DNA from: Lysobacter antibioticus HS124
Lineage (GTDB): Bacteria; Pseudomonadota; Gammaproteobacteria; Xanthomonadales; Xanthomonadaceae
Length of the DNA: 51,916 bases
Assembly (NCBI RefSeq): GCF_000336385.2
Contig: NZ_HG424472.1
Coordinates: forward strand, 1-51,916
Direction of reading: 5' to 3'
The notes beneath the pieces were generated by a model. That model made no database searches. It was not told the DNA's origin and saw only the letters and a program-made list of their open reading frames with translations. Below are positions 1 through 51,916 of the stretch, piece after piece. Each line of letters opens with the position of its first letter. Within the stretch, counting starts at the first letter, position 1. A program made the translations under genes and the position numbers.

Positions 1-23
1 GTCGCGGCTTACGCCGCTCCTAC
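1..23 (-). repeat. GTAGGAGCGGC...GCCGCGAC dispersed repeat, copy 1
   Basis: This is the reverse-complement copy of a 23-bp imperfect palindrome whose two arms (GCGGC and GCCGC) flank a short variable centre. Close copies lie at 3066-3088 and 4933-4955, and degenerate ones at 5128-5150 and about 5316-5338. It behaves like a REP-type intergenic element: it is confined to non-coding gaps and can form a hairpin. Confidence 0.7.
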
Positions 24-65
24 AAAAGCTTCGCGCCCCAAGGGGTAGGAGCGATCGACAGGCGC

Positions 66-1523
66 TCAAGCCCCCGGCTTGTCGCGCTCCTTCCAGATCT
101 CCCGATCCACCCCGTCGCCCAGTTCGGCGTACTGGGCGATGTGGAACTCCGGCGACTTGCCTTCGCGCAGCTGCCGGTCGTAATCGCGGGTCAATTTCAC
201 CACTACGCCGGACAACATCACGATCGCCACCAGGTTGATCGACGCCATCAATGCCATCGCGGCATCGGCGGCATCCCACACCAGCTGAACCTTCGAGTAC
301 ACGCCCCACACGATCACCAGCAGCGCCAGCACCCGCAGCACGAACAAGGACTTGGCGCCGCCGCCCAGATACAACAGATTGCTTTCGGCATAGGAGTAGT
401 TGCCGATGATCGTGGTGAAGGCGAAGAAGAACAGCGCGATGGCAACGAAATAGGTGCCCCAAGCCGGGAAGAACACGCTCATCGCGTTCTGGGTGATCTG
501 CACCCCGTCGCCGCCCTGGCCGAGCACGCCTGACAACAGGATCACGAAACCGGTGGCGCTGCAGATCATCAGGGTGTCGATGAACACGCCCAACGATTGC
601 ACCAGGCCCTGACTGGAGGGATGGTGCGGTACCGGCGTGGCGGCCGCGGCGACGTTCGGCGCGCTGCCCATGCCGGCTTCGTTGGAATACAGACCGCGCT
701 TCACGCCCTGCAGCATCGCCACCGCCAGTCCGCCGAGCACGCCGCCCGCGGCGGCGTCGAGGCCGAACGCGCTGCGTACGATCAGGCTCATCACTTCCGG
801 AATCTGCGCCAGATGGGTGACCACCACCCAAGCCGCCAGGCCCAGATAACCCAGCGACATGAACGGCACCACCCACTCGGCGAAGCGCGCGATCGCGCGC
901 AGTCCGCCGAAAATGATCACCGCCGTCAGCGCCACCAGCCCGGTGGCGATCTGCAACTGGCTCAGGCCGAACGCACTGCTCAGCGATTGCGCCATCGCGT
1001 TGGCGTGCACGCTGCTGAACACCAGGCCGTAAGTCAGCAGCAGGCATAGCGCGAAGGCCACGCCCATCCACGGTTTTTTGAGTCCGCGCGACATGTAGTA
1101 GGAGGGCCCGCCGCGGTACTGTCCTTTTTCGTCGCGCACCTTGTACAGCTGCGCCAGCGCGCTTTCGGCGTAAGCCGTTGCCATGCCGAGCACGGCCGTG
1201 CACCACATCCAGAACAGCGCGCCCGGTCCGCCCAGGCTCAGGGCGATGGCCACACCGGCCAGGTTGCCTGTGCCCACGCGCGAGGCCAACGAGGTGCATA
1301 GCGCCTGGAACGGCGAAATGCCGGAACGGTCGCCGCCGGTGCCGCGCCCGATCACGTGCAACATGTGCGGAAAGCGCCGCACCTGCAGGAACCGCAGGCG
1401 TACGGTGAAGTACAGGCCGACCAGCAACAGGCCGTAGGTCAGGAAATAGTCCCAAAGCACATGATTGACCGCGCCGATCACAGGCCGCAGCAAGGCTTCG
1501 ATCCCATCCAGCAAGGCTTGCAT
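66..1523 (-). CDS. Sodium:alanine/glycine symporter, AGCS family
   Basis: This is a 485-residue polytopic inner-membrane protein of the alanine or glycine:cation symporter family, which imports small neutral amino acids with Na+. The family signature region is visible: GGPSYYMSRGL in the first third, the HANAMAQS stretch, and LYSNEAGMGSAPN in the second half. Length matches the usual 450-500 residues. The reading frame stays open far upstream through purD, but that extension is antisense to purD and is discarded. The ATG at 1523 begins MQALLDGIEAL, the normal family N-terminus, with a GGGGA-type ribosome site upstream. It is divergent from purD with a 129-bp gap. Substrate choice (alanine, glycine or glutamine) cannot be decided from sequence. 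Confidence 0.93.
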   Translation of the reverse strand: MQALLDGIEALLRPVIGAVNHVLWDYFLTYGLLLVGLYFTVRLRFLQVRRFPHMLHVIGRGTGGDRSGISPFQALCTSLASRVGTGNLAGVAIALSLGGPGALFWMWCTAVLGMATAYAESALAQLYKVRDEKGQYRGGPSYYMSRGLKKPWMGVAFALCLLLTYGLVFSSVHANAMAQSLSSAFGLSQLQIATGLVALTAVIIFGGLRAIARFAEWVVPFMSLGYLGLAAWVVVTHLAQIPEVMSLIVRSAFGLDAAAGGVLGGLAVAMLQGVKRGLYSNEAGMGSAPNVAAAATPVPHHPSSQGLVQSLGVFIDTLMICSATGFVILLSGVLGQGGDGVQITQNAMSVFFPAWGTYFVAIALFFFAFTTIIGNYSYAESNLLYLGGGAKSLFVLRVLALLVIVWGVYSKVQLVWDAADAAMALMASINLVAIVMLSGVVVKLTRDYDRQLREGKSPEFHIAQYAELGDGVDREIWKERDKPGA

Positions 1524-1593
1524 CGGCCGTCCCCGAATTGCGATGAACAGCCGCGATGGTAGCAGCCGCCTCGCCGCCTGCCTGCGGCTCGCG

Positions 1594-1599
1594 TAAAAT
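1594..1599 (+). promoter_or_regulatory. Candidate -10 box for purD
   Basis: TAAAAT lies 53 bp before the purD start in the divergent gap between the symporter and purD. No good -35 hexamer is seen at the proper distance, so this is only a candidate. Confidence 0.3.
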
Positions 1600-1652
1600 C
1601 GCCAATTTCCGCGGTTTCGCGCCATTTCGGGCCGCCCGGCCCAGGAGCACAC

Positions 1653-2951
1653 ATGAAGGTCCTCGTCATCGGGTCCGGCGGGCGCGAACACGCGCTCGCC
1701 TGGAAACTCGCTCAGTCCCCGCGCATCGACGAGGTCTTGGTCGCCCCCGGCAACGCCGGCACCGCCCACGAGGCCAAGTGCCGCAACGTGAACGTGGCCG
1801 CCACCGATCTCGACGGCCTGCTGCAACTGGCCGCCGACGAAGCCGTCGCGGTCACCGTGGTCGGCCCCGAGGCGCCGCTGGTGGCCGGCGTGGTCGACCG
1901 CTTCCGCGCCGCCGGCCGGCGCATCTTCGGGCCGACCGCGGCCGCGGCCCAGCTCGAAGGCAGCAAGGCCTTCGCCAAGGATTTCCTCGCCCGCCACGGC
2001 ATCCCGACCGCGTACTACGCCGTGCATACCGAGGTCGACGCCGCCCTGGCCTACATCCGCGAAAAGGGCGCGCCGATCGTGGTCAAGGCCGACGGCCTGG
2101 CCGCCGGCAAGGGCGTGATCGTCGCGATGAGCCTGGAAGAAGCCGAAGCCGCGGTGGTGGACATGCTGTCCGGCAACGCCTTCGGCGCCGCCGGCGCGCG
2201 GGTGGTGATCGAGGAATTCCTCGACGGCGAAGAAGCCAGCTTCATCTCCATGGTCGACGGCAAGCATGCCCTGCCGATGGCGACCTCGCAGGACCACAAG
2301 CGCGTCGGCGACCGCGACACCGGCCCCAACACCGGCGGCATGGGCGCCTACTCGCCGGCGCCGGTGGTCACGCCGGAAGTGCACGAGCGCGTCATGCGCG
2401 AAGTGGTGATGCCGACCGTGAACGGCATGATCGCCGACGGCGTGCCCTTCACCGGCTTCCTCTATGCCGGGCTGATGATCGATCAGGCCGGCGCGCCCAA
2501 GGTCATCGAATTCAACGTCCGCTTCGGCGACCCGGAAACCCAGCCGGTGATGCTGCGCCTGGAGTCCGACCTGCTCGATCTGGTCGAAGCCGCCATCGAC
2601 GGCCGCCTCGACAGCGCCCAGGCGCAGTGGAACCCGCGCCCCTCGCTCGGCGTGGTGATGGCCGCGGCGAACTATCCGGACACGCCGCGCACCGGCGACG
2701 TCATCCACGGCCTGACCGTGCCGCAACCGCCGCACGCCAAGGTGTTCCAGGCCGGCACCAAGCTCGGCGCGAACGGCGATACCCTCACCGCCGGCGGCCG
2801 CGTGCTGTGCGTCTGCGCCCTCGGCGACGACGTCGCCCAAGCCCAGCGCGAAGCCTATGCCGCCCTGTCCAAGATCCATTGGGACGGCGAATTCCACCGC
2901 AACGACATCGGCTGGCGCGCGATCGAGCGCGAGGAGCAGGCCAAGGCCTGA
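1653..2951 (+). CDS. purD: Phosphoribosylamine-glycine ligase (GARS)
   Basis: PurD joins 5-phosphoribosylamine and glycine using ATP, step two of de novo purine synthesis, in the cytoplasm. The 432 residues match the monofunctional bacterial enzyme. The N-terminal [19 protein letters not shown] is the typical start of the family. The ATP-grasp core carries [13 protein letters not shown] and [12 protein letters not shown], and the PurD signature RFGDPETQ lies near residue 290. The C-terminal domain is intact. It stands alone rather than next to purH, with a strong hairpin directly after the stop codon. Nothing is missing or odd. Confidence 0.98.
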
Positions 2952-2958
2952 GCCGGCG

Positions 2959-2993
2959 CGGTGCGTCGCGCCCGAGCGCGACGCACCGGCTTT
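2959..2993 (+). terminator. Intrinsic terminator after purD
   Basis: A 13-bp perfect stem (2959-2971 pairing with 2976-2988) with a CCGA loop starts 7 bp after the purD stop and is followed by GCTTTG. The U-tract is short, but stem strength and position support termination. Confidence 0.65.
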
Positions 2994-3022
2994 GTCCCGG
3001 CATCGACGCGACCTCCACGCGG

Positions 3023-3088
3023 TCGCGACTCGCGTCGCTTCTACCCCAAAAAACCGGCTCTTCCTGTAGGAGCGGCGTAAGCCGCGAC
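3023..3088 (+). repeat. Composite intergenic repeat, copy A
   Basis: The unit begins TCGCGACTCGCGTCGCTTC, passes through CCCCAAAAAACCGG and ends with the 23-bp GTAGGAGCGGC...GCCGCGAC palindrome at 3066-3088. The same two-part arrangement recurs at 5087-5150, so the parts probably spread as one element. Confidence 0.65.
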
Positions 3089-3135
3089 AAGGAACGCGCA
3101 GGCACCGCAACAGCGTCGCCACCGGCCGAAGCGGT

Positions 3136-4698
3136 TTACCCGCCGTCCCTCCCCCCGAACCAAAGCGCCAACGCCTCGGCCAAGCCGGCCTCGCTCCCCT
3201 CTCCGACCCAGGCCACATACCCGTCCGGCCGCACCAACACTGCCGACGGCGCCGCGACCTCGCCCACGACCGGCAACTCCCAAGCGCCGTCGTAACGCGC
3301 ATCGACCAACCGAACCCGGCCGACCGGATCGGCAATCGCCAGCGCGCCCACCGCACCGAAATTCAGCACCACCGGCCGCGCCTCATGCAACAGGGCGTAC
3401 GTCCGCACCGCCTCGCCGTCGACCGACAGTTCCAGATCCGGCATCCGCCGCCCCAATAGCGAGTGTCCCTCGCCCAGCTCGTAGCGGATGTCCAAACCCG
3501 ACAGCTGCGCCGCCAACCGTTGGCGCGGTTCCTGCGCTTCCAGCAACTCCGCCACGACCTCGCGCAACGCGGTCGTGCGCTCGTCCGCCCGCCGCAGCGC
3601 GACCGAGGCCATGGTCGTGCGTAGCACCCGCGCCGCGACCGGATGCCGCTCGGCCTGATAGCTGTCGAGCAAGTTGTCCGGCGAAATTCCGTTGACCACC
3701 TGCGCCAGCTTCCAGCCCAGGTTCGCCGCATCCTGCAGCCCCAATTGCAGGCCCTGCCCGCCGTCCGGCGCATGCACGTGCGCCGCGTCGCCGGCCAGCA
3801 GCACCCGCCGCTCGCGATACGCCGCCGCCTGTCGGGTCGCATCGCTGAAACGCGAGATCCAGGCCGGGCTGTGCACGCCGTAATCGGTGCCGCAGACCGC
3901 GATCAGCGTCGCGCGCAGGTCTTCCAAGCTCGGCTCGCCCTTCGCGACCTGCGGCTCGGTCAACATCAACCGGATCGGCCCGTGCTCGGCGTACACCACC
4001 TGGCCGTCGCGGATCTCGTACTCGGTCCGGCCGAAGGAGTGCACGCCGAACGCGCTGCGATGGGTGCCGAACGCAGGCGTCTGCGCCATCTCGACCTCGG
4101 CGATCAGGTGGCTGGCGGTCGCCTCCCAACCGGCGAAGTCGATCCCTGCCGCCTTGCGCACCGCGCTGCGCCCGCCGTCGCAGCCGACCAGGTACTGCGC
4201 GCGCAAGGTCGTGCCGTCGAACAAGGCGATATCCACCCCGGCCGCGTCCTGCACGAAGCCCGCCAGCTCGCGGCCGCGATAGACACGCACCCCGAGCTCG
4301 CCGACCCAGCCGGCCAGAATCCGTTCGATATGGTTCTGCCACAGCCCCAGACTGTACGGGTGCCGGGTCGGAATCCCGCCCAAGTCGAGCGTCGCTCCGG
4401 CGAAACCGACGACCTGGGCGATCTGTCCTTCGGCCAGAAACCGCTCGACGATCCCGCGCTGGTCGAGCAACTCGAGCGTGCGCGCATGCAGGCCGCCCGC
4501 GCGCGAGCCCGCCAACGCCTGCGACTCGCGCCGCTCCACGATCGCCACGTCGACGCCCGCCAGCGCCAGCTCCGCCGCCAGCATCAAGCCGGTCGGCCCG
4601 CCGCCGGCGATCACCACCGCATGCGACTCGACCGCCGAATGCCGCTCGTCTCCGCCGTCGCTGCCAGCAGCGATTTCCCGCATGTCGACCGCAGTCAT
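3136..4698 (-). CDS. FAD-dependent aromatic monooxygenase (PHBH-like)
   Basis: This is a class A flavoprotein hydroxylase of about 520 residues, using NAD(P)H, FAD and O2 to hydroxylate aromatic or polyketide substrates. The Rossmann motif GGGPTG is at about residues 32-37. The middle GCDGGRSAVRKAAGI holds the DG motif. GDAAHVHAPDGGQGLQLGLQD is the FAD-ribityl GD motif. The C-terminal ~120 residues (VLNFGAVG, VLVRPDGYVAWVG) match the thioredoxin-like tail of the PgaE/MtmOIV/OxyS-type and rifampin-monooxygenase-like enzymes. The frame is open upstream. I chose the ATG at 4698 because the FAD fold starts about 27 residues later; 4683 is an alternative. It is monocistronic, so the substrate is unknown. 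Confidence 0.88.
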   Translation of the reverse strand: MTAVDMREIAAGSDGGDERHSAVESHAVVIAGGGPTGLMLAAELALAGVDVAIVERRESQALAGSRAGGLHARTLELLDQRGIVERFLAEGQIAQVVGFAGATLDLGGIPTRHPYSLGLWQNHIERILAGWVGELGVRVYRGRELAGFVQDAAGVDIALFDGTTLRAQYLVGCDGGRSAVRKAAGIDFAGWEATASHLIAEVEMAQTPAFGTHRSAFGVHSFGRTEYEIRDGQVVYAEHGPIRLMLTEPQVAKGEPSLEDLRATLIAVCGTDYGVHSPAWISRFSDATRQAAAYRERRVLLAGDAAHVHAPDGGQGLQLGLQDAANLGWKLAQVVNGISPDNLLDSYQAERHPVAARVLRTTMASVALRRADERTTALREVVAELLEAQEPRQRLAAQLSGLDIRYELGEGHSLLGRRMPDLELSVDGEAVRTYALLHEARPVVLNFGAVGALAIADPVGRVRLVDARYDGAWELPVVGEVAAPSAVLVRPDGYVAWVGEGSEAGLAEALALWFGGRDGG

Positions 4699-4932
4699 CG
4701 CCGCAGCCCTGCCGCCGCGACCACGCGATTCCCGCGCCTTCCACTTCGCCAACCACATGCTCATCGCCGTCTCCCGACACGTAGCCCTCGCTACGGCCGG
4801 CGATTGAGCCCCACGCCCCGGGGCTTGCGGCAAGCCCCCGGGGGGCTAAGATAGTCATAGGGACGGAGCTCATCCGCTCCCGATGCGCACGCGGCGAACC
4901 GCCATCCCGAACAAAAGCGCCGCCCCCTCCTT

Positions 4933-4955
4933 GTAGGAGCGGCGTGAGCCGCGAC
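4933..4955 (+). repeat. GTAGGAGCGGC...GCCGCGAC dispersed repeat, copy 2
   Basis: This near-identical copy of the 23-bp palindrome at 3066-3088 differs only in the centre (GTGA in place of GTAA). Confidence 0.7.
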
Positions 4956-5086
4956 AGAGACTGCGCAGAGAAAGCCAGCCCTATCGCTTCGGCCGAAGCC
5001 GCGCCCGCTGCCTGGCAGTAGCAGCGCACCGCTGGGCTTTCCTCCGGCCACAAGCCGCCACCTCGACGCGATCCACCGCCCCGCAG

Positions 5087-5150
5087 TCGCGACTCGCGTT
5101 GCTCCGACCCCAGAAAACCTGCTCCCCGTAGATGCGGCGCAAGCCGCGAT
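5087..5150 (+). repeat. Composite intergenic repeat, copy B (degenerate)
   Basis: This copy repeats the order seen at 3023-3088: GTCGCGACTCGCGTTGCTCC, then CCCCAGAAAACC, then a degenerate GTAGATGCGGCGCAAGCCGCGAT palindrome. A further first-half unit (TGCGACTCGCGTCGCC) sits at 5190-5206. Confidence 0.55.
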
Positions 5151-5403
5151 CACGACCACGCAACAACGGCGCGACCTGATGCAGCCTAGTTGCGACTCGC
5201 GTCGCCCCTGTCCCCGAACCAAAACTGTACGTCGCGACAAAGATCGCGCGAAAACGTGGACGCTATCGCCGTCGACCGAAGCCGCGCCCTGACTGTAACG
5301 GGCAACGGGCAACGGACAGGAGCGGCGCAAACCGCACCCGTTCCTGTCCATCCTCGCGATCATGCCGAACGCATGAAACCAGCGCCGCCCGGACACAACG
5401 GAC

Positions 5404-5685
5404 CTAATGCACCGTTCCCATCGGTTCCTCGGGCGCCGGCTGCAACGCCACCGCCAACTCCTCGAGCTCGGAAATCTCCTTCTCCAGGGCGTCGTACAAC
5501 TCGCCCTGGCGCATCATCAATTCCTCGATGTTCTGCGCCTGCTTGAGCTTCTTCAGCTCGCCGTCGAACAACAGCCACTGCGCCGTCAGCTGTTCGACGT
5601 AGTTCTTCGAGTAGTGGCGCATTTCCTTGAGCTGGTTCAACGCCGCGTTGACCTGGTCCAATGGCGTCTTCGGGTCCGCAGACAT
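5404..5685 (-). CDS. Small helical/coiled-coil protein, unknown function
   Basis: This 93-residue protein starts MSADPKTPLDQVNAALN, with a textbook AGGAGG ribosome site 6-7 bp before the ATG at 5685, which decides the start. The body is one long charged helix with heptad-like leucines (LKKLKQAQNIEELMMRQGELYDALEKEISELEELAVAL) interrupted once, so a coiled coil is likely. There is no signal peptide, membrane segment or metal motif. It is not in an operon with the hsd genes, being followed by a 196-bp AT-rich stretch up to hsdR. I do not recognise a family. Confidence 0.8.
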   Translation of the reverse strand: MSADPKTPLDQVNAALNQLKEMRHYSKNYVEQLTAQWLLFDGELKKLKQAQNIEELMMRQGELYDALEKEISELEELAVALQPAPEEPMGTVH

Positions 5686-5881
5686 GGCAACCTCCTCTCG
5701 CAAGGTTCGCGCCCAGCGTAGCCAGCCGATGCCACCGCGACGTGAAATCCCGTCTCATCGCCGCGCACGCGTTCAGCCGATAGTTCTTCACTTCGCGCCG
5801 ACATTGCCGAATAGGCCAATGATTGAATCAAAGCCAGACTAGCTAATTCCATATAGACCTAATCGCAGTAATTCGCCGACC

Positions 5882-8800
5882 TTATGCAGCTGCCCGCAAG
5901 TTGATCTCAGCCAAAATCGAGATTATAGAAACCGCATCCGCGTCAGAAAACGCTCCATCAACGCCTTCGTAGTGCACCGCAGTAAAAGGGGGCTCATAGA
6001 GCATTCCTGGATCCATCACGCCAGTACTAGTGAGACGGTCGATGATCATATCCACGAATCGAATCTGCTGACTGCTATACCGCCCCTCGTCCAAGAAGCG
6101 GCCAAATGCTTCCTTGGCGGCATTCCGGTCCAGCCCCACCAACGAGCGAATAAATAGTGGAAGCGATACGTCCACCCCGTATATCTGCTCGAATCGTGAT
6201 CGCCCTTCGACCACGTCAGCCTCGTATACGAAGCGATCCAACTCCTTGAGATCCGTAGGCGTCAGCGGCTTGTTATGGCGCAGCTTCGCAACCGCAATGT
6301 GCCCCTCATTGGCACGGATATAAGCCTCGACCTTGCGCTTATACTGGGCAACGTTGATGCCTGTACTGAAGTCCTTCAATTGGATCTCGGCGGACTCGCC
6401 AATCTCGTCGGTCAGGACGGTGTAGACCGGACCTATCGCCTTGCGCTCAATGAACTTGACCAATCCTCGCAGACGGCGGCGGACGTTTTCGATCATCGGC
6501 AGGGTGATGTCCTTCCAGAATGCTTCGGACTGGATCTCCTGGATCAGTGCCAGCTGCTCCTTGACCGCGGGAATCGCCTCCATGGTTTCCAACTGGGTGG
6601 TTACCTCGATGACCCGATCGCGGTAGCCAATGAAGTCTCTCGTCGCCTTGATCAAGGCCACCTGTAGACCGAGGCAGGCTAGGTCGAAGAGCTTGGCGGT
6701 TATGTGCTCCACCTCCTGTTCGCTCGGCAGGCCGGCGACGTGGTCGCGGAGTTCGACCAGAGCTGTCTCGCCCAGCTGATCCCACTGCTCACGCTGGGCG
6801 AAGCGGGTTACGTGCTCGCGCTCCGGCCGGACAATGAAGTTGTTCAAGTTCATCGCCGCGACCTCGCCGTGGAGGTGGTCGATGATGCCCTGGCGCAATG
6901 GTCCCAGCGCGTCGTAAAGGCCGCGGTCTTCAGCGGCGGCGCGCGCATCGTCCCGCTCGGTCTTGACCGGCAGCAACGCCAACAGCTCCAACCGGCGCTT
7001 GAACAGGCGCTTGCCCAGCGGCTCGCTCATGGGCGACACCGCGCCGGCCGGGTCCTCATTGAAGTACTCGAAGTTGCCGCAGAAGTCGAAGATGAAGAAC
7101 TCCTGCTTGTCCTGCCCGGGCCCGAACAGGTTCGGACACAGCCGGGTACCGCGGCCGATCATCTGCAGGAACTTCACCTTCGACCGCACCGCCTTGAAGA
7201 AGACGAGGTTCACTACCTCGGGCACGTCGATACCGGTGTCCAGCATGTCCACCGAGATGGCGATCTGCGGCAGCTTGGGCGGTCCGCTGAAGTCGTCGAT
7301 CAACGTCTGCGCGTACTTCACCGCGTGCGTGATCACCCGGGCGAACTCGCCCTTGTGGTGCGGGTAGTTGTGATCGAAGCGCTGGGCGATGAACTCGGCG
7401 TGGCGCTGGTTGACCGCGAAGATGATGGTCTTGCCGATCTTGTCGCCGCCGTCGACCTTCAGCCCCTGCTCCATCAGATGCTTGAGCATCAGATCGACGG
7501 TGTGTTCGTTGAATAGCTTCTTGTTGACCTCGGAGGCGCTCACCTCCGTGGGCACTTCGCCCTCTTCCTCCTCGCCCGCGCGGTCGCCCCAGTCCAGCGA
7601 CTCCCAGTGTTCCTTCTCGGCTTCCGGCAGGTCGTCGTACTTGATGCCCTCGCGCACGAACTTGATCGGCACCGAGTGCGACTTCGGCGGCACCAGGTAG
7701 CGGTCGGCCACGGCCTCGTCCAAGCCGTAGGCATCGGTGGGCACGCCGGTCTCCAGCCCAAACAGATGGTAGGTGTCGCGGTCCACCTCGTTGCGCGGGG
7801 TGGCGGTCAGGCCGACCAGGTAACTGTCGAAGTAGTGGAAGATCGCGCCGTACTTCTGGTAGACGCTGCGGTGCGCCTCGTCGATCACGATCAAGTCGAA
7901 GTGACCGATGCCGTACTTGCGGCGGTCGCCTTCCATCTCCTCGATCAGGCCCATCATCGTCGGGTAGGTGGACAGGAACACCTGCCCCTGTCCGTCCTTC
8001 TCGGTGACCAGGTTGACCGGGCTGGAATCGGGCAGGTGCTTCTTGAACTCGCCCGTCGCTTGATTCACCAGCGCCACGCGGTCGGCGAGGAACAGCACGC
8101 GCTTGACCCAGTTGGCGCGCATCAGCAGCTCCACCAGCGCGATCGCGGTGCGGGTCTTGCCGGTGCCGGTGGCCATGGTCAGCAGACCGGCACGGCGCCC
8201 GTGCGTCAGCGATTCGGTCATCGCGCGGATGGCGCGGTGCTGGTAGGGGCGCTCGACGATAGCGTTGTTGACCTTCAGTTCGCGCAGCGGCACCTGCAGC
8301 TGGCGACGCTGGATCGCACGTTCCAGTTCGGCGCGGGTGTAGAAGCCCTGCACTTCGCGCGGCGGCGCGCGACGGTCGTCCCACAGCCAGGTCTTGTGGC
8401 CGTTGGTGTAGAAGATCAGCGGGCGCTGGCCCTTCATTTCCTCCAGGCAGTCGGCGTAGAGCTTGGCCTGCTGCCGGCCCACGTCCGGATCGGTAAAGCT
8501 GCGCTTGGCTTCCACCACCGCCAGCGGTTTGCCGTCCGCGCCCCACAGCACGTAGTCGACGAAGCCCTCGCCCGGCCCGTTGGGCATGCCGGTGACCGGC
8601 ACCTCGATGCTGGCGTTGTCGCCGATGACCCAGCCGGCCTCGCGCAGCAGCACGTCGATGAAGAAGCGGCGGGTGTCGGACTCGTCGTAGTCGTGCGTGT
8701 CCGGCACCGCGATGTTGGCGGCCTTGGCCTGCGCCAGCTCGGCGCGCAGCGCGGCCAGTTCGGCATTGACCTGGGCCAGCGCAGATTCACGCTCGGCTAA

Positions 8801-9367
8801 GGTGGCGGCGGCCTCGGCGATGTTGGCCTCGCGCGCCTCGATCTGCGCGTGCTGCGTCTCGATCTCCTGGCGGAACTTGGCTTCCTGCTTCTTCAGCTCG
8901 TCGCGGGTGAAGGCGATCGCCTCGTCGGCGCGCACCAGCTGCGGCACGCGCTTGTCGTCCCACTCGGCGACGACGCTCTTGGGGTCGCTGGCGCGGGTGT
9001 AGGTGCGCGCCAGCCAGAACAGCACATGGAACAGCTCGCGCACCAGCCGCAGCGCATCGCCGCTACCTGTGCGCTGGTTGCCGTGTACCGCCTGGTTGCC
9101 CAGCTTCTGGATCAGCCGCGCCTTCTGGTGGATATGCGGCGGCAGCAGCTTCTCGAACGCCGGCTGGGTCAGCAGCACGCCCAGGCTGTTGTCGTACGGC
9201 ATCCGTAGGTCGCGGTCGTTCTCGTACAACCAGTGCACCGCCTGCTCCAGCGCATGGCGGGTGCGCATGCAGCAGGCGCGCGGGTCGGAATGGACCAGTT
9301 GCTCCGCTCCTTTCGCCGGCTCGTAGAGCGGTTTGAATTCAGAAAGCAGGAACTGGAAGTTCGTCAT
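5882..9367 (-). CDS. hsdR: Type I restriction enzyme R subunit (EcoEI-like)
   Basis: HsdR is the motor and nuclease of the type I restriction complex. When HsdS binds an unmethylated site it translocates DNA and cuts at a distance. The 1161 residues show, in order: a DUF4145-like N-terminal helical domain (1-150), a coiled coil (about 155-220), a PD-(D/E)xK nuclease with VVEAKRS near residue 285, helicase motif I ATGTGKTRTA near 400, DEAH near 497, LTATP near 525 and motif VI QMIGRGTRL near 740, then the EcoEI-type C-terminal domain. All key residues are present, so it should be active. It is the last gene of the operon, with the ATG 6 bp after the preceding stop codon. Confidence 0.96.
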   Translation of the reverse strand: MTNFQFLLSEFKPLYEPAKGAEQLVHSDPRACCMRTRHALEQAVHWLYENDRDLRMPYDNSLGVLLTQPAFEKLLPPHIHQKARLIQKLGNQAVHGNQRTGSGDALRLVRELFHVLFWLARTYTRASDPKSVVAEWDDKRVPQLVRADEAIAFTRDELKKQEAKFRQEIETQHAQIEAREANIAEAAATLAERESALAQVNAELAALRAELAQAKAANIAVPDTHDYDESDTRRFFIDVLLREAGWVIGDNASIEVPVTGMPNGPGEGFVDYVLWGADGKPLAVVEAKRSFTDPDVGRQQAKLYADCLEEMKGQRPLIFYTNGHKTWLWDDRRAPPREVQGFYTRAELERAIQRRQLQVPLRELKVNNAIVERPYQHRAIRAMTESLTHGRRAGLLTMATGTGKTRTAIALVELLMRANWVKRVLFLADRVALVNQATGEFKKHLPDSSPVNLVTEKDGQGQVFLSTYPTMMGLIEEMEGDRRKYGIGHFDLIVIDEAHRSVYQKYGAIFHYFDSYLVGLTATPRNEVDRDTYHLFGLETGVPTDAYGLDEAVADRYLVPPKSHSVPIKFVREGIKYDDLPEAEKEHWESLDWGDRAGEEEEGEVPTEVSASEVNKKLFNEHTVDLMLKHLMEQGLKVDGGDKIGKTIIFAVNQRHAEFIAQRFDHNYPHHKGEFARVITHAVKYAQTLIDDFSGPPKLPQIAISVDMLDTGIDVPEVVNLVFFKAVRSKVKFLQMIGRGTRLCPNLFGPGQDKQEFFIFDFCGNFEYFNEDPAGAVSPMSEPLGKRLFKRRLELLALLPVKTERDDARAAAEDRGLYDALGPLRQGIIDHLHGEVAAMNLNNFIVRPEREHVTRFAQREQWDQLGETALVELRDHVAGLPSEQEVEHITAKLFDLACLGLQVALIKATRDFIGYRDRVIEVTTQLETMEAIPAVKEQLALIQEIQSEAFWKDITLPMIENVRRRLRGLVKFIERKAIGPVYTVLTDEIGESAEIQLKDFSTGINVAQYKRKVEAYIRANEGHIAVAKLRHNKPLTPTDLKELDRFVYEADVVEGRSRFEQIYGVDVSLPLFIRSLVGLDRNAAKEAFGRFLDEGRYSSQQIRFVDMIIDRLTSTGVMDPGMLYEPPFTAVHYEGVDGAFSDADAVSIISILAEINLRAAA

Positions 9368-9373
9368 GTGACC

Positions 9374-10210
9374 CTACTCGTCTTTGCCCCAGTAGACGGC
9401 ACTGGGATCGAAGTTGTCCCTAAGGTATGGGGTAAAACCAGCCAAGACGACCGACAACGCGATCAAATCCTTCATCTCGATAGGCCTGAGTGCAGCCCTC
9501 GGGTTCCCCGCATGCCTGATTCCAGGATAGTCCGATGCGAAGCCGTACAGGTTCGAAAGAGAGCTGCGCAACGCGCTGTGCGGCCAGCTCTTGATCTCTC
9601 CACAGATAGCACCTAATTGGCTGCTGCGGACACCAGAACAGGAGGCGCCAAACGCCTCAAGAACGTTTACTTGCTTCTGAATTATTGTCTTTATTCGGCC
9701 ATCGGAATTGTCATCGCGCAGGTCGCGCAATGCATTTTCAAAGTCTCTAAAAAGCGCGTAGAGGTGATCATCCTCCTCAGACGCTCTCTGAAGATCCCTT
9801 GCGAGAGCAGAGAAGATTCCCGGGAGCGTGGGACAAAGCACACAAGGCTCCCGCACCTGATAACGAAGGCTGAACTTCTCAACAAACCTAACCAGCAGCC
9901 GCACATACAGGCCAGCAATCGCCTCGCCGGCCAAGTCACTGATAATGGCGTGAGCCTCTTCAAAGAAGATCAGGAGCCTGCGTTCAGACGCCAAGTCTTC
10001 AGAAGTTATCGCCTTAAACGCCTCCCGGCTTTGATCTTGATTGTCGACTATGTCAGCCAATTGCTCGAGGGTGGGGGTAACCCGAAGCACTTGAGCGAGT
10101 TCGCGATACAACTCGCAAAAAATGTCAGTCGGAACCGCCTCGGTCGAGAACAAAGGCTCCCATATGCATGACCACGCTTCAGGCCATACTGCGATCAATT
10201 CACCGCGCAC
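9374..10210 (-). CDS. Unknown protein inserted between hsdS and hsdR
   Basis: This 278-residue protein starts at a GTG (10210) 2 bp after the hsdS stop and ends 6 bp before hsdR, so it is part of the operon. It is predicted all-alpha with a low-complexity-free N-terminus (residues 1-180). Near residues 215-270 it carries LYGFASDYPGIRHAG, followed by a final helix with an aromatic tail. That C-terminal stretch resembles the abortive-infection-like C-terminal helical domain found in many phage-defence proteins, but I cannot name a family firmly. There is no signal peptide, nuclease motif or ATPase motif. The local DNA is noticeably less GC-rich than its neighbours, consistent with recent acquisition. 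It may be an accessory toxin or modulator of the restriction complex; this is inference. Confidence 0.8.
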   Translation of the reverse strand: MRGELIAVWPEAWSCIWEPLFSTEAVPTDIFCELYRELAQVLRVTPTLEQLADIVDNQDQSREAFKAITSEDLASERRLLIFFEEAHAIISDLAGEAIAGLYVRLLVRFVEKFSLRYQVREPCVLCPTLPGIFSALARDLQRASEEDDHLYALFRDFENALRDLRDDNSDGRIKTIIQKQVNVLEAFGASCSGVRSSQLGAICGEIKSWPHSALRSSLSNLYGFASDYPGIRHAGNPRAALRPIEMKDLIALSVVLAGFTPYLRDNFDPSAVYWGKDE

Positions 10211-10212
10211 GG

Positions 10213-11292
10213 CTAGGCCCTACCTGAGAAGAATTCTTGCCGGAGAGAAAAGAACAGCTCCTCCAGATGGACTATCCCTTGATGGTAGGCAGTCCTTTGC
10301 TGTTCCACCGCAGAAGCCAAGCGACCAAACTCGTCCTGATCGCTCCTCCTCGGAACCGTGATCAACAATTTCTCAAACTCACTCTTCTTCAATATTGGGA
10401 GGGTTGTGGATGCGCCCCGACGGGCTACCTCTCCGGCCAGGAAGCGCATCGCGTAATAGCCATACAACTGCTCGATTTCGCCTCGCCATGTCACCGAATT
10501 TATCTGTTGATTGAAGGCGCTTTCTTGCTTTGCCAATCCCATCTTCCCGATGGTCGCACCGATACAGCAGACGAGAGTGCTCCCTGCTGAGGCAACGCGA
10601 CTCAAGAGCGCGCCTTTTGGCGTAACGGTGCGGCGGGAATCAGTTATGACCCCCCCGAGATCCCCTGGCGTGACAAAGGGTATCGGACCATCGAATACTT
10701 CCGTTGCCGAAGAAGGTGGTGTCCCCCCAGTCTGAATCCTCGCTAGTTCGCTTAGCGATCTTTGTGGCCACCCCTTCGGATTTCTCACCGGGTCGCCAAA
10801 TTTCTCGAGAAATGCGGACTGCAGCAGCTGATCGAGCTTGGCGATGGCTTCGCGGCGCTTGGCGCGCAGCGAGTCGGCCTTGTCCAGAATTGCAGCGATA
10901 CGGCGCTGCTCGATCTGTGATGGCAGCAGGATCGTCTTCGCGTAGGCGTCATTTCGATTCAAACCTGGAATCGCAGCTGCGCGGTTTAGCTCATCCAAGC
11001 GAAGGCCAGCCATCGCATGAAAGAGCCATCGAAGGTCTACATCGGTACAAGTCCTATCGACATAGTAGGTAGTGTCTATTGGCCAACAGGACGACTCGGA
11101 GTAATTCAACTCGCCTAGAGAACCCTTGCGTCCGACGACAATGGTCGCTCCATCAGTTATGGCTGCATCGTGTCGTCCAACTACCCCGTTCGATCCGAAA
11201 ACGTCGTAAGCCCCGTCAGGGTCGCGTGCGGACGCCGGCAGGCTCTTGCCGTACTTGAATTCACAGATGTCGCCTAGCGTCACCAGACTCAC
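10213..11292 (-). CDS. hsdS: Type I restriction enzyme specificity subunit
   Basis: HsdS recognises the bipartite DNA target and positions HsdM and HsdR. The 359 residues have the usual plan. The first target-recognition domain starts LGDICEFKYGKSLPAS. A central conserved helical spacer around 120-165 contains PSQIEQRRIAAILDKADSLR. The second target-recognition domain starts LSELARIQTGGTPPSS, and a second conserved helix lies at the C-terminus (RRSDQDEFGRLASAVEQQ). The start is a GTG overlapping the hsdM stop by 4 bp (GTGA), indicating translational coupling. The target-recognition domains vary between strains, so the DNA site cannot be inferred. Confidence 0.95.
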   Translation of the reverse strand: MSLVTLGDICEFKYGKSLPASARDPDGAYDVFGSNGVVGRHDAAITDGATIVVGRKGSLGELNYSESSCWPIDTTYYVDRTCTDVDLRWLFHAMAGLRLDELNRAAAIPGLNRNDAYAKTILLPSQIEQRRIAAILDKADSLRAKRREAIAKLDQLLQSAFLEKFGDPVRNPKGWPQRSLSELARIQTGGTPPSSATEVFDGPIPFVTPGDLGGVITDSRRTVTPKGALLSRVASAGSTLVCCIGATIGKMGLAKQESAFNQQINSVTWRGEIEQLYGYYAMRFLAGEVARRGASTTLPILKKSEFEKLLITVPRRSDQDEFGRLASAVEQQRTAYHQGIVHLEELFFSLRQEFFSGRA

Positions 11293-12770
11293 GCCAGCAT
11301 TCCCTCCAACTCCTCCATTCCCCGCATGATTTCCGATTCCAGTGCCTTCAGTTCGGCGAGAATCTTCTGCGGTGGATCGTGCTGCACAACTTCGTGCACC
11401 ACCTGCTTGTAGCGGTTGATTGACAGGTCGTAGTCGTTGCCGGCAATTTCGGCCTTGGGCACCAGGAAGCTCTGCTCGCTGCGGGCGCTACAACTCTCCT
11501 TTTCGCGGTGCTGCCAGCGCTTGAGGATGTCCGGAAGGTTGTTTAGCTCGTGCTTGCTCGTATCCAGCGTGTTGCGCTTGTCGTCCAGCGAGTAGCCGTC
11601 GGCCTGCATGTCGTAGAACCAGACGTTGTCCGTACCGCCGGAGTTGGTCTTGGTGAACAGCAGGATCGCGGTGGACACGCCGGCATAGGGGCGGAACACG
11701 CCTGAGGGCATGGAGACGATGCCGTCCAGCTTGTGCTCCTCCACCAGCATCCGCCGCAGAGTCTTGTGCGCGGTGGTGGAACCGAACAGCACGCCGTCGG
11801 GCACGATCACCGCGGCGCGTCCGCCGGGTTTAAGCAGGCGCAGAAACAGCGCCAGGAACAGCAGCTCGGTCTTCTTGGTCTTGACCATCTGCTGCAAGTC
11901 CTTAGCCGTACTCTCGTAGTCGAGCGAACCGGCGAAGGGCGGATTGGCGAGGATCAGGCTGAACTGCCCTTCGACGCCGGCGTGGCTCTGGCTCAGCGAG
12001 TCGCGGTTCTCGATGGCCGGGCTCTCCACGCCGTGCAGCAGCATGTTCATGCTGCCCACGCGCAGCATGGTGCTGTCGAAGTCGAAGCCGTGGAAGGTGT
12101 CGCGGTTGAAGCGCTCGGCGGTCTTCTTGGTGGCGTAGATCTCCTGCTCGTGGTGCCGCTGCAGGTATTCGGCCGCCGCCACCAGGAAGCCGGCGCTGCC
12201 GCAGGCCGGGTCGCAGATCACATCAGACGGCTTGGGCGCCATCATCTCGACCATCAGCTTGATGATGTGGCGCGGGGTACGGAACTGGCCGTTCTGCCCG
12301 GCGGTGGCGATCTTGCCGAGCATGTATTCGTACAGGTCGCCCTTGGTGTCGCGGTCCTCCATCGGGATCGCGTCGAGCATGTCCACCACCTTGGCCAGCA
12401 GCGCAGGCGTGGGGATGGTGAAGCGGGCGTCCTTCATGTGGCGGGAGTAGGTGGAGTCCTCGCCCTCGCCCAGCGACTTGATGAAGGGGAAGACCTTGTT
12501 GGCCACCACGTCGTACATGGCGGCCGGGTCGCCCATCTGCTTGAACACCGACCAGCGCAGCTTCTGCTGCTTGCTGTTGAAGATCGGGCTCTCGATGTCG
12601 CGCTTGAGGCGGTTGGCTTTCTTCTCTTCCTTGGTGTGCAGCTCGTCCAGGCGTTTGATGAAGAGCAGGTAGGTCATCTGCTCGATGACTTCCATCGGGT
12701 TGGAGATTCCGCCGCTCCAGAATGCGTTCCAGATTTGATCGACCTGGTTTTTGATAGTTCCAGTAATCAT
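11289..12770 (-). CDS. hsdM: Type I N6-adenine DNA methyltransferase subunit
   Basis: HsdM methylates adenine in the sequence chosen by HsdS and is needed for both modification and restriction. The 493 residues include the HsdM N-terminal helical domain (1-145, with YLLFIKRLDELHTKEEKKA). The SAM-binding motif is DPACGSAGFL near residue 187 and the catalytic NPPF near 273, followed by the conserved PDGVLFGS and MPSGVFRPYAGVSTAILLF blocks. The length is normal for the EcoEI-type family. It is the first gene of the hsdM-hsdS-unknown-hsdR operon. Upstream is a 203-bp AT-richer gap with a small hairpin. Confidence 0.97.
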   Translation of the reverse strand: MITGTIKNQVDQIWNAFWSGGISNPMEVIEQMTYLLFIKRLDELHTKEEKKANRLKRDIESPIFNSKQQKLRWSVFKQMGDPAAMYDVVANKVFPFIKSLGEGEDSTYSRHMKDARFTIPTPALLAKVVDMLDAIPMEDRDTKGDLYEYMLGKIATAGQNGQFRTPRHIIKLMVEMMAPKPSDVICDPACGSAGFLVAAAEYLQRHHEQEIYATKKTAERFNRDTFHGFDFDSTMLRVGSMNMLLHGVESPAIENRDSLSQSHAGVEGQFSLILANPPFAGSLDYESTAKDLQQMVKTKKTELLFLALFLRLLKPGGRAAVIVPDGVLFGSTTAHKTLRRMLVEEHKLDGIVSMPSGVFRPYAGVSTAILLFTKTNSGGTDNVWFYDMQADGYSLDDKRNTLDTSKHELNNLPDILKRWQHREKESCSARSEQSFLVPKAEIAGNDYDLSINRYKQVVHEVVQHDPPQKILAELKALESEIMRGMEELEGMLA

Positions 12771-12807
12771 TGCACTACTTAGTTAGAGTTTTTACCAATC
12801 CAGGCCA

Positions 12808-12824
12808 TGGAGGCAAAACCTCCA
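12808..12824 (-). promoter_or_regulatory. Inverted repeat upstream of hsdM
   Basis: TGGAGG and CCTCCA form a perfect 6-bp inverted repeat around a 5-base loop, about 40 bp before the hsdM ATG. On the minus strand it overlaps a weak TTGCCT-16 bp-TAAAAA promoter-like pair. It could be an operator limiting R-M expression; no cognate controller gene is visible nearby. Confidence 0.35.
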
Positions 12825-12973
12825 ATTTAGAAATGACCTGGCATCGCGACCTGGTTAATTATGGCTTCCGTCCAACCATGCGTATAGCCGCTACACCCCG
12901 ATCCTGGAGACATTTGCGTGGATACCTCCACATATATCGTCCCCGGCCATCAACTTTGCCTAGATTCATCTCG

Positions 12974-13894
12974 CTACCCCCGCCCCACCACCGGCGCCTC
13001 TCGCCCCACCACCTCCACCACCCAATCGATGAACACCCGCAGCTTGGCGCTGACGTGGCGGTTCGGCGGATAGGCCAGGTACAGCGGCATCGGCGGCAGG
13101 CGCCAGCCGTCGAACAATCGCACCAGTTCGCCGCGTTCGGCGCGGGCGCGGGCCATGTACTCGGGCAACCAGAGCACGCCGAGGCCGGCCAGGCCGGCGG
13201 CGAGGTAGGCGTTGCCATCGTCGACGGCGAGGACGTAGCGGCCCTGCAGCGGCACTTGTTCGTCGCCGCTCTGCAGGGTCTGCGCCGGGGCCTGGCCGGC
13301 GCGCGGCCACTGGAAACGGACGATGCGGTGGCGGGCGTCGTCGAGCTCGCGCGGGTGCGCGGGGACGCCAGCGCGCTGCAGGTAGGCGGGCGAGGCGTAG
13401 GCGCCCAGCGCGAGGTCGCCGATGTGGCGCGCGACCAGCGAGGGGTCGGCGATCGGGCCGCCGCGGATCACGCAGTCGACGTTCTCGCCGATCAGGTCGA
13501 CCCGGCGGTCGCTGACGCCCAGGTCGAGTTGCAGTTCGGGATAGCGCTCGCAGAAGGCCGGCAGCGCCGGGATCAGGATCAGCCGTGCCAGCGAGCTGGG
13601 CACGTCCACGCGCAGCCGGCCGCGCGGCGCGGCCGCGGCGCCGGACAGGCTGGTCTCGGCGTCGTCGAGGTCGGCGAGCAGGCGCAGCACCCGCTCGTAG
13701 TAAGCGGCGCCGTCGGCGGTCACGACGACCTTGCGGGTGGTGCGGTTGAGCAGCTTCACCCGCAACCGCGCCTCCAGCTGCTGCACCAGCTGGGTGACGC
13801 GGGTCTTGCTGATCCGCAGGGTGTCGGCGGCCTTGGTGAAGCTGCCGGTCTCGGCCACGCGGGCGAAGGCCTGCATCGCGTCGATACGGTCCAT
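12974..13894 (-). CDS. LysR-family transcriptional regulator
   Basis: This is a 306-residue LysR-type regulator. The N-terminal winged helix-turn-helix spans about residues 5-62 (FARVAETGSFTKAADTLRISKTRVTQLVQQLE) and is followed by a linker helix and a periplasmic-binding-protein-like effector domain (RLRVDVPSSLARLILIPALPAF onward). The start at 13894 gives the usual MDRIDAMQAF; the longer upstream frame is rejected. It is of the CrgA-like subgroup that often controls the divergent neighbour. Here that is the RidA-like gene 130 bp away, with an inverted repeat in the gap, so regulation of that gene plus autorepression is likely (inference). Confidence 0.92.
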   Translation of the reverse strand: MDRIDAMQAFARVAETGSFTKAADTLRISKTRVTQLVQQLEARLRVKLLNRTTRKVVVTADGAAYYERVLRLLADLDDAETSLSGAAAAPRGRLRVDVPSSLARLILIPALPAFCERYPELQLDLGVSDRRVDLIGENVDCVIRGGPIADPSLVARHIGDLALGAYASPAYLQRAGVPAHPRELDDARHRIVRFQWPRAGQAPAQTLQSGDEQVPLQGRYVLAVDDGNAYLAAGLAGLGVLWLPEYMARARAERGELVRLFDGWRLPPMPLYLAYPPNRHVSAKLRVFIDWVVEVVGREAPVVGRG

Positions 13895-13941
13895 CGCGGC
13901 TCCGGTTTCGTTCTGGATTGTCCGGATTCTACAAACAGTGA

Positions 13942-13960
13942 AAACCCGATCGCCGGGTTT
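13942..13960. promoter_or_regulatory. Inverted repeat between lysR and ridA-like gene
   Basis: AAACCCG and CGGGTTT form a perfect 7-bp inverted repeat around a 5-base centre, 47 bp from the LysR start. It is in the right place for an operator of the divergent LysR, although it does not match a clean T-N11-A core. Confidence 0.35.
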
Positions 13961-14024
13961 ATCGGCATCCAGTGCCTCTCTATCGTGGCCGCATCGACAA
14001 CGACGGCTGCACGCCGAGGCAATG

Positions 14025-14429
14025 ATGAGCAAGCGCGATGTGGTATTTCCCGCAGGACGGCAGGCGCTGTACCAGCGCAACCGCTATTCGCCGGCGCTGC
14101 GGTCGAACGGCTTCCTGTTCGTCTCCGGCCAGGTCGGCAGCCGCGAGGACGGCTCGCCCGAGCCGGAACTGGAAGCGCAGGTGCGGCTGGCGTTCGCCAA
14201 TTTGAACGCAGTGCTGGCCGCGGCCGGCTGCAGCTTCGACGATGTGGTCGATGTCACCCTGTTCGTGGTCGACCCGGAGCGGAATTTCGAGCGCATCTGG
14301 GTGATCGTGCCCGAGTTCTGGGGCGAGGCGCCGCACCCGACCCTGACCGGGATCGGGGTGACCTGGCTGTACGGATTCCAGTTCGAGATCAAGGTGATCG
14401 CCAAGTTGCCGCAAAGCGCGGCGCATTGA
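14025..14429 (+). CDS. RidA/YjgF/Rid-family protein
   Basis: This is a 134-residue Rid-family protein, of the group of small trimeric proteins that deaminate reactive enamine/imine intermediates or act in catabolic pathways. The conserved core is visible: FLFVSGQVGSREDG, LAFANLNAVLAAAGCSFDDVVDVTLFVVD, and the C-terminal PTLTGIGVTWLYGFQFEIKVIAKL. The catalytic arginine of canonical RidA (R105 in the usual PxR motif) is not present in the PTLTGIG region, so this is probably a Rid1-7-like paralog and not true RidA. Two adjacent in-frame ATGs exist; the second (14025) has GAGG at proper spacing. It is divergent from the LysR gene. Confidence 0.88.
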   Translation: MSKRDVVFPAGRQALYQRNRYSPALRSNGFLFVSGQVGSREDGSPEPELEAQVRLAFANLNAVLAAAGCSFDDVVDVTLFVVDPERNFERIWVIVPEFWGEAPHPTLTGIGVTWLYGFQFEIKVIAKLPQSAAH

Positions 14430-14564
14430 TCGGCGCTGGCCGCGCGCTCGCGCACGGGGCGGCGGACGCGGCGCGGCCGGCGTTGCCGCCGCCTTGCGCA
14501 CGGCGCCCTGACCCGCCTGCGCTTACACTGCCCGGCCATCCCACGCGCCGAGAGCCGCACCGTC

Positions 14565-15170
14565 ATGTCGCCGACCATCGCGCAAGGCGCCTATATCGCC
14601 ATGAAGCTGGGCGAGGCCCTGGCGATCCTGGTCGGGGCCTGGCTGCTGACCACCCTGTTGCGGCAATTGGTGCGGCGGGTCTGCGTGCGTTACGACATCG
14701 CGCCGGCGTTCGCGCTGGGCCTGCGCCGGGTACTGAGCACGCTGATCTACATCGTCGCGCTGCTGCTGTTCCTCAATCGGCTCGGCATTTCCGGCTCGGT
14801 GGTGTGGACCACGCTGACCGGCTTCGTCGCGGTCGGCGCGGTGGCGTTCTTCGCCGCGTGGAGCGTGTTGTCGAACATCTTTTGCGCGCTGCTGATCCTG
14901 ATCACGCGGCCCTTCCGGCTCTACGACTACATCGAAGTGCTGGAGAACGGCGACAAGCCGGGGCTGAAGGGGCGGGTGGTCGACATCAATTTCATCTATA
15001 CCTCGCTGCAGGAGATCCATGCCGACAGCGAGGACACGGTGCTGCAGGTGCCCAACAGTCAGTTCTTCCAACGCACGACACGGCGCTGGCGGCAGGAACC
15101 GGCCTGGGCACGGACCGCGCGGGAGCAGGCGCAAGCGTCGGCGGACTGGCAGGATGCGTCGGGGCGGTGA
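14565..15170 (+). CDS. Small MscS-family mechanosensitive channel
   Basis: This 201-residue membrane protein has two N-terminal transmembrane helices and the MscS pore helix TM3. The stretch TGFVAVGAVAFFAAWSVLSN is rich in small residues, and is followed by RPFRLYDYIEV, the start of the beta domain. The protein ends soon after VPNSQFFQRTTRRW, so the cytoplasmic alpha/beta cage of full-length MscS (286 residues) is mostly missing. Such short MscS-like proteins are common in Xanthomonadaceae; the stop looks natural. It would gate on membrane tension to release solutes during osmotic downshock. Confidence 0.88.
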   Translation: MSPTIAQGAYIAMKLGEALAILVGAWLLTTLLRQLVRRVCVRYDIAPAFALGLRRVLSTLIYIVALLLFLNRLGISGSVVWTTLTGFVAVGAVAFFAAWSVLSNIFCALLILITRPFRLYDYIEVLENGDKPGLKGRVVDINFIYTSLQEIHADSEDTVLQVPNSQFFQRTTRRWRQEPAWARTAREQAQASADWQDASGR

Positions 15171-15339
15171 GCGAAATCGCCTGCGCAAGCGCCTACGGTC
15201 GCCGTTGTCCGTATTAGCGAGGGCGCCCGCGCAGCGGGTCGGGAGCGTTGAGCTATCGCTTCCGCATCGATCGGGCATCGGCGAATCCCCGTCCCTGTTT
15301 TCGAAAGAGCACGGCATGCGGCGCGTCGCCGCGGCCGGA

Positions 15340-16392
15340 TCAGAGCGCAGTCACGTCGATGATGGCCTGCGCGAAGGCCTCGGGCGCTTCCTGCGGCAGG
15401 TTGTGGCCGATGCCGCCTTGCAGTTCGCGATGCGCGTAGGGGCCGGTGAACTTGCGCGCATACGCGGCCGCTGGCGGATGCGGGGCGCCGTTGGCGTCGC
15501 CTTCCAAGGTCATGGTCGGGACAGCGATGGTGGGCGCTTTCGCCAGCCGCGCTTCAAGTTCGTCGAACTTCGGCTCGCCCTGGGCCAGTCCGAGGCGCCA
15601 ACGGTAGTTGTGGATCACCACCGCGACATGGTCGGGGTTGTCGAACGCCGCGGCGCTGCGCTCGAAGGTCGCTTCGTCGAAACGCCACTGCGGCGAGGCC
15701 AGCGCCCAGATCAGCCGGGAGAACTCGCGCCGGTTCTGTGCATAGCCAAGTTCGCCGCGCTCGGTGGCGAAGTAGAACTGGTACCACCACTGCAGCTCGG
15801 CCTTCGGCGGCAAAGGCGCCTGGTTGGCCTGCTGGCTGCCGATCAGGTAGCCGCTGACCGATACCAGCCCCCGGCAGCGCTGCGGCCATAGCGCGGCCAG
15901 GATGCCGGCGGTGCGCGCGCCCCAGTCGCAGCCGCCGACGATCGCCGATTCGATGCCCAGCGCGTCGAGCAGGGCGATGGCGTCGGCGGCCAGCGCGGCC
16001 TGCTGGCCGTTGCGCGGGGTGTCGGCGGACAGGAAGGCGGTGGGGCCGTAGCCGCGCAGATAGGGAACGATGACGCGATAGCCGCGCTCGGCCAGCCGCG
16101 GCGCGACCTCGGCATAGGTGTGGATGTCGTAGGGCCAGCCGTGCAACAGCAGCACCGGAGGGCCGTGGCGGGGACCGAGCTCGGCATAACTCACGCGCAA
16201 TACGCCGGCGTCGATCTGCTTGAGCGCGCCCCAGGCGGCAGCGACGCTGCGACCGGGACCGGGCGCACCGGCGGGGGCGGCGAAGGCGGAGCCGAGGTTG
16301 CCGAGCGGGCCGGCGAGCAGAACCGAAGCGGCGCCGCCGAGCAGACGGCGGCGTTGCGGATCGCGGAGGCGGTCGATGGGGGCGGCGGTCAT
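15340..16392 (-). CDS. Tat-exported alpha/beta hydrolase, epoxide hydrolase-like
   Basis: This 350-residue protein begins with a twin-arginine-type signal: RRRLLGG followed by a hydrophobic stretch ending near AFAAP (residue 40). The mature part is an alpha/beta hydrolase. HGWP (84-87) forms the oxyanion hole. GCDWGA places Asp156 as nucleophile, as in epoxide hydrolases and haloalkane dehalogenases rather than serine esterases. The catalytic His is in GIGHNLPQE (about residue 330). The start at 16392 has an AGGAG site at good spacing. It has no operon partners. Epoxide versus haloalkane use cannot be settled: two lid tyrosines would mark an epoxide hydrolase and several are present. Confidence 0.88.
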   Translation of the reverse strand: MTAAPIDRLRDPQRRRLLGGAASVLLAGPLGNLGSAFAAPAGAPGPGRSVAAAWGALKQIDAGVLRVSYAELGPRHGPPVLLLHGWPYDIHTYAEVAPRLAERGYRVIVPYLRGYGPTAFLSADTPRNGQQAALAADAIALLDALGIESAIVGGCDWGARTAGILAALWPQRCRGLVSVSGYLIGSQQANQAPLPPKAELQWWYQFYFATERGELGYAQNRREFSRLIWALASPQWRFDEATFERSAAAFDNPDHVAVVIHNYRWRLGLAQGEPKFDELEARLAKAPTIAVPTMTLEGDANGAPHPPAAAYARKFTGPYAHRELQGGIGHNLPQEAPEAFAQAIIDVTAL

Positions 16393-17060
16393 GGCGGGCT
16401 CCTGGCGGGAATGGGCGGGCCAGGTCATTGGGCCGGGACGGGGTATCCGGCACGTGTCCGCGGATCGGGGGTTTTGTATGCAAGCCGGACGGGACAGGGA
16501 TGCAGATACATTGCGATACACGGCGGTGCCGGAGCGCAGGGCTCGCCGGCGTCGCAGCCAAGGGGGCGCGATCCGGATCGGGGCGACGGTTCGACTGCTG
16601 TGCCGGGCGGGAGCCAGTCCCCTGCTCCGTTTTTCAAAGAAGGGGAACTACGCAGGCGGGATCGTCATGGCCGCGGCGTTCGCGGCCGCGCGCTCCAGGC
16701 CGTTCGCGGCGCCTGTCTTCAAACCGTTTGCGCCCTGCCGTTGCCTTCTTGAAAAGCTAGAGGGCGACGACCGTGCAGCCGGCGCGAGGAGTTGAGCGTT
16801 GGCCCTCGCCTTGTGGAGAGCAAAGCCACCTCCTGTTTCGACGGAGGCAGGGTAAAGCTGGCCCGAACGGCGCCGGGACGATGGGCCGGAGCGGCCGGAA
16901 AAGACCTTCGCGGTTCGACGCCGTAGCTTCCAGGTCTACTTTTCCGCTACCCCGCCCATTCCCGCTACACGACGCGGGGACGGTTTTGTTAGGCTCGCCC
17001 GACGAATCCTTCGCCCGAGCCGCCCATCCAGGTGCGGACCAGAACCGATAGCAGGACGGC
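16393..17060. other. Intergenic region, no credible gene
   Basis: These 668 bases lie between the divergent hydrolase and the LplT-PlsC gene. The open frames inside overlap one another and lack ribosome sites and family features. I see no convincing promoter pair, terminator or repeat. Confidence 0.55.
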
Positions 17061-18944
17061 ATGGCGCACAACCAGTTCGCGTTGCTCACCCAACGGCGTT
17101 TCCTGCCGTTCTTCCTGACCCAGGCTCTGGGCGCCTTCAACGACAACGTGTACCGGCAGGCGATCATCGGCCTGCTGTTCTACCTCGGGGTCAGCGACGC
17201 GCAACGCACGCTGTACACCAACCTGGCGCCGGCGTTGTTCATCCTGCCCTACTTCCTGTTCTCGGCCACCGCCGGACAGATCGCCGAGAAGCTGGAGAAG
17301 CACACGCTGATCCGGATCACGACCACGATGGAAATCGTGATCATGTCGCTGGCGGCGATCGGCTTCCTCACCCAGAACATGGCGATCCTGCTGGTCGCGC
17401 TGTTCGGCACCGGCCTGCAGTCGACCCTGTTCGGGCCGGTCAAGTACTCGATCCTGCCGTCGGTGCTCAAGCCCGAGGAACTTACCGGCGGCAACGGCCT
17501 GGTCGAGATGGGCACTTCGATCTCGATCCTGGTCGGGATGATCTTCGGCGGACTCATCTTCAAGCTCGCCGGGGATCAAGGCCCGGTGGTCGCGGCGAGC
17601 GCGATCGTGCTGCTGGCGGTGACCGGCAACCTGGTCAGCCGCATGATCCCGCGCGCCGACGCCGGCGAGCCGGATCTGAAGATCCAGTGGAATCCGGCGC
17701 CGGAATCGCTGCGCATCCTGCGCATGACCCGGCGCCAGCCGGCGGTGCGCAATTCGATCCTGGGCGTGTCCTGGTTCTGGTTCGTCGGCACGGTGCTGAC
17801 CTCGCAGTTGCCGACCTACGCCATCGCCAACCTCGGCGGCGCCGAAACGCTGTACATCTTCGCCCTGGCGCTGTTCTCGGTGGGCACCGGCGTGGGCTCG
17901 ATGTTGTGCGAGCGACTGTCGGCGCGCACGGTCGAAATCGGCCTGGTGCCGCTGGGCGCGTTCGGCATGAGCGCGTTCATGGTCGACCTGTATTTCGCCC
18001 GCCCCGGCGCCGCCACCGCGACCGGGCTGGAAGTCGCCGATTTCATCGCCCAGACCGGCGCCTGGCGGATCATGCTCGACCTGGTCGGCATCGGCGTGTT
18101 CGCCGGTTTCTTCGTGGTACCGCTGTTCGCGCTGATCCAGAACCGCTCGCCCAAGAACGAGTTGTCGCGCGTGATCGCCGGCATGAACATCCAGAACGCC
18201 GCCTTCATCGTCCTGGCCGCGGTACTGGGCGTGGTGGTGCAGCGATTCTTCCACTGGACCATCCCGCAGGTGTTCCTGGCGCTGGCGATCGCCAACGCCC
18301 TGGTCGCGATCTACATCTTCACGATCGTGCCCGAGTTCCTGATGCGCTTCCTCAGCTGGGTGTTGGTGCGCACCCTGTACCGGCTGCGCGTGTCCGGCAC
18401 CGAACGCATTCCCGACGAAGGCGCGGGGCTGATCGTGTGCAACCACGTCAGCTACATGGACGCGCTGATCCTCAGCGCGAGCATCCCGCGCCCGGTGCGC
18501 TTCGTCATGTACTACAAGATCTTCAACATCCCGGTGATGAGCTGGATCTTCCGCACCGCCAAGGCGATCCCGATCGCCGGCGCCAAGGAGGACCCGGAGG
18601 TCATGCGGCGCGCCTTCGCCGAAATCGAGGCGGCGCTGGCGGACGGCCAGTTGGTCGGCATCTTCCCCGAGGGGGCGCTGACCAAGGACGGCGAGATCGC
18701 CACGTTCAAGTCCGGGGTCGAGCGCATCCTGGCCAAGAACCCCGTGCCGGTGGTGCCGATGGCGTTGCGCGGAATGTGGTCGAGCATGTGGAGCAAGCGC
18801 GACGGTCGCCTGCGCCGGATGCGCGTGCCGCGCCGGTTCCGGGCCCGGGTCGAAGTGGTCGCGGACCCGCCGCGCGACGGCGCCGCGGTCGACGCGCCGG
18901 CCCTGGAGGCGCAGGTGCGGGCGCTGCGCGGCGATTGCGCCTGA
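17061..18944 (+). CDS. LplT-like transporter fused to PlsC-type acyltransferase
   Basis: This is a 627-residue two-domain membrane protein. Residues 1-420 are a major-facilitator transporter of the lysophospholipid type (FNDNVYRQAIIGLLF and QSTLFGPVKYSILP are family hallmarks). Residues 430-627 are a 1-acyl-glycerophosphate acyltransferase with the HX4D motif in NHVSYMD (about 461-467) and FPEGALTKDGE (about 535). Together they could flip lysophospholipid inward and re-acylate it, as LplT and Aas do in E. coli, but the AMP-binding acyl-ACP synthetase domain of Aas is absent here. Both active-site motifs are intact, so both halves should work. Confidence 0.93.
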   Translation: MAHNQFALLTQRRFLPFFLTQALGAFNDNVYRQAIIGLLFYLGVSDAQRTLYTNLAPALFILPYFLFSATAGQIAEKLEKHTLIRITTTMEIVIMSLAAIGFLTQNMAILLVALFGTGLQSTLFGPVKYSILPSVLKPEELTGGNGLVEMGTSISILVGMIFGGLIFKLAGDQGPVVAASAIVLLAVTGNLVSRMIPRADAGEPDLKIQWNPAPESLRILRMTRRQPAVRNSILGVSWFWFVGTVLTSQLPTYAIANLGGAETLYIFALALFSVGTGVGSMLCERLSARTVEIGLVPLGAFGMSAFMVDLYFARPGAATATGLEVADFIAQTGAWRIMLDLVGIGVFAGFFVVPLFALIQNRSPKNELSRVIAGMNIQNAAFIVLAAVLGVVVQRFFHWTIPQVFLALAIANALVAIYIFTIVPEFLMRFLSWVLVRTLYRLRVSGTERIPDEGAGLIVCNHVSYMDALILSASIPRPVRFVMYYKIFNIPVMSWIFRTAKAIPIAGAKEDPEVMRRAFAEIEAALADGQLVGIFPEGALTKDGEIATFKSGVERILAKNPVPVVPMALRGMWSSMWSKRDGRLRRMRVPRRFRARVEVVADPPRDGAAVDAPALEAQVRALRGDCA

Positions 18945-19028
18945 GCCGGGCCGCGGTCGCGCTGCTAGGATGAGCGCCGAGCGCGGCGGCACCGGTACCG
19001 CCGCCGCAACGCGAGGGAGAGCGCGTCC

Positions 19029-19358
19029 ATGAATCAACCCGCCGTCGGCGCCAAGTCGCCGTACCCGAACTACCTGGTCTGGTCGATCATCGTCACCGTG
19101 ATCGCGTTCTGCGCCTGCTGCGGCGTCGGCGCGATTCCGGGCGTGGTCTCGATCGTCTACGGCGCCCAGGTCGACAGCAAGTTCGCCGCCGGCGACGAGG
19201 CCGGCGCCGCACAGGCCTCCGCCAACGCCCGTACCTGGGCCTGGGTCTGCACCGCCCTGGTCGGCCTGGCGGTGGTGATGCAGGTGTTGGGCCTGTTCGT
19301 CGAGGGCATGGCCAGCGGCGTGGACATGCTCTTCGACCAGGCGCGCCAGCGGCGCTGA
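19029..19358 (+). CDS. CD225/dispanin-family membrane protein
   Basis: This 109-residue protein has two transmembrane segments. The first ends in CACCGVGAIPGVVSIVYGAQVDSKF, the CD225 core. The second (TWAWVCTALVGLAVVMQVLG) is followed by a short charged tail. A GAGGGAGA ribosome site precedes the ATG. Bacterial CD225 proteins often sit beside DUF2752 proteins, as here. The molecular role in bacteria is not established. Confidence 0.9.
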   Translation: MNQPAVGAKSPYPNYLVWSIIVTVIAFCACCGVGAIPGVVSIVYGAQVDSKFAAGDEAGAAQASANARTWAWVCTALVGLAVVMQVLGLFVEGMASGVDMLFDQARQRR

Positions 19359-19383
19359 GCCTGCGTCCGGCTTGCCCAGCGCC

Positions 19384-19806
19384 ATGAACGAACTGAGCCC
19401 GCGCCGGCGCCACGCCGCCCTCGCCGCGACCGCCGCGGCGGCGGCGCTGGCCGGCGGCGCCGCGGTCTGGCTGCTGCGCCGTTTCGATCCCAATGCGGCC
19501 AACAGCCCGCTGCCGGGCTGCGTGTTCTACCAGCTCACCGGCCTGTACTGCCCCGGTTGCGGCATGACCCGCGCCGCGCACGCGCTGGTCCACGGCGACT
19601 TCGCCCAGATGCTGGCGATGAATCCGCTGTTGCCGCTGCTGATGCTGGCGCTGCCGCTGCTGGTGTTGCACGCCTACGGTTATCGCCTGCCCAAGGCCGC
19701 GATCGCCGCGCTGACCAGCGCCAGGCTGTGGATCGGCCTGCTGCTCGGCTTCTGGGTGCTGCGCAACCTGCCGTGGCCGCCCTTCGCGTGGCTGGCGCCG
19801 GGCTGA
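19384..19806 (+). CDS. DUF2752 membrane protein
   Basis: This protein of about 140 residues carries the DUF2752 core LTGLYCPGCGMTRAAHALVHGDF, with two cysteines in CPGC, an NPLLPLLM helix and a C-terminal transmembrane helix. A TTG 12 bp upstream is in frame, but the ATG at 19384 is preferred. It follows the CD225 gene by 25 bp, so they are likely co-transcribed. It converges with the TonB receptor gene, whose stop is 3 bp away. The function is unknown; the Cys-Pro-Gly-Cys motif might be redox-active (inference). Confidence 0.88.
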   Translation: MNELSPRRRHAALAATAAAAALAGGAAVWLLRRFDPNAANSPLPGCVFYQLTGLYCPGCGMTRAAHALVHGDFAQMLAMNPLLPLLMLALPLLVLHAYGYRLPKAAIAALTSARLWIGLLLGFWVLRNLPWPPFAWLAPG

Positions 19807-19809
19807 GGC

Positions 19810-22653
19810 TCAGAAGCGGTAGGTCGCGCTGATCAGGTAGTAGCGGCCGACCGGGTCGTCGTCGGCGATGCTGTAGCCGCCGGCGCTTTCGTCGTAATTG
19901 ACCGGGGCATGATCGGTGAGGTTGCTGACGTTGAGGCTCAGCAGCCAGTGATCGAAGCCGCCGTAGGCCAAATTGAGCCCGACCAGGGTCGCGCTGGGCG
20001 TGCTGCATTTGCCGGCGCGCTTCCAGCGCTTCATGCAGTCCACGGTCGGGTCGCCGAAGTCGACCTTGGCCGGGCCCATGTAGCGCAGGTTGAGGGTGGC
20101 GATCCAGTCGCGGTAATTCCACTGCACGCTGCCGAGCAGGCTGCGATCGGGCGTGGTGTAACCGGCGTAGTCCAGCGCCGGCACCTGCGGGTGCGAGCGG
20201 CGGATCAGCCGGTCCAGATAATGGCCGTTGAGGCGCATCGCGAACTTGCCCCAGCGCGCGGTCTCGACCCGGTAGTCGGCGTCGAGTTCCCAGCCGCGCA
20301 CCTCGGTGCGGCCGACGTTGTCGAGGTAGACGTTGACTCCGTACAGGTAGCCTTCCTCGTCGCGCAGCAAGGCCTCCGGATACAGCTCCGGACGCTGCAG
20401 CGAGTTGATCACCAGCATCTCGTTGTTGCGCACGATGCGGTAGTGATTGAGGCTGAGACTGAAAGCCTCGGCGGGCTGCCAGATCACCCCCAGCGTGCGG
20501 CTGTGCGAGGTCTCCGGCTTCAACTTCGGGTTGACCGTGGCGTGCTGGTCGACCAGGCAGGTGGCGGTGTCGTCGATCGGAATCAGGCAGGGGCCGATCG
20601 CGTCGGAGTACGGGATCTGCGCGGTGTCGCCGAACATCATCGGCCGCCGCACCTCGAACAGGGTCGGCGCGCGATAGCCCTCGCCGACCGAGCCGCGCAG
20701 GGTCAGGCTCGGCGTCGGCGTCCACTTGAAGCCGGCCTTGGGCGAGACCCGGCTGCCGAAACCGCCGTTGCGGTCCAGGCGCCAGGCCGCGTCGATCGAC
20801 AGCGTGTCGTGCAGCGGCAGATTGATCTCGCCGTACACCGCCGAGTCGTTGCGGCTGGACTTGCTGCGCTCCATGTCCTGCGCCAGGGCCACGCTGCCGT
20901 TGACGAAGGACGCGCCGGGACGGCTGCGCAAACGCTCGCGGCGATACTCGGCGCCGACCGCGACGGTGGCGTCGCCGCCGGGCATGCGGAACAGCGGGCC
21001 GTCGAAATTGGCCACCGCGCTGTCCAGCACCACCTCGCCGCCGAGGGTGTTCTGCGGCGCGATGCGCTCGATCACCTCGTTGGACTTGCTGCTCTGGTCG
21101 AAGCGGAACAGGCCGTGCTCGGCCGCTTCGAACAGCTCGCTTTCGTCGATCAATCCGTCGATGCGGTTGTGCACTTTGTTGCGGCGCTGGGCCAGGCTCA
21201 GGTCCCACTCCCAACGGCCGCGGTAGCCGCGCAAGCCCATGGTGGCGTCGCGGGTGTTGGTGACGGTGCGGTTGCGCACCGGCCCGACCTCCGAAAACGC
21301 ATAGGCCAGCGGCAGGATCGGCAGCGGCGCGAACGCGTCGGGGCTGTCTTCCGGCAGGCTGACCAGGCCGTAGAACGGCGCGTTCTGCATCTCCAGCGAC
21401 ACCCGGGTCGCGCGCAGGTCGGCGTAGAACTCGCCGTTGTTGTCGATCGGCTGGCGGTAATGGGCGTAGAAGGCGTTGCTGGTGATGCCGGGCTGGAGGC
21501 TCACGTACCGCGCGCGGTCCAGGCTGCAGGGCTTGCCGCCCTCGCCGGCGTCGCGGTCTTCGCAGCCGTCGATCGGCACGTAGTAGTTGCCGAAGTAATA
21601 GCCGAACGGGATGCGCGCGTCGCGCAGGCCGTTGTCCTGCTGGTCGAGCGTGCTCCAGTCGCGCTGGCTGCCGACCAGCGGGTTGCGGGTGAAATGGTCG
21701 GCGCTGAGGAACACGCTGCCGCCGCCGCGGGTCTGCAGGCCGATGCTGGCCGACAGCCGCTGCTGTTCGGCGTCGCCGCGGTCGGAGACGCCGAAGTTGG
21801 CGGTGATCTCGCCGCCGCTGTAGTCCTTCTTGAGGATGATGTTGACCACCCCGGCCATCGCGTCGGCGCCGTAGATCGCCGAGGCGCCGCCGTGCAGGAT
21901 CTCGATCCGGTCGATCATGCTCAACGGAATGCCGTTGAGATCGCTGAGCGCGCCCATGTCGGTCGAGACCAGGCCGTAGTTGGCCATGCGCCGGCCGTCG
22001 ACCAGGAACAGGGTCGCGCGCGGGCCCAGCGAGTACAGGCTCGAGGACGCCGCCGCGGCCGAAGGCACCTGCGAGGCGCCGCCGCCGGTGGCGACGTCGC
22101 GCGGATGGTGGCCGGTCATGCCCGGCATCAGCCGCAGCAGGTCGAACAGGGTCTGATGGCCGCTGGCGCGGATTTCCTCGCGGGTGATGATGGTCAGCGG
22201 GGTCGAGGTCTGGAACGCCGAGCGCGGGATGCGGGTGCCGGTGACATGGACCGTGTCGAGCTGGGTCGGCGCGCTCGGCGGGGTCGATTCGCGCCGCACC
22301 GTCGCACGCGGCGGCGCGACCGGGCGCGGCCGCGGCACCGCCTGCAACAAGTAGGTGTTGGCGTTTACGGCCACCGCGGTGAGGCCGGTGCCTTGCAGCA
22401 GGCGGGCCAGGGCCTCGCGGGTCGGGGCTTTGCCGTCCAAGCCGGCGCTGCGACGGTTGGCGACCAGCGACGGCGAGTAGAGGATCTGCACGCGGCTCTG
22501 CGCGGCGAACGCGTTGAGGGCGTCGTCCAGCGCACCGGCGCGGATGTGGTAGCCATCCCCAGTGGAATCGTTAGGAGGGGCCTGGAAAGCCCCGGCTTCG
22601 GACGCGGCTAGAAGCGCGACGGAAACGAGGAACGCAGGGAAAATCTTGGCCAT
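19810..22653 (-). CDS. TonB-dependent receptor with STN signalling domain
   Basis: This is a 947-residue outer-membrane receptor. A signal peptide (about residues 1-22) is followed by an STN domain (about 30-105: AGALDDALNAFAAQSRVQILYS). A Pro/Arg linker, a plug domain (SAFQTSTPLTIITREEIRASG, GPRATLFLVDGRRMANYG, IEILHGGASAIYGADAMAGVVNI) and a C-terminal beta barrel ending ATYRF complete it. The STN domain passes a substrate-bound signal to a FecR-type anti-sigma factor, which is encoded 94 bp upstream. The barrel belongs to the large iron/carbohydrate/peptide-uptake group of Xanthomonadaceae receptors; the ligand is not evident. Confidence 0.95.
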   Translation of the reverse strand: MAKIFPAFLVSVALLAASEAGAFQAPPNDSTGDGYHIRAGALDDALNAFAAQSRVQILYSPSLVANRRSAGLDGKAPTREALARLLQGTGLTAVAVNANTYLLQAVPRPRPVAPPRATVRRESTPPSAPTQLDTVHVTGTRIPRSAFQTSTPLTIITREEIRASGHQTLFDLLRLMPGMTGHHPRDVATGGGASQVPSAAAASSSLYSLGPRATLFLVDGRRMANYGLVSTDMGALSDLNGIPLSMIDRIEILHGGASAIYGADAMAGVVNIILKKDYSGGEITANFGVSDRGDAEQQRLSASIGLQTRGGGSVFLSADHFTRNPLVGSQRDWSTLDQQDNGLRDARIPFGYYFGNYYVPIDGCEDRDAGEGGKPCSLDRARYVSLQPGITSNAFYAHYRQPIDNNGEFYADLRATRVSLEMQNAPFYGLVSLPEDSPDAFAPLPILPLAYAFSEVGPVRNRTVTNTRDATMGLRGYRGRWEWDLSLAQRRNKVHNRIDGLIDESELFEAAEHGLFRFDQSSKSNEVIERIAPQNTLGGEVVLDSAVANFDGPLFRMPGGDATVAVGAEYRRERLRSRPGASFVNGSVALAQDMERSKSSRNDSAVYGEINLPLHDTLSIDAAWRLDRNGGFGSRVSPKAGFKWTPTPSLTLRGSVGEGYRAPTLFEVRRPMMFGDTAQIPYSDAIGPCLIPIDDTATCLVDQHATVNPKLKPETSHSRTLGVIWQPAEAFSLSLNHYRIVRNNEMLVINSLQRPELYPEALLRDEEGYLYGVNVYLDNVGRTEVRGWELDADYRVETARWGKFAMRLNGHYLDRLIRRSHPQVPALDYAGYTTPDRSLLGSVQWNYRDWIATLNLRYMGPAKVDFGDPTVDCMKRWKRAGKCSTPSATLVGLNLAYGGFDHWLLSLNVSNLTDHAPVNYDESAGGYSIADDDPVGRYYLISATYRF

Positions 22654-22747
22654 CCACCAACCGCATCGATCGGACTACAGCGGAACACGGCGCCCCCTGT
22701 GGACGGCGCACGTCCAACCATAGCATCGACTCGGCCGATGCGGTGTC

Positions 22748-23740
22748 TCAACCCGCCTTGCGCCGCAAAACGATGTCGCCGTCGTCGCTGCGTTCGCTCT
22801 GCAGCGACCAGCCGCGCTCCAGGGCCTGCAGCAGCGAGGCCTGGTCGCCGATGTGGAACACGCCGCTGACGGTGATGTCGCCCAGGCCCGGCTCGGCCAG
22901 GCGCAGCTTGGTCGCCGAGTAACGGTTCATTTCGCTGAGCAAGGCATCCAGGCGCCGGTTCTTGAACACCAGGTCGCCGTCCGGCCAGGCCTGGGCCACG
23001 GCCAGGTCCAGCGGCTCGGGCACGCCGAGCCGGCCTTCGCCGTCGTAGTTGAGCTGCTGGCCCGGACTCAGGGTGCTGCGGGCCTGGGCCACCGCGCCGG
23101 TGACTTCGACCGCGCCTTCGATCAGGCCGACATTGACCGTAGCGTCGGTTTTGTCGACCTGGAAGGTGGTGCCGATATCGCGGATGGTGCCGCGCCCGGC
23201 CTTGACCGAGAACGGACGCTGCGGATCGGCGGCGACCTGGAACTGGACCCGGCCGCGGTCGACTTCGATCTCGCGCCGGTCCTCGCCGAAGCGGGCGACG
23301 ATCACCGAGTCGGTGTCGAGCAAGACCCGGGTGCCGTCGGCCAGGCGCAGCGCGCGCTGCTCGCCGACCGCAGTCGCATAGCGTTCGCCGGCGGGCAGCG
23401 GCGCGGGCGTGCGCAGCCAGCCGATGCCGACCACGGTGGCGACCAGCAACGAAGCGGCCAGCGCGGCCGGCGCCCACCAGCGCGGCCGCGCGCTATCGCG
23501 GCTGGCGCGCCAGGCGATGCGCGCGGCGGCCTGGAGCATGTCGTCGCCGGCCAGTTGCGCCGCCAGTTGGTGCGCGCGTTCGGCCTGCACATAGGCCTCC
23601 ACGTGCGCGGGCGATTCGTCCAGCCAGCGCTGGAACTGCGCCCGCTCCTCGGAGGTGCATTCGGGCGAATCCAGCCGCGCCACCCACGCTTCCGCGCGGC
23701 CGTCGTCGACACCCGTCGATGCGGTGAGTGAAGTCTTCAT
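22748..23740 (-). CDS. FecR-like anti-sigma factor
   Basis: This 330-residue protein sits between the sigma factor and the receptor. It has the FecR N-terminal anti-sigma domain DUF4880 (residues about 10-65, WVARLDSPECTSEERAQFQRWLDESPAH), one transmembrane helix (about 95-115, WWAPAALAASLLVATVVGI), and the periplasmic FecR domain (ALRLADGTRVLLDTDS, GTTFQVDKTDATVNVGLIEGAVEV). The final 60 residues form an STN-like module (LFKNRRLDALLSEMNRYS) similar to that of the receptor. The ATG overlaps the sigma-factor stop by 4 bp, so translation is coupled. It is expected to transmit the signal from receptor to sigma factor. Confidence 0.95.
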   Translation of the reverse strand: MKTSLTASTGVDDGRAEAWVARLDSPECTSEERAQFQRWLDESPAHVEAYVQAERAHQLAAQLAGDDMLQAAARIAWRASRDSARPRWWAPAALAASLLVATVVGIGWLRTPAPLPAGERYATAVGEQRALRLADGTRVLLDTDSVIVARFGEDRREIEVDRGRVQFQVAADPQRPFSVKAGRGTIRDIGTTFQVDKTDATVNVGLIEGAVEVTGAVAQARSTLSPGQQLNYDGEGRLGVPEPLDLAVAQAWPDGDLVFKNRRLDALLSEMNRYSATKLRLAEPGLGDITVSGVFHIGDQASLLQALERGWSLQSERSDDGDIVLRRKAG

Positions 23741-24315
23741 GATTCCTGCCAGCTCTCGTAGCCGCTTTCCTTCATGCGCGTGCGCAACAGCGCCAGCGCC
23801 CGGCCGATATTCTTCTCCACCGCCTTTACAGAAATACCGCAATGGCGCGCGATCTGGGTGTAGCTCATGCCGTTGATGCGGTTGAGCAGATAGACCTGGC
23901 GGCTGCGCGCGGGCAACTGCAGGATCGCCGCGCGCACCACCGCCAGTTCCTGCTCGGTCGCCACGCGCTGGTCGTGCGCGGGCTCCTGCGAAGGCAGCGC
24001 ATGGTAGTCCTCGTCCAGACTGACGTGTTCGGGCGCGTGTCGCGTCTTCTGTCGCCGGCCGCGATCGTTGAGGGCGTTGATCGCGATGCGGTACATCAGG
24101 ATCTTCAGCGATTCCGGCGGCTGCTCGCGGTAGCGCAGCATCCGCATCATCGTTTCCTGGGCGATGTCCTGGGCGTCCTCGAGGCTGGCGGCGGATTTGC
24201 GCAGGAACGCGATCAGCGGTTCGCGGTGGTCGCGCAGGAACGCGACGAAATGATCTTCGTCCGCGCGCGCCGAAGCCGCCTGGTTCGCCGCCGAGGAGTC
24301 CTGACCCACGTCCAC
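23737..24315 (-). CDS. ECF sigma factor, FecI-like
   Basis: This sigma-70 family factor of about 192 residues has region 2 (SLEDAQDIAQETMMRMLRY, then LMYRIAINALNDRGRR) and region 4 (LQLPARSRQVYLLNRINGMSYTQIARHCGISVKAVEKNIGRAL), the FecI pattern. The frame is open far upstream, but conserved sequence begins only at about residue 10 of this call. The GTG at 24315 is a best guess for the start (a second GTG is at 24309). It is the first gene of a sigma-FecR-receptor cascade that likely activates its own receptor gene. Confidence 0.9.
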   Translation of the reverse strand: MDVGQDSSAANQAASARADEDHFVAFLRDHREPLIAFLRKSAASLEDAQDIAQETMMRMLRYREQPPESLKILMYRIAINALNDRGRRQKTRHAPEHVSLDEDYHALPSQEPAHDQRVATEQELAVVRAAILQLPARSRQVYLLNRINGMSYTQIARHCGISVKAVEKNIGRALALLRTRMKESGYESWQES

Positions 24316-24878
24316 TTTCGTCCACGTTCCCGGGATGTGTTTCGATACTAGCCCAGCCGTCTGCGCCGGGCGAACGAAGTCCGCGGTCTCGGGCACGGCG
24401 AGGCCGGGCGCGAAACCGGCCTGGATGATGGGCGTAAATCGACTCACCGGATCGGGTTCTCCGCAGGAAGTTGAGCGCGCAGGCGCGACCGCAGTCACGC
24501 AACGCAACGCCGGAACGATTCGATCGCCTGCCGCCGCCCCAGAGAGCGTTTGCGCGCCGTCCCCCGAGCGCCGGCAAGGCGTCGCGACACGCTGCAACAC
24601 GACCGCCGGGCCCGACCGGTCCGCGGCGCGCGAAGCCCGCCTCGCCACCCCGGCGGAACCGACGCCTCCCGATGCGACGCGGGAAGCGGGCGACTCGCGC
24701 GGCGCATCGGATCTGCCGCACCCGTGACATGAAACGCAGTTGGGGCGGAGGCTCCCTACCCGTTCCATGCGCCGGCGTCGGGATTCGGTTCAGACGGTCG
24801 CAAACCGGGACCGAACGGTCGTGGCGGCAGGCGCCGCCGCCGCGGAGGGAACACGCGCCCGGGCGGGCGCGGGCGGGC
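24316..24878. other. Intergenic region between sigma factor and ampE
   Basis: These 563 bases carry the promoter region of the sigma factor and the 3' flank of ampE. The frames running through here are GC-rich artefacts with no motifs. I see no clear promoter, hairpin or repeat. Confidence 0.5.
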
Positions 24879-25790
24879 TCAGGACACGAAGCCGGCGATC
24901 ACGAACAGCGCGAGCACCGCCAGCCAGACCAGCAGGCTGCGCCAGACCAGGCTCATCGCGTCGCGCAGCTCGGGCACCTCGCCGATCGTGGCCGGCGCCG
25001 TGGGCGCGCTCACCCCGGATTCGTCGACGTAGTCGGCGGCCTCTTCGGCCAGTTCGCATTTGACGCTGGCGCGCGCGACTGCGCCGAGGAAGCGGTGGTC
25101 CAGGCTGGGGCGGGCACCGCCGGACTCGCGCCAGGCGCCGAGCACGGTGTCGAAATTGCCGACCAGGGCCAGGGCCAGGGTCATCAGCTGCGCCACCGGC
25201 CAGTCCAGCGCCGCCAACGCGGCGCGCGCACCGGCGCGGTTTTCGCCGGGCAGCTCGCGCGAGGCCTCGCCTTCGGCGGCCAGGGCGATCAGGCGGTAAC
25301 CCAGCGCACCGACCGGACCCAGCACCAGGAACCAGAACAGCACCCCGAACCAACGCCGCAACGCGCTGCGGAACACCGCCTCGACCAGTGCGCCGCCGTC
25401 CAGCACCGGGGTCTCGCCGTAGCCGAACAGCCGCGCCGCAGCCTCGCGGCGCGCCGCCGGATCGCGCGCCGAAGCCAGCGCCTCGACATCCTGATCCAGA
25501 TCGCGCGGGCCCCAGGCGTAGAACAGCACCACGATCGCGAACACCAGCCCGCCCAGGCCGATCAGCGGTTCGTCCAGGGCCAGCTGGAACAGGCCGACGC
25601 CGAGCAACGGCGGCAGCAGGGCCAGGATCAGGCCGCCCTGCCCGTGCCAGAAGCTGCCTTCGGGGAAGCGGCTGCCGATCCAGCGCAGCCAGTCGCCGTA
25701 CCAGCCGTAGTGACGCACCGACGCGGCCAGCGACTGGGCAAGATGGCCGAGCACCAGTGCGACGACGGCGGCGATCAACGTGACGGACAT
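24879..25790 (-). CDS. ampE: AmpE-like integral membrane protein
   Basis: This 303-residue polytopic protein has four or five transmembrane segments: LIAAVVALVLGHLAQ at the N-terminus, LGGLVFAIVVLFYAW, WFGVLFWFLVLGPVGALGYR, and SLLVWLAVLALFVIAGFVS at the end. RFEFWHGQGG-like and LGPVGALGYRL stretches match the AmpE/CobD-like family, which in enterobacteria is linked to beta-lactamase induction with AmpD. An AGGAG site precedes the ATG at 25790. Here it lies after nudC and not ampD, so a role in beta-lactamase signalling is unproven. It is the last gene of a minus-strand run. Confidence 0.82.
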   Translation of the reverse strand: MSVTLIAAVVALVLGHLAQSLAASVRHYGWYGDWLRWIGSRFPEGSFWHGQGGLILALLPPLLGVGLFQLALDEPLIGLGGLVFAIVVLFYAWGPRDLDQDVEALASARDPAARREAAARLFGYGETPVLDGGALVEAVFRSALRRWFGVLFWFLVLGPVGALGYRLIALAAEGEASRELPGENRAGARAALAALDWPVAQLMTLALALVGNFDTVLGAWRESGGARPSLDHRFLGAVARASVKCELAEEAADYVDESGVSAPTAPATIGEVPELRDAMSLVWRSLLVWLAVLALFVIAGFVS

Positions 25791-25923
25791 CGGGCGACGC
25801 TCCTGGCGTAGCGAATCTGAGTCCGATTCTAGCGCGACCGTACGGAACTGAGGCCGGCCGCAGCGCGCCGCGCGCACCGTACGTGAACGCATTGCGCCGG
25901 CGCTTGCGGCCGGCGCGGGGGCC

Positions 25924-26880
25924 TCATCCGCGCGCGTGCGCCTCGGCTTCGGCCAGCCACTGATCGATCAGCCAGCGCGAGATGGAAATGCTCGGCGACA
26001 GCAACGGGCCGACGCCGTCGTCGCGGTCGCGTTCGCCGCGCGCGGCGGCGGCGCGGATCTCCTCGCGGGTGAACCAGCGCGCCTCTTCGAGCTCATCGCC
26101 GACCTGCGGCGGGTCGGGTTCGGCCAATGCGGAGAAACCGAGCATCAGCGCGCCCGGGAACGGCCAGGGCTGGGAGCCGAGGTAACGGCAGCCGCGCACG
26201 CGCACGCCGGTTTCCTCCAGCACTTCGCGCGCCACGGTCTGCTCCAGCGATTCGCCGGGCTCGACGAAGCCGGCGATCACCGAGTAACGGCGCGGCGGCC
26301 AGCCGGCCTGGCGGCCGAGCAGCAGGCGCTCGCCGTCGCCGACCGCGACGATCACCGCCGGATCGGTGCGCGGATAGTGCTCGCTGCCGCACAGGCCGCA
26401 ACGGCCGAGCCAGCCGGCGCGCGCGAACGCGACTTCGCCCCCGCAGGCGCCGCAGAAACGGTGCCGGCTGCGCCAGTGCTGCAGGGCGCGGGCCTGGGCG
26501 AACACGCTGGCATGCAACAGCGGCCAATGCGCGGCGGCGCTGCGCAGATCGACCCGGCGCGGCGCCTGCCAGGCGACCAGTTCGGCCTCGATCGCGAACC
26601 AGGCCCCGCCCTCGCCGTCCAGGCCGAGGAACACCGCGGCGCCGACGCCGCCCGGGCCTTCGCTGAGCTCCTGCCCGCTCGGCGCGCGCAGGCCGCCCTC
26701 GTCGTCGGCATAGGCCTGGCCGGACGCATCGAGCACGATCACCCGCGCCTGCGGCCACAACGCAGTCAAGGCCGCGGAGTCGTCGCGCAGGTGGTCGGCG
26801 CGGTCCAGGACCGCGCGCCAGGCCGAGCCGGAGTCGACGAAGGCGAACGCGGACGCTTGCGGGGCGAGAGGCTCGCTCAC
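25924..26880 (-). CDS. nudC: NAD+ diphosphatase / RNA NAD-decapping hydrolase
   Basis: NudC cleaves NAD(H) to NMN(H) and AMP and removes NAD caps from RNA. The 318 residues show the zinc ribbon (RFCGACGG...[16 protein letters not shown], about 143-172), the Nudix box starting [20 protein letters not shown] near residue 205, and the NudC-specific [14 protein letters not shown] after it. The N-terminal domain is longer and Ala/Gly-rich compared with E. coli (257 residues). The GTG start overlaps the stop of the upstream Fe-S carrier gene by 4 bp, so the two are coupled. Confidence 0.95.
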
Positions 26881-27251
26881 ACGCCGAACGAGGAACCGCA
26901 GCCGCAGGTGGTCTTCGCGTTCGGATTGCGGATCACGAACTGCGAGCCGTGCAGGCTCTCGGTGTAGTCGACTTCGGCGCCCATCAGGTACTGCAGGCTC
27001 AGCGGATCGACCAGCAGGGTGACGCCGTCGGTCTGCACGGCGAGGTCGTCCTCGCCCTGCTGTTCGTCGAACTCGAAGCCGTACTGGAAGCCCGAGCAGC
27101 CGCCGCCCTGGATGTAGACGCGCAGCTTGAGGGCGTCGTTGCCCTCCTCGGCGATCAGTTCGCGGACCTTGTTCGCCGCGGCCGAGGTGAATTGCAACGG
27201 CCGCTCCAGCGATTGATAGGCCGGTGCGGCGGAGTGAAGAGTGGTTTCCAT
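26877..27251 (-). CDS. erpA: A-type iron-sulfur cluster carrier (ErpA-like)
   Basis: This 124-residue HesB/IscA-family protein delivers Fe-S clusters to apo-enzymes. The three conserved cysteines are Cys52 in [11 protein letters not shown] and Cys116/Cys118 in TTCGCGSSF. The sequence [19 protein letters not shown] and the spacing fit ErpA. An N-terminal extension of about 15 residues precedes the core. The frame allows an earlier start at 27293, but the ATG at 27251 is the more likely one. No strong ribosome site is seen. The stop overlaps the nudC start. Confidence 0.93.
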
Positions 27252-27309
27252 ACGCAAAAGGATGAGGGCCCGGCGACGCGCATTCAAGCGCACCGGGCGA
27301 ACACTGCGA

Positions 27310-28128
27310 TCAGCCGCCGGTGCCGGCGGCGGGGCTTGCGGCGGTGCCGGCGGGCGCCTCCCGGGTCGCCTCGGCCCAGGTGAAGGACTGCTCGACCGGC
27401 GCGCCCGACTGCGGGGTCAGCCGCACCGTGACCCGCACCGGGACCAGCCCGGCGGGCACGAACACGTCGCCCTCCACCTGCTGGAAGTACTTGAACGAGT
27501 AGGCCACGCCCGGCGCCGCCGGCTGCTGGCGCAGGTCGGTCCAGGCCAGCTTCTCCAGCTTGCCGTCGCGGGTGCCTTCCAGGGCCAGGCTCAGGCGCCC
27601 GGCGCTGACCGCACCGCGGTTGAGGTTCTGGGTCAGGGTGGTGGTGAAGTGCCAGGCCGAGGGCGCGTTCTCCTGGGCCTGCATCTTCAGCGCGTGCACG
27701 GTCAGGCCGCGGCGCTGGCCGGTGGCGCCGACCAGGCGTTCATAAAAGGCCACGTCGGCGCGCAAGCCGGCGAGTTCCTCGTCGCGCTCGGCCAGCGCGC
27801 TCTGCAGGTCGCGGTTGGCCTGGCGGCTGATCTCGTCGGAACGGCCCAGGGTGGTCACGCGCTGGCGCAGCTGTTCCAGCTCGGCGCGCATCTGCCTCGG
27901 GGTCAGGACCTCGGCTCCGGGCGGAACCGACGCGATCTCGTCGGCCGGCTCGCCGATCGAGCGCCACAGGCCCCAGGCGCCGAAAGCCAGCGCCGCGGTC
28001 AGGGCGATCGCGGCCGGAATCCGCCAGGGATGGCGCTGCGCCTGTGCGGCCGGCGCCACGGGGTTCGGGTCGGCGTTCGGCGGAGACCCGGCGGGAGACG
28101 GCGTGGCTGGGGAGGTCGTTTCGCTCAT
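27310..28128 (-). CDS. Membrane-anchored coiled-coil protein (DUF6776-like), copy 2
   Basis: This is a protein of about 272 residues. A Pro-rich cytoplasmic N-terminus is followed by one transmembrane helix ([18 protein letters not shown]), then a periplasmic coiled coil (about 78-115) and a beta-rich C-terminal domain. It is a clear paralog of the gene at 28586-29320: both have [25 protein letters not shown] and [16 protein letters not shown]. The pair flanks a bactofilin gene. I believe this is the family named DUF6776; the function is unknown. A likely role is linking the bactofilin scaffold to the envelope (inference). Confidence 0.85.
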
Positions 28129-28159
28129 CCACACCGTCTGGGGGCTGGGCCCGCGCCGC

Positions 28160-28582
28160 TCAATCCATCGCGGCGAGGGCGGTAATCGCGGCTTCAGGCG
28201 CCGGCAGGGCCGCCGCCGACTCGGCGTGGATCAGGCGGCCGGTCAGCATCGAGCCGGCGGTCATTTCCACGACCCGATAATGCACGTTTCCTTGGACCCG
28301 CGCTTTGGCCGCCAGTTCCACCCGTTCGCTGGAGTAAACGTCGCCGTTGAGGGTGCCGTTGAGGACCACCACCGGCGCGCGCACCTCGCCCTCGATGCTG
28401 CCGTTTTCGGCCAGGGTCAGACTGGCCGGCTGCCCTTCCTGCGCCACCAGCTTGCCGACGATGCGGCCTTCGATATACAGCCCGCCGCTGAAATGCAGGT
28501 CGCCGTGGATCACCACCTGCGGGCCGATCATGGTGTCGACCTGGCCTTCGCGCAGTTGGGTCGGTTTGCTGGTCTTGAACAT
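28160..28582 (-). CDS. Bactofilin
   Basis: This 140-residue polymer-forming cytoskeletal protein has the bactofilin beta-helix core, VVIHGDLHFSGGLYIEGRIVG, SLTLAENGSIEGEVRAPVVV, then LNGTLNGDVYSSERVELAAKARVQGNVHY. Hydrophobic residues repeat every few positions as expected for a right-handed beta-helix. It lacks a membrane-targeting segment and ends with an Ala-rich tail. The gene sits 3 bp after its upstream partner and 31 bp before the downstream one, so the three should be one transcription unit. Bactofilins organise cell-wall enzymes; the specific role here is not known. Confidence 0.95.
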   Translation of the reverse strand: MFKTSKPTQLREGQVDTMIGPQVVIHGDLHFSGGLYIEGRIVGKLVAQEGQPASLTLAENGSIEGEVRAPVVVLNGTLNGDVYSSERVELAAKARVQGNVHYRVVEMTAGSMLTGRLIHAESAAALPAPEAAITALAAMD

Positions 28583-28585
28583 CGT

Positions 28586-29320
28586 TTAAGTTTCCCCGGT
28601 TACGGTGACGCCGCTCTTCCAGGCGAAACGCTGTTCGATCGAAGCGTTTTCCCCGCGCAACGAAACGCGCACGCGTTGCGGGGTGAACCCCGCCGGCAGC
28701 ATCACGCTGCCGTCGAGCTGCTGGAAGTAGCGGAAAGAATAGTTCTGCGGCGGCGCTTTCGGTTTCTGGTGCAATTCGTCCCAGCCGATCGACGCCAGCT
28801 TGCCGCCGCGTACCCCCTCGACCTGGAAGTGCAGGCCGCCGCTGCTGACCGCGCCGCGGTTGAGGTTCTGGGTCAGCACGATCTGGTAGCGCCAGGTGCC
28901 GCCGGCCTCGGGCTTGAACTCGACCGAGTGGACGTTCAGGCCCTTGGCCGGCGCCGTCGCACCGACCAGGCGTTCGTAGAAGGCGACGTCGGCGCGCAGG
29001 TCGGAGATCTCCTCCTCGCGCTGGGCCAGGGCCTCCTGCACCTGCTTGTTGGCGGCGCGGCTGATCTGGTCGGAGCGCTGCAGGGTGGTCTCGCGCTGGG
29101 CCAGGCGGTCGAGCTCGTTCTGGCGCTGGCGCAATTCGCGCTGGGTCGCGGCCAGCTCGGCGCTGACCTCGGGCAGCATCGGCGCCGCCCGCGACTGCGA
29201 CCACAGCCAGGCGCCGACCAGCGACGCCGCCCACGCCACGCCTACGGCGGCCCAGATATAAGGACGCTTGTCCGGCTGTTGCTGGACGATGACGAAACGG
29301 GGCGGCGGGGCTTTGGCCAT
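28586..29320 (-). CDS. Membrane-anchored coiled-coil protein (DUF6776-like), copy 1
   Basis: This 244-residue protein has a short cytoplasmic N-terminus, one transmembrane helix (IWAAVGVAWAASLVGAWLW), a long coiled coil (about 60-115, ELAATQRELRQRQNELDRLAQRE), then the same periplasmic domain as its paralog at 27310-28128. I chose the ATG at 29320 over the TTG at 29335. It is the first gene of the bactofilin operon, divergent from the DUF4126 gene with a 63-bp gap. Confidence 0.87.
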   Translation of the reverse strand: MAKAPPPRFVIVQQQPDKRPYIWAAVGVAWAASLVGAWLWSQSRAAPMLPEVSAELAATQRELRQRQNELDRLAQRETTLQRSDQISRAANKQVQEALAQREEEISDLRADVAFYERLVGATAPAKGLNVHSVEFKPEAGGTWRYQIVLTQNLNRGAVSSGGLHFQVEGVRGGKLASIGWDELHQKPKAPPQNYSFRYFQQLDGSVMLPAGFTPQRVRVSLRGENASIEQRFAWKSGVTVTGET

Positions 29321-29348
29321 GCTCGACTGCGACAAACGCCGCTTTGCC

Positions 29349-29354
29349 TATACT
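29349..29354 (+). promoter_or_regulatory. Candidate -10 element for the DUF4126 gene
   Basis: TATACT matches the -10 consensus at five of six positions and lies 30 bp before the GTG start at 29384. No good -35 hexamer is seen at 16-18 bp, so it may be extended or regulator-dependent. Confidence 0.4.
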
Positions 29355-29383
29355 CAACCCTCGATCTTAACGGGAACGCCGCC

Positions 29384-29974
29384 GTGTCCGATGCGCACCT
29401 GTTCGCAGTTGGAGTGGTTCTGGCCTGGCTGGCCGGGGTCCGGGTCTATCTGACCGTGTTCGGCGTCGGCCTGGCCGGCTTTCTGGGCTGGCTGGACCTG
29501 CCGCAGGCCCTGCAGGCGACCCAGTCGCCGTGGGTGCTCGGGGTCTGCGGCCTGCTCGCCGCCGGCGAGTTCTTCGCCGACAAGATCCCCGGGGTCGATT
29601 CGGGCTGGGACCTGCTGCACACCCTGCTGCGGGTGCCGGTCGGCGCGTTCCTGGCCGCGGCGGCCATGTCGCCCGACGGCGAGCTGGGGGCCGGAGCCCT
29701 GGCGGCCGGCGCCGGCGTGGCCCTGACCAGCCACCTGCTCAAGTCCGGCTCGCGCGCCCTGCTCAACGCCTCGCCCGAGCCGGTCACCAACTGGACCGCC
29801 TCGGTCACCGAGGACGCCGCCGTGGTCGGCGGCCTGGCCCTGGTGTTCGCCTATCCCTGGGTGACGTTGGCGATCGTGGTGCTGATCAGCCTGACCATCG
29901 GAACGGCGCTGTGGTGGCTGTGGCGGAAGATCTTCGGGCGGCGGCGCAAGGCCAAAGAGCTGGAAGTGAGCTGA
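29384..29974 (+). CDS. DUF4126 membrane protein
   Basis: This 196-residue polytopic membrane protein contains the DUF4126 landmark features AGEFFADKIPGVDSGWDLLHT, then LKSGSRALLNASPEPVTNWTAS, then EDAAVVGGLALVFAYPWVTLAIVVLIS. Four or five transmembrane helices are apparent, with a Lys/Arg-rich cytoplasmic tail. The GTG at 29384 is preceded by GGGAAC. It is monocistronic and followed by a strong terminator. The function is unknown. Confidence 0.87.
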   Translation: MSDAHLFAVGVVLAWLAGVRVYLTVFGVGLAGFLGWLDLPQALQATQSPWVLGVCGLLAAGEFFADKIPGVDSGWDLLHTLLRVPVGAFLAAAAMSPDGELGAGALAAGAGVALTSHLLKSGSRALLNASPEPVTNWTASVTEDAAVVGGLALVFAYPWVTLAIVVLISLTIGTALWWLWRKIFGRRRKAKELEVS

Positions 29975-30032
29975 GAAGACCGGGCAGCGCGCAACGACCG
30001 ACGCTCGCCGATCGCTGCTGCAGAATAAAAAA

Positions 30033-30058
30033 GCCGCCGGTGCGAACCGGCGGCTTTT
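30033..30058. terminator. Bidirectional intrinsic terminator
   Basis: A 9-bp perfect stem (GCCGCCGGT, 30033-30041, with 30046-30054) and GCGA loop has T-rich flanks on both strands (AAAAAA before, TTTT after). It can serve DUF4126 on the plus strand and bacterioferritin on the minus strand. Confidence 0.85.
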
Positions 30059-30157
30059 GGGTGTCTGGCTGGCGGCGCTTGCGCGCGGCTGGCGGGATAC
30101 AGGCCCGGATAGAAGCGGCAGCGAGCGTCTTGCGCTCGCCGCTCGCGTCTCCCTCGC

Positions 30158-30637
30158 TTATTCCTCGCCCTTCTCGATCTTGGTCAGCAGATAGTTCTGC
30201 TCGCCCAGGCGCTCGATCAGCGCGAGCTGGGTTTCGATCCAGTCCACGTGCTCTTCTTCCGAGTCGAGGATGTCGGCGAACAGCTTGCGGCTGACGTAGT
30301 CGCTGACGGTTTCGCAATACTTGATCGCTTCGCGCAGCAGCGGAATCGCTTCCAGCTCGAGCGCCAAGTCGCAGGCCAGCAGCTCGCGCGGGTTTTCGCC
30401 GATGCGCAGCTTGCCCAGGGCCTGGAAGTTGGGCAGGCCATCGAGGAACAGGATGCGGTCCGACAGCTTGTCGGCGTGCTTCATCTCGTCGATGGACTCG
30501 TGGTACTCGTGTTCGGCCAGTTCTTTCAGGCCCCAGTTCTTCAGCATCTTGGCGTGCAGGAAGTACTGGTTGATCGCGGTCAGCTCGTTGTAGAGCGCCT
30601 TGTTGAGATATTCGATGACCTTGGGGTCGCCTTTCAT
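30158..30637 (-). CDS. bfr: Bacterioferritin (heme-binding iron store)
   Basis: This 159-residue protein matches E. coli bacterioferritin in length. The ferroxidase ligands are all at the classical positions: Glu18, Glu51, His54, Glu94, Glu127 and His130. Met52, the heme ligand, is present. Twenty-four subunits form the iron-storing shell. The start at 30637 has a GGAG site; an upstream extension is rejected. The ferredoxin Bfd is encoded just upstream on the same strand (136-bp gap). Confidence 0.97.
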
Positions 30638-30772
30638 GGCCGTGGCTCCGACGTTGCTATGGCGGGCACTGTAGCCAGTTCGCGGACCCGATGACGGAAC
30701 GCGAATCGTGCGCAACGGGAGTCGAGAATCAGTGGCGTTGGCAGTCCCGGCGGGGCCGGGCGGCGGGCTCGA

Positions 30773-30976
30773 TCAGGCGGCCTGCGGCAACACCGTGAGC
30801 GGCAAGTCGATCGTGCCGCGCGCCTGATCCAGCAGCGAGGCGGCCAGTTCCAGGCAGCTGCCGCAATTGGCGCCGGCGCCGGTCCGCATGGTCAGCTCGG
30901 GCAGGCTGCGGCACCCGGCCTCCGCGGCCTGGCGGATGTCGCGGTCGGTGACTCCGTTGCAGATGCAGACGTACAC
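30773..30976 (-). CDS. bfd: Bacterioferritin-associated ferredoxin
   Basis: This 67-residue [2Fe-2S] protein has cluster ligands Cys4, Cys6, Cys38 and Cys41 exactly as in E. coli Bfd (MYVCICNGVT and GANCGSC). It delivers electrons to Bfr so that stored iron is released when iron is scarce. The Fur site at 31032-31046 lies 56 bp upstream, which fits induction on iron starvation. Confidence 0.97.
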   Translation of the reverse strand: MYVCICNGVTDRDIRQAAEAGCRSLPELTMRTGAGANCGSCLELAASLLDQARGTIDLPLTVLPQAA

Positions 30977-31031
30977 GGCGGCGGGCGTTCGGGCAGGCAG
31001 CCGGATGGCTGCGAGGCCATTCCGCCATGAA

Positions 31032-31046
31032 TGAGAATGATTGTCA
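31032..31046. promoter_or_regulatory. Fur box upstream of bfd
   Basis: TGAGAATGATTGTCA matches the 7-1-7 Fur consensus TGATAATnATTATCA at 12 of 14 informative positions. The site is symmetrical around position 31039 and sits in the promoter region of bfd. Confidence 0.85.
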
Positions 31047-31087
31047 ATTAACGGCAGCCGACCGATGGCCGCCAGGGACCGGCGCGT

Positions 31088-31705
31088 TCAGGCGCCCGGC
31101 TCGGACCCGCCCCGGGCCGGGCTGCCGGGCACGCCGGCCCGCGCGCGCGGCCGCTGCCGGTTGCGGCCGGCCAGATGCGGGTCGTGCATGCGGGTGTCGG
31201 GAGCGGGCGCCGGCACGGCCTGGGCGCCGGCGACATGGCGGGCGAACGGGGCCAGATGGCGCAGGGCGCTGGCGTAAACGCCGCGCTTGAACATCACCAC
31301 GTGCTCGACCGGGTACCAGAAATCCACCCAGCGCCAGTGGTCGAACTCGGGCTTTTCGGTCAGGTCCAGGCGCAGGTCCGACTCCTGCCCGGTCAGGCGC
31401 AGCAGGAACCACACCTGTTTCTGGCCGATGCAGACCAGACGGTCGTTGCGCCGGATCGCCCGGTGCGGCAGGCGGTAACGCAACCAGCCCGGAGTGGCGC
31501 CGAGGACCTCGACGTGCTGCGGCAGCAGGCCGGTCTCCTCGCGCAATTCGCGATACATCGCCTCCAGCGGCGTCTCGTCGCTGTTCATCCCGCCTTGCGG
31601 GAACTGCCAGCCGTCGCGATGCACTCGGCGCGCCCAGAACAGGCGGCCGTCCGGGTGCATCAACACGATGCCTACATTGGGCCTGTAACCGTCCGGATCG
31701 ATCAC
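31088..31705 (-). CDS. rppH: RNA 5'-pyrophosphohydrolase (Nudix)
   Basis: RppH removes pyrophosphate from mRNA 5' ends and starts their decay. The N-terminus ([15 protein letters not shown]) and the Nudix box at residues 38-60 ([20 protein letters not shown]...) are standard. It is longer than the E. coli protein (176 residues) by a basic, Pro/Arg/Ala-rich tail of about 30 residues, which looks disordered. The GTG start at 31705 has a GGAG site. It is single-gene and not beside ptsP. Confidence 0.95.
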
Positions 31706-31789
31706 GATGCGGACTCCGAATTTCTACTGAGTCCGACTCTGCCACGGGGTGCGGCAGACGACAAGTCGTGCAAAGCGGCGGGGTCCCCA

Positions 31790-31818
31790 TTGACAGGCAC
31801 CCCTCCGGCATGAAGAAT
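31790..31818 (+). promoter_or_regulatory. Promoter of tRNA-Met
   Basis: A perfect -35 TTGACA (31790-31795) is followed after exactly 17 bp by AAGAAT (31813-31818). Transcription would begin near 31825, just before the tRNA. Confidence 0.75.
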
Positions 31819-31832
31819 TCGCGGTTCCCCGT

Positions 31833-31909
31833 GGCTATGTAGCTCAGCCGGTTAGAGCACAGCACTCATAATGCTGGGGTCGGTGGTTCGAGTCCACCCA
31901 TAGCCACCA
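31833..31909 (+). tRNA. tRNA-Met (CAU), elongator type
   Basis: This 77-nt cloverleaf has acceptor arms GGCTATG and CATAGCC and an encoded CCA end. The D arm is GCTCAGCC...GAGC, the anticodon stem CAGCA/TGCTG has loop CTCATAA (anticodon CAU), and the T arm is GGTGGTTCGAGTCCACC. The first base pair is G-C and there are no three consecutive G-C pairs at the base of the anticodon stem, so it is elongator tRNA-Met rather than initiator. Ile2 (CAU) is a weaker alternative. Confidence 0.95.
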
Positions 31910-31942
31910 TCGATTCCGCGCCGGCCTTCGCCGTCGCAGCCG

Positions 31943-31966
31943 GCCCGCCAGCGTTGCGGGCTTTTT
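31943..31966 (+). terminator. Terminator after tRNA-Met
   Basis: GCCCGC (31943-31948) pairs with GCGGGC (31956-31961) around a 7-base loop and is followed by five T residues. Confidence 0.75.
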
Positions 31967-32059
31967 CGTATCCGGGCCCCGCCCCGGACCCGACGCTCCG
32001 CCCTCCGCGGCCCGCGCGCCCGGACCGGCGGCGTCCACCGCCCGACCGCTTGCCGCACA

Positions 32060-32422
32060 ATGTCCGTCATGAACATCTTCAAGGTCTTCACCCTCGAGGC
32101 CGCGCACCGGCTGCCGAACGTGCCGGAAGGGCACAAGTGCGCGCGCCTGCACGGCCATTCGTTCCGGGTCGAAGTGCACCTGACCGGCGAACTGGGCGAG
32201 CACAGCGGCTGGGTGATGGACTATGCCGACGTCAAGAAGGCGTTCCAGCCGATCTACGACCGCCTCGACCACCACTACCTCAACGACATTCCCGGCCTGG
32301 AAAACCCGACCAGCGAACGCCTGGCGGTGTGGATCTGGGAACAGCTCAAGCCGGCGCTGCCGCTGCTGAGCGAGATCGTCGTGCACGAAACCTGCACCGC
32401 CGGCTGCCGCTACCGCGGCTGA
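32060..32422 (+). CDS. queD: 6-carboxytetrahydropterin synthase
   Basis: QueD makes 6-carboxy-5,6,7,8-tetrahydropterin on the way to queuosine. The 120 residues retain the zinc ligands His16, His31 and His33 (AAHRL, LHGHSF), the active-site Cys27 (GHKC) and the C-terminal VHETCTAGC. The sequence up to Cys27 has the same spacing as in the E. coli enzyme, which supports the ATG at 32060; the ATG at 32069 is possible. No clear ribosome site is seen. Confidence 0.95.
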
Positions 32423-32446
32423 GCTGCGGCTCGCGCGCCAACGAAC

Positions 32447-32469
32447 GCCCGAACGCCATGCGTTCGGGC
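32447..32469 (+). terminator. Hairpin after queD
   Basis: A perfect 10-bp stem (GCCCGAACGC at 32447-32456 with 32460-32469) has a three-base loop, 25 bp after the queD stop. It has no T-tract, so termination may need Rho. Confidence 0.5.
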
Positions 32470-32513
32470 CCCGGGAAGCGAATCCTCCTGTCGCCGCGCG
32501 CCGGCGCGGTCCC

Positions 32514-32648
32514 GCCCCCTCATCCGCCCCTTCCGGGCACCTTATCCCGCAAGCGGGAGAAGGCAACGACGGCGGCGCCATCGTCGCGAGGCCCGATCGA
32601 ACCTTCGAAGCCCCTTTCCCGCTGGCGGGAGTGGGTTGGGGAGAGGGT
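32514..32648. repeat. CCCTCATCCGCCC-type dispersed repeat, copy 1
   Basis: This 135-bp element contains CCCTCATCCGCCC, an inner hairpin (TCCCGCAAGCGGGA), a middle with GATCCGATCG-like sequence and a closing CTTTCCCGCTGGCGGGAGTGGGTTGGGG. Its blocks recur in the same order at 37773-37902. Both copies are intergenic. Confidence 0.65.
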
Positions 32649-32804
32649 CTCTCGGCCGCCCGCGCGCCCCGCACAACCGCCCTCGCCCGCCGCGACGGCC
32701 TCCCCTCGCGCCTGTCAGGCACGCGAAACCTGGGCGTCACAGCCCCGAATTAGGCTTTGCCTGAACCGCTGCTTGGGCGCTAAGCGGCTGAACAGGCAGG
32801 TTTT

Positions 32805-32818
32805 CTGAACCGGTTCAG
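32805..32818. promoter_or_regulatory. Palindromic operator candidate upstream of the phasin gene
   Basis: CTGAACCGGTTCAG is a perfect 14-bp palindrome. Two more CTGAAC half-sites lie at 32761-32766 and 32788-32793. All lie within 160 bp of the phasin start, suggesting a dimeric repressor or activator. Confidence 0.5.
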
Positions 32819-32916
32819 ACCGCTCGTCGTTGCGATGTTGCATCGCAACAATGCCCTGGCTATGCTGCACCGCACCATCCAGCCGTTCTCCGTCTGGACC
32901 ACTCAGGAGCTCAGCC

Positions 32917-33330
32917 ATGTACCAGCAGTTCAACGAACAGTTCGCCGCCGCTACGCGCCAGTTCGCGGACACGGCCGCTCAGGTCAACCGTCTCGCCCTC
33001 GACAACGCCGAGGCCGTGTTCGGCCTGCAGATCGCCGCGATCGAGGACCGCGTCAACGCGACCTTCGCGTTCTTCGGCGAAGCCGCCGAGGCCCGCGATT
33101 TCGAAGCCTTCAAGACCCTGTGGCCGAAGGGCGTGCAGATCGCCCGCGAGAACGTCGAGCGCGCCGTCAGCACCGGCCAGGAAACCTTCGGCCGCACGCT
33201 GAAGACCAACGAAGCGATCGCCGAGCTGGCCAAGTCGCAGATCGAATCGGCCGCCAAGACCACCCAGGCCAACGTCGAGAAGGCCGCCAAGGCCGCGACC
33301 AAGGCCGGCGTCGCTCCGGCCGCCAAGTAA
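32917..33330 (+). CDS. Phasin-family granule protein
   Basis: This 137-residue helical protein (MYQQFNEQFAAATRQFADTA...) has the Phasin_2-type amphipathic helices, followed by an Ala/Lys-rich tail (AKAATKAGVAPAAK). Phasins coat polyhydroxyalkanoate granules; in genomes without PHA synthase they may coat other particles. No pha gene is in the window. The ATG at 32917 has an AGGAG site. It has its own promoter region with a palindrome and is followed by a strong terminator. Confidence 0.88.
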   Translation: MYQQFNEQFAAATRQFADTAAQVNRLALDNAEAVFGLQIAAIEDRVNATFAFFGEAAEARDFEAFKTLWPKGVQIARENVERAVSTGQETFGRTLKTNEAIAELAKSQIESAAKTTQANVEKAAKAATKAGVAPAAK

Positions 33331-33422
33331 CTCCCGCTCAGAGCCGGTATCGGCCGCCGACCGCAGCGTTCCTCTCTCTCCGCCCGGTCGGCGGTTCGTA
33401 TCGGCACATCGGAAAACACGAA

Positions 33423-33452
33423 ACCCGGCCCCTTCGGCGGCCGGGTTTTTTG
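33423..33452. terminator. Terminator between phasin and bioD
   Basis: ACCCGGCC (33423-33430) pairs with GGCCGGGT (33439-33446) and runs into a T6 tract on the plus strand. The reverse strand has a shorter T run, so it may also act for the minus-strand bioD. Confidence 0.85.
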
Positions 33453-33499
33453 TTGTCCGACAAGCCGTCTTCGGTGCCCGGGCGCCGCGGCGCCGGCGC

Positions 33500-34252
33500 T
33501 CAGAACACCGGCGCCAGCCGCTGCGCCAACGCGTGCGGATCGGGCTGCGGCGCATACGGCAACCGCCCCCAGCACGGCATCGGCAGGCGCGCGCGCAGGA
33601 TCTCGAAGTTCTCGTCGGCGCGCGCCATGTCCGGATCGATGCCGTTGGCGATCCAACCGATCGCGCGCACGCCGTCGGCCTGCAGCGCGCGCGCGCTGAG
33701 CCGGGCGTGGTTGATCGCGCCCAGGCGCAGGCCGACCACCAGCACCACCGGCACGTCCAGCGCACGCACCAGATCGACCTGGTCCAGCGTGGCGCTGATC
33801 GGCGCGGCCCACCCGCCGACGCCCTCGACCACCACACAGTCGGCCTGCGCGGCCAGGCGCGCGTGCGCGGCGAGGATGGTGTCCAGCTCGATGCTCACGC
33901 CGGCTTCGGCGGCGGCGATCTCCGGCGCCAGCGGCTGCGGCAGGGCGTAGGGATTGACGTCCTCGTAGCTCGGCACCGGCGAACTGGCCGCCTGCAACAG
34001 CAGCGCGTCTTCGTTGCGCCAACCGTCCGGCCCCGGCTCGCAGCCGCTGGCCACCGGTTTCATGCCGACCGCGCGCAATCCGCGCGCGCGCAGCGCGTGC
34101 AACAGCGCCGCGCTGGCCAGCGATTTGCCGATGCCGGTGTCGGTGCCGGTCACGAATACGCCCGGTGGACAGGCAGGACGCGGCGCCGGATCGGCACGAT
34201 TTGCGGCCGTTGGTCGGATGGCGCCGGCGACCGGAGGCTGGTTGTGACTCAT
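33500..34252 (-). CDS. bioD: Dethiobiotin synthetase
   Basis: BioD closes the ureido ring of dethiobiotin with CO2 and ATP. The P-loop GTDTGIGKS is at residues 36-44, preceded by a 30-residue N-terminal extension. The family blocks KPVASGCEP, EGVGGWAAPIS and GLRLGAINHARLS are present. In GWIANGID the usual nucleotide-site residues are retained. The start at 34252 gives 250 residues against about 225 in E. coli. It stands apart from bioBFC genes. Confidence 0.94.
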   Translation of the reverse strand: MSHNQPPVAGAIRPTAANRADPAPRPACPPGVFVTGTDTGIGKSLASAALLHALRARGLRAVGMKPVASGCEPGPDGWRNEDALLLQAASSPVPSYEDVNPYALPQPLAPEIAAAEAGVSIELDTILAAHARLAAQADCVVVEGVGGWAAPISATLDQVDLVRALDVPVVLVVGLRLGAINHARLSARALQADGVRAIGWIANGIDPDMARADENFEILRARLPMPCWGRLPYAPQPDPHALAQRLAPVF

Positions 34253-34324
34253 CTCGCGCTTTTGTTCCCGCTTCCCGGATCGGCCCATGGTAGTCGCGCA
34301 AGACGCCGCTGTTACACTTCCGCG

Positions 34325-34807
34325 ATGTTTACCGCCTCTTCTTTGACCGGCGACAAGGCCGAGCAGTACCGGCAGCTGGTAGCGCAAACGCGCGGCCTGC
34401 TCGACGGCGAACGCGATCGCATCGCCAACGCCGCCAACCTGTCGGCGCTGATCGCGCACGCCCTGCCCGACCTCAACTGGGTCGGCTTCTATTTCTACGA
34501 CGGCCGCGAGCTGGTGGTCGGTCCGTTCCAAGGCCTGCCGGCCTGCGTGCGCATTCCGCTCGACAAGGGCGTATGCGGCGCGGCGGCGACCACCCGGCAG
34601 ACCCAGCGCGTCGCCGACGTGCACGACTTCCCCGGCCACATCGCCTGCGATGCGGCTTCGCGTTCGGAACTGGTGGTGCCGCTGCTGCGCGGCGAGGAGC
34701 TCATCGGCGTGCTCGATCTCGACAGTCCGCTGCCGGAACGTTTCGACGCCGACGATCAGGCCGGCCTCGAGGCCATCGCCCGCGTTTACCTGGAGTCGCT
34801 GGCATGA
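34325..34807 (+). CDS. Free methionine-(R)-sulfoxide reductase (GAF)
   Basis: This 160-residue single-GAF-domain enzyme reduces free Met-R-O. The three cysteines of the E. coli fRMsr (YebR) active site appear as Cys74, Cys84 and Cys108: GLPACVRIPLDKGVCGAAA, then GHIACDAASRSELVVP. The length and fold are normal. Its stop overlaps the start of the next gene (ATGA), so the two are co-translated. It is divergent from bioD. Confidence 0.95.
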   Translation: MFTASSLTGDKAEQYRQLVAQTRGLLDGERDRIANAANLSALIAHALPDLNWVGFYFYDGRELVVGPFQGLPACVRIPLDKGVCGAAATTRQTQRVADVHDFPGHIACDAASRSELVVPLLRGEELIGVLDLDSPLPERFDADDQAGLEAIARVYLESLA

Positions 34808-35262
34808 GCGCGGCGAAGATGCGCAACATCGGCCCCAAGAGCGCGGCCTGGCTGCGCCAGGTCGGCCTGCGTACCCACGAGGACCTGGCCTCGGTCGGCA
34901 CGGTCGAAGCCTTCATGCGGGTCAAGCGCGCCGGCTTCAAGCCGACCCTCAACCTGCTGTACGCGATCGAGGGCGCCCTGCTCGACTGCCACTGGCAAGA
35001 GATCAGCGAGGAGCGCCGGCAGGAGCTGATCCTGGCCGCCGATGCCGCCACCGCCCTGCTGCCGGCGCCGCGCAACAAGCCGGCCGCCGCGCCGGTGCGC
35101 ACCACCGTGCATGCCGAAGACGGTTACGAATCCGGCGGCGGTTTCGCCGCGGCGGGCGAGCGCGAGTCCGGCCACGACGACGATCACGGCGGCGGTTTCG
35201 ACCGCGATGGCGGCGCGGACGAAGGCGAGCGCGACGACGACGAACGCGGCGAGCGCGACTGA
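34804..35262 (+). CDS. TfoX C-terminal-domain protein with acidic tail
   Basis: This 152-residue protein has a TfoX C-terminal helix-hairpin-helix domain (residues 1-90, MRNIGPKSAAWLRQVGLRTHEDL and LLYAIEGALLDCHWQEIS) without the N-terminal TfoX domain. The last 50 residues are unusually rich in Asp, Glu, Gly and His (GHDDDHGGGFDRDGGADEGERDDD), which looks disordered. TfoX_C domains may bind DNA. The gene is coupled to the Met-sulfoxide reductase gene by a 4-bp overlap, so a link to oxidative stress or competence is plausible but unproven. Confidence 0.85.
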   Translation: MSAAKMRNIGPKSAAWLRQVGLRTHEDLASVGTVEAFMRVKRAGFKPTLNLLYAIEGALLDCHWQEISEERRQELILAADAATALLPAPRNKPAAAPVRTTVHAEDGYESGGGFAAAGERESGHDDDHGGGFDRDGGADEGERDDDERGERD

Positions 35263-35383
35263 CCCCGCCGGGCGGCCGATACGCGTCCGCCGCCCGCTGC
35301 GATCGCCCCGCCCCGGGGCCCGACCCGGAGGCCAGCCGGCCGCACCTGCAATGGATCGCCCGGCTCGGTCCGCGCGGCCGTTT

Positions 35384-35412
35384 CGGACAGCCTGCCCGGC
35401 ATCGCGTAGAAT
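35384..35412 (+). promoter_or_regulatory. Promoter of the cobalamin riboswitch-btuB unit
   Basis: CGGACA (35384-35389) and TAGAAT (35407-35412) are separated by 17 bp. The predicted start is near 35419, immediately upstream of the riboswitch sequence. Confidence 0.5.
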
Positions 35413-35420
35413 CCGCCCCG

Positions 35421-35642
35421 CTTCGAGGTGACCCCACGGCCGACCGCCGCCGGGGTTGAAACGGGAAGCCGGTGACGCGCCCGGCCCGACGGATCTTCCG
35501 CCGGCGCCGCAGCCCAGTCCGGCACTGCCCCCGCAACGGTAAGCGAGCCAGGTCGCGGCCTGCGCCACTGTGCGATGCACGGGAAGGCGCCGCGACCGGA
35601 AGTCCGGCCCGGCCGGCTTCGCCCGCGAGTCCGGAGACCGGC
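35421..35642 (+). ncRNA. Cobalamin (AdoCbl) riboswitch
   Basis: The leader carries the class hallmarks in order: ACGGGAAGCCGGTG, then CACTGCCCCCGCAACGGTAAGC, the B12-box GCCACTGTGCGATGCACGGGAAGGC region (about 35566-35588), and the closing GAGTCCGGAGACC at about 35627-35639. It precedes the btuB start by about 140 bp. Binding of cobalamin would lower btuB expression; its expression platform is probably the CCGCGAGT...GCC-rich section up to the ATG. Confidence 0.94.
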
Positions 35643-35780
35643 CCCGAGGCGCCATCGGTTGCGATGCGGAGGGCGTCGCGGCACGGCCGCCGTTCCCGCG
35701 CCCGTCGTCGTCCGCCTCTCCCCCGCCGCCTTCCCTGCCGTTTTACCGCGCGCCGTGCGCGCGCGTCGTGGAGCTTTGCC

Positions 35781-37628
35781 ATGCGTGCCCTGAACCTGTC
35801 CTTCGCCATCGCCTGCGCGCTCGCGCTGCCGGCCACCGCCCTCGCCGCGCCCGCGGGCGAGGCCACCGACCTCGACGAGGTCGTGGTCACCGCCAACCGC
35901 ACCGCGGTCAGCGTCAACGACGCCCTGAGCCCGGTGGAAGTGCTGACCCGCACCGAGATCGAGCGCAGCCAGGCCCGCGACCTCAACGATCTGCTGCGCG
36001 GCCGCGCCGGCATCTCGCTGTCCAACCAGGGCGGCGCCGGCAAGCTGACCACCCTGTTCCTGCGCGGCAGCGAATCCGACCACGTGCTGTTCCTGGTCGA
36101 CGGCATCCGCATCGGCTCGCCGACCTCCGGCCTGGCCTCGCTGCAGGATCTGCCGCTGGCCCTGATCGACCGGATCGAAATCGTGCGCGGCCCGCGCTCG
36201 AGCCTGTACGGCGCCGACGCCATTGGCGGCGTGATCCAGGTGTTCACCCGTCGCGAGCAGCAGGGCTTCGCCCCGCGTGCCCACGTCGGCGGCGGCAGCA
36301 ACGGCGCGATCGAATTCGGCACCGGCTTCGGCGGCCGCAGCGGCCGCGGCTGGTTCGGCGCCGACTACAGCTTCCGCAAGACCCAGGGCATCGACGCCTG
36401 CCGCGGCGCCGGCTTCCCGGTGTTCGCCGGCTGCTTCACCGACGAGCCCGACCGCGACGGCTACGAAAGCCACGCCCTGTCGCTGCGCGGCGGCATCGAC
36501 CTCAATGAGAGGTGGAGCATCGAAGGCCAGGCCCTGCGCGCCGAGGGCGAGAACGACTACGACGGCAGCTTCGTCAATTACTCCGAGACCGTGCAGCAGG
36601 TGATCGGCGGCAAGGTCCGCTGGCGCCCGAGCGAAACGGTCAACGTGCAATTGGTCGCCGGCCGCAACGTCGACAGTTCCGACAACTTCCTCGGCTCGCT
36701 GCCGATGGGCTTCTTCAGCACCGACCGCGACAGCGCCAGCCTGCAGGCCGATTTCACCGTCGCCGACGGCCATGTGTTGACTGCGGGCTTCGATTGGCTG
36801 CGCGACCGCGTCGACAGCGACACGATCTACGACGAGCGCGAGCGCGACAACAAGGCCGGCTTCGTCCAGTACCAGGGCCGCCTCGGCGCCCATTCCTTCG
36901 AAGCCAGCCTGCGCCGCGACGACAACGAACAGTTCGGCGGCCACACCACCGGCGGCGTCGCCTGGGGCCTGGACTTCGCCGAACGCTGGCGCGTCACCGC
37001 CGGCTACGGCACCGCGTTCAAGGCGCCGACCTTCAACGAGCTGTACTACCCGTTCTTCGGCAACGCCCGGCTCAAGCCGGAAGAGTCCAAGACCTGGGAA
37101 GTCGGCCTGGCTTACCGCGGCGACGGCTTCACCGCGCGCATCGACGGCTTCGACACCCGCGCCGACGACCTGATCACCTACGACGCGGCGATCAACCTGC
37201 CCAACAACATCGAACGCGCGCGCATGCGCGGCGCCGAGATCGGGGTCGACACCGAATTCGCCGGCTGGAACCTGGCCGCCAGCGCCAGCTTCCTCGACAC
37301 CGAGAACCGTCGCGGCTTCAACCGCGGCAACGAGCTGCCGCGCCGCGCCAAGCACAGCGGCCGCATCGACCTGGACCGCGCCTTCGGCAAGTTCCGCGTC
37401 GGCGCCACCGCGGTCGGCTACGGCTCGCGCTACGACAACGCCGCCAACAGCGTGCGCCTGGGCGGCTACGGCACCTTGGATCTGCGCGCCGAATACGCCT
37501 TCACCCCGGCGCTGAGCCTGCAGGCGCGCGTGGCCAACGTGTTCGACCGCGAGTACGAGACCGTGTCGTACTACAACCAGCCCGGCCGCGAGTGGTTCCT
37601 GACCCTGCGTTACGCACCGGCCAACTGA
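35781..37628 (+). CDS. btuB: Outer-membrane cobalamin receptor
   Basis: BtuB imports vitamin B12 with TonB energy. The 615 residues show a signal peptide cut after ALAAP, the TonB box DLDEVVVTANR, the plug (LFLRGSESDHVLFLVDGIR, EIVRGPRSSLYGADAIGGV) and a beta barrel. It ends WFLTLRYAPAN, an unusual C-terminus that lacks the usual terminal Phe. The ATG at 35781 has a GGAG site. The upstream riboswitch confirms the assignment. A strong bidirectional terminator follows. Confidence 0.96.
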   Translation: MRALNLSFAIACALALPATALAAPAGEATDLDEVVVTANRTAVSVNDALSPVEVLTRTEIERSQARDLNDLLRGRAGISLSNQGGAGKLTTLFLRGSESDHVLFLVDGIRIGSPTSGLASLQDLPLALIDRIEIVRGPRSSLYGADAIGGVIQVFTRREQQGFAPRAHVGGGSNGAIEFGTGFGGRSGRGWFGADYSFRKTQGIDACRGAGFPVFAGCFTDEPDRDGYESHALSLRGGIDLNERWSIEGQALRAEGENDYDGSFVNYSETVQQVIGGKVRWRPSETVNVQLVAGRNVDSSDNFLGSLPMGFFSTDRDSASLQADFTVADGHVLTAGFDWLRDRVDSDTIYDERERDNKAGFVQYQGRLGAHSFEASLRRDDNEQFGGHTTGGVAWGLDFAERWRVTAGYGTAFKAPTFNELYYPFFGNARLKPEESKTWEVGLAYRGDGFTARIDGFDTRADDLITYDAAINLPNNIERARMRGAEIGVDTEFAGWNLAASASFLDTENRRGFNRGNELPRRAKHSGRIDLDRAFGKFRVGATAVGYGSRYDNAANSVRLGGYGTLDLRAEYAFTPALSLQARVANVFDREYETVSYYNQPGREWFLTLRYAPAN

Positions 37629-37651
37629 GTCGGCTCCCTCGCTGCAGCGAG

Positions 37652-37687
37652 AACGAACAAGCCCGGCGCAGGCCGGGCTTGTTCGTT
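37652..37687. terminator. Bidirectional intrinsic terminator after btuB
   Basis: A perfect 16-bp stem (AACGAACAAGCCCGGC with its complement at 37672-37687) and GCAG loop lies 23 bp after the btuB stop. It is a very stable hairpin and can also stop the converging minus-strand cluster. Confidence 0.85.
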
Positions 37688-37772
37688 TCGGGCTCTCGTC
37701 ATGGAAGCCAGGCGTGCGGACAGAGGAGCGGCGGCGGCAGCCCCGCACGCGCCACGATCTTGCCTCGCCGCC

Positions 37773-37902
37773 CCGCCCTCATCCGCCCTTCAGGGCGCTT
37801 TCTCCCGTAGGCGGAGAAGGGAGCCCCCAGGGCGTCTTCTGAAGATCCGATCGCCCCCTCAAAGCCCTCTCCCGCGCGCGAAAGAGGGGTTGGGGTGGAG
37901 GC
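37773..37902. repeat. CCCTCATCCGCCC-type dispersed repeat, copy 2
   Basis: This second copy of the element at 32514-32648 has the same block order: CCCTCATCCGCCC, an inner hairpin (CTCCCGTAGGCGGAG), a central GATCCGATCGCC, a CTCTCCCGCGCGCGAAAGAG hairpin, and TTGGGGTGGAGGC. Confidence 0.6.
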
Positions 37903-37936
37903 ACCTGGCCGCCGTTGCCGCGCCCGCTTCGAACGC

Positions 37937-38869
37937 TCACGTCGGCCGCAGCGAACACTGCACCCAGGAACGCCCGGTCACGTCGGCGACCACGCCCATC
38001 ACGCCATGGCGCCACCGTCCGTCTTCCGGTCCGCCGGCGAGCGCACGGTGTACCGGTACCGTGGTCTCGTCGCCGCAACGCTGCAGGCACGCGCCGGCTT
38101 CGGCATCGTCGCGGAACACCGCCTTGGCGATCACGAACCAGCTCAAGGCCAGCAGCTCGCCCTGCGCCGACAACACCAGGCTCAAGCCGCTGGGGCGCGG
38201 CAGTTCCGCGCCGGACAGCAACGCGTCCAGCTGCCGCATCAACGGGCCCGCGTCGCCGAGCGCAGCCTGGGCCATCGTCGCCAGACGCAGGCGGTCGAGT
38301 TCGTGCGCGCGGGCGTAGAACTCGGTGCTGCCGTCGGGATTGACCCCGCACAGCCGCCACACCAACAGCGGCGAACGGAACCAGGCATGGCGCTCGCTCC
38401 ACTGCGGCGGCAGGCGCCCGCCGGGCAGATCCACGTAGAGCTTGGTCGCCAAGGAACCGTCGCCGTGCCGGGCCGAGGCCCAGGCGCCGAAGATCAGCCG
38501 GCCGTGACGCTGATGTTCGAACCAGGCGCTCAGATCGCCTTGCCAATCCAAGGCCCGCGCCGCCAGCGCCAGCCGCGCGCGATCGTCGGTCTCCGGCGCG
38601 GCGACTTCGGCGGCCCAGCGCAGGCAGGGCTCGCGCGAGCTCCACGAGAACTCCACCGGCACACCGGTGTTGGTCAGGTCGCTGAAGTCCCAGGCGACTT
38701 CGGGCCAAATCGAACGCGACAGCGGCGCCAAGGTCCGGGCGAGCAGGACCTCGGCCGCGGCGGCCGGGCCCGGCAGCACCCGCCCCAGGCGCTGCAGGGT
38801 CGCGGCGACCGGCGCGGGCAGCGCCTCGGGCATCGTTTCCGCAGTGCGTTCGCAAAGCATCGCGTTCAT
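37937..38869 (-). CDS. Unknown protein A, last gene of the module cluster
   Basis: This 310-residue protein starts 7 bp after gene B with a GAGG site. The long upstream open frame is antisense noise. It lacks the N-terminal module found in the other six cluster genes. It has a helical N-terminus (residues 20-50). TNTGVPVEFSWSS near residue 67 is followed by LRWAAEVAAPETDDRARLALAARAL. KLYVDLPGG is near 145 and GVNPDGSTEFYARAHELDRLR near 180. The TNTGxPVExSW stretch recalls the first strands of ABBA/DMATS-type prenyltransferases, but I cannot confirm that. There is no signal peptide. It may be a terminal enzyme of the operon. Confidence 0.8.
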   Translation of the reverse strand: MNAMLCERTAETMPEALPAPVAATLQRLGRVLPGPAAAAEVLLARTLAPLSRSIWPEVAWDFSDLTNTGVPVEFSWSSREPCLRWAAEVAAPETDDRARLALAARALDWQGDLSAWFEHQRHGRLIFGAWASARHGDGSLATKLYVDLPGGRLPPQWSERHAWFRSPLLVWRLCGVNPDGSTEFYARAHELDRLRLATMAQAALGDAGPLMRQLDALLSGAELPRPSGLSLVLSAQGELLALSWFVIAKAVFRDDAEAGACLQRCGDETTVPVHRALAGGPEDGRWRHGVMGVVADVTGRSWVQCSLRPT

Positions 38870-38876
38870 GTCGACC

Positions 38877-41800
38877 TCACTGCACCGCAACCAGTTCTTC
38901 GGTCTCGTCGACCCACGCGCGCTGGTCGAACTGCCCCTGCATGCCGACGAAGGTGTAGCGCCGCCGGTACTTGCGCAGGTCCTTGTTGCGCAAGGCGATG
39001 CGCAGCTTGGCCGGATCGGTCTGCACGCCCGGCATCTCGATGCGTTCGCTGCGTTCGTAGCTGCCGTCCTTGTACTTGACGTCGATATACACGCGCTTGA
39101 CCTGCAGCGGGTCGAAGGTCGGGATGAACTCCAACTGCAGCGCATCCTCGAAGCTGTCGTGGACCACGATCTGCGGCACGTCGACCTCGACCGGCGCGGT
39201 CGCCGGATCCGGCTGCGTCGCGCCCTTGCGCCGTTGCACCAGTTGATACGTCACGCCGCGGTTGGCCGGCCCCGGCCGGGCGCCGCGCAGACGCCAGGTC
39301 TTGGGCCCGCTGTCCTTGGTCAGGACCAGGCTGGTACGCGGTTCGGGGCTGGAATAGCCGCGCGCTTGCAACCGCACCTCGATCGAATCGATCACGTCCC
39401 AATCGATGTCGCCGGGGATCGCGTTGATCTCGCGGAACTCGACGTGCTCGTAGGGGTTCACGAACAAGGTGCGGTCTTCGGTGGAAGACGCGGGGATCGT
39501 GTACGAATGCCGGTCGGCGGCCCAGTCCGACTGCGGATTGAAATGGAACTGGTAAGCGGCGTCGTAGTCGAGATCGCGGGTCTGATTCATGAACACTTCG
39601 AACCGGCGCACGCCGTGGTCGTCCGGGGTGAACACGAAATCGGCGTGCTTGTGATCGCGCGGCTTGCTCTTGTCGCCGTAGTCCAGCGCGATCTGCGCCG
39701 ACAGCAGGTCGATCGGCTCGAACGCGATCGGCAGGCTCGCCTCGACCGCGAACTGGCGGAAGAACGGATCGTCCAGATCGATTTCCTTGAAGTATTTGGA
39801 CTTGTCGCGCAGGTCGCCGAGCATCAAACCGAAGAAGCCCTGCGGCGCATAGGTGCGGCGGGTGGCTTCGGCCCGGTTGTAGCGCAGGGTCAGCTTCTTG
39901 CGTTCTTCCTGGCGCACGAACTTGAGCTTGAGCGACAGGCTGACCGCGGTCGGCGGCGTCGGCACGGTCGGCTGCGGCTGCGGCTGTGGTTGGGGTTGAG
40001 GCTGTGGTTGAGGTTGCGGTTGGGGCTGCGGTTGCAACGAAGCCGGGCGGCGCAGTTGGCCGCGCCAGCGGCTGGGCTGGGTACCGGCGACGCGGCCGGT
40101 GACGTGCACCACGCGGTTGTCCGGATCGCCGCCCATCGGGGTATGCGCGCCGGGGCGGCTGTCGGCCGGGTTGTCGCCGCTGGCGGTATGCGAGGTCACC
40201 GTGGCGCCGGCGCGACGCGCGACGGCCAGGGCGACGTCGAGCCGGCGCTGCGACAGCGACTGGTTGTGCGAACGGCGCTGCGACTCGCTGGCGCCGCTGA
40301 CGTGCTCGTGGCTGGCATAGGCCTGCAAGCGCACGTTACGCGGCGGCGGCAGATTGCGGATCCACTCCGCCAGGCGCTCGGCGCCGCGCTGCGGGCCGGT
40401 CCAGTCGCCGTCGCCCTCGACGCGCAAGGTGCCCGATGCGTCCTGGTAGCGCGGGTCGGTGGTGGTGTTCTCGACGTAGGCGCGGTACTGCGCCGAAGGC
40501 GGGCTGACCCGCCAGCCGGAGGCGGCCGGCTTGTCGAAATCGAAGAACAGGCCGAAGGTCTGTTCCTGGGTCGCCGCCGGCCATTCGACTTCGATCAGCC
40601 GCGCGCCGTTGGGATCGACATTGACGGTGCAACGGCCTTGCGCGTCCAGCGCCACCGGCTGGGCGTCGACTTTGACCACCGCGCCGGCGCCGGTCACGGT
40701 GATGGTTTCGCTGAGGCCGCTGCTCGACGGCGTGTGGCTAACCGATTGTCCGGCCGGCAACGGCGAGGGTTGCTGCGATTCGACCGTGAGCGTGGCCGGT
40801 TGGATCTGCGCTGGCGGCGGCGTGGTGCCGGTACCGGGCGCCGTACCGGGACTGGTGGCGGCGGTACCGTTGAAGCCGCCGCCCGGCGCGCTGCTGCCGG
40901 GCGTCGTGCCGGTACCGGGCGTGGTGCCCGTGCCCGGTGTGGTGCCGGTACCCGGCTGCGTGCCGGTACCGGGCGTCGTGCCGGTACCAGGCGTGGTACC
41001 CGTGCCCGGCGTCGTGCCGGTACCGGGCGTCGTGCCGGTACCGGGCGTGGTACCCGTGCCGGGCGTCGTGCCAGTGCCGGGCGTGGTACCCGTGCCAGGC
41101 GTCGTGCCGTCGGCGGCCAGGCGGCCCGGCACCAGGGTCGGCTCGAACCACTTGCTGAGCAGGTCGTTCTTGAAGAAATCCAGCGCCCACTGCTCCTGGT
41201 CGCGGCGATCCTCGGCGTCGGTGAAGGCCTCCACCTGAATATCGATCACGCCCTTCTGCACCAGCGATTCGAACGCGGCATCGATGCCGGCCTTGAACCA
41301 GGCGTATTGGCCTTCCAGGCTGGCGCTGAAGTGGTTGTAGATGCGCTCGAAGTCGGCGGTGATGGTCACCCGCAGCGCCGGCCGCATCGCCAGGTACTTG
41401 AAGTTGTAGATCACCCCGATCGGGGTCATGCCGTCGCTGAGCGCCTGCTCGAGGATGGTGGCGCCTTCGGCCGACAGGCTCAGGCTGAAGGCGGCGCGGT
41501 TGGCCGCGTCCATCGACGGCACGCTGGCGCCGAGGATGTGCTCGACCGCATTGAAAGTGCCCGGCTGCGCCGGTTGCGCCGAAGTGCCGCCGGAGCCTTG
41601 CACGTTCAAGGCCACGCACTGCACCGAGCCTTCTTCGAAGGTCGCCGGGCTCAGGCGCACCGGCAGCTGCACGCCGGGTTCGGCGTTGAGCCGGCCGACG
41701 ATCTTGCTCTCCATCGACGAAGGCAGCTGCAGGGTGGTGACGAAGGTGACGAAGCCGCCCCCCTTATTGGCGGCTGCGGCGTTGGCGACGCGGTACTTGA

Positions 41801-41942
41801 GGAAGCTGAATTCCTTGCGTCCGTCGGCTGGACGCGACGCCAACGCGACCGGGCCCGGCAGATACCAGAACTGGCTCTTGTCGGAGTGGTCGCGGAACAC
41901 GGTGATGCCGTCGATGACGATCGGCTTTTCGAGACTGAGCAT
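38877..41942 (-). CDS. Cluster protein B: module, TTPGTG repeat, OmpA-like domain, beta repeats
   Basis: This 1021-residue multi-domain protein has a CCGGAG site before the ATG at 41942, which gives MLSLEKPIVIDGITVF. Residues 1-230 form the cluster's shared module (DHSDKSQFWYLPGP, GGGFVTF, RAAFSLSLSAEG, GVIYNFKYLAMRPAL). Residues 280-351 are twelve TTPGTG hexapeptides. An OmpA-like peptidoglycan-binding domain covers about 465-620 (RLQAYASHEHVSG, LSQRRLDVALAVARRAG, DNRVVHVTG). A QP repeat (about 637-658) follows, then three beta-rich repeats of about 90 residues. There is no signal peptide even though the OmpA-like domain normally acts in the periplasm. An in-frame start 30 codons earlier exists but lacks a ribosome site. 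Confidence 0.88.
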   Translation of the reverse strand: MLSLEKPIVIDGITVFRDHSDKSQFWYLPGPVALASRPADGRKEFSFLKYRVANAAAANKGGGFVTFVTTLQLPSSMESKIVGRLNAEPGVQLPVRLSPATFEEGSVQCVALNVQGSGGTSAQPAQPGTFNAVEHILGASVPSMDAANRAAFSLSLSAEGATILEQALSDGMTPIGVIYNFKYLAMRPALRVTITADFERIYNHFSASLEGQYAWFKAGIDAAFESLVQKGVIDIQVEAFTDAEDRRDQEQWALDFFKNDLLSKWFEPTLVPGRLAADGTTPGTGTTPGTGTTPGTGTTPGTGTTPGTGTTPGTGTTPGTGTTPGTGTQPGTGTTPGTGTTPGTGTTPGSSAPGGGFNGTAATSPGTAPGTGTTPPPAQIQPATLTVESQQPSPLPAGQSVSHTPSSSGLSETITVTGAGAVVKVDAQPVALDAQGRCTVNVDPNGARLIEVEWPAATQEQTFGLFFDFDKPAASGWRVSPPSAQYRAYVENTTTDPRYQDASGTLRVEGDGDWTGPQRGAERLAEWIRNLPPPRNVRLQAYASHEHVSGASESQRRSHNQSLSQRRLDVALAVARRAGATVTSHTASGDNPADSRPGAHTPMGGDPDNRVVHVTGRVAGTQPSRWRGQLRRPASLQPQPQPQPQPQPQPQPQPQPQPTVPTPPTAVSLSLKLKFVRQEERKKLTLRYNRAEATRRTYAPQGFFGLMLGDLRDKSKYFKEIDLDDPFFRQFAVEASLPIAFEPIDLLSAQIALDYGDKSKPRDHKHADFVFTPDDHGVRRFEVFMNQTRDLDYDAAYQFHFNPQSDWAADRHSYTIPASSTEDRTLFVNPYEHVEFREINAIPGDIDWDVIDSIEVRLQARGYSSPEPRTSLVLTKDSGPKTWRLRGARPGPANRGVTYQLVQRRKGATQPDPATAPVEVDVPQIVVHDSFEDALQLEFIPTFDPLQVKRVYIDVKYKDGSYERSERIEMPGVQTDPAKLRIALRNKDLRKYRRRYTFVGMQGQFDQRAWVDETEELVAVQ
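39969..40034 (-). repeat. QP dipeptide tandem repeat in protein B
   Basis: About eleven Gln-Pro units are encoded by 6-bp units between the OmpA-like domain and the C-terminal beta repeats. Such QP linkers are rigid and extended. A similar QP stretch occurs in protein G at about 50879-50937. Confidence 0.85.
40890..41105 (-). repeat. Twelve 18-bp units coding TTPGTG in protein B
   Basis: Twelve consecutive 18-bp units (216 bp) encode TTPGTG with one TQPGTG variant and a terminal TTPGSS. The units are nearly identical at DNA level and differ in a few third positions (GTACCG/GTGCCC), so they could expand or contract. The repeat forms a Thr/Pro/Gly-rich flexible spacer between the module and the OmpA-like domain. 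Confidence 0.93.
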
Positions 41943-42026
41943 GTCGAACTCCGGAGATTCTGCGATGGACGCGCGGTGCGCGGCCGGTCCTTGTCCTTGC
42001 ACGCCGGGCGGTGCGGGCGCTGGGCT

Positions 42027-42110
42027 CGTCATTCCCGCGAACGCGGGAACCCAGGGCTTCGCCGAAACACGGCGCTGAAGTCTCTGGGTCCCCGCTTGCG
42101 CGGGACGACG
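42027..42110. repeat. 84-bp nested inverted repeat between genes C and B
   Basis: The left arm CGTCATTCCCGCGAACGCGG... and the right arm (reverse complement CGTCGTCCCGCGCAAGCGG...) both contain their own small hairpin. They pair across a central section (CTTCGCCGAAACACGGCGCTGAAG). This is the typical shape of a mobile palindromic element. It sits inside the operon and could attenuate transcription of gene B. Confidence 0.65.
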
Positions 42111-42159
42111 GCGGTGCGGGCACGTCCCGGGCCGGCGATCCTGTGGGTTGCGGTTGCGA

Positions 42160-44439
42160 TCAGGGCATCTTCAGCACCAGATCGGTGGCCTCGCCCGGCG
42201 ACCAGTTGAGGCTCTTGTTGGTGCCGTTCTCGAGCAGGTAACTGGCCTTGTACTCGTAGCGCATGCGCGCCGGGTCGAGGTAGTCGTACTCGAACTCGCC
42301 GACCGCCTGGGCGTTGTCGAATTCGAAGTCCTCGGCGAAATTCAGCCCGCCGACCAGATCCTCGAAGCGCAGCGAGACCTTGACCTTGCGCATCTTGCGC
42401 TTGGCGAAGTCGGTCGGCGGCTTGACCGTGACGATGCGCCGGCCCTTCATGCCCGCCTTGAGCATGATCCGGTTGCCGAAGGTCACCGACTCGGGGATCT
42501 CCTCGACGTCGCGCCCGTCCTTGTACAGGATGCTGACGCTGTAGAAGACCGCCTTGATATCGGGGTTGCGCATGTCCACAGCGAAGGTCTGCGAGGCCGA
42601 TCCTTCCTGGAAGCTCATCGGCTGCTCGATCAGCACGTCGTTGGCGCGGTCTGCATAGCGCAGGTCGACGAACACTTCCTGCACTTCGTTCCAGTTGAAG
42701 TTCGGCACCACCTGCAGCACGCGCCGGGTCGGGAACGGATTGCGCACGGTCACCTGCGGCTCGTCCAGGTCGGCCCAATCGACGACCTTGTCCGGGCCGC
42801 TGACGGCGTGATGGACCAGGCGCACCTGGTAGCCGGTCTTGGCCAGGTCGATCATGAACATCTTCCAGGCTCCGGCCGGCGCGTCCTTGGTCAGCCGCAC
42901 CATGTCGTTCTGGTTGATCTTGTTGGCCGGGTCGCGATAGCGCAGGAATACGTCGACCGAGCTGTAGCGGTCCCAGGGGTAGTTCTCGGCCAACACCGGC
43001 ACGGTGTTGATCGCGTACAGGTCGCGCGGCACGACTTCGATGTTCTCCACGTCGAAGACCTGCGGCTTGGACTTGAGCTTGGTCGGCCGCTCGGCCGCGT
43101 CCACGCCCTTGAAGTTGACCTCGTACTCGACCTGCACCTCGCGCTTCATCGCCCCGCGCTCGAGCTGGCTCAGCCACTCGAAGCTGGCCTCGCCGGCGTT
43201 GGCGCCGAGCAGCGCGTTCTGCGCCTTGTCGCCGTAGCGCACCCGCACGTTGATGCTGCCGATGTCGTCGCCGGCCAGGTCGGCGCGCGAGATCACCTTG
43301 ACCCTGCGCTTCTTGAAGAAGTCGTTGTCCAGGCTGATCTGCTTGACCAGCCGCTCGCGCGGCACGTTGCCGTCGCGGACGGTCTTGAACAGCGCCGCCA
43401 GGTGTCCTTGCGGATGGATCGAGCGCTTGATAGCCACGCGCTCGGAGAAGTTGACGTTGAGCTTCTTGCGGTCGACGCGCTTGTAGTCCATGCGCTTGTA
43501 GCTGAAGCTCGGCATCAGCGCGCCAATCGGTCCGCCGGCGGCGCGGGCCGAGGATTCGGCGGCGAACTTGCCGATCGCTTCCAGGCCGCGTTCGAAGTCG
43601 TTCTTCTTCTCCGGCGACCACGGCGGCAAGCTGGGCTGGAAGAAAGCGTCGGTGACCATGTTGCGGACCTGGGCCAAGGCCGCATCGCGGCGGTCGATGA
43701 TGCCCTTGGTGTCCTCGCTCTCGGCGACGAAGGTGTCCGACTCCAGCACGATCGCGCGCTTTTCGACCAGCTCGTCGACCGCCTTGCCGATCTCGGTGGA
43801 GAAGAAGATGTTGCCGCCGGAGAAACTCTCGTCCATGTGCTTCTGGACGCGGTCCCAATCGATCTTCAGGTTGATGTTGTAGGCCGGGCGCAAGCCGAGG
43901 AAGTCCAGCGAGTAGATCACCGCCACCGGCAGGATCTCGCCCTCCAGGCACTGCTCCATCACCGTGTAGCCGTCCTGATCCAGGCGCACCGAGAACGCGG
44001 CCTGGTTGTTGCCGTACAGGGCGGGCTTGGCGGCCTGGTCGATCTTGAGCACGAACTGCGGACCGCCGCCCGGGGTCGCCGCGGTATCGCCGCTGGCCTT
44101 GCCGAGCATCAGCAGCCTTACCGATCCGTCTTCCAGCGGCACCGGGGCGATGCGCGGCTTGTTGCGCAGGTTCTCGGCGTTGGCGATCTCGCGCGCCAGA
44201 TCGTCGATCTGCTTGGCGCTGGCGCCGACGTTGCAGTCGAAATTGAGGAACCCGCCGGTGCCCGCGTCGCCGCGGAAACCGATCAGGAGGAATTGCGGCA
44301 CGTCGATGCCGAGCGACGGGTCGCGCACGGTGGTCAGATGCGGCGCGGTCGGCATGTAGTACCACTGCTCGGGATCGGCATGGTCCGGGAAGACCGAGAT
44401 GCCGTTGATCTCGCGAGTGCGGCTGTCGAGGAGAAGCAT
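42160..44439 (-). CDS. Cluster protein C: shared module plus four beta repeats
   Basis: This 759-residue protein starts at an ATG with a clear AAGGAG site (44439). The N-terminal module (1-240) has PDHADPEQWYYMPTAPHL, GTGGFLNFD, IAPVPLEDGSVRLLM, QAAFSVRLDQDG and VIYSLDFLGLRPAY. A helical section follows (240-350, with KAVDELVEKRAIVL). Then come about four beta-rich repeats of about 90 residues, each with a VFVDLRYADR-type strand and a YSVSILYKDGR-type closing strand. It has no signal peptide, no cysteine-rich motif and no known catalytic residues. It is a paralog of proteins B and D. Function unknown. Confidence 0.88.
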   Translation of the reverse strand: MLLLDSRTREINGISVFPDHADPEQWYYMPTAPHLTTVRDPSLGIDVPQFLLIGFRGDAGTGGFLNFDCNVGASAKQIDDLAREIANAENLRNKPRIAPVPLEDGSVRLLMLGKASGDTAATPGGGPQFVLKIDQAAKPALYGNNQAAFSVRLDQDGYTVMEQCLEGEILPVAVIYSLDFLGLRPAYNINLKIDWDRVQKHMDESFSGGNIFFSTEIGKAVDELVEKRAIVLESDTFVAESEDTKGIIDRRDAALAQVRNMVTDAFFQPSLPPWSPEKKNDFERGLEAIGKFAAESSARAAGGPIGALMPSFSYKRMDYKRVDRKKLNVNFSERVAIKRSIHPQGHLAALFKTVRDGNVPRERLVKQISLDNDFFKKRRVKVISRADLAGDDIGSINVRVRYGDKAQNALLGANAGEASFEWLSQLERGAMKREVQVEYEVNFKGVDAAERPTKLKSKPQVFDVENIEVVPRDLYAINTVPVLAENYPWDRYSSVDVFLRYRDPANKINQNDMVRLTKDAPAGAWKMFMIDLAKTGYQVRLVHHAVSGPDKVVDWADLDEPQVTVRNPFPTRRVLQVVPNFNWNEVQEVFVDLRYADRANDVLIEQPMSFQEGSASQTFAVDMRNPDIKAVFYSVSILYKDGRDVEEIPESVTFGNRIMLKAGMKGRRIVTVKPPTDFAKRKMRKVKVSLRFEDLVGGLNFAEDFEFDNAQAVGEFEYDYLDPARMRYEYKASYLLENGTNKSLNWSPGEATDLVLKMP

Positions 44440-44505
44440 GATCGGACTCCTTCCGAGTCAGGCGTGATGGCGGGTGGACGGCGGGCGGTGCGCGACCGCC
44501 GCTCC

Positions 44506-44524
44506 GGGCCTGCAGCGCAGGCCC
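44506..44524 (-). terminator. Hairpin between genes D and C
   Basis: GGGCCTGC and GCAGGCCC form an 8-bp perfect stem with a three-base loop in the 104-bp gap between genes D and C. No T-tract follows on the minus strand, so it may be an attenuator or mRNA-stability element rather than a full terminator. Confidence 0.4.
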
Positions 44525-44543
44525 GACGGCGGCGGCGCAACGC

Positions 44544-46697
44544 TCAGGCCGGCACTTCCAGGAACAGGGTCAGATCGGTGGCGTCGTCGAGCGCGACCAC
44601 CTTGCGCGAGTTGTCGGCCATGAAATAGGTGATCTTGGCGTCGTACTCGGGGTCCTCGCCGTTGGCGATCGGCAGCTTCCAGCTCTTCTCCTCGTCGCCG
44701 GGCTTGAAGCGCAGGTCGATGCGCTTGGGCCCGTGCGACAGGGCGACGCTGACCATCTTCAGCTCGTCCCAGTTGAGCAGGTCCGGCACCACCGCCACTT
44801 CCAGCGCGTCCAGCTTCTTGCCGACCAGCACGGTCGAACGGCTGGCGACCTGCTCGGGCTCTTCCTTGCTGGTGCCGTCGGCGTACAGGGTGGTGACCGC
44901 GTACTTGACCGTGCCCAGGGTTTCGTCGACCACCGGGAAGGCCCAGTCGAACGAGGTCATGTCCTTGGACAGGGTGATCACGGTCTTCTGGCTGTACTTG
45001 TTGGCGGTGTCCTCGTAGCTGCCTTCCACCGTGATCGACGCGATCTCGTTCTCCAGATCGCCGGCGGCGCGGAAGCTGACCGTCTTCTGGGCGGTGAACG
45101 GGTCGTCGATGTACAGCTCCTTGGCCTGCTGGGCGCCGGCCTTCTTGATCTGGCGGCCGTCGGCCAGCGAGTACAGCAGTTCGTACTCGATGTCCTGGGT
45201 GCGCGGCACGCCGATGATCTTGCGCAGCTGGAAGGTCGGCGTGTCCTTGGTCAGGTTGAACTTGGCCTCGACCGGTTGCTTGCCGCCCTTGTAGCGCACG
45301 GTGACCTGGGTGCGCGGCACCTGAGCGAAGTCGATGTCGCCGGGACCGATGTCCAGCGACAGCAGGCCCAGGTCGTCGACGTTGATCACCAGATTGGTGT
45401 CGTCGGTCTCGATTTCCGGCGACTGATGCTTGAACGCGTTGCCCTTGTAGTTGACCGTATAGGAATACTTGAACTTACGAATGCCCTGATGCACGAAGGC
45501 CTCGAACTTGGCCACGTCGTCCGGGCTGGTGAAGGTGAACTCCTGCACCTTCTTGTTCGGGCCGTGCGGGTAGTTGATCTTGACCTCGACGCTGTGGATC
45601 GGCAGGTTGGCGAAGTCGGCGTTGACCCGCATGTTCACCCGCACGGTCTTGAGGAACTCGTCCAGGTTGATCTTGGAGTAGTAGTTCTCCCACTTCAGCG
45701 CTTTGTTCTTGCCGTCCTTGAGCGACGTGATGGTGGGCAGCATGCCCTGCGGGTTGCGGTTGACGATCACCGCCTTGGCCTCGCTCCATTCGACCCGCAC
45801 GTTGGCGATCTGGGTCTTGCTGACCGCGCGGCGGATCTTCTCGAAGTCCTGGCCTTCCTGCAGTTCCTTGATGTTGGGGTCGACCTCGGCGATTTCCTTC
45901 AGCAGGTTGCGCTGCACCGCCGCTTCCAGCTGCTTGTTGATCGCCGCGCGGATGTCGGCCTCCAGCTTGGCGTTTTCTTCCGGAGTGCCGTTGGGCGCTT
46001 GGACGAAGTCGAAATGGGTCTTGGTGACGTCGTTCTTCCAGCGCGTCGAGCTGACCATCTCGCTGTAAGCGTCGTCGCCCCAGCAGTTCTCCTTGACCGT
46101 GACGTCTTGGGCGAAGCGGTAGAACTCCGACGCGTTCCAGGTGCCCCAGGCCTTCATTTCCGGCAGGCGCATATAGCAATTGAGCTTGTACACGACCTGC
46201 ACGGCCGAAGCCGAGCCGGTGCTCAGGGTCTCCTTGAAGATCGCCGTGCCCAACTCGGACAGTTCGACCATGAACGAGGCCTTGTTGTCGCCGTACAGCG
46301 AGGGCTTGCCGGCGCCGCGGATCTTCTCGACCAGGGCGCCGCCCTCGGTCAGCAACAGCTCGACCGTGCCGTCGGTCCACAGCACCGGCGCCAGCACCAC
46401 CTTGGGCGGGGTCTTGCCCTTGTACTTCTCCGCCAGCTCCTTCTGCAGTTCGGCGGTGATCTTCTTCTTCTCGTCGGCCGGCACCGACAGATCGGTGTCG
46501 AACGCGATGAAGCCGCCGAACTTCTTTCCGCCGTCTTCGCGGATCTGGCCGTATTCGACGAAGCGCAGGGCCAGGTCGCCGTTGCTCATGCGCGCGAACG
46601 TCGGGCCCTGCGGCATGATGTAGAAAGTGTGGTCGTTGGCATCGTCGCCGTAGACGAAGTAGTCGCCGACGTTTCTGCCGCTGTCGAGTTTCATCAT
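44544..46697 (-). CDS. Cluster protein D: shared module plus four beta repeats
   Basis: This 717-residue protein starts MMKLDSGRNVGDYFVYGDD, with an AGGAG site; the longer upstream frame is rejected. The module (1-240) shows DDANDHTFYIMP (18-29), GGFIAFDTDL, APVLWTDGTVELLL, KASFMVELSELG and VQVVYKLNCYMRLPE. A long helical section follows (about 250-370), then about four repeats near 400-717, each ending with a YxVxxxYxDG strand. It is unusually rich in Lys compared with neighbours, which suggests a soluble, exposed protein. There is no signal peptide. A 358-bp gap to gene E may hold a separate promoter. Confidence 0.88.
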   Translation of the reverse strand: MMKLDSGRNVGDYFVYGDDANDHTFYIMPQGPTFARMSNGDLALRFVEYGQIREDGGKKFGGFIAFDTDLSVPADEKKKITAELQKELAEKYKGKTPPKVVLAPVLWTDGTVELLLTEGGALVEKIRGAGKPSLYGDNKASFMVELSELGTAIFKETLSTGSASAVQVVYKLNCYMRLPEMKAWGTWNASEFYRFAQDVTVKENCWGDDAYSEMVSSTRWKNDVTKTHFDFVQAPNGTPEENAKLEADIRAAINKQLEAAVQRNLLKEIAEVDPNIKELQEGQDFEKIRRAVSKTQIANVRVEWSEAKAVIVNRNPQGMLPTITSLKDGKNKALKWENYYSKINLDEFLKTVRVNMRVNADFANLPIHSVEVKINYPHGPNKKVQEFTFTSPDDVAKFEAFVHQGIRKFKYSYTVNYKGNAFKHQSPEIETDDTNLVINVDDLGLLSLDIGPGDIDFAQVPRTQVTVRYKGGKQPVEAKFNLTKDTPTFQLRKIIGVPRTQDIEYELLYSLADGRQIKKAGAQQAKELYIDDPFTAQKTVSFRAAGDLENEIASITVEGSYEDTANKYSQKTVITLSKDMTSFDWAFPVVDETLGTVKYAVTTLYADGTSKEEPEQVASRSTVLVGKKLDALEVAVVPDLLNWDELKMVSVALSHGPKRIDLRFKPGDEEKSWKLPIANGEDPEYDAKITYFMADNSRKVVALDDATDLTLFLEVPA

Positions 46698-47055
46698 GGA
46701 CCTGCTCCTTATCCGATAGTCCGCCGCGCCCCAGTCCGGGAGCGCGCTGCGTTTTCCTGTCGCCGCGGCGCGAATGCCGCGACCCCTTGCGATCCGGTCG
46801 AACTTTGCAAACGCCGCCGGCGATCGCGTCCGGACAACGTTTTTCCCTGGTTTTTCGCTGTTTCTTCCACGTCCCTGCCCCGCATCGGCATGAGCTTCCC
46901 CGCCGCGCGCCGACCGGCGCACGCTGTTTCGGAACGAACGCTGCCTGCGCGGCCGGCGACGGCCGCGTCGGGTCCACGTTGTCGTTGCGGCTCAGGCCGC
47001 AGGCGCAACTCGCGCCGATAAGGTCCGTCGCGGCGCACACACCGCGGCGCAAGCG
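46698..47055. other. Gap between genes E and D; no gene seen
   Basis: These 358 bases include a T-rich patch (CGTTTTTCCCTGGTTTTTCGC at about 46839-46859, plus strand) and a TTGCAA hexamer on the minus strand. I find no reliable promoter pair. The gap is much larger than others in the cluster, so genes D-A could form a second transcript. Confidence 0.5.
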
Positions 47056-47739
47056 TCAACTTCGCGGCAGGCCCCAGTCGGCCGCGTCCGCCGCATACCA
47101 GTGCGTCTTCGGCACCGATCGCGGCGTGATGTCTTCCTGTCGGTAGTCGCTGCGCGCGACCGAACTGAATCCGGCTTCTCCGGTCCCGTCGCGCACGCGC
47201 GATTCGTGCTCGCTGGATTCGCTCGCCGTTACCGTTCTTTCGCGCAGCGCCGGTTCGACGTCGGCGATCAGGTAGCGGATCTCCAGCCATCCGCGCTGTC
47301 CGGACAGGGCCTTGCGCGCCTTGTCCAGTTGTTCGCCGGCCAGCATGGCGCTGAACGCTGCGTGGTACGGCGGCGCGCCGGACGTGCGGCTGCTCGCCAA
47401 GCGCAGATAACCGCCCTGACCGTCGCCGATCTGCAGCACCGCTTCGCCGACCTCGACCGGCGCCGGGTACAGCCGCACCTGCTCAGGCGGCAGTTGCGCA
47501 CGCACGGCCAACTCGGCGCGCAACGCGCCCAACCGGTCCGCGTCCACGCCCCAGACCGCGGTCAGCGACAGCATCGCCATCGCGCCCACCGCGACCAGCG
47601 AGAACTGCGGCCGGCCTTGGTTGTCCGTGGCCAGCGCCGGCGCTTTGGCGCGGTAGTACCAGGTAGCCGGCTCGTCCGCCGGCGCCGCCAGCACGCCGGC
47701 GATGTCTTGGTATTCCTCGTGTGCGGGGTTGCGGATCAT
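47056..47739 (-). CDS. Cluster protein E: minimal shared module
   Basis: This 227-residue protein, shortest of the module family, has DEPATWYYRAKAPALATDNQG, YPAPVEVGEAVLQIG, HAAFSAMLAGEQLD and WLEIRYLIADVEP: the same order of blocks as proteins B-D, then a short polar C-terminus. It lacks the beta repeats. It thus may show the module's natural boundary. The start at 47739 overlaps the stop of gene F by 4 bp (ATGA), giving translational coupling. The very long open frame upstream is a shadow of gene F. Confidence 0.85.
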   Translation of the reverse strand: MIRNPAHEEYQDIAGVLAAPADEPATWYYRAKAPALATDNQGRPQFSLVAVGAMAMLSLTAVWGVDADRLGALRAELAVRAQLPPEQVRLYPAPVEVGEAVLQIGDGQGGYLRLASSRTSGAPPYHAAFSAMLAGEQLDKARKALSGQRGWLEIRYLIADVEPALRERTVTASESSEHESRVRDGTGEAGFSSVARSDYRQEDITPRSVPKTHWYAADAADWGLPRS

Positions 47740-49547
47740 GCTCCTGCTCCGGCGGTCGTCCTTGGAATTTGGCTGCTGCGCAGGCGCAGCGGCGTATCGG
47801 GTTGCAGCACCGGCGACCACGGCGATTGCGGCGACCAGCGCCAGCGATAGCCGGACCGGAACGGCGACAGCGCCAACCAGTGCCAATCCGCCTGCGCGGC
47901 GTTGCGGCTCAGGCGCAGGCTGCGCCGGCGCTTGGGGTCGTCGATGCGGTCTTCCGGCGCCAGTTCGATCAGCAATTGCGGCGCGTCGTCGTCGAAGTCG
48001 GCGTCGACCCTGAGCTCGCGCACGCCGGCGCCCTCGAAGCTGAAGGCATCCAGGCGCAACGCCTCGGCCTCCACCGGCGCCAGCGCACAGCAGCGGCCGT
48101 CGGCACGGGCGCGTGCGAGACCGCGGATCGCGGCCTGTTCGAGGTCGGGCGGGATCGCGAACGCCAGCGTCGGCGCGTCGCGATCCAACCGGCCGCGCGA
48201 CGACCAGGGCTTGCCGCGGCGCAGGCCGGCGCATTCCAGATCGATGTCGGCCTGCTCGAGAAACGCCGGTTCGGCCTCGACCGGGATCAGGCGCAGACCG
48301 AAGTCTTCCGGCGCGATCAGCAGGTGCTCGCGATCGGACTGTTGCAGCGGCCCCTTGAAGATTTCCGCACGGCCTTCGTGCAGCAGCACCGCCGAGGTTT
48401 GCCACGAATAGCTCAGCGCCTCGCTCGGCGACAAGCGAAGATCCAGCCGGACCGGACGGTCGCTCGCATCCAAGGGGGCGGACGCCTTGATCGTGAACGG
48501 CCGCGACGGCAGGCGCGCCGGCAGCTTCACTTCCACCTGGGCCTGGGCCAGGCCGACCCGACGTTCGGGCATGTTCGGTCGCACCGTCAGCGCGCGCCAA
48601 CCGCTGCTCAGCGCGCGCACGTCGTGACGACGCACGACCGCATCGTGCATCGCCGCCGGCATCGTGCGCAGCGGGCCGAGCGGATCGGCTTGAATGGCGA
48701 ACAGGCGCGGCGCCAGCATCGGTTCGGCCAGATCCCAGCGCACTCGCCCGGCAGGCATCGCCGCCGGATCGAAGGCCAGCCGTACCCCCGGCTCGACCTC
48801 GGCCGGCGTCGGCGCGAGCGCGGCGAAACGCACGGCGATGCGATCGAGCAAGGCATCGGCCAGCCGCTGCGGCGTCCAGCCATCGGTCGGCGCCTGCGCG
48901 GGAAAACCCAGGCTCTGGGGCGCTTCGATCAGACGCTCGCGCAACAGGTCGCGGTCCAGTGCGAGCTGCCCCTGGCCGAGCTGGCGCACCGCGCTCAGCA
49001 ACGCGGCCGGGTCGAACTCCAGCGTCGACGGCAAGCGATCGGCGACGCCGCGCACCCGCAGCCAGGCGTTGGCGCTGACCGACAACAGGCCGCGTTGCAG
49101 CGCGGCGACGAACAGGTCGCTGGCCGCGCTGTCCAGGCGCAGCGCAAGGCCCAGTGCGCCGAGGCTGGCGACGTCGAGCGGCAACAGCTCGCCCAGCGCC
49201 GGCGGCAGATCCAGCGCCTCGACCGCGTCCAGGCGCAACCAGCCGCCGTCGGCCGGCAACGCCGACAGCGCGAAGCTCTGCCCCGCATCGAACGCCGCCT
49301 GGCGCGCGGCCTCCAGGCCGAACTCGGCGGCGAAACCCAGCGAGAGGATCGAGAAGCGTTCCAGCCCGGCGCGGCCGCGGTCCTGCTGGAACAGGTCCAG
49401 GCGCAGCGGCGGCTCGGCATCGGCGCCGCAGGCGACCAGTTCGGTCGGCGGCAGCAGAAAGGCGCCGGGACGGTCGTAGGCGGCGAACGCGATGCGTTCG
49501 CCGACGTTCATCGGATTGCGCCAGTCGGGGCGGCCGGAGAAGGACAT
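47736..49547 (-). CDS. Cluster protein F: divergent shared module
   Basis: This 603-residue protein starts MSFSGRPDWRNPMNVG and is encoded 3 bp after gene G. The module is the most divergent in the cluster but recognisable: YDRPGAFLLPPTELV, ERFSILSLGFAAEFG, and LRLDSAASDLFVAALQRG. The rest is Leu/Arg/Ala/Asp-rich and beta-strand predicted, with closing YSWQTSAVLLHEG and SGYRWRWSPQSPWSP stretches. It has no signal peptide, transmembrane helix or catalytic motif. The stop codon overlaps the start of gene E. Confidence 0.83.
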   Translation of the reverse strand: MSFSGRPDWRNPMNVGERIAFAAYDRPGAFLLPPTELVACGADAEPPLRLDLFQQDRGRAGLERFSILSLGFAAEFGLEAARQAAFDAGQSFALSALPADGGWLRLDAVEALDLPPALGELLPLDVASLGALGLALRLDSAASDLFVAALQRGLLSVSANAWLRVRGVADRLPSTLEFDPAALLSAVRQLGQGQLALDRDLLRERLIEAPQSLGFPAQAPTDGWTPQRLADALLDRIAVRFAALAPTPAEVEPGVRLAFDPAAMPAGRVRWDLAEPMLAPRLFAIQADPLGPLRTMPAAMHDAVVRRHDVRALSSGWRALTVRPNMPERRVGLAQAQVEVKLPARLPSRPFTIKASAPLDASDRPVRLDLRLSPSEALSYSWQTSAVLLHEGRAEIFKGPLQQSDREHLLIAPEDFGLRLIPVEAEPAFLEQADIDLECAGLRRGKPWSSRGRLDRDAPTLAFAIPPDLEQAAIRGLARARADGRCCALAPVEAEALRLDAFSFEGAGVRELRVDADFDDDAPQLLIELAPEDRIDDPKRRRSLRLSRNAAQADWHWLALSPFRSGYRWRWSPQSPWSPVLQPDTPLRLRSSQIPRTTAGAGA

Positions 49548-49550
49548 GGC

Positions 49551-51884
49551 TCAGACCGCCGTCACGAACAGGTCGACGGTGTCGACGCGCTGCCACGCGG
49601 TGGCCGGAACGCGCTGGCCGGACTTGTAGATCACGGTCTGGCGGTACTCGTAGTAGCCCTCGCTGTCGCGGCGCAACAGGATGTCCATCAGCGGCACCGG
49701 CACTTCGACCTCGACCAGCAGGGTGGAGGCGTTGAGGAACGCGCTGCGGTTGCCGCGGAACTCGACGATGATGCTGTGGATCTCGCCCTCCGGGCGACCG
49801 GCGTTGAGCAGGATGTCCGTCGCCGTCGAGACCCGGATCGTGCGCACCGTTTCCTGCTCGATCGAGTCGTCGAGCACGTATTTCATGATCGCTTCGCCGT
49901 CCGGCACGCTGCGCACCGAGCCGGTATCGAAGATCGCGTCGGCCGGCAGCGCGCCCGGCGGCGGGGTCAGCGGCTGCACGGTGAAGGCGATGCGCTGCTC
50001 GGGCTCGATCTCGACCGGTCGGCTCAGGTCCAGACCGTCGATGCGGGCATCGACCAGGCCTTCGCCGCGGCTGATCCAGGTCGGCAGGCGCTGGAAGCGC
50101 AGCTTGCTCTCGGTGGCGTTGATCAGTTGCACCGCCACCGCGCCGGTCTGCGGATCGGGCGTCTCGATCGACTGGAACATCTCGCCTTCCATGTCGGCGA
50201 AGTTGAGCCGCACCGGCACGGTCACGTTCTCGTTGACGCCGCTGCTGACCACCACGTGGCCCTGCAGCAGATTGGAGTTGGACGTCGACATCAGCGCCGC
50301 GACCGCTTCCTGGAAGGCGGCGAACTCGAAGCGCTCGTTGAAGGTGAAGCCGTTGTCCCAATCGATGGTCGCCGGCACCGCTTCGGTGCGCACGCCGCCG
50401 TTCCGGTTAAGGGCCAACTGCAGGGTCGAAGACGCTCGCAGCAAGCGCAGCTCGAACTCGCGCCGGGGGTTGTCGGCGCTGGCAGGCACCTGCGCGGCGA
50501 GTTCGCGGCGCGCGGCGAGCAGGCGCTCGCCGTCGGTCACCGGGCGCACTTCGCACGTCAGGTCGACCATCACGTCGTCGGGCGTATCGCCCTGATCGAC
50601 CCGGAACACCAGCGACGGTGCGTGCGGCGCTTCGCTGCGCCGCGCCAGCTTGAACGCGTCCGGCAGGTAATAGATGCGACTGGGATCGGACAGGTCCTGG
50701 AAGTACGGATGACTGCGCCCGCTGCCGGCGGGATAGCGCAGCGAATGCACCACCCAGCGGCTGACGCCGGCGTTGTTGCGGCTGCCTGCGGGATAGACGT
50801 AAGGATGCAACTGCGGGTCGAAGAACAAAGCCACCGCCCAGTCCTGCACCTGATGGCTGACTTGGTAGCGCTGTTCCTGCGGTTGCGGTTGCGGTTGCGG
50901 CTGAGGCTGAGGCTGTGGGCGCGGCTGCGGGCGCGGGAACGGCATGCCGCCGATGCGGCCGCGCCCCGGCAGCGGACGCCCGACCGGCAGACCGCCGGCG
51001 ATGCCGCCGCCGGCCATGACGTCGCCGATGCGCACCGCGCGCGCGGCGGCGACGCCCGCCGGCGCGGGCGTGGCCGCATGCGGCGCGATCGCGGCCGGTG
51101 CGAGGGCCGCCGGCGCCACCCGCACTGCGGCGTCGGCACGCAGCAGGCTGGCCTTGGAGAATTGCATCTGCCCTTTGACCATCATCAACTGGCGCCTGGG
51201 CGTGTCCGCAGCGCTCGACGCCGGCAGCGGCACCGCGACCGAGAACGCACGCGAGACCAGCAACCGCGCCTGTGCATCGGCGGACATGAAGGCGCGCAGC
51301 AGGCCGTCGCGCTCCGCCAAGCCCATGCGCAGCAGCATCACGCAGCCGCCGCGCGGATCGTCCTGGACCTCGGCCACCGGCACGCGTTGTTCGATCGCCG
51401 TGCCCGGTACGCGATAGGCGATCGTGGCCTGGCGCGTCAGCGGCAACATCTGCGCGCTGCGCGCGGCCTCGGCGATCTCTTCGGCGGGATAGGTTTCCAC
51501 CGCCAGGCTGACCGCCCACAGGCCGTCCTGACCCAGCGCGACCCCGACCTCGTATTGGCCGTTGTGCTGGCGCAGGCGATAGCGCGGCAGCCAGTAGCGC
51601 TGCTGCGGATTGCGCGGGTCTTCGTACAGGCAGCGGTCGTCGGGCGCGGCGCCGGGGCTGATGGGCTGCGGCGAATCGGCGCGGACGAAGCCGGCGCCGG
51701 GCGCGGTCGCGAACAGGTCCGGGCGCAGGTCGTTCAAACGCGGCCGCAACGCGCGGCCCTCGATCTGCGCGCGCAGCGCCGCGGGGTTCATCCGCAGGCC
51801 AGGCACCGCCGGGCGCATGCGCAGTTCGCCGACTGCGGCCGCCGGCGGCGCGACCACCGCCGACACGCCGGGCGGCGGCGGCAT
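49551..51884 (-). CDS. Cluster protein G: two copies of the module motif; 5' end uncertain
   Basis: This protein of at least 777 residues has an open frame that continues to the window edge without a stop, through Pro/Ala codons, and no ribosome site precedes the ATG at 51884, so the true start may lie outside. The N-terminal half has YEDPRNPQQRYWLPRYRL and QDDPRGGCVMLLRMGL. A Pro/Arg and QP linker follows at about residue 315-335. A second motif, QDLSDPSRIYYLPDAFKLARR, lies near 390. The C-terminal 300 residues are beta-rich (ADAIFDTGSVRSVPDGEAIMKY, VVEFRGNRSAFL-like strands, YYEYRQTVIYKSGQR). No signal peptide is visible from this start. Confidence 0.8.
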   Translation of the reverse strand: MPPPPGVSAVVAPPAAAVGELRMRPAVPGLRMNPAALRAQIEGRALRPRLNDLRPDLFATAPGAGFVRADSPQPISPGAAPDDRCLYEDPRNPQQRYWLPRYRLRQHNGQYEVGVALGQDGLWAVSLAVETYPAEEIAEAARSAQMLPLTRQATIAYRVPGTAIEQRVPVAEVQDDPRGGCVMLLRMGLAERDGLLRAFMSADAQARLLVSRAFSVAVPLPASSAADTPRRQLMMVKGQMQFSKASLLRADAAVRVAPAALAPAAIAPHAATPAPAGVAAARAVRIGDVMAGGGIAGGLPVGRPLPGRGRIGGMPFPRPQPRPQPQPQPQPQPQPQEQRYQVSHQVQDWAVALFFDPQLHPYVYPAGSRNNAGVSRWVVHSLRYPAGSGRSHPYFQDLSDPSRIYYLPDAFKLARRSEAPHAPSLVFRVDQGDTPDDVMVDLTCEVRPVTDGERLLAARRELAAQVPASADNPRREFELRLLRASSTLQLALNRNGGVRTEAVPATIDWDNGFTFNERFEFAAFQEAVAALMSTSNSNLLQGHVVVSSGVNENVTVPVRLNFADMEGEMFQSIETPDPQTGAVAVQLINATESKLRFQRLPTWISRGEGLVDARIDGLDLSRPVEIEPEQRIAFTVQPLTPPPGALPADAIFDTGSVRSVPDGEAIMKYVLDDSIEQETVRTIRVSTATDILLNAGRPEGEIHSIIVEFRGNRSAFLNASTLLVEVEVPVPLMDILLRRDSEGYYEYRQTVIYKSGQRVPATAWQRVDTVDLFVTAV
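50879..50937 (-). repeat. QP/RP dipeptide repeat in protein G
   Basis: This stretch encodes a PQPRPQPQPQPQPQPQPQ-like run between the two module copies of protein G. It matches the QP linker of protein B, supporting a shared architecture. Confidence 0.8.
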
Positions 51885-51916
51885 CGGCGCGGCGGCCGCC
51901 GGCGGCGGCGGGGCGA

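Follow-up and report, generated by a model that had tools for sequence, protein, structure and literature searches.

A seven-gene cluster of Lysobacter antibioticus HS124 with six related multi-domain proteins and a DMATS-fold protein resembles an undescribed molecular machine

Seven neighbouring genes of Lysobacter antibioticus HS124 raise the question of what kind of system combines six related large proteins with a seventh, unrelated one. The window, that is, the whole stretch of 51,916 nucleotides analysed here, is an entire contig, and gene G is therefore truncated by the contig end. The seven genes (A to G) are all encoded on the minus strand; the gaps between neighbours are 7 bp (A-B), 127 bp (B-C), 104 bp (C-D), 358 bp (D-E), -4 bp (E-F) and 3 bp (F-G), and the spacing measured in G-F-E and B-A agrees with the tight same-strand packing described in an earlier note on this DNA. 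The note also knew of no named family for the module pattern, and in agreement Pfam, NCBIfam and PADLOC gave no family name for any of the seven genes, and PHROGs none for any of B-G. That earlier reading took in neither the DMATS-like nature of A nor the OmpA-like insert of B, and neither the neighbouring peptidases nor the distribution across phyla. Literature searches listed no paper recognisable as a description of this cluster. The cluster looks like an undescribed molecular machine, and a syntenic unnamed gene set this large in eleven phyla is unusual.

Judged by sequence comparison, B, C and D are paralogs over most of their length. Gene B (38877..42032, minus strand; up to 1051 aa, with the conserved start at Met31, position 41942) encodes an N-module (41127..41942, minus strand), long linkers, an OmpA-like insert and a tail common to C and D. 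Gene C (42160..44439, minus strand; 759 aa) encodes an N-module (43612..44439, minus strand) and Ig-like repeats, four by secondary structure, and gene D (44544..46697, minus strand; 717 aa) an N-module and a tail. In blastp, B matched C at 5e-30 (N-module) and 2e-15, C matched D at 1e-23 over 715 alignment columns, and B matched D at 6e-13 and 6e-11, with similarity in both N-module and tails; the differing tails proposed earlier for the paralogs were not borne out for these three. The modules of B (4.5e-105) and C also match the module profile A1, which comprises nine rows and includes both proteins among them.

For E, F and G, single-sequence blastp gave no detectable similarity, and family profiles were compared with each other. 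Gene E (47056..47739, minus strand; 227 aa), which extends hardly beyond the N-module, reached 98.3-98.5% probability against the modules of B, C and D and, not being a row of A1, matched that profile independently at 1.3e-7 (47413-47691). Gene F (47736..49547, minus strand; 603 aa), an N-module followed by a tail, reached 98.4% against B (columns 9-254) and 95.6-95.8% against C and D, and gene G (49551..51916, minus strand; 787 codons before the contig end, the ORF having 821 aa in a close relative) 87% against B and 66-67% against C and D, compared with 0.1% against each module for the unrelated control, gene A. In seven relatives E and F are fused into one protein, to separate parts of which F and E align at 8.9e-95 and 3.4e-31, respectively, and a rhizobial homolog, RZ_1, matches G at 6e-21. 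The homology of the six proteins is firm for B-F and weaker for G. All six motifs quoted in the earlier note were found in the proteins, and its claim of an N-terminal module that would align across the six by profile stood for B-F. The weakest member is G and not, as had been thought, F, and the detectable module of G is internal, near IYYLPDAF (residue 414 of the contig part, about position 50675) instead of at YWLPRY (residue 107).

No consistent Pfam family was found among 81 members of the N-module, and the module had no significant PDB sequence match. The AF2 model of gene C (pLDDT 81, pTM 0.39) does not fix the packing of the domains, and its Foldseek lists seem to be dominated by the repeats rather than by the N-module. 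Kinship of C with complement and alpha-2-macroglobulin was considered in view of many Foldseek matches, but whole-model TM-scores (query-normalised) were 0.07-0.11 among the best 50 listed, and the likeness is taken as one of beads of a common fold. The OmpA-like insert of B (40089..40562, minus strand) found 13 PDB sequences at E<1 and aligns with YiaD, RmpM, YfiB, OprF and two proteins titled only outer membrane proteins, with weak single E-values (best 0.033). Unlike OmpA-like C-terminal domains elsewhere, it sits between linkers, in a host protein without a recognisable signal peptide. In an alignment placed by eye, Ser seems to occupy the position of the OmpA Asp, which we take to be the residue contacting diaminopimelate; B could contact the wall through this insert.

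The most informative of the seven is gene A (37937..38869, minus strand; 310 aa), which had been set aside earlier. Profile comparison and a predicted structure identify it as a divergent relative of the DMATS (ABBA) aromatic prenyltransferases. The AF2 model (pLDDT 93.2), analysed with DSSP, is an ABBA barrel of five beta-beta/alpha-alpha units; the best Foldseek match (E 1.7e-12) was to the 5-DMATS 6zs0, and the best 50 of 368 matches are ABBA prenyltransferases by title. The A8 profile of gene A matched the DMATS chain 6zrx at 6.9e-11 over nearly the full length in a search of PDB sequences, and a DMATS-like protein of 588 aa, encoded in a Myxococcaceae genome, matched A8 at 1e-13 (filters off). 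Gene A keeps E73, R84, K143, Y145 and Y185. The Glu (20 of 22 rows, the two others gapped) and the Arg (21 of 22) align to the Glu and Arg of 6zrx; we take the strand 1 Glu to be the general base of DMATS enzymes and assume a role for the strand 2 Arg as well. Of the two Lys-x-Tyr motifs, presumably the diphosphate motifs of these enzymes, the first is intact (K143 and Y145, both in 22/22 rows) and the second is Glu-x-Tyr instead (E183 in 21/22, Y185 in 22/22).

Gene A thus has in common with DMATS-type prenyltransferases (5-/6-DMATS, CymD, IptA, PriB) the fold, a near-full-length profile match, the Glu, the Arg, one Lys and two Tyr. It differs from them in its length of about 310 aa, in Glu for Lys in the second motif, in belonging to a cluster of Ig-like proteins, and in scoring below curated cut-offs: the window protein missed that of TIGR03429 (12.2 vs 163.85 bits, E 0.081), and an archaeal member that of PF11991 (17 vs 25 bits, E 0.0039). 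Enzymes with this fold attach terpene groups to aromatic molecules, and the fold is known from natural-product chemistry; here it occurs together with six proteins of structural appearance and, in many cases, with peptidases. A Paracoccus fusion protein, PC_12, matches A with its C-terminal half (domain E 8e-6, whole-protein E 1.6e-4, filters off; profile-profile 86%). RZ_6, of family A2, was ruled out as a distant A (profile-profile 2%).

A genome scan identified 58 related loci across 11 phyla, in scattered species, with the order G-F(-E)-D-C-B kept in 25 of the 67 stretches read, so that the gene set does recur in other neighbourhoods, as the earlier note had proposed to survey. The tree of C intermingles phyla, which suggests horizontal transfer, and the operon-like system has probably moved in this way. 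Among the 44 loci that contain gene B together with enough flanking sequence to judge, A is present in 26, a different protein, A2, lies nearby in five more, and A is absent (by clustering) from 13, which means that it is not obligatory.

Peptidases of several kinds adjoin the cluster in about nine lineages (a raw count with no background rate), and the 54 scanned neighbours include at least ten peptidase genes, caspase-like, subtilase, trypsin-like and M48 among them; next to the window cluster, none was recognised. RZ_7 was rejected as a papain-like peptidase: the conserved Cys, His and Asn look suggestive by eye, but neither a Pfam nor a significant PDB match was obtained. The Paracoccus cluster has an EAD1-trypsin, an EAD1 protein and a STAND-like NTPase as neighbours, genes of a type seen only beside this version and not among the seven of the window. 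With its adjoining peptidases and EAD1/STAND genes the Paracoccus version resembles the EAD1/STAND NTPase conflict systems; these have an NTPase with effector-associated domains, whereas none was seen in the window cluster. The available text of Kaur et al. 2020 (PMC7159879) does not mention prenyltransferase, tyrosinase, Lysobacter or Paracoccus.

Our preferred reading, held tentatively, is an operon-like system in which B-G form a hetero-oligomeric complex made in the cytosol, provided with its own prenyltransferase-like enzyme and often linked to proteolysis. Hetero-oligomeric assembly is plausible for six co-conserved paralogs in a fixed order. The six homologous proteins, apparently devoid of signal peptides, would most likely assemble via the N-module into a complex bearing chains of Ig-like domains, to which B in many lineages would contribute a flexibly tethered OmpA-like domain, possibly touching the cell wall. 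A would most likely modify an aromatic group, whether of the complex itself or of some cargo or small molecule bound to it; adjoining peptidases would probably process or trigger the complex, and the Paracoccus neighbours suggest a role in biological conflict. We count in favour of this reading the homology of B-G, their conserved order and spread, and the fold and homology of A; against it we count that A is not obligatory, the Glu of its second motif, the restriction of EAD1/STAND genes to Paracoccus, the window cluster's lack of a recognised peptidase neighbour, the unfixed domain packing in the model of C, and that among the conserved aromatic residues of B-G none clearly follows the occurrence of A (best candidates: His343 of G, 0.88 vs 0.25 with only four negatives, and Tyr708 of B, 1.0 vs 0.43 with seven negatives).

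A protein-scaffolded natural-product pathway, in which B-G would hold or channel a substrate, A would prenylate it and a partner protein or tyrosinase would tailor it, appears unlikely. It would account for the DMATS-like nature of A, for a partner of about 300 aa with a D-x-D-D-T motif encoded after A in L053, L054, L065, L084 and G413, for a tyrosinase gene inside the Paracoccus cluster and for annotated P450 genes on both sides of the Pararhizobium cluster. However, partner, tyrosinase and P450 were each found in only a few lineages, none of the genes seen was a constant synthase, and we know of no biosynthetic scaffold resembling six large Ig-like proteins. The partner gave one weak thioester-domain match in one genome (E 0.042) and no PDB sequence match, and this was not taken as kinship with complement or alpha-2-macroglobulin; the N-terminal half of PC_12 did not match the partner family (profile-profile 2%).

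We regard a cell-surface or wall-anchored layer, sheath or appendage as less probable again. The Ig-like repeats and the OmpA-like insert would fit such a structure, as would an adhesion protein and a pilin among the Foldseek matches of C and cell-wall hydrolases adjoining the cluster in two lineages. Against this, a Kyte-Doolittle window found no N-terminal hydrophobic segment in A-F of the window, whose starts lie in the contig, strongly hydrophobic stretches occur in few proteins of the core families, and Ser apparently replaces the Asp of OmpA; the surface layer of the earlier note is so far unsupported. We give no better chance to a system that would kill or act on membranes once a peptidase has cleaved one of B-G: the peptidase genes among the scanned neighbours and the EAD1/STAND genes of Paracoccus speak for it, but the window version has no recognised peptidase beside it, the peptidase count lacks a background rate, and no membrane-active fold was recognised.

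Like contractile injection systems and tailocins, the cluster co-encodes several structural-looking proteins without signal peptides, and contractile injection particles are also made without them. Those systems have a sheath, whereas the matches listed for the 54 scanned neighbours include no sheath, tube or baseplate gene, and the tail-like particle or injection device suggested earlier found no support there. Sheath matches (PF04984) anywhere in the genome were obtained for 8 of 15 chosen cluster genomes, seven of them over the cut-off, and for 3 of 14 control genomes; the genome of HS124 itself has two weak matches below the cut-off on a different contig. These matches, together with an amidase and a CHAP protein among the neighbours, might point to an unfamiliar kind of tail-like or contractile injection particle. 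We regard this as improbable; against it, seven of the 15 cluster genomes gave no match, no sheath is known within the cluster, and searches found no relative of C in 50,697 phage records or, with two pattern-limited alignment scans, in viral contigs. More speculative than any of these is a scheme in which the DMATS-fold enzyme would prenylate an aromatic residue of one subunit of the large cytosolic complex as a membrane anchor and an interchangeable peptidase would release or activate it, making an undescribed class of conflict machine that bacteria and perhaps archaea would share.

For the cytosolic complex that we prefer, A, with its conserved Glu, Lys and Tyr, offers a handle for testing the function of the machine. 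Since Lysobacter relatives either carry or lack the cluster at one and the same place in the chromosome, deleting it and comparing strains is feasible: C is present in 13 of 18 other congeners, and in the four that were read of the five lacking C, the flanking TonB-receptor-like gene is kept and the cluster is absent.

The window spans the whole of contig C33, in a genome of 5.14 Mb, and the seven-gene cluster that the earlier note placed at 37937-51916 holds in its coordinates, strand (minus) and packing. The further claim, that six of its proteins (B to G) share an N-terminal module, stands strongly for B, C and D and, by family profiles, for E and F, but less firmly for G, in which the module is detectable mid-protein, near residue 414 of the known part. 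Single-sequence comparison related only B, C and D to one another, strongly and in both halves. When the profile alignment of the six N-termini suggested beforehand was carried out, using family profiles built from relatives, these three were joined, through matches to the B module, by E (98.5%, 1.9e-15) and F (98.4%, 7.2e-15); the match of G to that module was less firm (87%, 4.1e-6), and the control, gene A, scored 0.1%. A seven-protein family of 735-885 aa aligns to F in its first part and to E in its last part, and E and F are thus one protein in some lineages. Judged by their sequences, B to G form one family, of which G is the least firm member.

By the secondary structure of its model, C consists of a beta-rich module of ~270 residues, a helical linker and four Ig-like repeats, the domain positions relative to each other being uncertain (pTM 0.39). 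An OmpA-like insert was found by motif search in 18 of the 52 B proteins of at least 640 aa, including those of Lysobacter, Actinomycetota, Cyanobacteriota and an archaeal MAG; the 13 PDB sequences that it matched at E <1 were YiaD, RmpM, YfiB, OprF and two "outer membrane protein" chains, with a best E of only 0.033. Hydropathy revealed no N-terminal hydrophobic segment in A to F of the window (G starts beyond the contig); in E a single stretch, at residue 47, scored 1.85. The linkers of B carry low-complexity, species-specific repeats (TGTTPG, GGS, PKDDK, ATG) in the window and at the related loci L054, L059 and L065.

Searches of Pfam, NCBIfam and PADLOC with A to G gave nothing or sub-threshold matches only, and no consistent Pfam family emerged from a scan of 81 N-modules. 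PHROGs, searched with B to G and not with A, returned one family of unknown function against a linker of B at 1.6e-5, the rest being weak. The set is without a name in the family libraries searched, the sequences of solved structures or the literature searched; except for the N-module its parts are known folds, and the system as a whole is, to our knowledge, not a known one.

Gene A is DMATS-like. Its model (pLDDT 93.2) shows five beta-hairpins with helix pairs between them, the best 50 of 368 PDB matches are ABBA prenyltransferases by title, headed by 5-DMATS of Streptomyces coelicolor, and a profile of 22 A proteins found DMATS chains from sequence alone at 6.9e-11. Lys143, Tyr145 and Tyr185 occur in all 22 rows, Arg84 in 21 and Glu73 in 20, the other two being gapped; these residues presumably have catalytic roles. 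The second Lys-x-Tyr of DMATS is Glu-x-Tyr in A (21/22 rows), a conserved departure. After removal of four near-duplicates, 47 loci had a B gene of >500 aa, 44 of them with room to judge; by clustering, A was present at 26, a different protein (A2) lay nearby instead at five, and 13 had neither, one of these being Paracoccus L017, where an A-like half is found inside a larger protein. One A match each was obtained in 13 of 19 chosen cluster genomes, including a DMATS-like gene of Myxococcaceae on a stretch without core genes (L113:6599-8365, 588 aa with an extra C-terminal region). After A in L053, L054, L065, L084 and genome G413 lies a protein of ~300 aa; a tblastn search of the window with the copy from L054 gave no match. 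DADDT is invariant in four of the five and reads DVDDT in L053, a D-x-D-D-T motif that we take to resemble that of class II terpene cyclases; searches with the protein did not confirm such a likeness.

Gene C occurs in 13 of the 18 other genomes of the genus searched and, in the same search, was absent from all 81 genomes of other genera. In a sample of 398 genomes from the phylum four matched, the query genome among them, a lower bound since at most six candidates were scored per genome. A scan of a genome collection (84,980 species by its description) with an alignment of four B proteins, which detects only places matching one of two short patterns, gave 116 stretches, of which 62 were confirmed, yielding 58 loci. 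These span 11 phyla: Pseudomonadota (22), Actinomycetota (17), Bacillota (6), Cyanobacteriota (4), Chloroflexota and Acidobacteriota (2 each), and Myxococcota, Bacteroidota, Thermodesulfobacteriota, Bdellovibrionota and an archaeal MAG (one each); genomes are fewer than loci, one Cohnella genome supplying four. The archaeal locus is a single MAG contig and could be a binning error. Three plasmid records matched (two Paracoccus, one Pararhizobium) and none of the phage records searched. In Cohnella faecalis the cluster is present as partial copies on four contigs (L090, L092, L095, L097), where many ORFs are split, owing either to decay of the copies or to frameshifts from sequencing.

The gene set travels together. 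Sixty-seven stretches were compared: the window, the 58 loci, two loci on plasmids and six further genome regions, one of which coincides with L049. Many loci are cut by contig ends. The order G-F(-E)-D-C-B on a single strand is seen in 25 stretches, among them the window, three congeners and five further named Lysobacter loci, and 44 have D-C-B. A tree of 38 C proteins places Lysobacter strains nearest to the window and joins the Lysobacter clade to two Actinomycetota with support of 100/98; its well-supported branches require three or more changes for Actinomycetota and likewise for Pseudomonadota, phylum changes which, by the tree tool's own warning, are no proof of transfer. The four cluster-negative congeners examined across the flank (all but G012) keep the flanking TonB-receptor-like gene and lack the cluster.

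After removal of 12 redundant loci, the window among them, 25 loci were left, and 60 ORFs, either on the same strand or interior, were collected as their neighbours. The Pfam scan covered 54 of them (two of the six left out look like core homologs), and one batch of 35 proteins gave 25 families among the matches listed. At least ten of the 54 are peptidases: four caspase-like proteins (two in Larkinella and one at each of two loci in a single Cohnella genome), a subtilase in a Rhodobacterales MAG, a trypsin encoded within the cluster in an actinobacterial MAG, an EAD1-trypsin in Paracoccus, a trypsin-like protein of NAL1 type in Mariprofundaceae, an M48 protein in Myxococcaceae and a neprosin, likewise a peptidase, most likely of Cellulomonas judged by length and sequence. 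Two more scanned neighbours are cell-wall hydrolases, and outside the ten are a second, annotated trypsin in Paracoccus and a subtilase in genome G388. These counts, made around cluster loci alone, give the impression of peptidase enrichment around the cluster. Upstream of the Paracoccus cluster are genes for a STAND-like NTPase and an EAD1 protein, of the kind described in PMC7159879. The Paracoccus plasmids pNSM5TCa and pNSM5a (L017 / L026) carry the EAD1-trypsin, the STAND-like NTPase, a phospholipase D-like protein and a tyrosinase. At L040:9110-15133 (G388) a subtilase carrying additional regions comes after an apparently split G-like gene. A conserved protein inside the rhizobial-type cluster (L018:18179-19945 and relatives) is without a Pfam name, and its invariant Cys, His and Asn recall papain-like peptidases.

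We tentatively suggest that B to G would be made in the cytosol as a complex of several subunits, that A would serve it as a dedicated aromatic modifier and proteolysis as a frequent partner, and that the system would most likely act in conflict, whether among cells or against invaders; taken whole, this reading is possible rather than probable, and that the proteins assemble, what A modifies and what the system does biologically are what we infer. A search for an aromatic residue dependent on A found none, which counts against a conserved site on B to G being modified and somewhat favours a small-molecule or cargo target. Part in an injection particle is another explanation, and a link in some hosts is possible: sheath matches were obtained in eight of 15 chosen cluster genomes (seven over the cut-off) versus three of 14 controls, and the window's own genome has two weak, sub-cut-off phage-sheath matches in adjacent ORFs on another contig (C123:45409-47700). 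Seven of the 15 had no sheath match, and the cluster therefore seems not to need a sheath.

Elsewhere in the window, three minus-strand ORFs at 5882-12770, of 1161 aa (R-like), 359 aa (S-like) and 493 aa (M-like), resemble by eye the genes of a type I restriction system, and at 19810-24768, also on the minus strand, a TonB-dependent receptor-like ORF adjoins anti-sigma-like and sigma-like ORFs, likewise by eye.
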